Shown here one piece after another: positions 1 through 35,961 of a stretch of 35,961 nucleotides of DNA. Position 1 is the stretch's first letter. The number at the start of each line of letters is the position of its first letter. This DNA comes from Phocaeicola oris (GTDB lineage Bacteria; Bacteroidota; Bacteroidia; Bacteroidales; Bacteroidaceae): assembly GCF_021295095.1 (NCBI RefSeq), contig NZ_JAJLQX010000025.1, forward strand, positions 1 to 35,961, given 5' to 3'. The notes under the pieces are model-generated. The model worked only from the letters and a program-made list of their open reading frames with translations. It ran no database searches and was not told the origin of the DNA. The position numbers and the translations under genes were made by a program.

Positions 1-41
1 TTCCGATGAGTAATTCCAACTCCCCGGCAGTCATCCCCTTA

Positions 42-166
42 AATCAATACGTATCTGTTGTGTGATTGATACGTATGAGTTCAACAACTCACGCGGATGA
101 ATCATTCAACTCATACGCATGAACTGCTCACCTCATCCGTATCACTTCAAGCGTTTGTACGTATCG
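42..166. repeat. 22-bp phased imperfect tandem repeat array 1
   Basis: Six copies of a core resembling TNCGNA (followed by TGA) start at 48, 70, 92, 114, 136 and 158, exactly 22 bp apart. Between cores the sequence varies around GTTGTTCAACT. The bases at 1-25 (ATGAGTAATTCCAACT) look like one more degenerate unit, so the array probably extends left out of the window. The units are made of two short dyads, ACTCAT-n4-ATGAGT and AGTTG-n2-CAACT. No spacers and no coding potential are seen. The same unit recurs at 14076-14198 and 26530-26684. Confidence 0.85.
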
Positions 167-479
167 GAATAGTAGTCGGTTAAGGTTGGTTGTCCTCCGG
201 AAACTGCGTGTCCATCTCAAAAGAAGCAGTGATACACGGCTTAATTCGTCGGGCTCATATTATTTGTACGAATATACCTATTTATATATAGAAAAATATT
301 CCTTTACATTATCTGTTCAATAAAAAGAAGCATATCAAAAAAGAGGTATACAAATTCAGTTTAAAATAAAAAAAATAGGTATTTTCTTTGTGAATAAGAA
401 AATAATATTTAATTTTGAGGATTGAAGTCTTAAATCTATATAAAATGAGAATAATATATTTAAAATATTTTTTTGATGT

Positions 480-510
480 CTGACGAGGAGTCAGTCTTTT
501 TCTTATTTTT
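480..510 (+). terminator. weak terminator or attenuator-like hairpin
   Basis: A 5-bp stem (CTGAC at 480-484, GTCAG at 490-494) with a 5-base loop is followed by a T-rich run. It lies in the leader of the downstream SusC gene, so it could act as an attenuator. The short stem makes this uncertain. Confidence 0.3.
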
Positions 511-525
511 ATATTCGATGGATGT

Positions 526-565
526 ACATGAATAGTCGTTAGTCGTTTCGAAAGACTGTTCATGT
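526..565. promoter_or_regulatory. 12-bp inverted repeat in SusC leader
   Basis: ACATGAATAGTC at 526-537 pairs with GACTGTTCATGT at 554-565 over 12 positions with one G-T wobble, around a 16-base loop that contains the palindrome TTTCGAAA. No T-run follows on either strand, so it is not an ordinary terminator. It may be an operator for a dimeric regulator or a structured RNA element about 165 bases upstream of the SusC start codon. Confidence 0.5.
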
Positions 566-729
566 GATTGCGAAATTATATAAATAAAGTGGTAACTAAT
601 AAAAATTATGTATAACAAATAAAATTGAAATTGCCTATGAAAGAACATTACTGACAGACAAGTTAAAACAAACTTTTCATTTAACACACGTGATTAATTT
701 ACAGATGTTATTACTTTAAATTTCATAAC

Positions 730-3700
730 ATGAAAAAAGCGTTTAATAAACTATTAATTCAGACAATGAGCATATTTTTGCTCTACATTCTGTTCTCTGT
801 AACAGCATTTGCCCAACAGAAAATAAATGTTAGAGGTACCGTTACAGATGCGGCAGGAGAACCGTTGATTGGTGTCAACGTTGCTGTAAAAGGAACTACA
901 ACCGGTATCATTACCGATGTAGACGGTAACTATGCACTTGAAGCCCCGAATAATTCTACATTGGTATTCTCGTATATTGGTTATAAAACCGTTGAAATTG
1001 TAGCAAATAGGGCAACTATTAATGTAACCATGAATGAAGATACCGAACAGATTGATGAGGTTGTAGTTGTAGGTTACGGTGTTCAGAAGAAGGTAACTGT
1101 AACCGGCGCTGTTGCCAGTGTAACCGGTGAGGATTTGAAAACTTCTCCTACTACTAACTTGTCAAACGGTATGTTAGGTCGTATGCCCGGTGTTATCGGA
1201 TTTCAACGTTCGGATGAGCCCGGTGGTGGCGCTACCACTATTCGTATCCGTGGTAATAACACATTGGGTAGCAAAGACCCGTTGATTGTTGTCGATGGTG
1301 TTCCCGATCGTTCAGGTGGTATGAACCGTATCAATCCTAACGATATTGAATCTATGTCAGTATTGAAGGATGCCGCTGCTTCTATTTATGGTTCTCGTGC
1401 AGCTAACGGTGTTATCTTGATCACCACTAAGAAAGGTAAGGAAGGAAAAGCTAACGTACAGTTCACCGGCAGCTACGGTTTTTCTAAGCCTACTTTGTTG
1501 CCTAAGATGTGTAATGCCTTCGAGTATGCTTCCATGATTAATGAAATTCAACCGGGAGCTTATTCTGAAGAAGCCCTTGCTCTTTTTCAGAACGGTAAAG
1601 ACCCTTGGGGACATCCTAATACTAACTGGTATAAAGAAGTTATTAAGGACTTCTCTCCGCTCTACCGTGGTGACTTGAGTATCAGTGGTGGTACTGATAA
1701 AGTGAAGTATTATGTAAACTTTGGTCTCAACGGTGAAGATGGTATCTACAAACATTCAGCTAACCGTTATGACCAATACGGAATTCGTTCTAATTTGGAT
1801 TTCAAGTTGAGTAAAGATGTCCAGTTGAGTTGGGGGTCTACAGCCCGTTATGAGTATACTCAGTATCCGGCTAAGAGCGCAAGTTCTATCTTCTCTGCTC
1901 TTCGTCGTAGTAAACCTACATTACCGGCTTACTGGCCGACAGGACAGGTTGGACCTGATATTGAGTATGGTGATAACCCTGCGGTAACTTCTACCGATGC
2001 GGCAGGATACAACCATCAGAAAAATTATTATATTCAGAACAACGTTACCTTGAATATCAATATTCCTTGGATAGAAGGTTTGAAATTCACCGGAACAGCT
2101 TCATACGATAAGCATTTCTATAATGAGAAGAACTGGCAGAAGCCTATCACTCTCTATTCATGGGATGGCGTTACCGAAAGCGCGGAAGGATTGACTCCGT
2201 ATACAGCATGGATCAGCGATCCTCGTTTGACTCGTACCGATTTAGATTACACCGATTGGATGGCCAATGCTGTTTTAAGTTATGACAAGACTATTGGCAA
2301 ACATACGTTTGGTATCATGGCCGGTATTGAAGGACAGAGCAAGGAACGCGATTATTTGCAAGCATACCGTCGTTATTTCCCATCCGATACATTGGATGAA
2401 ATCGACTTAGGTAGCGTAACCGGTTTGAACAACGGCGGTTATTCTTATAAGGAAACTCGTCGTAACTACTTCGGTCGTGTTAACTATAATTATATGGAGC
2501 GTTACTTGTTCGAGTTCGTTTGGCGTTATGATGGTTCATATCGTTTCCCGAAAGATAATCGTTATGGATTCTTCCCTGGTGTCATGGCTGCATGGCGTGT
2601 ATCTGAGGAGCCTTGGTTCAAGGAGAAAGTTCATTGGATGGATTATTTGAAGATCCGTGCTTCTATTTCTCAATCAGGTAACGACGTATTGACTGATGCC
2701 GATGGTAACATCGATCAGAGCATCCAGTATCTGAATACCTATGCTTTCCAGAGTTCGGGTATCATTTTCAATGGAGCTGAACAGCAGCGTTTGTATCCGT
2801 CTCGTACTCCTAACCCCAATATTACTTGGGAGCGTGGTACTACTTATGATATCGGCGCGGAAGTGCGTTTCTTCAATAACCGATTAAGCATAGAAGGCGA
2901 CTACTTTATGCATAAACGTAAGGATATGTTGATTACACGTAGTGCTTCATTACCGCAGATTGCAGGTTTTACTTTGCCTCGTGAGAATATAGGTAAGATG
3001 CAGAACTCCGGTTTTGATGCATTGATCAGCTGGCAGGATAAGGTTCAGGAAGTAGGTTACGACCTTAGTTTAAATGTATCGTATGCAAAGAACAAGGTTA
3101 CTTACTGGGATGAAACTCCGGGATTACCGGAATGGCAACAGGCTACCGGTCATCCGATACCAACCAGCGGTACTTATGCGGCATTGCGCGATAACGCAGG
3201 TTTATACTATCAGGCAGATGGCGTATTCAACACTCAGGCAGAATTGGATAGCTATCCACATTGGGATGAGGCTACTTTAGGTGACGTTAAATTCGTTGAC
3301 CTTAATAACGATGGTGTTATTGACTGGCATGATATGAAACGTTCAGACAAGAACCAGACTCCTACACTGGTTATGGGTTTCAACGTTGGCGCAAATTGGA
3401 AGAATTTTGATTTGATGATGTTGTTCCAGGCTGCTTTTGGCGCAGAAACTTATATCCAGACATGGTCAGGTACGGTAGGTAACTTCCTGAAAGAGTATTA
3501 CGATCAGCGTTGGACAGCAGAAAACTCTACTTCTGAGCATCCTCGTACATACGAGCGTGAGAATCAGTATTGGATTAATAATGCCAATACCATGTTCCTC
3601 CGTAACAATGACTACATGCGTTTGAAGAATATCGAAATTGGTTATACTCTTCCTAACGGCATAAAGGCTTTAGGTATTTCTAAACTGCGTATTTTTGCTA

Positions 3701-3819
3701 ACGGACAGAATATATTCACTATTACCGGTGTTCCCGGTGACCCTGAAAATACTGCCGCAAGTTTTGATTACTATCCACAGAGACAGTATTATACGCTTGG
3801 TGTAACTGCTAATTTCTAA
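730..3819 (+). CDS. SusC/RagA-family TonB-dependent outer-membrane transporter (copy 1)
   Basis: A 1029-residue TonB-dependent receptor that would import a bound nutrient across the outer membrane, powered by TonB. A signal peptide ends near AFA at residue 28. A carboxypeptidase-D-like regulatory domain follows at about 31-105 (GTVTDAAGEPLIGVNV, GTTTGIITDVDGNY). The SusC signature DEVVVVGYG is at 109-117, then the plug domain (RIRGNNTLGSKDPLIVVDGV) and a large beta barrel ending in a C-terminal Phe. The SusD partner starts 12 bases downstream. The substrate cannot be read from sequence. No sigma/anti-sigma or hybrid two-component regulator lies beside it in this window. The protein is clearly different from the second SusC at 27070, so the two pairs are not a recent duplication. 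Confidence 0.95.
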   Translation: MKKAFNKLLIQTMSIFLLYILFSVTAFAQQKINVRGTVTDAAGEPLIGVNVAVKGTTTGIITDVDGNYALEAPNNSTLVFSYIGYKTVEIVANRATINVTMNEDTEQIDEVVVVGYGVQKKVTVTGAVASVTGEDLKTSPTTNLSNGMLGRMPGVIGFQRSDEPGGGATTIRIRGNNTLGSKDPLIVVDGVPDRSGGMNRINPNDIESMSVLKDAAASIYGSRAANGVILITTKKGKEGKANVQFTGSYGFSKPTLLPKMCNAFEYASMINEIQPGAYSEEALALFQNGKDPWGHPNTNWYKEVIKDFSPLYRGDLSISGGTDKVKYYVNFGLNGEDGIYKHSANRYDQYGIRSNLDFKLSKDVQLSWGSTARYEYTQYPAKSASSIFSALRRSKPTLPAYWPTGQVGPDIEYGDNPAVTSTDAAGYNHQKNYYIQNNVTLNINIPWIEGLKFTGTASYDKHFYNEKNWQKPITLYSWDGVTESAEGLTPYTAWISDPRLTRTDLDYTDWMANAVLSYDKTIGKHTFGIMAGIEGQSKERDYLQAYRRYFPSDTLDEIDLGSVTGLNNGGYSYKETRRNYFGRVNYNYMERYLFEFVWRYDGSYRFPKDNRYGFFPGVMAAWRVSEEPWFKEKVHWMDYLKIRASISQSGNDVLTDADGNIDQSIQYLNTYAFQSSGIIFNGAEQQRLYPSRTPNPNITWERGTTYDIGAEVRFFNNRLSIEGDYFMHKRKDMLITRSASLPQIAGFTLPRENIGKMQNSGFDALISWQDKVQEVGYDLSLNVSYAKNKVTYWDETPGLPEWQQATGHPIPTSGTYAALRDNAGLYYQADGVFNTQAELDSYPHWDEATLGDVKFVDLNNDGVIDWHDMKRSDKNQTPTLVMGFNVGANWKNFDLMMLFQAAFGAETYIQTWSGTVGNFLKEYYDQRWTAENSTSEHPRTYERENQYWINNANTMFLRNNDYMRLKNIEIGYTLPNGIKALGISKLRIFANGQNIFTITGVPGDPENTAASFDYYPQRQYYTLGVTANF

Positions 3820-3831
3820 AATTATTAAGCT

Positions 3832-5745
3832 ATGAAGAATAAATATAAATATATTATATTGGCAGCCGGTGTAGTTGGTATGATGAGCTTGAACTCATGT
3901 TCATCCGATTTTATGGATTTGTCTCCGACAAACCAGTATACCAACGAACAGGTCTTCGGTGATGCCGGATTGACCCAGCTGTATATTAACAACTGTTATG
4001 ATTATGCTGTTCATGCAGCTAAGGAGCATACTACTACCGGTTTGACAGATGACGCGTACTTTACTCATAACTATGGTCAGATTGCTGTGAACGCAGCTAC
4101 TATATCGGGTGGTAATACACAGTGGATTACCAATGGTAACTGTCCGTTTAACTGGGCAAATGCTTATACGGGTTTGTATTATTGTAACTCTATTTTGGAG
4201 AATATCGCTAACGTTCCTCCAAAGTCCGGTTATAGTCTGACAACGATGGAAGGTGAAGTTCATTTCCTTCGTGCTTACATTTATACCAACTTGTTGCGAG
4301 GTTTCGGTGGTGTTCCTATTGTAGATAAAACATACGGACTGGCCGATTATGACGCATTACAGATTGAACGTAGCAATGTAGGCGATGTGCTAAAATTCAT
4401 CCTTGACGATTGTGAGAAAGCATATAACATGCTCCCTGATGAAGTTCCTACAGGACGTGCAAGCAAATGGGCTGCCAAAGCTTTGGAAGCCAGAGCTTGC
4501 TTGCATGTAGCAAGTCCGCTTTATGCCGATCGTTCTATTAATACGTTAGCTTGCAATCAGTATAATGGTGATCGCAATGCTTTGTATCAAAGAGCGTTAG
4601 AAGCAGCCAAGACTGTTATTAACTCAGGTAAATATCAGTTGTTGGATTGTCGTGCAGGCAGTGTAGAAGAAATTGCTGATTTGTATCACAAGATTGCCAT
4701 CACGAATAATAGTGAGACTATCTGGGCAAAGCAGTTCGACTTGACAAAGGTTACTCAGAATGTAGGTTTGCAGCATGGTCCTAACGGATACCATAATTGG
4801 TCTGGTACTACTCCTACGAATGATTTCGTTATGTCGTTTGAAATGGCAGACGGTTCGTTAGGTAAAGGTATGACTAAGATTGGTGATAGAATGGATTCTA
4901 ATCCATATCTGGGACGTGAACCACGTTTCTATGCCGACCTTGGCTTTGATGGCGCTGTTTGGGGACGTCAGCGTGCAGCCGATGGTTACGCGCTTGATCC
5001 TACTCCAAAGGGTAACTTGCAGACCGGTGTCTATGAGTTGTCGTCAGGAGGAAAGAATGTTGAAGTGGTTGCTTATCTTGATCACTCCAATCCTACTAAG
5101 GGAACTACATTGTGGTCGGGAACCGGTGTATTCGGTTGTGATACCCGTAAGGGACCTATCGAGGACTGGAACGGTTCATTCACTTCATATTATGAGAAAA
5201 AGTTAATCGATACCACTGTAGATGCTGCTAACAATAATCAGGTTTGTCCATATCCTTACTTCCGCTTATCAGAAATGTATCTGATTGCTGCTGAAGCATG
5301 TGTTGAAATGGGTAACTTAGACGAAGCTGTTACTTATATCGATCCGTTACGTGCACGTATCAACATGCCTGATACAAAAGCTACGTTGGCTGTTCGCGGT
5401 CAGAGTCAGAATCAGGAAGACATGCGCGACTTGGTACGCCGTGAACGTCGTTCAGAGTTGGCATACGAAGATTCTCGTTTCTATGATATTCGTCGTTGGA
5501 TGATTGGTGATGTAGCCGGCAACAAACCGGTGATGAGCATGTGCGTTTGGGCTACATTGAAGTCGGGGAAATCGGCTAAGGCTCCTTATGTACACGATGA
5601 ATCAACTTGGGATTATCACTATGTAGTTAGTGACGTAAGTTACCGTGAGAACCGTAAGTGGGAAAACAAGATGTATTTCGCTCCAATTACTCAGAGTGAG
5701 ATAAATCGTAATAAAGCTTTGGTTCAGAATCCTGGACAAGAGTAA
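3832..5745 (+). CDS. SusD/RagB-family nutrient-binding lipoprotein (copy 1)
   Basis: A 637-residue surface lipoprotein expected to form the lid of the adjacent SusC transporter. The N-terminal hydrophobic segment ends in a lipobox with Cys23 (LNSC). SusD-typical features follow: the early FMDLSPTNQYTNEQVF segment, the helical TPR-like core (EVHFLRAYIYTNLLRGFGGVPIV), and the C-terminal region with RRERRSELAYEDSRFYDIRRW and the final FAPITQSEINRN. Length is ordinary to slightly long for the family. It is co-transcribed with susC, and the pair is closed by a strong intrinsic terminator just downstream. The ligand is unknown. Confidence 0.95.
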   Translation: MKNKYKYIILAAGVVGMMSLNSCSSDFMDLSPTNQYTNEQVFGDAGLTQLYINNCYDYAVHAAKEHTTTGLTDDAYFTHNYGQIAVNAATISGGNTQWITNGNCPFNWANAYTGLYYCNSILENIANVPPKSGYSLTTMEGEVHFLRAYIYTNLLRGFGGVPIVDKTYGLADYDALQIERSNVGDVLKFILDDCEKAYNMLPDEVPTGRASKWAAKALEARACLHVASPLYADRSINTLACNQYNGDRNALYQRALEAAKTVINSGKYQLLDCRAGSVEEIADLYHKIAITNNSETIWAKQFDLTKVTQNVGLQHGPNGYHNWSGTTPTNDFVMSFEMADGSLGKGMTKIGDRMDSNPYLGREPRFYADLGFDGAVWGRQRAADGYALDPTPKGNLQTGVYELSSGGKNVEVVAYLDHSNPTKGTTLWSGTGVFGCDTRKGPIEDWNGSFTSYYEKKLIDTTVDAANNNQVCPYPYFRLSEMYLIAAEACVEMGNLDEAVTYIDPLRARINMPDTKATLAVRGQSQNQEDMRDLVRRERRSELAYEDSRFYDIRRWMIGDVAGNKPVMSMCVWATLKSGKSAKAPYVHDESTWDYHYVVSDVSYRENRKWENKMYFAPITQSEINRNKALVQNPGQE

Positions 5746-5763
5746 TCCTTTCTATCTTACAAG

Positions 5764-5795
5764 AGGGTTGTACAGTAATGTGCAACCCTTTTTTA
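5764..5795 (+). terminator. intrinsic terminator after SusCD pair 1
   Basis: A 10-bp stem (AGGGTTGTAC at 5764-5773 against GTGCAACCCT at 5780-5789, one G-T pair) with a 6-base loop runs into a T-tract. It separates the SusCD operon from the downstream membrane-protein/lipoprotein pair. Confidence 0.9.
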
Positions 5796-5978
5796 GTTTA
5801 AAACAATAGCTTAATCTGAATCTTTAAATGGACAGTAATTATTTTAAACCTATAATAATCAATGCATAAAACATTATACAGATTCTTTCCATCATAAAAA
5901 AGTAGGGAGAAAACAATTTTTCTTCATATATAATTAGTATATTAGCTCCGTATTTTGAGGCGTTTGTTTCATTTGAAT

Positions 5979-7763
5979 ATGAAGAAGATTGTATCCTATA
6001 TCCCTGTAACACTTGCAATAATTGCATTCTTTTTGATTTGGATATTCCTGCAAAAAAATCAGGAATTCCTTTTTTATTATCGTGAACAGCAACAGGTCTT
6101 TCTGTTTGATGTTGATTTTTTAGTTGACCGTTATGTTACTCTTGGAGGATTATCATTATTTGTTACACAATTTCTTACGCAATTTTTTACTGTCCATTAT
6201 CTTGGGGCCGCAATCACAGCTGCTCTCTGTGTATTGGCGGGATGGTTGTTTTGGCTTTCATTACGAAAACTGAACAGTTCTGTTTGGCTGTTTCCATTAT
6301 GTCTCATCCCTTTGATATTCGAAATTGATGGATTAAATGATTATTATTATAGTCTTCAAAGTGTTACGTCCTTTCTGTTTGTCATGCTGTTTTTCCGGAT
6401 CTATACAGCTGAGGTGTCGGAAATGAAGCCGGTGATAAGGGTGGTTACGGGGTGTACATTCTCTTTGCTATTATTCCTTTTTGCCGGTTCGGTAGCCTTA
6501 TTGTTCTCGGTGCTGGTGTTGTTGTTCGATTTATTTAATAGGAGTAAGGCGTGGTATTTTCAATTCCTGTCCGTCCTGACTGTTATAGCCTGCGGAATTA
6601 TTGCAGTGCATGCCGGAGTAATAGAGTTATACCGTTTTGTTTTTACAAACGATTTTAATTATGAGCCTATTTTGAAACCGGATGTTTCGACCGGCTATTC
6701 ATGGTATATGGCAGTCGCCTGTTTCATATTCTTTGTTATTACTCGGTATGTAAAGATTCAGAAACCTGTTATACAATTGGTTAGCGCAATAGTTTTGTTC
6801 CTTTTGGTTGGGTATGGTTACCATCATTTTGCTTCACGTAATCCGAAAGATAATATGTACGATATAGCAGTTTTGCAACATTATGTGGTAACGGAAGAAT
6901 GGGATAAATTGTTACAGTCGGGGAGAATTCGGAGTAATAATTATCTGTTGATGAATTATGCTACTTTAGCATTATCGCATAAAGGCCAGTTGCTGAATCG
7001 TATACTTGATTATCGGCCGCGTGATCCGTTTGTTCTCGCGGTTGGGGGAGATAAAAGTAATTTGGTGGCCGATTTGACTGTTTTTTTGAGCGATGTTTAT
7101 TATCAGATGGGGAATGTGGCATCTGCGCAGAATAAGGCATTCGATTCATCTGTCGGATTACGTTATGGGAATCCGTCAATACTGAAGATGTTGGTTAAAA
7201 CTAATTTGATTTATGGACAATTTCCTATAGCGGAGAAATATCTTCGTATGTTAAGCAAGACTTGGTTTTATAAGGGATGGGCAGAACGTATGCGTCACTT
7301 TCTGAATAATGACAAAGCTATTGAAGCCGATCCTGAACTTGGGATGAAACGGAAAGACTTGACGAAGAAAGATTCATTTACATTGTTAGACGGTCCTTTT
7401 GTCGATTTGGTGAATATTATTGAAGCTAATCCTCATGACAGAGCAGCAGTGGAATACGCGATTGCATATCTTCTTCTCGCTCGTGATAAGGATACAACAA
7501 ACCGTTTTGTAGAGGAATTTTATGGAACAGATGCTTTAAAAACTCTCCCACGGATTTTGCAGGAGGGAATGCTTGTTTTCAATGAAAATGATTTTGAATA
7601 TTGCAGACAATATGGGGTGACTGACGAGACGATAAAGAAATATGTGGATTTTAAAAATAAGTTTTTCTCGGCTCAGCGTGCCCGTCGTAATCCTGTTGCC
7701 GTTTTGAAATCGGAATACGGTCGTACCTATTGGTTCTATTTCTTATTTAATAATGCCAGATAA
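5979..7763 (+). CDS. polytopic membrane protein with helical-repeat C-terminal domain, DUF6057-like (copy 1)
   Basis: About 594 residues, function unknown. I chose the ATG at 5979 over an upstream TTG at 5955 because the start then aligns residue for residue with the paralogue at 32535: both reach the shared FYYREQQQ motif at residues 32-39. About nine or ten hydrophobic segments fill residues 8-285. The remaining ~300 residues are soluble and alpha-helical, reminiscent of TPR repeats (ALSHKGQLLNRILDY, YYQMGNVASAQNKAFDS, YGQFPIAEKYLRML) and include KAIEADPELGMKRKDL, shared with the paralogue. I assign it to the DUF6057 type from memory only. Its stop codon overlaps the start of the next gene by one base (TAATG), so the two products are probably made and act together. 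Likely an inner-membrane protein whose tail projects to one side. Confidence 0.8.
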   Translation: MKKIVSYIPVTLAIIAFFLIWIFLQKNQEFLFYYREQQQVFLFDVDFLVDRYVTLGGLSLFVTQFLTQFFTVHYLGAAITAALCVLAGWLFWLSLRKLNSSVWLFPLCLIPLIFEIDGLNDYYYSLQSVTSFLFVMLFFRIYTAEVSEMKPVIRVVTGCTFSLLLFLFAGSVALLFSVLVLLFDLFNRSKAWYFQFLSVLTVIACGIIAVHAGVIELYRFVFTNDFNYEPILKPDVSTGYSWYMAVACFIFFVITRYVKIQKPVIQLVSAIVLFLLVGYGYHHFASRNPKDNMYDIAVLQHYVVTEEWDKLLQSGRIRSNNYLLMNYATLALSHKGQLLNRILDYRPRDPFVLAVGGDKSNLVADLTVFLSDVYYQMGNVASAQNKAFDSSVGLRYGNPSILKMLVKTNLIYGQFPIAEKYLRMLSKTWFYKGWAERMRHFLNNDKAIEADPELGMKRKDLTKKDSFTLLDGPFVDLVNIIEANPHDRAAVEYAIAYLLLARDKDTTNRFVEEFYGTDALKTLPRILQEGMLVFNENDFEYCRQYGVTDETIKKYVDFKNKFFSAQRARRNPVAVLKSEYGRTYWFYFLFNNAR

Positions 7764-9238
7764 TGAGGAAGATTCTTTATATATGTAGTTTAATTTGTTT
7801 GACTTTGCTGAATGCCTGCTCAGGTGATGTTAAGGTGACAAAGAATATAGAAGAGGAACTGATAATTTTTCCTGATTATAAAGGCGTTACTATTCCTGTA
7901 AATGTAGCTCCTCTCGATTTCTATGTAGAAAATGTAGGAGATATGCCGACTGTACTCCAAATTGCAGGCGATGATGAGAAGATGATAGTGAAAGGTGATG
8001 ACGGTAATTTTGTCATTCCTCAAAGGAAATGGAAGAGGCTCTTGGAAAAGCAGCAAGGGAAAGATATTCAATTGACAGTCTGTAAGAAGGAAAATGGTGA
8101 ATGGTGTGCCTATAAACCGTTCTTTATGAATGTGGTATCGGATAAGATAGATAAATATATTGCCTACCGACTTATCCCTCCCGGTTACGGACTTTGGAAT
8201 AAAATGGGTATTTATGAACGTAGCTTAGAGACTTACGAGCAGATTCCGATTTATGAGAATAAGTTGACCGATTATAATTGTGTTAATTGCCACTCTTTCC
8301 CGATGCAGAGTCCGGATAAGATGCTGTTCCACATGCGATCAAAGCATGGTGGTACCGTTTATATTGATGGTAATAAAGTGGAGAAGTTGAATACTAAGAC
8401 CGATGGAACAATCTCTGCGTTGGTGTACCCATTCTGGCATCCGACGGAGAATTATATAGCGTTCTCAACGAATAAGACCGCTCAGTCTTTTTTCGCAAAC
8501 CATGTTAACAGAATTGAAGTGTTCGATTCTGCTTCCGATGTGGTAGTGTATAATGTTAAGACACATGAGGTAATCTCTTGTCCACAGTTGAAGAATGACA
8601 GTGTTTTTGAGACATTCCCTACATTCTCTCCGGATGGGAAAAGCTTGTATTTCTGTTCGGCAAAGGCAGTTTCCCCTATGCCGCAGAGGTATAAAGAAGT
8701 ACATTACGACCTTTGTCGTATAGATTTCGACGCTGTGAATGGAACTTTTGGCACGAAAGTAGATACTGTTTATAATGCATCGAAAGATTCGATGAGCGTA
8801 TCGTTTCCCAGAGTTTCTCCGGATGGAAAGTATTTAGTATTCACACGGCATCAGTATGGGAATTTTTCCATTTGGCATAAAGACGCGGACTTATACATCG
8901 TTAACTTGATGACAGGTGAAGCTGCTCCCATGACTGATATAAACAGTAATGATGTTGATAGTTACCATTCATGGAGTAGTAACAGTAAGTGGATGGTTTT
9001 TAGCAGTAGAAGAATTGACGGTTTATATACTCGTCCATTCTTTACTTATATTGACAAGGAAGGAAAAGCGCATAAGCCGTTTATGTTACCTCAAAAGAAT
9101 CCGAAGAAATTCTATCAGGATTTCGTTTATTCGTATAACATTCCTGAGTTCGTTAAAGATAAAGTCGTTCTCGACCGTTATCATATAGCGAAAGAAATGC
9201 GTAACTCTAAAGGAATAGATATTACCTATAAGAAATAA
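7763..9238 (+). CDS. TolB/PD40-like beta-propeller lipoprotein with CxxCH motif (copy 1)
   Basis: A 491-residue predicted lipoprotein. The signal peptide ends in a lipobox with Cys19 (LNAC). PD40/TolB-type propeller repeats are visible in the second half (FETFPTFSPDGKSLYF, SFPRVSPDGKYLVF, YHSWSSNSKWMVFSSRR). Between the N-terminal domain and the propeller sits Cys173-Val-Asn-Cys176-His177 in a conserved YNCVNCHSFPMQ context followed by several Met residues. CxxCH is the covalent haem c attachment motif, so this may be a c-type cytochrome-like protein. That is inference: a single motif could also bind metal. Translationally coupled to the upstream membrane protein. A clear paralogue lies at 34303. 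Function unknown; known TolB works at the cell envelope, but this is only a fold-level resemblance. Confidence 0.85.
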   Translation: MRKILYICSLICLTLLNACSGDVKVTKNIEEELIIFPDYKGVTIPVNVAPLDFYVENVGDMPTVLQIAGDDEKMIVKGDDGNFVIPQRKWKRLLEKQQGKDIQLTVCKKENGEWCAYKPFFMNVVSDKIDKYIAYRLIPPGYGLWNKMGIYERSLETYEQIPIYENKLTDYNCVNCHSFPMQSPDKMLFHMRSKHGGTVYIDGNKVEKLNTKTDGTISALVYPFWHPTENYIAFSTNKTAQSFFANHVNRIEVFDSASDVVVYNVKTHEVISCPQLKNDSVFETFPTFSPDGKSLYFCSAKAVSPMPQRYKEVHYDLCRIDFDAVNGTFGTKVDTVYNASKDSMSVSFPRVSPDGKYLVFTRHQYGNFSIWHKDADLYIVNLMTGEAAPMTDINSNDVDSYHSWSSNSKWMVFSSRRIDGLYTRPFFTYIDKEGKAHKPFMLPQKNPKKFYQDFVYSYNIPEFVKDKVVLDRYHIAKEMRNSKGIDITYKK

Positions 9239-9281
9239 CTTGTATTATGAAAAGACAAATACGCTTTTGTACTCAGCTGAA

Positions 9282-9983
9282 TTAATTTTCCAATGAGTAA
9301 TTAATTGTTGTCACCACTCTGATGTGTTTAATGTGAGGAGTATAAGTATCGCGATTCTCAATACTGAACTGTCCTTGATTAGCATCTTTTATCTTTCCGA
9401 GCTTGCTACCCGAATCTTTTGCGAATTTCTCAGCAGACTGACGGGCATTTTTTGTAGCTTCTTCAATCATCTGAGGCTTTACTTCATTTAATTTGGTAAA
9501 TTCATACGTGACACTGTGCTCCCAGTCACCGGCAACAATAGCGATTCCTTGTTTTAACAGTTCGCTTTGTTCGGTAATCAATTCACGAATTAAATCCACT
9601 TTTTCAGAAGTAACGGTAATAACTTCCGTTACGTTATAACGATATTGAACTATGCTGTTGTCATAGCGGTCGGCTTGCTTGTCTACAATGGTTGGCGCGC
9701 TGACACTGATGCTCTTCTCTTCAATGCCTTTCTCTTTCAAAAACAAAATGATAGCGGAATTGTTTTCTTTAATTTTATTGTATAAGTCAATCAAGTCGTT
9801 ACCTACTTCTTTATATACCAATGGCCATACCACTTTATTGGCCGGCACTTCCATTTCAGCAAGTCCCTTTACCGATACCACACGATCCTTATTTGAGAAA
9901 GAATCTAAACCGGACTTAATGAAAAAGCCCATAATTAACAAGCCAACTGCAATGATTGCTGCTTCAATTCTCCAACTTTTCAT
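9282..9983 (-). CDS. SIMPL (DUF541) domain periplasmic protein
   Basis: A 233-residue protein with one N-terminal hydrophobic segment (residues about 5-25), probably a membrane anchor or uncleaved signal, followed by a SIMPL/DUF541 domain (VVSVKGLAEMEVPANKVVWPL, then alternating beta and helical segments with ATKNARQSAEKFAKDSGSKL and a final VVTTINYSLE). Family members such as the BP26/YggE type occur in the periplasm and form oligomeric rings; no enzymatic role is established. It has its own -7 box upstream and faces the end of the propeller lipoprotein gene (convergent, 43 bases apart). Confidence 0.85.
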   Translation of the reverse strand: MKSWRIEAAIIAVGLLIMGFFIKSGLDSFSNKDRVVSVKGLAEMEVPANKVVWPLVYKEVGNDLIDLYNKIKENNSAIILFLKEKGIEEKSISVSAPTIVDKQADRYDNSIVQYRYNVTEVITVTSEKVDLIRELITEQSELLKQGIAIVAGDWEHSVTYEFTKLNEVKPQMIEEATKNARQSAEKFAKDSGSKLGKIKDANQGQFSIENRDTYTPHIKHIRVVTTINYSLEN

Positions 9984-10013
9984 AGCTTAAAATAAATAAA
10001 CTGTTTGTTTTTA

Positions 10014-10021
10014 CAAATATA
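10014..10021 (-). promoter_or_regulatory. -7 box for SIMPL gene
   Basis: On the minus strand this reads TATATTTG, a match to the Bacteroidota TAnnTTTG box, about 30 bases before the start codon. It suggests the SIMPL gene can be transcribed separately from the upstream SpoIID gene. Confidence 0.45.
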
Positions 10022-10029
10022 AAAACGGA

Positions 10030-11340
10030 TTATTGATATAATTGCTTTATTTCAGTATTTTTATAATAATGATAAAGAATTTGGTCATACGAATAACCTT
10101 GTTCACCCATCACGGCAGCACCTATCTGACATAATCCCACTCCATGTCCCCAGCCGGCTCCCGTAAGGAGAAATCCCTTTGGTAGTCCATTTTCAGTTTC
10201 TTCTTTATCAATAACGAAAGCAGAACTGAACAGATGAGTCTTTGAAAGAATACGGCGAATTTCCAACTCCTTCCCAATAATCAGTGTCTTTTTGGTACCA
10301 ACAATCTTTAATTTGCTCAGTCGGCCGGACTTACCTCTTTCTATTGGAATTAAGTTGATAATTTTTCCGAAATCAATTCCCGACTTTTCCATGATAAGGG
10401 CAGAGAGTTCATCTTGAGAATAGTGAACTTTCCATCGGTAAAAGTCGTTTGTCTCTTGATCAAAATTGTTTAGGACCTGACTTAATATCTCCTTTTTCTG
10501 TGTGTTGCAGAAAGCGTCGGGAGTAGTTCTAATCCATTTCTCTGCTTCGACCTCTTTAGTTAAGTCGGGTATGGGATATTTTTTTGCGCTATCATATATG
10601 GTAGAGAGATATGGATACTTTTTATTTTCCCATGCATATTGGAATTCTTCAGTGATACCACCGCAGCATTTGCTGAATCGGGCATCGCATATTTCTTCTC
10701 CGTTCATCAGAATCATGCCTCGAGTAGCCAGAACAGCATTTTCTACGTTTGGATTAGATGCTTTTGTAATTCCTTGGTAGCGTTGACAATGATCGTCGGC
10801 ACAGACATCGAAGAGTGTATGGTCTTCTCTGTCATACCAATGAATATATTCATTCTCTGTTTGGACGAGAGAGTTTTCTTTTTCCGATTGTTTTTGTAAC
10901 GTATTCTTCTTGACAATCTGTGATATCAGCCAACTGCGGGAGATTATAGCATGGGCTTTTAGAAATTCCAATGAAGAAGTGGCACTCATTTCCGAAGAAA
11001 TAACACTTACTAAGTAGTTCTCTACAGGAAGAGCATTCATTACCGTTAACAGGGTTCGATCAACGATAATATGAAGCGCCCCTTGAAAAGTTTGAGTTTC
11101 TTGTCGTTCCCAGTGGAAGTGAACGCCAATGGTTACATTTGCCAATTCGAAAGAAGCGTTGTTATTTTTAGGAAGGAATTCTAACTCCGTGAATGATTTT
11201 CCATTCCAATGAATAGTACCATTATTGAATGTTGCCGTTTGTTTTCCTATGACATCAGTTCCGTTCCATGTGTAACCATTTAACTTGAAATGGATTGTAG
11301 GAGCGGAAAGAATACCTACGTTTACTTTTAGTTCATTCAT
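10030..11340 (-). CDS. SpoIID/LytB-domain protein lacking a signal peptide
   Basis: A 436-residue protein with a SpoIID-type domain: VENYLVSVISSEMSATSSLEFLKAHAIISRSW with the candidate catalytic Glu117 (the Glu that acts in lytic transglycosylase SpoIID), a CCGGITEE motif like the metal-site region of SpoIID, and the C-terminal hallmark GAGWGHGVGLCQIGA. SpoIID enzymes cleave glycan strands of denuded peptidoglycan outside the cytoplasm. Here the N-terminus (MNELKVNVGI) has no signal sequence, and an in-frame TAA two codons upstream of the ATG prevents extension, so location and substrate are open questions. It starts 6 bases after the stop of the glycosyltransferase fusion gene, which implies one operon. 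Confidence 0.85.
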   Translation of the reverse strand: MNELKVNVGILSAPTIHFKLNGYTWNGTDVIGKQTATFNNGTIHWNGKSFTELEFLPKNNNASFELANVTIGVHFHWERQETQTFQGALHIIVDRTLLTVMNALPVENYLVSVISSEMSATSSLEFLKAHAIISRSWLISQIVKKNTLQKQSEKENSLVQTENEYIHWYDREDHTLFDVCADDHCQRYQGITKASNPNVENAVLATRGMILMNGEEICDARFSKCCGGITEEFQYAWENKKYPYLSTIYDSAKKYPIPDLTKEVEAEKWIRTTPDAFCNTQKKEILSQVLNNFDQETNDFYRWKVHYSQDELSALIMEKSGIDFGKIINLIPIERGKSGRLSKLKIVGTKKTLIIGKELEIRRILSKTHLFSSAFVIDKEETENGLPKGFLLTGAGWGHGVGLCQIGAAVMGEQGYSYDQILYHYYKNTEIKQLYQ

Positions 11341-11346
11341 AAATTA

Positions 11347-13929
11347 TCAGTTAGGAAGTTTATTACCATACTTGTTCCAATAATCATCTATATCGAACTC
11401 GTTGTCAAATTCATCATCAAATTCATTATTTTCATCTTCTGTTTGTTCATATCGTTCGATACTTTCCTCCATTTCTTTTTTTGACAGACCACATTCTTTG
11501 ATAATGTGCTTAATCTCTTTTTCGTCAATTTTATTGAAATCCTCTTGACGGGCGGTAACAATGATACCACTCATATCGAGTGCTCCCGGACTAATCATTA
11601 GTTGCTTATCTCCTTTTGCCGAATAACAATCAGGACGATGTTTGCTTCGTGGAATAACGATGACTGCGATTTTCTCGATATCTATTTTCCAAGCTATCAG
11701 ATTGAAACGAGCTTCTTCTTCGTTTTCATGTACAGGCAGACTTTCAAGTACACATTGCAACATACTGTTGCAATCAATATCGTTATCAAATTCCAAACAA
11801 AGTAACGGGCACAGGTAATTTGTCACCTTGTACAACCGAGCTTCCATGTATGTTCGTTCTTTTTCTGTTTTCCAAATTTCTTCTTTTCGGTCGATAAGCT
11901 CTTTCTCAATCTTATTGCTTTCGTAGAACTTAATCAATGGAATATATTTTATCGGAACAGCTTGGTAGTGCATGTGATCGGGGGCGGAAGCACCACATTT
12001 TGCGCCATTATAGAATATGGCGTAAGTATCCGGTATAAGTACGAATAGTTTTATAAAGTCTTCCACCGGATCAATCGTCTTTTGAGGAATATGTTTTTGT
12101 TCTGCAATAGTCAGATGACCTGGAAGAATAGGGTATGGATTGATAAGTATATCCAATCCGTCCATCGTATTCAAAACCTGCTGTTGGGGCGGACGGTTTG
12201 ACTCACATAGGAAGCATGGACGTTTCTCAATGCTCTTCTTATCGACTTTTGCTCCGGTGGAAACCATTCTTGCCGGATTAAACTGTATCATCATCGGAAT
12301 ACCATCTACCTTAATTTCATCTACAGAAACATCTTTTAAATTATCGTGGTTACTCTTTGCCAAAGTCCACATTTTTATTTGCTTGTTAATAGATTTTTCC
12401 AGTTCCTTTGCTTTTCTTCCTTCGTTAAGAAATCTTGTTTCATCGTCAAACATTTTGTTTCTTAAGTGCCCCAGTCCTTTGCGAATCATTAATTCGCGTG
12501 TGCGTATGCTATCTTTATAAGTGTTATTGACATTCGTTTGCTCAATGCTGAGTGCGTGGTCGGAATTTCCTTCCCACCGACGACAAAGATAAATGGGAAT
12601 ATAAATTCTCCCTATTTTATAACTACGACTGATTGCCAATCCTACAGCATAGTCTTCCCCGTAACTGACATTTGGAAATCCGATTTTTCTTATTAATGGT
12701 GTATAAAAGGCACGCGGAGCGCCAAGACCATTGACACGGAGCGCGTTGTTCATTCCATTTTTATCGGTCCATTCTTTGTGATCGATAATGCCCGGAGGTA
12801 ATGTATTTAAGTTGAAATCGCACATTCTGTATGACCCTATGACCATTCCGCAATGTTCTTTCTTGAACTTATCAACAATCTGTTGAAGCGTTGTTGGACC
12901 ACTATACAGATCGTCACTATCCAGTTGTACTGCAAATCGTCCGCAGTTCGGCTGATTGACCGCATAATCCCAACAACCGCCAATGCCTAAATCTGTTCGT
13001 TCCGGAATGAGATGAACAACTAACGGGTTTTCCTTAAACTCATCAATGGCTTCAGTTGTTCCGTCGTCAGAATGATTATCAATGATCAGCACGTTAAATT
13101 TGAATTTTGCTTTTTGCGATAAAACGGAACCAATGGCGTCTTTAATAGTCTTTACTCTGTTTCGTACGGGAATGATGACAGAAGCAGTATATTCAAAATC
13201 ACCTTTCGTTAAATCCAGCTTTTCTTTAATAGGAGAAATATCGGCTTCGTATTCTGCCAGAAAGAAAGCGCAAGCCTGTTCCATGTCTTTCTGAACCTTT
13301 TGGTTTTGGGGATTAACATAGTCGAATTGTTTTTCTCCTGATATGCGGAGGTCTTCTTCAATCTGAGAATACAGATATTCGTTGATATGAATAATTCGGT
13401 AATGTATACTTATAAAAAGGCGGACTGCATACCATCCGGCATAAGGCAAAGTGTCTCCTCCTTCAAATACATCGTAAACAGCATCTTTAAAGGCTTTACT
13501 ATTAAACATGATTAATGGGCCGAAATCAAAATCATCGCGTAAACTGCCTATTTGATAATCGATTACCGGATGTTTTTGCACTTTTCCATCCTTTATTTCA
13601 TAATAGTTGGAATATGCCATGCCTGCAGTCGGATCTTCAAGGTGTTGCGCCATTCGATGTAATGCTTTGTATGATAGCTCCGGAGGTGTGGATTTAAAAT
13701 AAAGAAGCATGTGAGAAGATTGTACACTGTCACTGATGCTTAGCATGGTATTACTGCTGGTTAATCGGTCAACTTTCAGCAGAAAGCAATGATTGGGGAG
13801 AGATATATTTGGAGTTTCTCCGGTATACAGAATATGAATATTTTGAATCAACGGGCAACTTTGAAATAGTTGAATAGTTTGGCTTGTCGATTCTTTATCA
13901 GCGAACGGAATAAAGCAGTCTATCATCAT
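11347..13929 (-). CDS. glycosyltransferase fused to HIT-like nucleotide phosphorylase domain (DUF4922-like)
   Basis: An 860-residue multidomain protein. Residues about 1-235 resemble a degenerate GT-A domain. Residues about 247-450 are a family-2 glycosyltransferase ([31 protein letters not shown], and the metal-binding DSDD at 337-340). After a helical linker, the C-terminal third looks like a HIT-superfamily nucleotidyltransferase/phosphorylase ([25 protein letters not shown], and the active-site signature His652-Met-His654-Tyr-Gln656), similar to GDP-hexose or Ap4A phosphorylases; I recall this as DUF4922. The tail is very acidic. The fusion suggests sugar-nucleotide handling linked to glycosyl transfer. 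It lies in an operon with the SpoIID-domain gene. No signal peptide or membrane segment is seen, so it is probably cytoplasmic. Confidence 0.85.
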
Positions 13930-13954
13930 TCTTTTTAGGGTATTAAGTTTGGCG

Positions 13955-13962
13955 TAAAGATA
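13955..13962 (-). promoter_or_regulatory. -7 box for glycosyltransferase/SpoIID operon
   Basis: The minus strand reads TATCTTTA, close to TAnnTTTG, about 25 bases before the ATG at 13929. No convincing -33 element was seen. Confidence 0.4.
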
Positions 13963-14069
13963 GAATATCGGATTTAATAAACAAAGGATGTTTCATAAAA
14001 TCTTCTTGTTTACTTATTACTGAAACAACTGAAAAGAGCATCTGTTCTTGAATATCATGCAATTAGCGA

Positions 14070-14198
14070 ATGTCATACGCATGAGCTGTATAACTGATAT
14101 GCATGAATCGTTCAATTGATACGCATGAGTTGTTCAACTCATCCGCATGAATCACTCAACTCATCCGCATGAGTTGTTCAACTGATACGCATGAGTTA
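14070..14198. repeat. 22-bp phased imperfect tandem repeat array 2
   Basis: Six cores of the form TNCGCA or TATGCA, each followed by TGA, start at 14076, 14098, 14120, 14142, 14164 and 14186, exactly 22 bp apart. The inter-core sequence is close to GTTGTTCAACT. This is the best-conserved of the three arrays. It lies between the divergent glycosyltransferase and ferritin-like operons and contains no spacers. Confidence 0.9.
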
Positions 14199-14379
14199 CT
14201 CGTCCACTCTTGTTAAGGTTATAAAGTAACATTGAGCGTCCAGCCATATCTATTGCTTACAAAGGTTTGTAATAAATATCATCGTACAGGCTGATACGGT
14301 TGGCGATGATATGGACGCGTATATTCTGCCAAGATAATACGATAAATTGATAATTTTTAATTTCCGGAACAGACGCAGA
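14199..14379. other. gene-free stretch between repeat array and TTAAG box
   Basis: The 566-base interval between the genes at 13929 and 14496 holds the repeat array, this unremarkable stretch, the phased TTAAG box and a -7 box. I see no gene or clear hairpin in this part. Confidence 0.5.
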
Positions 14380-14417
14380 TTAAGGAAATCTTAAGGAAAG
14401 GTTAAGCTTTTCTTAAT
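14380..14417 (+). promoter_or_regulatory. PmrA-like four-copy 11-bp direct repeat (response-regulator box)
   Basis: TTAAG occurs at 14380, 14391 and 14402, and TTAAT at 14413, each exactly 11 bp from the next. Two YTTAAK half-sites with a 5-base gap (11-bp period) are the known binding pattern of the PmrA/BasR/QseB group of OmpR-type regulators. The box ends 21 bases before the -7 element and overlaps where the -33 element should be, the usual place for activation. An OmpR-type regulator is encoded about 1.1 kb downstream at 15532. Confidence 0.65.
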
Positions 14418-14438
14418 CAATATTTGTTTTTGTCTCCG

Positions 14439-14446
14439 TATCTTTG
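14439..14446 (+). promoter_or_regulatory. -7 box of ferritin-like operon
   Basis: TATCTTTG is a perfect match to TAnnTTTG, about 50 bases upstream of the ATG at 14496. Immediately upstream lies the phased TTAAG box, so the promoter is probably activator-dependent. Confidence 0.65.
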
Positions 14447-14495
14447 CACCGTCAAAAGAAAACATTAATAAAACAAATTAAGAAAGGAAACGATT

Positions 14496-14951
14496 ATGAA
14501 TACAGCAAAATCAATTGAAGCATTGCAGTTCTTTGCAACAGCACTCAACGCACAGTCTTACGCTCATAAAGTACAGGGTAAGGTATTTGCTTCGTTAGGA
14601 TTCTCAAAACTTGGAGAGAAATATGCGGAGCACGCTGCTGAAGAGCAGGGCTACGTGGATCAGTTCATTGACCGCCTGCTCGACCTCGATGCTGAGGTGA
14701 AGATCGAAGCTACACAGGCAAGTAAGGTATTCCTGAATCCTATAGAGTTCCTGAAGAACGATTGTCAGGTGAGTGTCGACGGTTTGCAGTTGTTGCGTGA
14801 CAAGATGGAAGAGGTGAAGGACGATATTATCACCTTTGATATTCTGCGTGTGTATCTGAAAGACGAGGAGGAAGATTTCCAGTGGACTAAGCAACAGTTA
14901 GGACTTATTGAGTGCATTGGCGAACAGAACTGGCTCATCCGCCAGCTTTAA
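14496..14951 (+). CDS. ferritin-like (bacterioferritin-fold) protein with altered ligand positions
   Basis: A 151-residue, all-helical protein of bacterioferritin length. The pattern of AEEQGYVDQFIDRL and KDEEEDFQWTKQQL matches the second and fourth helices of bacterioferritin (compare HADRYIERI and DEEGHIDWLE in E. coli Bfr). Aligned by eye, Glu50 and Glu124 are kept, but the two iron-binding His residues become Tyr53 and Asp127, and the first-helix Glu and Tyr become Leu17 and His24. The standard ferroxidase centre may therefore be missing or remodelled. A purine-rich stretch (AAGGAA) precedes the start. First gene of a probable operon with the FMN-binding protein, behind a response-regulator-type box. 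A Dps-like or rubrerythrin-like role is possible. Confidence 0.75.
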   Translation: MNTAKSIEALQFFATALNAQSYAHKVQGKVFASLGFSKLGEKYAEHAAEEQGYVDQFIDRLLDLDAEVKIEATQASKVFLNPIEFLKNDCQVSVDGLQLLRDKMEEVKDDIITFDILRVYLKDEEEDFQWTKQQLGLIECIGEQNWLIRQL

Positions 14952-14977
14952 GAAAACAAATAGAAAAGAAAAACAAT

Positions 14978-15382
14978 ATGGAAGCAGTACAAAATGTATA
15001 TGAGTTTTTGGAAGAGGCCAAGACTTATTTTCTGGCAACGGTGGAGAACGACCAGCCGAGGGTGCGTATTTACGGCACAAATCTCCTTTTTGAGGGCAAC
15101 CTCTATATTATGGCGTTCCGCCGAACGAATGCTGTAGACCAGCTGAAGGCCAATTCTAAGGCCGAAATTGCAACCTTTTGCGGAGGCAAGCAGCTGCGCC
15201 TCACTTGCAGACTGGTAGAAGACGACCGTCAGGCTGTGCGTGATGCCATGGCTGAAAAGATGCCGTCGCTGAAAGCGGTAGCCGGCGAGAAGTATGCAAA
15301 CTTTGTGATGATGAAAGTAACCGAGGCTACTGCCGTCATTTCCAAGGGCTTGTCGGAAGAAGGAGAAGTTTGCCGCTTCTAA
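14978..15382 (+). CDS. pyridoxamine 5'-phosphate oxidase-family FMN-binding protein
   Basis: A 134-residue split-barrel flavin protein (FLATVENDQPRVRIYGTN, LYIMAFRRTNAVDQLKANSKAEIATF, LRLTCRLVEDDR). Small members of this family bind FMN or related cofactors and often act as reductases or oxidases; the substrate is not evident. I take the ATG at 14978, 26 bases after the ferritin-like stop, rather than an upstream ATG at 14912 that would overlap the ferritin-like gene by 40 bases and add residues unlike the family. Co-transcription with the ferritin-like gene is likely, which suggests a redox or iron-reduction partnership (inference). Confidence 0.8.
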   Translation: MEAVQNVYEFLEEAKTYFLATVENDQPRVRIYGTNLLFEGNLYIMAFRRTNAVDQLKANSKAEIATFCGGKQLRLTCRLVEDDRQAVRDAMAEKMPSLKAVAGEKYANFVMMKVTEATAVISKGLSEEGEVCRF

Positions 15383-15481
15383 TTTCTATGGTGCCACATA
15401 TATAGAAGATTATGAGTATAGCAATCAGATATTACAGTAAGACCGTAAGAAGTTTGAAACTTTAATTTTCTGTGTCTTGTG

Positions 15482-15518
15482 AGGAAGCGGGCCAATGTGC
15501 CCACTTCCGCATTTTTTT
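15482..15518 (+). terminator. intrinsic terminator between FMN-protein gene and response regulator
   Basis: GGAAGCGGGC pairs with GCCCACTTCC (one internal mismatch) around a 6-base loop and is followed by a run of seven Ts. It would separate, or partly attenuate, the ferritin-like operon from the two-component genes. Confidence 0.8.
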
Positions 15519-15531
15519 ATAATTTTACCAC

Positions 15532-16197
15532 ATGAAGATACTCATTGTAGAAGACGAACAGGGCATTTATACCTTCCTTCAGGAGGGACTTGAGGACGAG
15601 GGCTACGAAACGCTCGTGGCAAGCGATGGAGAAGAAGCGATCGAGAAGTTTGTCGCATGGCATCCCGACCTTGTGTTGCTCGACTGGATGCTGCCCACGA
15701 TGAGCGGTATCGAGGTGTGTAACCATATCCGACAGACCGACACCCTCACGCCCGTCATTTTCCTCACCGCACGTGACACTGTAGAGGATACTGTCCACGG
15801 ACTGCGTGCCGGTGCCAACGATTATATCAAGAAGCCCTTTGCCTTTGCCGAACTTGTGGAGCGTATCAAAATACATTTCCGCAACCGTCATGAGGACGAG
15901 CTGCTCACGGCGGGTGACATCGTGGTGAACATCACCTCGCATCAGGTAAAAAAGGGCGAGACCGATATTGCGCTTACCTCGCGCGAATTCGATCTGCTGG
16001 TTTATCTCCTGCGTCATCAGGGGAAAGTGTGTCAACGCGACAACATTATTCACGATGTATGGGGAGTAGACTTCCAATACGACACGGGTGTCATAGATGT
16101 GTTCATGAACGCATTGCGTAAGAAGTTAGGCATCAAGTCGGACGGCATCATCAAGACCGTGCGCGGCGTGGGATTTATTGTGATGAACGAGGACTGA
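15532..16197 (+). CDS. OmpR/PhoB-family response regulator
   Basis: A 221-residue DNA-binding response regulator. The receiver domain (1-118) has the acidic pocket Glu7/Asp8, phospho-acceptor Asp51 (LVLLDWMLP), Thr79 and Lys101 (YIKKPF). The winged-helix domain (about 125-218) shows LTSREFDLLVYLLRHQGKV and a C-terminal KTVRGVGF. Closest in style to CusR/QseB/PmrA-type regulators, fitting the PmrA-like direct repeat at 14380-14417. The kinase follows after a single base, so the two form an operon. The DNA is GC-richer than the flanking genes. An imperfect -7-like TAATTTTA lies only four bases before the ATG, too close for a normal leader. Confidence 0.92.
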   Translation: MKILIVEDEQGIYTFLQEGLEDEGYETLVASDGEEAIEKFVAWHPDLVLLDWMLPTMSGIEVCNHIRQTDTLTPVIFLTARDTVEDTVHGLRAGANDYIKKPFAFAELVERIKIHFRNRHEDELLTAGDIVVNITSHQVKKGETDIALTSREFDLLVYLLRHQGKVCQRDNIIHDVWGVDFQYDTGVIDVFMNALRKKLGIKSDGIIKTVRGVGFIVMNED

Positions 16198-16198
16198 T

Positions 16199-17149
16199 AT
16201 GAAGAAAACCAAACACTACAGCTTTCAGGAACGCATAGCACGGAGCATTCTCTTGCAAACTTGCGCCTGTTGCACGGTTTATTGCGTCGTACTGCTTGCC
16301 GTGATGGGTGCCAAGCTCTATGAGGCAATGCGTGCTACTATTGATTACCACTTCTTCTTTGTGGCCATCATGGAGTGCTTAGCTACGGTGTGCGTGGGCA
16401 CGCTGGCTATGTTCGCCGTACTCTATTTCATTTCCCGGCGCGTGGCAAAGCGCACTATCCAGCCCCTTCAGGATGCCTTGGAGCGTGAGAAATCGTTTAC
16501 CAGCTATGCCTCGCATGAGTTTCGTACACCTCTTGCCGTGCTCAAGGGATCGATGGAAGTACTCATACGCAAGCCACGCACGCAGGAAGAATACGAGCGC
16601 AAGATAGCCGAAAACATAAAGGTCGTAGACGGAATGAACATCATGGTGGACAACCTGCTCACCCTTACCCGTCTTGAGAACGGAAAGCCCCATCTGCACC
16701 CTGCCGTATACGGTGTGAGAGATATGCTCATAGAATCGTGCAGCAACCATTCCGATGCGGTAATGAAGCGGAGACTGGAAGTAGACTTTGTCTTGCCGGC
16801 AGACGACTTCGTGGTGCGTACCGACCGCAATGCCCTCATGACGATATTGAATAATCTTGTGGCAAACGCCGTAAAATACTGCAACGAAGGTGGGCGTATC
16901 ACTTTCCGTGTGCGTAGAGATGGTGGGAAAATTGTGATAGGCATAGAAAACACCGGACGGGGAATTCCAGAAAGCGAGACATCGAAAGTGTTCAATCAGT
17001 TTTATCGTTCCATCCGTAGTGGCGACCAGCGTATTTCAGGTTACGGCTTGGGACTTGCTATTGTGAGCCGCTTTGCCGACATGATTGGTGCCGAAGTAAC
17101 CTTTACCAGTTGCGAGGAGGGGCCCACGTTGGTGGAAGTTACCTTGTAG
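16199..17149 (+). CDS. sensor histidine kinase with minimal periplasmic loop
   Basis: A 316-residue membrane kinase, partner of the regulator one base upstream. Two membrane segments (about 15-40 and 52-80) enclose a loop of only some 12-15 residues, so the signal is probably sensed in or at the membrane. Segment 1 holds a cluster Cys22, Cys24, Cys25 and Cys29, and segment 2 has two more Cys. The H-box is SYASHEFRTPL with phospho-acceptor His106. The ATPase domain shows NLVANAVKY (N box), IENTGRGIP (Asn where Asp is commonest) and GYGLGLAIV (G2). No clear HAMP domain is seen; the 80-95 segment may be a vestige. Confidence 0.92.
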   Translation: MKKTKHYSFQERIARSILLQTCACCTVYCVVLLAVMGAKLYEAMRATIDYHFFFVAIMECLATVCVGTLAMFAVLYFISRRVAKRTIQPLQDALEREKSFTSYASHEFRTPLAVLKGSMEVLIRKPRTQEEYERKIAENIKVVDGMNIMVDNLLTLTRLENGKPHLHPAVYGVRDMLIESCSNHSDAVMKRRLEVDFVLPADDFVVRTDRNALMTILNNLVANAVKYCNEGGRITFRVRRDGGKIVIGIENTGRGIPESETSKVFNQFYRSIRSGDQRISGYGLGLAIVSRFADMIGAEVTFTSCEEGPTLVEVTL

Positions 17150-17160
17150 TCTGCTGCTTC

Positions 17161-17196
17161 CGGGTTAAGTAATATAACCCGACGTTATCTTTTTTC
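17161..17196 (+). terminator. intrinsic terminator after histidine kinase
   Basis: CGGGTTA at 17161-17167 pairs with TAACCCG at 17175-17181 and a T-run follows a few bases later. It closes the two-component operon. Confidence 0.75.
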
Positions 17197-17353
17197 ATGT
17201 CTACACCGAGATGATTTTCTTTCTGATAAGTTATCCAATTTTCCGATGAGCATACCCATGTCTGTACGCTGCCATTGAAATAATCCTTTTGCAACTTACT
17301 GTTTGCTTATTCTTTTTCTTATCTTGAACAGGAGAGTATTCCCATATTTTTTG

Positions 17354-17361
17354 TAATTTTG
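17354..17361 (+). promoter_or_regulatory. -7 box for HD-domain gene
   Basis: TAATTTTG matches TAnnTTTG and lies 18 bases before the ATG at 17380, implying a short leader. Confidence 0.5.
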
Positions 17362-17379
17362 CCATAAAATTATGAGGAA

Positions 17380-17916
17380 ATGAATGCACGAGCTATTATA
17401 GATAAATACTATCCTGAAGAAAATCAACTCAGATATATTCTATTAACACATAGTAAATCGGTGGCAGAGAAAGCTTTGAGTATCGCCCAAAGGCATCCTG
17501 AGTTAAATCTTGATATCTCGTTTCTTGAAGAGGCAGCCATGCTTCATGATATTGGTATTTTTGAGTGCAATGCTGACGGTATATATTGTTTCGGAGCTTA
17601 TCCGTACATCTGTCATGGTTATCTTGGAGCAGATCTGGTGCGCAAGGAAGGTTATCCGAGGCATGCTTTGGTATGTGAGCGTCATACGGGAGCCGGCATT
17701 TCTTTAAAACAGATTGTTGATCATAATTTACCCCTTCCTCATCGCGATATGTTGCCCGTATCACTCGAAGAGCAGGTGATATGCTTTGCTGACAAGTTTT
17801 ATTCCAAGACTCGCTTGGATAGGGAGAAGACTGTAGACGAAGCGCGGAGCAGTTTACTTAAATTTGGCGAGGATGGTCTGGTTCGTTTCAATAAATGGTG
17901 CGAATGTTTCTTGTAA
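17380..17916 (+). CDS. HD-domain phosphohydrolase-like protein
   Basis: A 178-residue single-domain HD-superfamily protein. The metal-binding set is visible as His24 (LLTHSKSVAEKAL), His56-Asp57 (MLHDIGIF), His79 and His102 (CERHTGAG), and Asp138 (CFADKFYSK). HD proteins of this size hydrolyse phosphate esters of nucleotides or related compounds; the substrate is unknown. GC content drops back towards the average here. Appears monocistronic, as the next gene has its own -7 box. Confidence 0.85.
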   Translation: MNARAIIDKYYPEENQLRYILLTHSKSVAEKALSIAQRHPELNLDISFLEEAAMLHDIGIFECNADGIYCFGAYPYICHGYLGADLVRKEGYPRHALVCERHTGAGISLKQIVDHNLPLPHRDMLPVSLEEQVICFADKFYSKTRLDREKTVDEARSSLLKFGEDGLVRFNKWCECFL

Positions 17917-17971
17917 GTCGATAAAATAAATTAAATCTGCGTATAATTCTTTCTATTTGAGAGAATATGCT

Positions 17972-17979
17972 TAATTTTG
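17972..17979 (+). promoter_or_regulatory. -7 box for LptD-like gene
   Basis: TAATTTTG, a perfect TAnnTTTG, sits 32 bases upstream of the ATG at 18012. A TTTG at 17956 is too close to be the -33 element. Confidence 0.5.
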
Positions 17980-18011
17980 GCATTTAAAATGGGGAGTAAA
18001 CCGGTTAGTTA

Positions 18012-20735
18012 ATGGTGTCATTGAAAAGAGATAAGTACTTTCAATATATATTGATTATTGTTTTTTTGGTCTTCTCACTTGGCGCGGAAGCTCAGAGAAG
18101 CAGAAGGCGTAGGATGGGACAGCCGGCCGATTCTGTGCAGGTAGATTCCATTCGAACCGACTCTGTTGCCTCCGATACCGTTAAAAAAGATAAAACACCG
18201 CTCGAAGCCCCTGTCGATTATGAAGCAAACGATTCTATTGTCTTTCAGGACGGATACGCTCATTTGTATGGTCGTGGAAAAGTAAAGTATCAAAAAATAG
18301 AATTAACCTCGGATATTATTACTATGAACGTAGACAGTAGCTCTGTTTATGCCATTGGTGTTAAGGATTCTACCGGACTGGAGCGGGGGACTCCGATATT
18401 TAAAGACGGGAACGATCAATATGAATCCAAAGTCATGCGATATAATTTCAAAAGCAAGAAAGGGTTCATTAATAATATTACTACACAGCAGGGCGAAGGC
18501 TATATTACCAGTGAGTCGACGAAAAAGGGCGCTGATGATGAGCTTTTTATGACACATGGCAGATACACTACATGTGATAACCACGAACATCCGCATTTTT
18601 ATTTGAAACTTTCCATGGCAAAGGTGCGTCCAAAGAAAAATGCCGTATTCGGACCGGCTCAATTGGTGGTGGAAGATGTTCCTTTACCTATTGCTATTCC
18701 TTTTGGATTTTTCCCCTTCAACAGCAGTTATTCATCCGGATTTATTATGCCTTCTTATGGTGACGAGACAAACCGTGGATTCTATTTAAAGGACGGTGGA
18801 TATTACTTTGCTATCAGTGACAAGATGGATTTAAAAGTGTTGGGAGAGATTTATACAAAGGGCTCTTGGGGAGTATCTGCACAGTCGAACTATAACAAGC
18901 GTTACCGCTATTCCGGTTCTTTTAACGCCAGTTATCTGGTAACAAAAACAGGAGAGAAGAATCTTCCTGATTATTCAGTAACCAAAGACTTTAAAATTTC
19001 TTGGTCGCATAGGCAGGATGCAAAAGCTAATCCCAATAGTACGTTTTCGGCCAATGTTAACTTTGCCACGAGTAGTTATGATCGTCGAAGCATAAGCAGT
19101 TTATATAATCCAAGTCTGTATTCAAGTAATACAAAGACATCGTCTGTGAGTTATTCCAGAACATTTGCCGATTTGGGTTTGAATATCTCAAGCACCTTTA
19201 ATATTACGCAGAATACAAAAGACTCTTCTTTGAGTGTAACTTTACCTGATTTGGATATTTCCCTGAATCGTTTTTATCCGTTGAAACGGAAAAAGCAAAC
19301 CGGTGGGGAGCGTTGGTATGAGAAGATATCAGTACAGTATACCGGTCAACTTACCAACAGCATTAATACTAAAGATAATTTAATTCTGAAACAAGGTTTT
19401 AAAAATTGGGATAAAGGTATGCAGCACAGAATTCCTATCAGTGCCAATTTTACCTTGTTTAAATATATCAATGTGATTCCTTCGTTTAATTATACTGAGC
19501 GATGGTATACACGTAAAGTAATGCAGAGTCGTGATCCGATGACTGCTAATGGTGTAAAACTGGATACAATCAATGGCTTTAATCGTGTTTATAATTATAA
19601 TATAGGCGTAGCCATGAATACGAAACTTTATGGATTCTTTAAGCCATGGAAGATGTTGGGTGATAAGATACAGATGATTCGTCATGTGTTTACTCCTTCT
19701 GTAACTATCAGTTATGCTCCCGATTTTGGCGCGGAGCGTTATGGCTATTGGAAGACATATCAATATACCGATTCTAATGGTGAAGTTCGTACGGTAGAGT
19801 ATTCTCCTTTTGCCGGTCAGTCGTTTTCTCCGCCAAGTAAAGGGAAACAAGGAGTCATTGCGTTCTCTGTTGATAATAATGTTGAAATGAAGATTAAATC
19901 CGATAAGGATACTACAGGAATTCGAAAAGTCAGTTTGATTGATCAGCTGGCTGCCAACATTTCTTATAACACAGCAGCAACGACTCGTCCTTGGAGTGAT
20001 TTGAGCACAAACATACGTTTGAAATTGTCGAAAAGCTATACCTTTACTATGAATGCTTCGTTTGCAACGTACGCATATCAGTTTGATAAGAGCGGTAATG
20101 TCGTTATCGGTGATAGGACGGAATGGTCTTATGGTCGTTTCGGACGCTTTCAAGGATATAGTGGATCATTCTCATATACTTTTGATAATAATACTTGGAA
20201 GAAATGGTTTGGAAAGGATGATGAGAAAAAGAAATTGAAAGATAGAAAGGATCAGGATAGTGAAGATGAGTATGATAAAGAGAGAGAAGAGCCGGAAGAT
20301 GAACAAAAACCAACGACTCGTAAACAGGAAGACGCGAAGATTGATTCGGATGGGTATCTGAAGTTTTCGATGCCTTGGTCTCTGAGTTTGAGCTATAGCT
20401 ATAGTATTCATGAGGATAGAACAAAGAAAATTAATATTAAGAACATGCGTTATCCGTATTCGGTAACTCATTCTTTGAATGCTTCCGGAAATGTCAAGTT
20501 GGGAAGTCGTTGGAATATTAACTATTCAACCGGATATGATTTCAATGAGAAAGAGATGTCGATGACAACAGTTAATATATCACGTGATTTGCACTGCTTT
20601 AGCATGAGTTGTGGTATGGTGTTCGGGCGATACACATCATATAACTTTTCAATTCGGGCTAATGCAAGTATGTTGACTGACGCATTGAAGTGGGATCAGC
20701 GGAGTAATACAGGTTCTACGGTTCATTGGTATTAA
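18012..20735 (+). CDS. LptD/OstA-like outer-membrane LPS assembly protein
   Basis: A 907-residue protein with a signal peptide (hydrophobic segment about 10-26, then AEAQRSRRRR), a Pro/Ser/Asp-rich linker, an OstA/LptA-like domain around 80-210 (YGRGKVKYQKIELTSDIITM) and a long C-terminal beta barrel with alternating aromatic strands. This fits the Bacteroidota form of LptD, which inserts lipopolysaccharide into the outer leaflet. It carries a highly charged Lys/Asp/Glu insertion at about 736-780 inside the barrel, probably a surface or periplasmic loop. The uracil-DNA glycosylase gene begins 10 bases downstream, so they are likely co-transcribed. Called from architecture rather than a diagnostic motif. 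Confidence 0.8.
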   Translation: MVSLKRDKYFQYILIIVFLVFSLGAEAQRSRRRRMGQPADSVQVDSIRTDSVASDTVKKDKTPLEAPVDYEANDSIVFQDGYAHLYGRGKVKYQKIELTSDIITMNVDSSSVYAIGVKDSTGLERGTPIFKDGNDQYESKVMRYNFKSKKGFINNITTQQGEGYITSESTKKGADDELFMTHGRYTTCDNHEHPHFYLKLSMAKVRPKKNAVFGPAQLVVEDVPLPIAIPFGFFPFNSSYSSGFIMPSYGDETNRGFYLKDGGYYFAISDKMDLKVLGEIYTKGSWGVSAQSNYNKRYRYSGSFNASYLVTKTGEKNLPDYSVTKDFKISWSHRQDAKANPNSTFSANVNFATSSYDRRSISSLYNPSLYSSNTKTSSVSYSRTFADLGLNISSTFNITQNTKDSSLSVTLPDLDISLNRFYPLKRKKQTGGERWYEKISVQYTGQLTNSINTKDNLILKQGFKNWDKGMQHRIPISANFTLFKYINVIPSFNYTERWYTRKVMQSRDPMTANGVKLDTINGFNRVYNYNIGVAMNTKLYGFFKPWKMLGDKIQMIRHVFTPSVTISYAPDFGAERYGYWKTYQYTDSNGEVRTVEYSPFAGQSFSPPSKGKQGVIAFSVDNNVEMKIKSDKDTTGIRKVSLIDQLAANISYNTAATTRPWSDLSTNIRLKLSKSYTFTMNASFATYAYQFDKSGNVVIGDRTEWSYGRFGRFQGYSGSFSYTFDNNTWKKWFGKDDEKKKLKDRKDQDSEDEYDKEREEPEDEQKPTTRKQEDAKIDSDGYLKFSMPWSLSLSYSYSIHEDRTKKINIKNMRYPYSVTHSLNASGNVKLGSRWNINYSTGYDFNEKEMSMTTVNISRDLHCFSMSCGMVFGRYTSYNFSIRANASMLTDALKWDQRSNTGSTVHWY

Positions 20736-20745
20736 ATTGAGCGTT

Positions 20746-21408
20746 ATGAATGTACAAATAGAATCATCATGGAAACAGGTCTTGGCACCTGAGTTTGAAA
20801 AGACTTATTTCAAACAATTAACCGATTTTGTGCGCGATGAATACAGGAAGGGGATTTGTTACCCTCCCGGTCGATTGATATTTAATGCGTTTAATCTTTG
20901 TCCGTTTGATAAGGTAAAAGTCGTGCTTATTGGTCAGGATCCATATCATGAGCCCGGACAGGCGATGGGACTTTGCTTCTCAGTGAATGAAGGCATTCCT
21001 TTTCCTCCTTCTTTGCAGAATATTTTTAAAGAGATTCAATCCGATTTAGGAAAACCGATTCCAACAAGTGGCAACTTGACTCGCTGGGTGAATCAAGGTG
21101 TCTTTCTGTTGAATGCTACACTTACAGTTCGTCAGCATCAGGCAGGATCTCATCAAGGGAAAGGATGGGAGGAGTTCACTGACGCAGTTATTAAAGCATT
21201 AGCTGAACGACGAGAACATTTGGTTTTTATGTTGTGGGGATCGTACGCTCAGAAGAAAGGGGCTTTTATTGATAGAAACAAACATTTGGTTTTGACTTCA
21301 GCTCATCCGTCTCCTCTTTCCGTATATCGTGGATTCTTTGGGAATAAGCACTTTAGCAAGGCAAATGAGTATTTAGTGGCTCATGAAGAAACTCCAATAG
21401 ATTGGTAA
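20746..21408 (+). CDS. ung: uracil-DNA glycosylase, family 1
   Basis: A 220-residue enzyme that removes uracil from DNA to start base-excision repair. The active-site motif GQDPYHEPGQAMGL and the HPSPLSVYRGFFG loop are intact, with catalytic Asp65 and His187. With the ATG at 20746 these numbers sit almost exactly on those of E. coli Ung (64 and 187), so I prefer it to the TTG at 20737. Ten bases after the LptD-like gene; convergent with glycerate kinase only 4 bases away. Confidence 0.97.
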   Translation: MNVQIESSWKQVLAPEFEKTYFKQLTDFVRDEYRKGICYPPGRLIFNAFNLCPFDKVKVVLIGQDPYHEPGQAMGLCFSVNEGIPFPPSLQNIFKEIQSDLGKPIPTSGNLTRWVNQGVFLLNATLTVRQHQAGSHQGKGWEEFTDAVIKALAERREHLVFMLWGSYAQKKGAFIDRNKHLVLTSAHPSPLSVYRGFFGNKHFSKANEYLVAHEETPIDW

Positions 21409-21412
21409 TCTA

Positions 21413-22555
21413 CTATATGTTAAAAGCATCAACTGTACGGATAATTTGAATGACTGTTCTTGACAAGTTGTTAAGAGCTATTTCTTTTCTCATGGCATCT
21501 TGCAGCGTAATTGGTCCTGATTGAATGGCAAAGACGCCGGTGAAGCCCAATTTGTTTAGCTGTTCAGTTTCTTCAACAGATCCACCTAACGCAATGACAG
21601 GGACATCCATTTCTTTTGCCAGCTCAACAATGCCTTGAAGGGCTTTTCCCATTGCCGTTTGTTTATCTATTTTTCCTTCACCCGTGAAAATGAGAGAAGC
21701 TCCTTTTAATGCCTCTTTAAAATTTAAAATTTGAAGAATGGCTTGGCTGCCTTGTTTCATTTCTATATTTAAATAAGGTATCAAACCTCCACCCATACCT
21801 CCGGCTGCGCCCGCGCCGGTTATATTAAATATATCTTTACCCAATTTGTTGAGAATCAGTTCACCATAATGATGTAATCCTTTATCTAATAGTTTGACTT
21901 GTTCTTCGTTCGCTCCTTTTTGTGGTGAGAATACACAAGCAGCTCCCATGGGTCCGCAGAATGGATTGTTTACATCCGAAATAATAGTGAACAGCGTATC
22001 TTTTAACTCCGGTAAAAGATTTGAAGTATCTATATCGGTTATATCGGATAATGCTCCGCCTGTTGGATTAATTTCTGCTTTATCGGAGTTAAAGAAGCGA
22101 ACACCTAAAGCATTCATCATTCCGATTCCTGCGTCGTTTGTCGCGCTTCCGCCTATACCTAACAAAATATGTCGACAACCTTTATGGAGAGCATCTTTAA
22201 TCATTTCACCAACACCAAAAGTTGTCGTGTTTAGAGGATTTCGTTCTTGAGGAGTGAGCAGGGGTAAACCGGCTGCCGCAGCCATTTCCATAATCGCTGT
22301 TTGCCCATCTTGAGTAATGGCATAAGTCGAAGTGATGATACGCATCAGTGGGTCGTGAACAAAACAACTTATTTTGTGTGCATTCAAGTGGTCACTTAAT
22401 ACATCTGTTGTTCCTTCTCCACCATCGGCAATGGGAAAAGAGACCACCTTACATTTCGGTTGAATTTGCCGGATGGCAGATTTGAGAGCTTCGGATATTT
22501 CTTTTGCGCTAACAGATCCTTTAAAAGAATCGAATGCTAAAATGACTTTTTTCAT
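21413..22555 (-). CDS. glycerate kinase (GlxK/GarK family)
   Basis: A 380-residue type-I glycerate kinase, which phosphorylates D-glycerate with ATP. Hallmarks are AFDSFKGSVSAKEISEAL at the N-terminus, GIGGSATNDAGIGMMNALG near residue 135-155, GAAGGMGGGL in the middle and FTGEGKIDKQTAMGKAL towards the end. Full length. Convergent with ung, with nearly no gap. Transcribed from its own -7 box. No glyoxylate or tartronate pathway partner is adjacent in this window. Confidence 0.93.
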   Translation of the reverse strand: MKKVILAFDSFKGSVSAKEISEALKSAIRQIQPKCKVVSFPIADGGEGTTDVLSDHLNAHKISCFVHDPLMRIITSTYAITQDGQTAIMEMAAAAGLPLLTPQERNPLNTTTFGVGEMIKDALHKGCRHILLGIGGSATNDAGIGMMNALGVRFFNSDKAEINPTGGALSDITDIDTSNLLPELKDTLFTIISDVNNPFCGPMGAACVFSPQKGANEEQVKLLDKGLHHYGELILNKLGKDIFNITGAGAAGGMGGGLIPYLNIEMKQGSQAILQILNFKEALKGASLIFTGEGKIDKQTAMGKALQGIVELAKEMDVPVIALGGSVEETEQLNKLGFTGVFAIQSGPITLQDAMRKEIALNNLSRTVIQIIRTVDAFNI

Positions 22556-22572
22556 GGTTTATTTTCTTTACG

Positions 22573-22580
22573 CAAAGATA
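22573..22580 (-). promoter_or_regulatory. -7 box for glycerate kinase
   Basis: The minus strand reads TATCTTTG, a perfect TAnnTTTG, 17 bases before the start codon. Confidence 0.5.
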
Positions 22581-22710
22581 CTTTTTAAGTGGAATAATTC
22601 AAATAAAAAGAGACAATTCCTATCCTTACTGCTTTAAGTAAAGCTTGTGAGTTCGAAGGAACATAAGTATCTTATGCATCGAAGCAGTAACCGGTTATGG
22701 TTAGTTTTCA

Positions 22711-22764
22711 AAAAAGCCGTGTACCACTATTTCTTTAGATTGATACACGGCTTACGTTTTTTTA
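22711..22764 (-). terminator. intrinsic terminator of asnA (possibly bidirectional)
   Basis: AAGCCGTGTA at 22714-22723 pairs with TACACGGCTT at 22744-22753 over 10 bp. On the minus strand the stem runs into a T-run, ending the asnA transcript; on the plus strand T-rich sequence follows too. The 20-base loop is long. Confidence 0.8.
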
Positions 22765-22805
22765 AATCGTCGAATTGTACTCACGTTATATTATACATTC
22801 GAGCA

Positions 22806-23846
22806 TTAAATCAGGTGCATCCCTAATTCTTCACATTGTTTCTGCATATCTTCCGGCCAAATGCTGGCTTGTATTTCACCAATATGCCCTTTTTGTAAGA
22901 ATAGCATACAGAGACGTGACTGCCCTATACCTCCACCTATACTTAAAGGAAGGTCATCATTGAGTAATCTCTGATGGAAGTAAAGCTCTTCACGTTTTTC
23001 AAGATTGCTTAGTTTTAACTGACGAATCAATGCTTCTTTATCAACACGGATACCCATAGATGATAATTCCATTGATCGGTCGAGTACTTTATTCCATATT
23101 AGTAGATCGCCATTCAAGCCGGGCAGTCCGGTTTCCGGATCAACGGTAGTATAATCGTCATAATCAGGAGCTCTCGTATCATGTTCTTTCCCATCACCCA
23201 ACTTGCACCCTATACCTATTATAAATACAGAACCATATTTTTTAGTAATTTTGTTTTCTCTTTCTTTTGGTGTTAGGTTCGGGTACCTTTTTCTTAGTTC
23301 TTCTGCATGAATAAAATAGAGGTCTTTACTAAGGAAAGGCTTAATTTGTGGGTATGCTTCGCAAATCATGAATTCTGTCCTGAGCATGGAAGCGTAGATT
23401 CGATGGACGATTTGCTTTAAGAATGCAATGTTACGATCTTCTTTTGTAATGACTTGTTCCCAATCCCACTGATCAACATATAGAGAATGTAAATTGCCTA
23501 ATTCTTCATCGGCGCGAATGGCATTCATGTCTGTATATATGCCATACCCCGGCTCTATGTGATAATCGGCTAATGTTAATCTTTTCCATTTTGCCAAAGA
23601 GTGAACAACCTCTGCTTGAGCTTCATTCAAGTCTTTAATAGGAAAAGATACCGGACGTTCAATACCATTCAAATCGTCATTGATACCCATACCTTTTAAT
23701 ACGAAAAGCGGAGCTGTTACTCTGCGAAGACACAATTCCGATGAAAGATTGACTTGAAAAAAGTCTTTTATCTGTTTGATGCCCAATTCCGTTTGTTTCA
23801 TGTCAAGCAACGGTTTATAGTGTTTGGGCTTTATAAGATAACTCAT
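22806..23846 (-). CDS. asnA: aspartate--ammonia ligase (asparagine synthetase A)
   Basis: A 346-residue enzyme that makes asparagine from aspartate, ammonia and ATP, related to class-II aminoacyl-tRNA synthetases. Family sequence is recognisable throughout: LCLRRVTAPLFV, ERPVSFPIKDL, AKWKRLTLADY, GIYTDMNAIRADE, LYVDQWDWE, and the class-II motif-3-like SIGGGIGQSRLCMLFL near the C-terminus. Length is normal. Single gene with a strong -7 box upstream and a terminator downstream; it lies divergent from the tRNA gene. Confidence 0.96.
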   Translation of the reverse strand: MSYLIKPKHYKPLLDMKQTELGIKQIKDFFQVNLSSELCLRRVTAPLFVLKGMGINDDLNGIERPVSFPIKDLNEAQAEVVHSLAKWKRLTLADYHIEPGYGIYTDMNAIRADEELGNLHSLYVDQWDWEQVITKEDRNIAFLKQIVHRIYASMLRTEFMICEAYPQIKPFLSKDLYFIHAEELRKRYPNLTPKERENKITKKYGSVFIIGIGCKLGDGKEHDTRAPDYDDYTTVDPETGLPGLNGDLLIWNKVLDRSMELSSMGIRVDKEALIRQLKLSNLEKREELYFHQRLLNDDLPLSIGGGIGQSRLCMLFLQKGHIGEIQASIWPEDMQKQCEELGMHLI

Positions 23847-23875
23847 ATATTTGTTGATTATTTTAATTTTGCATG

Positions 23876-23883
23876 CAAATATA
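23876..23883 (-). promoter_or_regulatory. -7 box for asnA
   Basis: The minus strand reads TATATTTG, a perfect TAnnTTTG, 30 bases before the asnA ATG. Confidence 0.55.
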
Positions 23884-24017
23884 GGTAATATTTGCTAAAT
23901 TGTCTATTAAAATGAATAAAATAAATCATTTTGCAATTTGTTTTTCAGAATAACTTATCAAAATATCACACTAATTTAAAAAGTTATAAATTGTTAGGTA
24001 AAAGAAAATATATTTCG

Positions 24018-24025
24018 TACTTTTG
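24018..24025 (+). promoter_or_regulatory. -7 box for tRNA-Arg
   Basis: TACTTTTG, a perfect TAnnTTTG, ends 13 bases before the first base of the mature tRNA. Confidence 0.55.
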
Positions 24026-24038
24026 TCTCCCTGAATTT

Positions 24039-24110
24039 GCTTCTGTAGTTCAATGGATAGAATATGGGATTCCGGTTCCCAAGATTAGGGTTCGATTCCC
24101 TACAGGAGTA
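24039..24110 (+). tRNA. tRNA-Arg (anticodon CCG)
   Basis: A 72-base cloverleaf can be drawn by hand. The acceptor is GCTTCTG against CAGGAGT (two G-T pairs including 1-72) with discriminator A. U8-A9 is followed by a D stem GTTC/GAAT, an anticodon stem TGGGA/TCCCA with loop TTCCGGT (anticodon CCG, reading CGG), a short variable loop, and T stem TAGGG/CCCTA with TTCGATT. The 3' CCA is not encoded. It has its own promoter and terminator. Confidence 0.93.
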
Positions 24111-24116
24111 CGGAAG

Positions 24117-24152
24117 AAAATGCTAATTGGAGTTATCCGGTTAGCATTTTTG
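24117..24152 (+). terminator. intrinsic terminator after tRNA-Arg
   Basis: TGCTAATTGG at 24121-24130 pairs with CCGGTTAGCA at 24137-24146 (10 bp with two G-T pairs, 6-base loop), flanked by A and T runs. Confidence 0.85.
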
Positions 24153-24210
24153 CTTTTGATTATTTGCGTATGCCTTTTTTAAATGTTACTTTTACGTCGT
24201 ATCATAGGAA

Positions 24211-24218
24211 TAGGTTTG
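24211..24218 (+). promoter_or_regulatory. -7 box for GH92 gene
   Basis: TAGGTTTG, a perfect TAnnTTTG, about 94 bases upstream of the GH92 ATG. No clear -33 element. Confidence 0.4.
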
Positions 24219-24311
24219 ATAAGAGAGAAGTTGGATAATATCACTGCTTATTGGAATTCCTTATTCAGGTAATCAAATTAAAAAGATATTATAAAGTAGG
24301 GAGTCATATTT

Positions 24312-26486
24312 ATGAAACGTTTAGTTTTCTTTCTGGGAGAGTTACTGTTTTCTTTAATGACAGCATTTGGGCAGAAAGCCCCTGTAGATTATGTGAATCC
24401 TTTTATTGGAACTACTCATTCCGGAAATACCAATCCCGGTGCACTTTGTCCGCAGGGAATGATGTCGGTAGCTCCGTTTAATGTAAAAGGTGATACTACG
24501 GATTATCAAATTTATGCGGCTCCATACGATTATTCCAAGAAATATCTGACAGGTTTTTCGCACGTTAATCTCAGCGGTGTAGATTGTCCTGATATGAGTT
24601 CTTTGTTGTTGATGGCTACTACAGGTAATATTGATGTAGATTATCATAGCTATGGATCAACTTATACAGATGAGGTGGCGACTCCGGGATATTATTCCAA
24701 TAGGTTGGAAAAGTATGGTGTGCGGTGTGAAATGACAGCCACCCCGCGTACCAGTATGGCTCGTTTTACTTTCCCGAAAGGAAAAAGTAATATTCTGATG
24801 AATTTAGGAGAGGCACTGACAACGGAAAGTGGGGCTACCGTTAAATTAGTGAACGATAGGGAAATTGAAGGATCTAAACTGCTTGGATCATTTTGTCGAC
24901 ATCCCGAAGCGACTTTTCCTATTTATTTTGTAATGCGAATAAATAAGGTACCCTCAGAGCACGGTTATTGGAAAAGAATGATGAGCACGGATAATAATTC
25001 CGGTAGTTATTATAAATTGTATCGGAAATATTCGAAGGAACTGAGCGGTGATGATATTGGAGCCTACTTTACTTTTAACACCGATACAGATGAAACCATT
25101 GAAGTAAGTATAGGTGTGTCGTTTGTTAGTACGGAAAATGCACGAATGAACTTGGAGAAAGAACAGCCGTTCGGAACAACTTTTGATAAGTTGTGCGCTG
25201 ACGCTCGTAAAAGTTGGAACGATAATTTAAGCCGTATTCTGGTAAAAGGAGGAACCGAAGATCAGAAGACCATATTTTACACAGCGCTTTATCATTTCCT
25301 TATTCACCCGAATATTCTGCAGGATGTAAGCGGACAATATCCGCAGATGGAAGGGGAGAAGATTCTGACTACCAATAGAAATCGTTATACCGTATTCTCG
25401 CTTTGGAATACGTATCGGAATGTTCATCCGTTAATGACTATCTTGTTTCCCGACCGTCAGCTTGATATGGTAAACTCCATGATTGATATGTATAGGGAAT
25501 ACGGCTGGTTGCCTAAATGGGAATTGTATGGTCGGGAAACTAATGCCATGAGTGGCGATCCGGCTACCATTGTTGTGGTGGATACTTATATGAAAGGATT
25601 GACAGATTTTGATGTCGATCGTGCTTATAGGGCAATGTTTAAATCGGCTACTATGGAAGGGAAGAAAAATATGATCCGCCCCGATATAGACGATTATCTC
25701 TCGAAAGGATATATCCCAATGAAAAGTCAATATGACCACTCTGTCTCGCGTGCGCTGGAATATTATCTGGCGGACAATGCACTGATTAGTCTGGCTAAAA
25801 AGTTGAAGAGGAAAGAAGATGTAAAACAACTTGGAAAACGTACTGAAGGCTATAAGTATTACTATCGGAAAGATTTTGGAATGTTGGCTCCGCTGAATGA
25901 GGACGGCAAGTTCTATGAACCTTTTGATTCGAAGCAGGAAGCTGCCTGGAATTATACTTTTTTTGTTCCATACGATATAAAAGGACTTGCCGGACTGATG
26001 GGACAGAACCGCTTTATTGCTGAATTGCAAAATGTATTTGACAAGGGATATTATGATCCTGCTAATGAACAGAATTTAGCTTATCCGTATTTCTTCAGTC
26101 GATTTTCGGGTGAGGGGTGGAGAACCCAGCAACTGATAAAGGAGCTTTTGAAGAAGCATTACACGAATAAGCCGGACGGATTACCCGGAAATGATGATTC
26201 CGGAGCGATGTCGGCATGGGCTGTTTTCAGCATGATGGGCTTTTATCCGGATTGTCCGGGCGAAGCAAAATATACCCTTACAACTCCTATTTTTGATGAG
26301 ATTACCATTCAACTCGATAATAATTATTGGAAGCGAGATAGGTTAGTTATTAAAAAGGAAGGGAATGGCGATTTCATAAAAGAGGTTTATTTAGGAAAAC
26401 ACAAGGTGAGCGGACTGCGTGTTGACCATCATGATTTGATAGACGCAGGAAAAATTACCTTTGTTACTTCTGATGCTAAAAAATGA
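24312..26486 (+). CDS. GH92-family exo-alpha-mannosidase-like glycosidase
   Basis: A 724-residue secreted glycosidase with a signal peptide ending near AFG/QKAP. Family features are the start VDYVNPFIGTTHSGNTNPGA, the middle DPATIVVVDTYMKG, and the catalytic-base region GNDDSGAMSAWAVFSMMGFY at 626-645 with acidic Asp628/Asp629. GH92 enzymes are calcium-dependent inverting mannosidases acting on alpha-linked mannose. At the segment usually written as E-G-N-A-W-Q-Y, which carries the general-acid Glu four residues before Trp, this protein has Gln542-Glu543-Ala-Ala-Trp546. Gln at that place is known in GH92 members that cleave mannose-1-phosphate linkages, so the substrate may be a phosphodiester-linked mannose; this rests on alignment by eye. 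It lies 583 bases upstream of SusCD pair 2, forming a small probable mannan/N-glycan utilisation locus. Confidence 0.9.
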   Translation: MKRLVFFLGELLFSLMTAFGQKAPVDYVNPFIGTTHSGNTNPGALCPQGMMSVAPFNVKGDTTDYQIYAAPYDYSKKYLTGFSHVNLSGVDCPDMSSLLLMATTGNIDVDYHSYGSTYTDEVATPGYYSNRLEKYGVRCEMTATPRTSMARFTFPKGKSNILMNLGEALTTESGATVKLVNDREIEGSKLLGSFCRHPEATFPIYFVMRINKVPSEHGYWKRMMSTDNNSGSYYKLYRKYSKELSGDDIGAYFTFNTDTDETIEVSIGVSFVSTENARMNLEKEQPFGTTFDKLCADARKSWNDNLSRILVKGGTEDQKTIFYTALYHFLIHPNILQDVSGQYPQMEGEKILTTNRNRYTVFSLWNTYRNVHPLMTILFPDRQLDMVNSMIDMYREYGWLPKWELYGRETNAMSGDPATIVVVDTYMKGLTDFDVDRAYRAMFKSATMEGKKNMIRPDIDDYLSKGYIPMKSQYDHSVSRALEYYLADNALISLAKKLKRKEDVKQLGKRTEGYKYYYRKDFGMLAPLNEDGKFYEPFDSKQEAAWNYTFFVPYDIKGLAGLMGQNRFIAELQNVFDKGYYDPANEQNLAYPYFFSRFSGEGWRTQQLIKELLKKHYTNKPDGLPGNDDSGAMSAWAVFSMMGFYPDCPGEAKYTLTTPIFDEITIQLDNNYWKRDRLVIKKEGNGDFIKEVYLGKHKVSGLRVDHHDLIDAGKITFVTSDAKK

Positions 26487-26523
26487 TGAGGTAATATCAC
26501 TCTCTGATATATATAAACAATTG

Positions 26524-26684
26524 AAGTGATACGTATTAGTGTCATGAGGTGATGAAAACAAATTATCTAACTCATGCGGATGAATCGCTCAACTCATCCG
26601 CGTCATTTTTACAACTCATCCGCATGAGTTGAGCGGATTATCCGTATCATTTTTAAGGTTCATCCGTATGACTATATAACAACA
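26524..26684. repeat. 22-bp phased imperfect tandem repeat array 3
   Basis: Cores start at 26530, 26575, 26597, 26619, 26641 and 26663; the last five are exactly 22 bp apart, and a degenerate unit at about 26552 (with a one-base shift) bridges the first gap. Cores are TCCGCA, TCCGTA or TGCGGA within ACTCAT-type flanks. It is more degenerate than the array at 14070-14198, with T-runs replacing some inter-core sequence. It lies between the GH92 gene and SusC gene 2. Confidence 0.85.
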
Positions 26685-27069
26685 TTTTATAAGCTGATGG
26701 AATGCTCAGGAGACTTATAAAAGAGATAACTTGTGATATTGATATGTTGAGGAATAATATCAATGGATATTTAACTTAAATAGAAATTGAACGATAAAAT
26801 AACGTTAAAGAAAAAGGGAAAAAGAAGAAAAATATTGCAGATAACAGAAAAAAAACTTACATTTTGGGCGTCTAATACTAAAATTGTAGAAAATTCATAG
26901 CATGATGGAAAAGCTCTGATTTATAGTTTTTGCCTTTCCTTTTAATAAGAAAGTATCAGTAATAATGATATATTTCTTATAATTATGAACAAGAGAGATT
27001 GATTGATGGATTGGTTGTGAAGAATTTTTTGTAGAATATATTTATTAATAACCCTTAAATTGTGTACAT
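26685..27069 (+). other. AT-rich gene-free leader of susC-like gene 2
   Basis: No gene is seen. It contains an 8-bp perfect inverted repeat (ATTGATAT at 26738-26745, ATATCAAT at 26757-26764), a candidate promoter at 26834-26865, and about 200 bases of probable untranslated leader. The arrangement (repeat array, AT-rich leader, susC) matches that in front of SusC gene 1. Confidence 0.5.
26834..26865 (+). promoter_or_regulatory. candidate promoter of SusCD pair 2
   Basis: ATTG at 26834-26837 and TACATTTT at 26858-26865 are separated by 20 bases, close to the Bacteroidota -33/-7 arrangement (TTTG, TAnnTTTG). The -7 box has one mismatch. Confidence 0.3.
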
Positions 27070-30000
27070 ATGGAAGCTTTTGTATTGAGAAGAACGCTTA
27101 TGGGAGCTATTTTATTCCTGGTAGGTACAACAATCGTATTGGCTACAGGTGTAGAAAACTCATCAAAAGTAAGCGAAGCAATTGTTCAACAGAGCGGGCG
27201 AACTGTTAGCGTGACAGTTCATGACAGTTCTGGTCCTGTTATTGGTGCCAACATTCTTGTAAAAGGCACTACTACCGGTTCTATTACAGATATGAATGGA
27301 AAAGCCACTATTGAAGGCGTACCTAATAATGCTGTATTGGTAATTTCTTATATCGGTTATATTACGCAAGAAGTTTCTTTGGCAAATAACCAACGATCAA
27401 TTGCAGTAACTCTGAAGGAGGATACGGAGGTCTTGGATGAAGTTGTTGTTGTAGGTTACGGTACTCAGGCTAAGAAAGACATTACCGGTTCTATAGCTGT
27501 TGTATCTCGTGATGCAATTCAGGAACAGCCTGTAGCAACATTTGCCGAAGCATTACAAGGTAAGGCTGCCGGTGTTTATGTAAATACTTCAGGTGGTCCT
27601 TCCGGTGAAACTACTATTCGTGTACGTGGTGTCGGATCCGTTAACGGTTCTGACCCATTGATCATCGTCGATGGTATTCAAGGTGTTGATATCAACTCAG
27701 TTAATCCTAATGATATTGATTCTTTCCAAGTGTTGAAAGATGCTGCAGCGACAGCTATTTATGGTGCTAAGGCTGCGAATGGTGTCATTATTATTACCAC
27801 CAAGCAAGGAAATAAAGAGGGGAAGGTTCGTGTATCATATAACGGTTATATCAGTGCGTCAAAGATGGCGAACGATGGTTATAACACCATGAATGCTTGG
27901 GATTATATGAAAGCTATTGAGCAATCTCAGCATAATCAGGTGGATTATCGCGGAGCCGATATTAACGCGGTAGGTCACCAACAGTTTGGTTCTATCAAAA
28001 ATGGAGAATTGACCATGCCTTATACCATTCATCCTGCGGGGCTGTCTAAAGAACAGGCTATGGAAATGTTTGGAAGCTACGATAATATGGTTGCCCAATA
28101 TCAGAACGATGGTACTCATTCTTATGCTCTTTCAGCATACTATTATATTAAAGATATTCTGGGTGGTACAGAGGAAGAAGCTCGTCGAGGTACGGATTGG
28201 TACGACATGGTAACGCAGACGGGCATCTCACAGAATCATGAGCTTTCTGTTCAAGGTGGTGGAACTAAGGGACAGTATGCTATTTCCCTTGGCTATACAA
28301 ACCGTGAAGGTACGATAAAGAATTCCGGTTTTGAGCGCTATAACTTACGTGTAAATACCACATTTAATCCAACTAAACATTTCACGATAGGTCAAAATAC
28401 TAATGCTTCCACCTTTAAGATTATCGGTGAACGCGGTCGTCAGGGTGATGATAGTGTATTCGGTCGTACATATACCATGAACGCATGGGTTCCCGCATAT
28501 AATGTAGGTGGTGACTTTGCCGGTTCTGTAGGTAATGGAGGCCGAGCAAGCTCTGCTTTGGAAGGTGTTATGAATACAAAAAATGACTGGAATCGTATGT
28601 TCCGTTTGCAGTCTGCCTTGTTCGCGGAAGTAAAAGACCCTTGGATAAAGGGTTTGACTTTACGTTCCCAATTCAGTATCAGAATAAGTGGCAATTGGGG
28701 TGTTGCCATGTACGAGAAGTCAGTTGCTTGGAATAAGGAAGGTCGTTCTCGTAACTACTTGGAGGAAAACGCAGGATGGGGCTTCGATTGGCAATGGACT
28801 AATACTGCAAGCTATAAGACTCATATCGCGGAAAATCATGATATCACATTATTGATAGGTACCGAGGCATTAAAGAATGGTATCGGTCGTAACATGACAG
28901 CTAATCGTTATGACTACATTTTCGAGAAAGATCCTAATACGTGGTCTCTTAATAATGGAGGTACTTCTACCGTAGGTAATTCCGGTTCCATCAGAAATAA
29001 GACTACCATGTTCGGTATTTTCGGCCGGGCAGATTATTCTTATAAAGGGAAGTATTTGGCTACGTTTACCATCCGTCGCGATGCTTCTTCTAAATTCGCC
29101 GCGAAAAACCGTTGGGGAACATTCCCATCATTGTCTGTAGGTTGGCGTATCTCCGATGAAAAGTTTTTGTCAAAAGCTCATGCCACTTGGTTAGATGACT
29201 TAAAACTTCGTGCCGGTTATGGTTCTACCGGAAACTCAAACATCGGTGCTTATAACTATGCTTTTCAGTATACGAACGATACGCGTTATCTTTATGGTAT
29301 ATCCGGAAGTAACTCAGGAGCTAACACGGGTTACGGAATTACCAACTTGGGAGATAATAATGCTAAGTGGGAAACGGTTAAAATGTTCAATATCGGTTAT
29401 GACTTTGCAGCATTCCATAATAAGTTGACCTCAAGTCTTGACTTCTATATTAAGAAAACTTCCGATATGTTGGTTCCTGCCAATTGGACAGCTCTTGCTG
29501 GCGCGGGTACTAAGCCTAACATTAATATTGGTGACTTGAAGAATACCGGTATTGACTTCTCTATTGGTTGGAGAGATAAGATTGGTCAGGTGGGGTATAA
29601 TATTAATTTTAATACCTCGTGGTACAAGAATAAAGTTACTAAGTTAGGTTCTTCAAATTTGTACACGTCAACCCGTATCTCACAGATGACTATCACTACC
29701 GTAGGTCAGCCTATTTCTATGTTCTATGGTTATGTTGATGATGGTATCTATAAGAGCGAAGAAGAAGTATTGAACTATAAGAATGACAATGGGCAGACCG
29801 TATTGCCTTACGGTGTCGCTGAAGCTAAAGAATTGAATCCTTCTGCATGGGTAGGTCATTATAAGTGGAAAGATACGAATAATGATGGTAAGGTTGACGC
29901 TAACGACCGTGCCATTATTGGTAACCCTCATCCTGATTTGACAGGAGGTATTAATCTCAGTTTAACGTGGAAAGATTGGGATATGGGTACGTATCTTTAC

Positions 30001-30450
30001 TATTCTTTAGGTAATGATCTTTATAAACACTTTGAGTATTATACATTGTGGGGAAATTTAGGTAATGTTTATTCATACGACCGTGTTGAGAAAGCGTGGA
30101 ATCCTTCTACCAATCCTAATGGAACATTGCCTTTGTGGATTTATGGTGATACTAACGCGGAGAATACAGCTTCTCACTCGAATTATATTCAGGATGGATC
30201 TTATCTCCGTATGCAGACTTTGACATTAGGTTACTCGTTGCCTAAGAGTTTCGTTCGTAACTTAGGTCTATCAAGAATTCGTTTGTATGCTCAGATGTCA
30301 AATGTATTCACTATTACCGGTTATGATGGTTTGGATCCTGAGGTTCGATCAGATAGCGATGGAGGTTCGAACGATATGATGAAAGGCGTTGATTACGGTT
30401 CTTATGGTATGCCACGTCAGTATTTGTTTGGTATTAATGTTGACTTCTGA
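27070..30450 (+). CDS. SusC/RagA-family TonB-dependent outer-membrane transporter (copy 2)
   Basis: A 1126-residue transporter. A hydrophobic signal segment (about 11-26) is followed by a carboxypeptidase-D-like domain at about 45-118 (HDSSGPVIGANILVKGTTTG), DEVVVVGYG at 123-131, a plug domain (IRVRGVGSVNGSDPLIIVDGI) and the barrel ending in GINVDF. It is about 100 residues longer than SusC copy 1 and differs in the plug and barrel, so it should bind another ligand. The upstream GH92 gene suggests an alpha-mannose-containing glycan (inference from context). Forms an operon with the SusD gene 73 bases downstream. Confidence 0.95.
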   Translation: MEAFVLRRTLMGAILFLVGTTIVLATGVENSSKVSEAIVQQSGRTVSVTVHDSSGPVIGANILVKGTTTGSITDMNGKATIEGVPNNAVLVISYIGYITQEVSLANNQRSIAVTLKEDTEVLDEVVVVGYGTQAKKDITGSIAVVSRDAIQEQPVATFAEALQGKAAGVYVNTSGGPSGETTIRVRGVGSVNGSDPLIIVDGIQGVDINSVNPNDIDSFQVLKDAAATAIYGAKAANGVIIITTKQGNKEGKVRVSYNGYISASKMANDGYNTMNAWDYMKAIEQSQHNQVDYRGADINAVGHQQFGSIKNGELTMPYTIHPAGLSKEQAMEMFGSYDNMVAQYQNDGTHSYALSAYYYIKDILGGTEEEARRGTDWYDMVTQTGISQNHELSVQGGGTKGQYAISLGYTNREGTIKNSGFERYNLRVNTTFNPTKHFTIGQNTNASTFKIIGERGRQGDDSVFGRTYTMNAWVPAYNVGGDFAGSVGNGGRASSALEGVMNTKNDWNRMFRLQSALFAEVKDPWIKGLTLRSQFSIRISGNWGVAMYEKSVAWNKEGRSRNYLEENAGWGFDWQWTNTASYKTHIAENHDITLLIGTEALKNGIGRNMTANRYDYIFEKDPNTWSLNNGGTSTVGNSGSIRNKTTMFGIFGRADYSYKGKYLATFTIRRDASSKFAAKNRWGTFPSLSVGWRISDEKFLSKAHATWLDDLKLRAGYGSTGNSNIGAYNYAFQYTNDTRYLYGISGSNSGANTGYGITNLGDNNAKWETVKMFNIGYDFAAFHNKLTSSLDFYIKKTSDMLVPANWTALAGAGTKPNINIGDLKNTGIDFSIGWRDKIGQVGYNINFNTSWYKNKVTKLGSSNLYTSTRISQMTITTVGQPISMFYGYVDDGIYKSEEEVLNYKNDNGQTVLPYGVAEAKELNPSAWVGHYKWKDTNNDGKVDANDRAIIGNPHPDLTGGINLSLTWKDWDMGTYLYYSLGNDLYKHFEYYTLWGNLGNVYSYDRVEKAWNPSTNPNGTLPLWIYGDTNAENTASHSNYIQDGSYLRMQTLTLGYSLPKSFVRNLGLSRIRLYAQMSNVFTITGYDGLDPEVRSDSDGGSNDMMKGVDYGSYGMPRQYLFGINVDF

Positions 30451-30523
30451 TATCATGAAGGATAAAGAGAAATTTAATCTCTGTCTTCAATAAAAGGAAT
30501 AATAACTTAAATATAAGAATAAT

Positions 30524-32383
30524 ATGAAAAAAACAATATTCTATTCAATAATGGCTCTGGCAATTTTCACTACAACAAGTTGTGGTGACGATTTCCTACA
30601 AATTGAACCGGTAGGTGCTGTGGGTGAAACTACATTGATGACTGCTGACGGTGTTGATTATGTACTGACAGGTGCTTATTCTACTCTCAACAATATGATA
30701 CAAACCCATTGGATGGGCGCGGCTTCGCTTAGTAATTATGTTTTTGGTGATGTTGCCGGTGCCGATGCCAATAAGGGTTCACAATCTTCCGACCAGTCTG
30801 ATTTTACTCAGATAGAGACGTATTCTTTTACTTCTGAGAACTCATATATCAGCGGTAAATGGGGTGCTGTTTACGAGTCTGTAAAGCGTTGCAATAATGT
30901 GTTGGACATGGTTTCAAAAGCAGGTGATGGAGTTCTTAAGAACGCAGATCAGATTGCTGCGCAAGCCAAGTTCATTAAAGGTGTTTGGATGTTTGAGGGC
31001 ATCCGTATGTTCGGAGCCGCTATTCCTTATGTTTCTTTAGAAGATTATCAGGCAAATACAGATCCTCAAGTATCTAATGTAGATGAGGGAAAGAATTATA
31101 TTTATATTTGGGATAAGGTGGCCCAAGATCTTAAGGATGCCGCTGCCGGTCTGCCTGCTACTTGGGGTGCCGGCAATTATGGTCGTGCTACTTCATGGAT
31201 GGCTAAGGCTGTTCTTGCTAAGTTATATTTGTATTGGTCTTCTCCTTATAACGGCACCAATGCGACTGCTGATCATTGGGCAGATGCTAAAGCATTGTTG
31301 AAGGATATTATCGATAATGGTGTTGACGCTAAGGGGCAGAAGTATAAACTGGCAGATAACTACGGTGAATTGTTTGATGCGGAGACTGCCGACTGGACAG
31401 GTGAATCCGTATTCGACGTTCAGCTGACAATTAACGGTACAGAAGTCGATACTAATACTATTAGCTACGCCTATGCCATTGGTCAACCCGGGGCTTCCGG
31501 TCTTGGAGGTTGGGGATTCTATCAGCCTACATTTGAGTTTGTGAATAGCTTTATTACGGATGAAAACGGCTTGCCTGATCCTAATTACACTAAAAAGGAA
31601 CGTTTGACTATCATGGGTGATATAAATCCTGTATCAGATTTGTCTACTCCTACCGACCCTCGTTTGGATTATGCTGCCGGTCGGTTTGGTGTTCCTTTTT
31701 ATGATTATGGTGTTCCGGTAGGTCTTAGCGGTTGGATTCGCGATTATACGAATGGTGGTTTGTATATGAATAAAAAGAATTTACCTAAGATAGCCGACCG
31801 TGGATCTACATCTGTGAGCACAACTGTGGCATCATCTGCAAAGAACTATCACGTTATCCGTTTTGCGGATATCATGTTAATGTATGCTGAGTGTTGCATC
31901 CACGAGGGTGATTTAGAGACCGCCAGAGAAATGATTAATACCGTACGTGCACGTGCAGCTAATAGTAGTTTGATAGCTAATGATTTTGTCGCTACGTATG
32001 CTAAGTCCGGTGTAGATGTACCTACTGATTATACCATGGACGATAAGGCTGACGGAAAGATCATTAAAGGTACTGTGGCCAATTATCGTATAGGTTTGTA
32101 CAAGACTCCGTTTGCCAATGCCGCTGAAGCTACTACAGCTCTTCAGCGTGAAATGCGTGCGGAGTTTGGTATGGAAGGACATCGTTGGTTCGATCTTGCT
32201 CGTTGGGGTATAGTTGCTGATGTATTAAATGCATATCGCGGATTTGAAGGAAAGTTCTTTCCGGGTAAATTCTCGGCTGCTTATAATGCAAACTGGGTAA
32301 CATTCCCTATTCCTTTGAATGAGATTCAGACATCGGAAGGTCGTTTTGTTCAAAATGTTAATTGGGGAGGTGAGGGAAAATAA
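30524..32383 (+). CDS. SusD/RagB-family nutrient-binding lipoprotein (copy 2)
   Basis: A 619-residue lipoprotein with a lipobox ending in Cys20 (TTSC) followed by GDDFLQIEPVGAV. SusD-type features include IAAQAKFIKGVWMFEGIRMFG, GRATSWMAKAVLAKLYLYWSSPY, the YHVIRFADIMLMYAECCIHEGDLE region and the C-terminal LQREMRAEFGMEGHRWFDLARWG and PIPLNEIQTSEG. Pairs with the SusC gene immediately upstream. A strong terminator follows the stop, as in the first module. Confidence 0.95.
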   Translation: MKKTIFYSIMALAIFTTTSCGDDFLQIEPVGAVGETTLMTADGVDYVLTGAYSTLNNMIQTHWMGAASLSNYVFGDVAGADANKGSQSSDQSDFTQIETYSFTSENSYISGKWGAVYESVKRCNNVLDMVSKAGDGVLKNADQIAAQAKFIKGVWMFEGIRMFGAAIPYVSLEDYQANTDPQVSNVDEGKNYIYIWDKVAQDLKDAAAGLPATWGAGNYGRATSWMAKAVLAKLYLYWSSPYNGTNATADHWADAKALLKDIIDNGVDAKGQKYKLADNYGELFDAETADWTGESVFDVQLTINGTEVDTNTISYAYAIGQPGASGLGGWGFYQPTFEFVNSFITDENGLPDPNYTKKERLTIMGDINPVSDLSTPTDPRLDYAAGRFGVPFYDYGVPVGLSGWIRDYTNGGLYMNKKNLPKIADRGSTSVSTTVASSAKNYHVIRFADIMLMYAECCIHEGDLETAREMINTVRARAANSSLIANDFVATYAKSGVDVPTDYTMDDKADGKIIKGTVANYRIGLYKTPFANAAEATTALQREMRAEFGMEGHRWFDLARWGIVADVLNAYRGFEGKFFPGKFSAAYNANWVTFPIPLNEIQTSEGRFVQNVNWGGEGK

Positions 32384-32412
32384 TAGTAACGTATAATGTT
32401 ACTTCTAACAAG

Positions 32413-32446
32413 AGGGTGTGTCAAAATTGACACACTTTCTTTTTTT
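32413..32446 (+). terminator. intrinsic terminator after SusCD pair 2
   Basis: GTGTGTCA pairs with TGACACAC around a 4-base loop, extended by G-T pairs to 11 bp (32413-32423 with 32428-32438), and runs into a long T-tract. Equivalent in position to the terminator at 5764. Confidence 0.9.
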
Positions 32447-32500
32447 AAAGAATAAATAGATTATGTAAAAAACTTTATTCACACATTATCTACATTTAAG

Positions 32501-32508
32501 TATATTTG
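32501..32508 (+). promoter_or_regulatory. -7 box for membrane protein/lipoprotein pair 2
   Basis: TATATTTG, a perfect TAnnTTTG, lies 26 bases before the ATG at 32535 and downstream of the SusD terminator, suggesting a separate transcription start for the pair. Confidence 0.55.
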
Positions 32509-32534
32509 TGGACTAAGTAAAAGAAAAATATCAG

Positions 32535-34298
32535 ATGAAACGTTTAGAGAAACTATTATTGCCTGTAGTTTGTATAATAATGACGATGTTCTTATGTATA
32601 CATTTGCTTCATACCCAAGAATATATATTTTACTATAGGGAGCAACAGCAAATATTTTTATCTGATATTGATTACATTGCTCATCTGTTAAAACTTCAGG
32701 GAGGTCTTGCAATAGTTATCGCTCAATATTTTATACAATACTTTACTTTATCCGGTGTTGGTGCCATCATTACAGGAATAATTAGTGGTATATCCGCTTG
32801 GTTTCTATGGTTGTCATTGAAAAAGATCAATAGAGCTACATATTTGTTTCCTCTTGTCTTTTTACCGGCTTTATTTCAATGTATTTATCTAATAGCTTTA
32901 TATCACAAATATGAGGGGCTGATAGCTCTATTGTTTTTATCTTTTTTCTTGTGGATATATACTTTATTCAGTTCTAAACAATATATAGGGAAGATAATAT
33001 ATGGTATAGCAATATCAATAGGATGTTATTTTTTGATTGGTTCGATAGCTTTTCTTTTTGCTCTCTGCAGCTTGTTATATGATGTTTTATTGAATAAAAA
33101 GGAGTGGTATTTTAGCTTATCGTATATAATTGTAGTTTTAATACTTGCGTATATCACCGTATCAAATGGAAAGATAGCCTCATACGGAGATGCGCTATGG
33201 GTAAACGCTTATAATGAATACTATGTAGCAGCCAATTGGTTTAACAGTTTCTCTTGGCTTACGATACCATTTGTCATGATATGCTTCTATGTTTTTAAAT
33301 ATATAAAAACCAAACTTGTATTTCGGATGGTCATTTTTGCCTTCATAGGAGGAATTATTATTGGTTATTATATAAAAAGGTCGGAGAAAGAAAATAATAA
33401 AGATCTTTATACGCTCATGCAATTGTATGACGATATTAATAAAGAGCAATGGGATAGCATTATTAATAATCAGCGTATCAATACAAATCAAGATCTTCAT
33501 ACGAATTGTCTGAATCTTGCCCTTTCACACAAAGGTATATTATTAAAAGATTTATATAAATATCCGCAAAAAGGTCCTACTTCATTAATGAAAAAATTGG
33601 ATACTTATGTTGAAGAGAATATGCTCTTCAGCCATTTATATTATCAGATGGGCATTGTATCTGAGGCTTTGAACTTAGCCTTTGGCGCAGAAGTAGGTAC
33701 ATTCAATGGGAATCCTTCAATTATGAAGTTATTGATTAAAATCCGATTGATATATGGTGATTATCCCATAGCCGAGAAATATATAAAAATGCTCAAAAAG
33801 ACTTATTCTTATAAAGATTGGGCAACATCTTATGAAAAGTTTCTATATAACGATAAAGCGATAGAGGCAGATCCGGAATTAGGGATGAAAAGAAAGGACC
33901 TGCCTGCCAAAAGCACAGAATTTGTATCAATGAAAGGAATATGGTACGATTTGATGAAAGTTCTGGAAGCTAATCCGGAAGATAACAACGCACGTGAATA
34001 CGCTATCGGTTTTTTATTATTGCAGAAAGATTTCAATGCTATAAAATATTTTGTAGACCATTACTATCATACTCCCATTCTTCCAACTCTTCCTGTACGG
34101 CTGCAGGAAGCTGTCATTTCGTATTCTGAGAAAGATATGGACTATTGTCGTAATCACGGAGTCACGAATGAAACCATACAACGATTCAATTCGTTTAGGC
34201 AGAAAGTACTCGAACATCGTCATTCAGGTAATAAAAATCTAAAGTCTGGGCTTGTGGAATATAAAGATACATTTTGGTACCACATCTTAAAATCCTGA
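32535..34298 (+). CDS. polytopic membrane protein with helical-repeat C-terminal domain, DUF6057-like (copy 2)
   Basis: A 587-residue paralogue of the protein at 5979. Both share the N-terminal layout, the motif FYYREQQQ at 32-39, hydrophobic segments across roughly 1-280, and a helical soluble tail with ALSHKGILLKDLY, HLYYQMGIVSEALNLAF, YGDYPIAEKYIKML and KAIEADPELGMKRKDL. Sequence identity is high in the tail and lower in the membrane part. More AT-rich than copy 1. Followed after 4 bases by its lipoprotein partner. Function unknown. Confidence 0.8.
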   Translation: MKRLEKLLLPVVCIIMTMFLCIHLLHTQEYIFYYREQQQIFLSDIDYIAHLLKLQGGLAIVIAQYFIQYFTLSGVGAIITGIISGISAWFLWLSLKKINRATYLFPLVFLPALFQCIYLIALYHKYEGLIALLFLSFFLWIYTLFSSKQYIGKIIYGIAISIGCYFLIGSIAFLFALCSLLYDVLLNKKEWYFSLSYIIVVLILAYITVSNGKIASYGDALWVNAYNEYYVAANWFNSFSWLTIPFVMICFYVFKYIKTKLVFRMVIFAFIGGIIIGYYIKRSEKENNKDLYTLMQLYDDINKEQWDSIINNQRINTNQDLHTNCLNLALSHKGILLKDLYKYPQKGPTSLMKKLDTYVEENMLFSHLYYQMGIVSEALNLAFGAEVGTFNGNPSIMKLLIKIRLIYGDYPIAEKYIKMLKKTYSYKDWATSYEKFLYNDKAIEADPELGMKRKDLPAKSTEFVSMKGIWYDLMKVLEANPEDNNAREYAIGFLLLQKDFNAIKYFVDHYYHTPILPTLPVRLQEAVISYSEKDMDYCRNHGVTNETIQRFNSFRQKVLEHRHSGNKNLKSGLVEYKDTFWYHILKS

Positions 34299-34302
34299 TA
34301 AA

Positions 34303-35796
34303 ATGAAGAAAGTAAATACGATATATGTGCTGTCACTGCTAATAACGCTAATTATGACATTGGCGATAGTATCCTGTAATAAAGATGATATACATATAAC
34401 AAAGATATTAAACGAGGAAATTAATATCTTCCCCGACTATAAAGATATTGTTATTCCGTGTAATATTGCTCCTATGAATTTCTCGGTGTGCGATAGCGAC
34501 AACTATTGTACTATAATTAAAGGAGAGAAGAATAGTTTCCAAGTACACAGCAATGATGGGCTGTTTGAAATTCCACTGAAAAAATGGAGAGCACTGCTTA
34601 AAGAAAACAGAGGTAAGAAAATAACGTTTACCATTGCTCATCAACAAGGGAACGAATGGTATGCGTATAATTCCTTTGCGATGGAAGTAGCTAACGATTC
34701 TATTGATAAATATTTGGTGTATAGACTAATACCACCGTATGAACAATGGTTGAAAATGGGCATATTCCAAAGAAATCTTGAGAATTATGAGCAAGATCCG
34801 ATATACGAAAACAGATTAACCGGTTATAACTGCGTTAATTGTCATAGTTTCCCGATGCAAAATCCTGATAAGATGCTTTTTCACATGCGTGCCAAGGATG
34901 CGAATGGCACAGTTCTTATCAATCATGGAGATGTTCAGAAAATAAATACAAAGACTCCTGAAACGATTTCTAATCTTGTATATCCTTATTGGCATCCGTC
35001 CGGCAAATATGTGGCAGCATCTACGAATATATTTCATCAAAGTTATTTTTATAATCATGATGACAGGGTGGAAGTTTATGATGTTAATTCGGATGTTGTT
35101 GTCTATGATATTGAAAATAAGCAATTATTATCTTGTAATGTATTAAATGATAAGCATGTCTTTGAGACATTCCCTTCTTTCTCTCCCGATGGTAAGAGTT
35201 TTTATTTCTGTACAACTCCTGCATTGGATAGTGTACCTGACAATATAAGCAAGATGAAATATAGTTTGTGTCGTATAGATTTTAATCCGGAAACGCGTAC
35301 ATTCGGAACAGAGGTGGATACCCTGTTCGATGCGAATAAAGATGGACGCAGTATCAATTTTCCAAGAGTATCTCCAGATGGGAAGTATATGATAGTAACA
35401 CTGACAAACTATTGTAATTTCCCTATTAATCATAAAGATGCCGACCTCTTTGCCATTGATATGAATACAGGAGAGCTGACTGCTTTGGATATGCTGAATA
35501 GTGACGAAGCGGAGAGTTATCACTCATGGAGCCATAACAGTCGTTGGATGGTGTATAGCAGCAGAAGAATTGATGGATTATATACACGTCCTTTCTTTTC
35601 GTATATAGATAATAATGGTGTGGCGCATAAGCCCTTTTTATTACCGCAAAAGAATCCTGCAAAATTCTATAGCGACTTTATGTTTGCCTATAATATTCCG
35701 GAGCTTGTTCGAGATAAAGTAAAAGTCAATCCTCATAAAATAGCAGAAGTGATGTCTAATCGTCATGCCGGTACGAATCTTACATTCAAGAGATAA
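34303..35796 (+). CDS. TolB/PD40-like beta-propeller lipoprotein with CxxCH motif (copy 2)
   Basis: A 497-residue paralogue of the lipoprotein at 7763. The signal peptide ends in lipobox Cys25 (AIVSC), followed by NKDD, an acidic stretch resembling the Bacteroidota lipoprotein surface-export signal. Cys177-Val-Asn-Cys180-His181 sits in the same YNCVNCHSFPMQ context as copy 1, and the propeller repeats (FETFPSFSPDGKSFYF, NFPRVSPDGKYMIV, YHSWSHNSRWMVYSSRR) and the ending DGLYTRPFFSYID are conserved. The conservation of CxxCH between otherwise diverged copies argues that it is functional. Four bases separate it from the upstream membrane-protein gene. Confidence 0.85.
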   Translation: MKKVNTIYVLSLLITLIMTLAIVSCNKDDIHITKILNEEINIFPDYKDIVIPCNIAPMNFSVCDSDNYCTIIKGEKNSFQVHSNDGLFEIPLKKWRALLKENRGKKITFTIAHQQGNEWYAYNSFAMEVANDSIDKYLVYRLIPPYEQWLKMGIFQRNLENYEQDPIYENRLTGYNCVNCHSFPMQNPDKMLFHMRAKDANGTVLINHGDVQKINTKTPETISNLVYPYWHPSGKYVAASTNIFHQSYFYNHDDRVEVYDVNSDVVVYDIENKQLLSCNVLNDKHVFETFPSFSPDGKSFYFCTTPALDSVPDNISKMKYSLCRIDFNPETRTFGTEVDTLFDANKDGRSINFPRVSPDGKYMIVTLTNYCNFPINHKDADLFAIDMNTGELTALDMLNSDEAESYHSWSHNSRWMVYSSRRIDGLYTRPFFSYIDNNGVAHKPFLLPQKNPAKFYSDFMFAYNIPELVRDKVKVNPHKIAEVMSNRHAGTNLTFKR

Positions 35797-35892
35797 GGTG
35801 TCTTAGCCAAGTCGTTTGTTTAGTTCCGCAATGTGATGACTTATACTGATATAAGTAGACACATTTAATAACCATAAAAATGTGTATAACTT

Positions 35893-35961
35893 ATGCGTAA
35901 AAAGTACAAACATTACAGTGAGGAAGAAAAATTAAATCTTCTTCGCGAGTATGAGGAGTCT
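35893..35961 (+). CDS. 5' end of a probable IS transposase gene (cut by window edge)
   Basis: The last 69 bases open a reading frame of 23 codons, MRKKYKHYSEEEKLNLLREY and on, which resembles the N-terminal helix-turn-helix start of IS3-type OrfA transposases (a basic start, then Y/F-S-x-E-E-K-x-x-x-L). The frame runs off the window. A stretch around 35855-35866 (AGTAGACACATT) could be the element's left end, but no inverted repeat can be checked. It follows the second module's last gene by under 100 bases. Confidence 0.45.
   Translation, partial: MRKKYKHYSEEEKLNLLREYEES

Follow-up and report, generated by a model that had tools for sequence, protein, structure and literature searches.

The window, which is the whole stretch of 35,961 nucleotides of Phocaeicola oris DNA analysed here, contains two four-gene blocks with the same order: SusC, SusD, a membrane protein of the DUF6057 family and a propeller lipoprotein. 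The blocks occupy positions 730–9238 and 27070–35796, with all genes on the + strand, and comprise the following features.

730..3819, + strand: SusC/RagA TonB-dependent outer-membrane protein, copy 1 (TIGR04056, 925.6 bits, cut-off 368 bits; Plug, CarbopepD_reg_2)
3832..5745, + strand: SusD-family lipoprotein, copy 1 (PF07980, PF14322)
5761..5792, + strand: terminator-like hairpin in the SusD/DUF6057 gap, copy 1 (14-pair stem, T-rich tail)
5955..7763, + strand: DUF6057 open reading frame, copy 1, with ATG 5979 as the likelier start (PF19529, 479.6 bits)
6084..6086, + strand: codon of Glu36 (YYREQQQ) in the first loop past helix 1, DUF6057 copy 1 (Glu in 102 of 112 rows)
7763..9238, + strand: propeller lipoprotein with CxNCH, copy 1 (PD40/TolB-like, predicted six-bladed)
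8279..8293, + strand: CVNCH codons (Cys173–His177) on the predicted innermost strand of blade 1 (residues 173–178), copy 1; C173, N175, C176 and H177 are invariant
24312..26486, + strand: GH92 glycoside hydrolase 5' of copy 2, a sugar-locus context (PF07971, 478 bits)
27070..30450, + strand: SusC/RagA protein, copy 2 (TIGR04056, 844.0 bits)
30524..32383, + strand: SusD-family lipoprotein, copy 2 (PF07980, PF14322)
32410..32441, + strand: terminator-like hairpin in the SusD/DUF6057 gap, copy 2 (14-pair stem, T tail)
32501..32508, + strand: TATATTTG, candidate -7 element, copy 2 (26 bases 5' of the DUF6057 ATG)
32535..34298, + strand: DUF6057, copy 2 (PF19529, 443.6 bits)
34303..35796, + strand: propeller lipoprotein with CxNCH, TolB-like, copy 2 (PD40)
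34831..34845, + strand: CVNCH codons, copy 2 (from translation and alignment with copy 1)

Open reading frames, family matches and hairpins thus bear out the preliminary description of this DNA, which had reported a repeated block with a terminator between SusD and an accessory gene pair. Both hairpins start with AAGAGGGT, and such sites are rare in shuffled sequences (mean 0.2 for copy 1 and 0.1 for copy 2). The gap in copy 2 also contains TATATTTG, which fits the Bacteroides -7 consensus TAnnTTTG; because motifs of this type are common (47 matches versus 38.8 expected), it is weak evidence for a separate promoter of the pair. Comparison of the two copies gave 30% identity for SusC, 24% over 363 columns for SusD (with a second piece of 23% over 141), 38% for DUF6057 and 54% for the lipoprotein. 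The proposed contrast between diverged SusC/SusD proteins and a conserved accessory pair therefore stands out clearly with the lipoprotein and only modestly with DUF6057, and the three motifs quoted for the pair, including FYYREQQQ, are identical in both copies.

The DUF6057 and lipoprotein genes form an obligate one-to-one pair in some Bacteroidales. Among 119 genomes of this order, the same 14 bear both, with equal copy numbers within each bearer (36:36 overall), and the two genes are adjacent in 32 of 36 cases. Co-occurrence extends to every bearer genome in both samples; the class-wide search scored few candidates per genome (four for the lipoprotein, three each for DUF6057 and ResB), so that its absences and copy numbers are less certain. 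We further analysed 80 loci, the best of 173 ranked by likeness to copy 1, which overlap with the order sample in two identical lipoproteins. Lipoprotein distances correlate with those of the partner at 0.94 versus 0.78 with SusC; the mirror-tree values for SusC and SusD come from 12 cases, and related sequences correlate regardless. One-to-one copies, adjacency, tracking distances and loci without SusCD together identify the pair as a real, separable and co-inherited unit, as had been suggested. Literature searches on its function found nothing.

The genomic surroundings of the pair are more variable. In this genome, four of the five pairs share an operon with SusCD, each behind a different SusCD, which agrees with the earlier proposal of a component reusable with different importers. 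The accompanying view of SusCD as the main partner does not extend to other genomes, where the pair mostly lies away from SusCD: the 13 other bearer genomes of the order sample have 33 lipoprotein ORFs, 7 of which share an operon with SusCD (11 of 38 with this genome included), as do 16 of 93 lipoproteins in the best 80 of 173 loci, where a contig end cuts the upstream side of 10 of the 93. SusCD is thus not a regular operon member in either sample. These operon counts, like the tree changes below, retain row L038_8, a 1069-residue ORF that is probably not a true member. SusD immediately upstream is enriched relative to other genes of the same loci in the best 80 of 173 (9/84 versus 16/574, p 0.002), and shows no significant enrichment in the order sample without this genome (3/34 versus 6/230, p 0.095). 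Other copies lie beside glycoside hydrolases or unrelated genes, and a GH28 (pectin-type) gene, of which one representative was scanned, adjoins several of them. On the lipoprotein tree (FastTree, with several long branches), the 26 'sus' rows among 115 labelled ones correspond to 20 context changes as a raw count. The pair frequently neighbours genes for sugar uptake or sugar degradation, without being tied to a SusCD importer.

Both membrane proteins are full-length members of DUF6057 (positions 5–569 and 7–566 of 569; cut-off 29.8 bits), a family that has no function in Pfam and whose name was not found in the literature searched. The AlphaFold2 model of copy 1 (pLDDT 95) contains helices until about residue 285, and structural matches of this model include TPR proteins over residues 289–450 as well as ArnT. 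The earlier label "polytopic" thus suits the membrane part and not the whole protein, given that the model has a TPR-type domain in the C-terminal half, and we tentatively assign DUF6057 a GT-C-type membrane domain followed by a TPR domain. Profile comparison with PMT_2 gave 19.9–44.2% depending on the alignments, at best level with the PMT_2/TMEM260-like comparison (41.8%), versus 0.3–13.3% for controls. Reversed alignments and ResB served as controls, because other polytopic families from the loci yielded one cluster of four only (0.5%). A sequence search of solved structures returned solely cannabinoid-receptor matches (0.03–0.04). When 66 DUF6057 members were scanned against Pfam at E≤10, just weak, scattered families appeared beyond DUF6057 itself (Wzy_C in 3 of 66, best 0.0048), and TMEM260-like PF11028 was absent among the matches listed (25 of 56 families). 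The GT-C loop-1 acidic motif has Asp at its first position, according to the part of PMC7801869 consulted; the corresponding DUF6057 position 35 is R, I or Q.

The lipoprotein is predicted to adopt a TolB-type six-bladed propeller fold, and both window copies score far below the TolB equivalog TIGR02800 (45.3 and 27.7 bits, cut-off 343.15). CxNCH is present in all 94 lipoproteins checked and conforms to the CxxCH motif of c-type cytochromes. According to the secondary structure of the model, it lies in a beta-strand of the propeller, and a helical cytochrome-c domain around it is absent. Alignment and model further reveal several invariant His, Arg, Asp and Tyr residues, and many invariant positions fall on the innermost propeller strands. 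Heme attachment machinery is available: all 21 bearers across two samples have ResB, and this genome has three Cytochrom_C_asm matches. A sequence search of solved structures returned TolB-like and other propellers and a glutathione transferase, all with weak E-values. The O-glycosylation sequon D[ST][AILVMT] exceeds shuffled expectation in the lipoproteins (2.34 versus 1.40, 127 rows) and recurs at residue 334 in 83 of 93. We set this excess aside as evidence of glycosylation; the motif is depleted in SusC (0.30 versus 3.47) and SusD (0.84 versus 1.74), and its frequency in other proteins matches expectation (1.36 versus 1.35, 577 rows).

Surface lipoproteins carry an acidic export signal after the lipid Cys, as described in an excerpt of PMC5080379. 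Two acidic residues at +2 to +6 occur in 7 of 93 lipoproteins, with none or one in the other 86, and the mean number is 0.58 compared with 1.77 in SusD. Judged by this signal, most family members probably lack surface export and face the periplasm. Copy 2 of the window could nevertheless be surface-located, since NKDD comes directly after its lipid Cys (CNKDD), which fits the signal.

We tentatively favour a reading, possible though far from secure, in which the pair is a two-gene envelope module of glycan loci, with a cofactor-bearing propeller served by a cognate GT-C/TPR partner. Such a module would be inherited independently of SusCD and would lie, at many loci, either behind a SusCD pair or next to genes for glycoside hydrolases. 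The lipoprotein would be anchored to the outer membrane, probably on the periplasmic side in most members. CxNCH and nearby invariant residues would bind a cofactor in the central funnel of its propeller, either a metal or a covalently attached c-type heme, and the protein would act there on glycan fragments that the local sugar-utilisation genes handle. DUF6057 would be its inner-membrane counterpart, combining a GT-C-like domain that has an acidic first-loop residue with a TPR domain. The latter may recognise the propeller, as has been proposed for the lumenal TPR of TMTC/TMEM260 and its acceptor domain, and DUF6057 may glycosylate the lipoprotein or its product, or serve either in some other way. 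More doubtful is the fullest version, an undescribed, reusable sugar-locus module whose TolB-type funnel binds c-heme or metal without a cytochrome domain and acts on glycans, with DUF6057 as a bacterial TMTC counterpart that has a single dedicated acceptor.

Other explanations account for parts of these data. The preliminary description regarded the pair as a dedicated SusCD accessory, an uptake, sensing or redox device reaching from the inner membrane to the periplasm or surface. Its position directly behind SusCD in four of five cases here, the upstream SusD enrichment in the best 80 of 173 loci, the scattered SusCD branches of the tree (by raw count) and the export-like tail of copy 2 agree with this idea, but we consider it unlikely: in other genomes the operons of most copies lack SusCD, a terminator-like hairpin separates SusCD from the pair in both window copies, and distances in the 12 cases follow SusC less than the partner. 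Somewhat less improbable is an enzyme of the oligogalacturonate-lyase kind, a lyase or hydrolase dependent on metal, in which CxNCH and His residues would bind a divalent metal and no heme, and DUF6057 would have a separate role. A Foldseek match to oligogalacturonate lyase 3pe7 (E 4.6e-8, rank 9), the invariant His, Arg, Asp and Tyr residues and the GH28 neighbours point in this direction. However, TolB and many other propellers match equally well or better, PD40 is the sole Pfam family reported for the two window lipoproteins at E≤0.01, with no pectate-lyase family, and the obligate partner is left unexplained.

CcmI and NrfG are TPR-bearing models for a role in cytochrome-c maturation, and DUF6057 might similarly be a dedicated heme lyase or apocytochrome chaperone for the CxNCH lipoprotein. 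Strict pairing, the predicted TPR domain and the constant CxNCH would fit, yet this option seems very improbable given that across 87 DUF6057 rows no position has His as its leading letter at 85% or more, that the ResB profile matches at 6.3% only (13.3% with both reversed), and that a general ResB system is already present. A non-catalytic scaffold, in which propeller and TPR hold envelope parts and CxNCH is a structural metal site, is hardly more probable; invariant residues cluster on the innermost strands, the usual place of an active site, and neither the scattered distribution over genomes (14 of 119) nor the association with sugar genes suits a core scaffold.

Compared with known systems, the putative module combines familiar elements in a distinct arrangement. 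SusCD polysaccharide utilisation loci are frequent neighbours of the pair in this genome, whereas elsewhere it mostly occurs without SusCD. TolB of the Tol–Pal system, which is not known to carry CxNCH, differs also in that the window protein is a lipoprotein and is paired with DUF6057. A propeller-bound heme of the hydrazine-synthase type was considered and rejected: the fold matches, but the excerpt of PMC12758564 assigns the hemes of the alpha subunit to its middle and C-terminal domains, with none in the propeller. If the lipoprotein does hold a heme or metal, it would add an oxidoreductase or lyase step to envelope glycan handling. Unlike ArnT and other PMT_2 glycosyltransferases, DUF6057 has a predicted TPR domain and has not conserved the catalytic Asp that these enzymes have in common. 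A parallel in layout exists with the O-mannosyltransferases TMTC1–4 and TMEM260 (GT105/GT117), which, in the portions of PMC11292533 and PMC7801869 consulted, share with the DUF6057 model a helical membrane module, an acidic residue in extracytoplasmic loop 1 and a C-terminal TPR. DUF6057 lacks the first Asp of their motif, and hhalign to TMEM260-like PF11028 gives 1.0%. The phylum's O-glycosylation transferase is described as undiscovered in a passage of PMC12871550; with bearers limited to 14 of the 119 Bacteroidales genomes, DUF6057 is too rare to be a general one, and that role was rejected. Rather than an acceptor class, each DUF6057 copy has one partner gene, and because copy numbers are one-to-one across several polysaccharide contexts, partner specificity can be tested directly. 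Should DUF6057 be a glycosyltransferase, it would form a system with one enzyme for each acceptor in this phylum.

Across 119 genomes drawn from the breadth of Bacteroidales (the order sample; cut-offs E 1e-30 for the lipoprotein and E 1e-5 for DUF6057), the propeller lipoprotein was found in 14 genomes and DUF6057 in the identical 14. Copy numbers were equal in all 14 bearers, 36 to 36 in total, with split matches merged and with the short form on contig C16 of P. oris and one partial match (a 281-residue frame) left out. Three genomes (G026, G049 and G098) each carry one lone lipoprotein and one lone DUF6057 on separate contigs, and their counts are nevertheless equal; 32 of the 36 lipoproteins have a DUF6057 neighbour on the same strand. 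In the class sample, the lipoprotein occurs in 10 of 396 genomes, all from Bacteroidales and all with a strong DUF6057 match, while five more genomes hold weak or partial DUF6057 matches only, one of them below the cut-off. The pairing proposed in the preliminary description was also borne out in the 80 loci most similar to copy 1 (best 80 of 173, all on named contigs; this set overlaps the order sample): DUF6057 adjoins 91 of 93 lipoprotein ORFs (88 upstream, 3 downstream), and of the two exceptions one begins at a contig end and the other is a doubtful ORF of 1069 residues. Distances between partner proteins correlate at 0.92 over 103 pairs, partly through common ancestry. DUF6057 and the lipoprotein are very probably an obligate cognate pair. 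Apparently broken copies occur at L108 6797-8289 and L123 8099-9682: DUF6057 is divided between two ORFs that overlap, and a lipoprotein standing alone is likewise divided in two.

The P. oris genome (2.98 Mb, 50 contigs, of which the window is the complete contig C17 of 35,961 bases) encodes five lipoproteins, two on C17 and one each on C11, C47 and C44, and each adjoins a DUF6057 gene. SusC-SusD lies directly upstream on the same strand for four of these five pairs, and was not found directly upstream of the C47 pair. The C44 copy has a reversed gene order, with the lipoprotein before DUF6057; behind this SusC-SusD-lipoprotein-DUF6057 block lies a 1103-residue DUF5107/TPR protein (L101 4391-7702). 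A sixth DUF6057-like ORF, on C16 (L102 8303-9463; 386 residues, 93 bits), has no accompanying lipoprotein on that contig. Because of this short form and of partial matches in 323-405-residue frames in six sampled genomes (G247, G293, G425, G453, G467 and G481), a DUF6057 subfamily without a lipoprotein partner may exist.

Within the window, the described order of SusC, SusD, membrane protein and propeller lipoprotein is present in both copy 1 (730-9238) and copy 2 (27070-35796), the membrane protein being DUF6057. The reported divergence of the importers was likewise recovered (identity 30% for SusC and, in part, 24% for SusD); the accessory proteins share 38% (DUF6057) and 54% (lipoprotein). 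In copy 1, the DUF6057 start is more likely ATG at 5979 than TTG at 5955, and its stop has one base in common with the lipoprotein start; four bases separate the two in copy 2. In both copies, the terminator noted after SusD corresponds to a hairpin of 14 pairs whose tail is rich in T. Upstream of copy 2 DUF6057 lies a match to the Bacteroides -7 sequence, although such matches are common across the window. Given the hairpins and this sequence, the pair may be transcribed separately from SusCD. Elsewhere in the window, an 860-residue fusion of family 2 glycosyltransferase and DUF4922/Ap4A-phosphorylase-like domains (11347-13929) adjoins a SpoIID-like gene.

That the suggested partnership with SusCD importers is the main setting of the pair was not sustained by the neighbour count: in the best 80 of 173 loci, SusCD shares the operon of 16 of 93 lipoprotein ORFs, 10 of the 93 being cut upstream by a contig end. 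In the order sample, where the 36 lipoprotein genes count as 38 ORFs in operon tallies, the figure is 11 of 38, made up of 4/5 in P. oris and 7/33 elsewhere. SusD directly upstream of the pair is enriched over other genes of the same loci in the order sample (7/39 vs 6/265, p 0.0003) and in the 80 loci (9/84 vs 16/574, p 0.002); with P. oris removed from the order sample, however, the enrichment is not significant (3/34 vs 6/230, p 0.095). On a FastTree phylogeny of 125 lipoproteins (26 with SusCD, 89 without, 10 of unknown status), the SusCD label changes 20 times, a count without a shuffled control, and the association therefore seems to have been gained and lost repeatedly. SusCD is one among several contexts of the pair. 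At several loci, SusD and DUF6057 are separated by a small ORF encoding about 150 residues (L071 7870-8331 and its relatives, a cluster of six); the one member scanned had no Pfam match.

Other neighbour families come from a selection of genes that was scanned. Carbohydrate genes are numerous among them: GH2, GH36, GH43, GH116, GH16, arabinofuranosidase, GH88 and DUF2264, as well as an acetylesterase/cellulase-domain fusion, GH28, GH31, GH3, GH10, GH5 and a rhamnosidase-like protein. Loci L065, L066 and L043 hold arrays of at least two lipoprotein/DUF6057 units together with xylanase-type genes (GH10 and GH5, scanned in L066). In 14 of the 80 loci (best 80 of 173), the gene directly ahead of the pair instead belongs to an ABC-ATPase cluster, of which one member was scanned, and an amino-acid kinase gene often precedes it; the named loci of this type are largely from Parabacteroides and relatives. 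A lone DUF6057 adjoins a hybrid two-component system, and unrelated scanned neighbours comprise a gliding protein, a dicarboxylate symporter, a carbon-starvation protein and ribosomal protein L25. Another recurrent neighbour of the pair is a protein about 375 residues long that carries a RidA-type (Ribonuc_L-PSP) domain at its C-terminus (assigned by Pfam for L066 and L119, by BLAST cluster for L043, L032 and L034):

L043 11467-12585, RidA-type neighbour
L066 11460-12578, RidA-type neighbour
L119 5556-6689, RidA-type neighbour

A putative cofactor site in the propeller funnel is somewhat favoured, and a GT-C fold for DUF6057 is an even call. That DUF6057 is an active transferase is less probable than the fold, and c-heme as the putative cofactor is slightly less likely than not. 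The complete mechanism, in which a GT-C/TPR DUF6057 partner would serve a cofactor-bearing propeller (c-heme or metal) in glycan loci, is the best overall reading but, taken whole, less likely than not. Searches of open-licence papers found none on DUF6057 by name, none linking a TolB-like protein, SusC and CXXCH, and none joining cytochrome c, propeller and SusD with Bacteroid polysaccharide utilization; among the matches listed for propeller, c-type heme and TolB in the Bacteroid literature, no title concerned such a pair.

One study (PMC5080379) gives the minimal surface-export signal of Capnocytophaga as a positive or polar residue followed by two acidic ones, with C-X-K-(D/E)2 the best form, and SDDDD as a proposed B. 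fragilis signal. At positions +2 to +6, same-locus SusDs average 1.77 acidic residues (n=47) vs 0.58 in the propeller lipoproteins (n=86; p 9e-13), the lipid cysteine being located by pattern and misplaced in a few. When lipid cysteines were aligned, 7 of 93 propeller lipoproteins had two acidic residues there and 86 had none or one; because acidic residues are so few, most of these proteins probably face the periplasm. The tail of copy 1 reads CSGDV. Copy 2 carries CNKDD (window 34375-34389), the sole CxK(D/E)2 among the 93, and since this fits the Capnocytophaga signal, its lipoprotein may be surface-exposed; the two window copies of this one genome may sit on opposite sides of the outer membrane.
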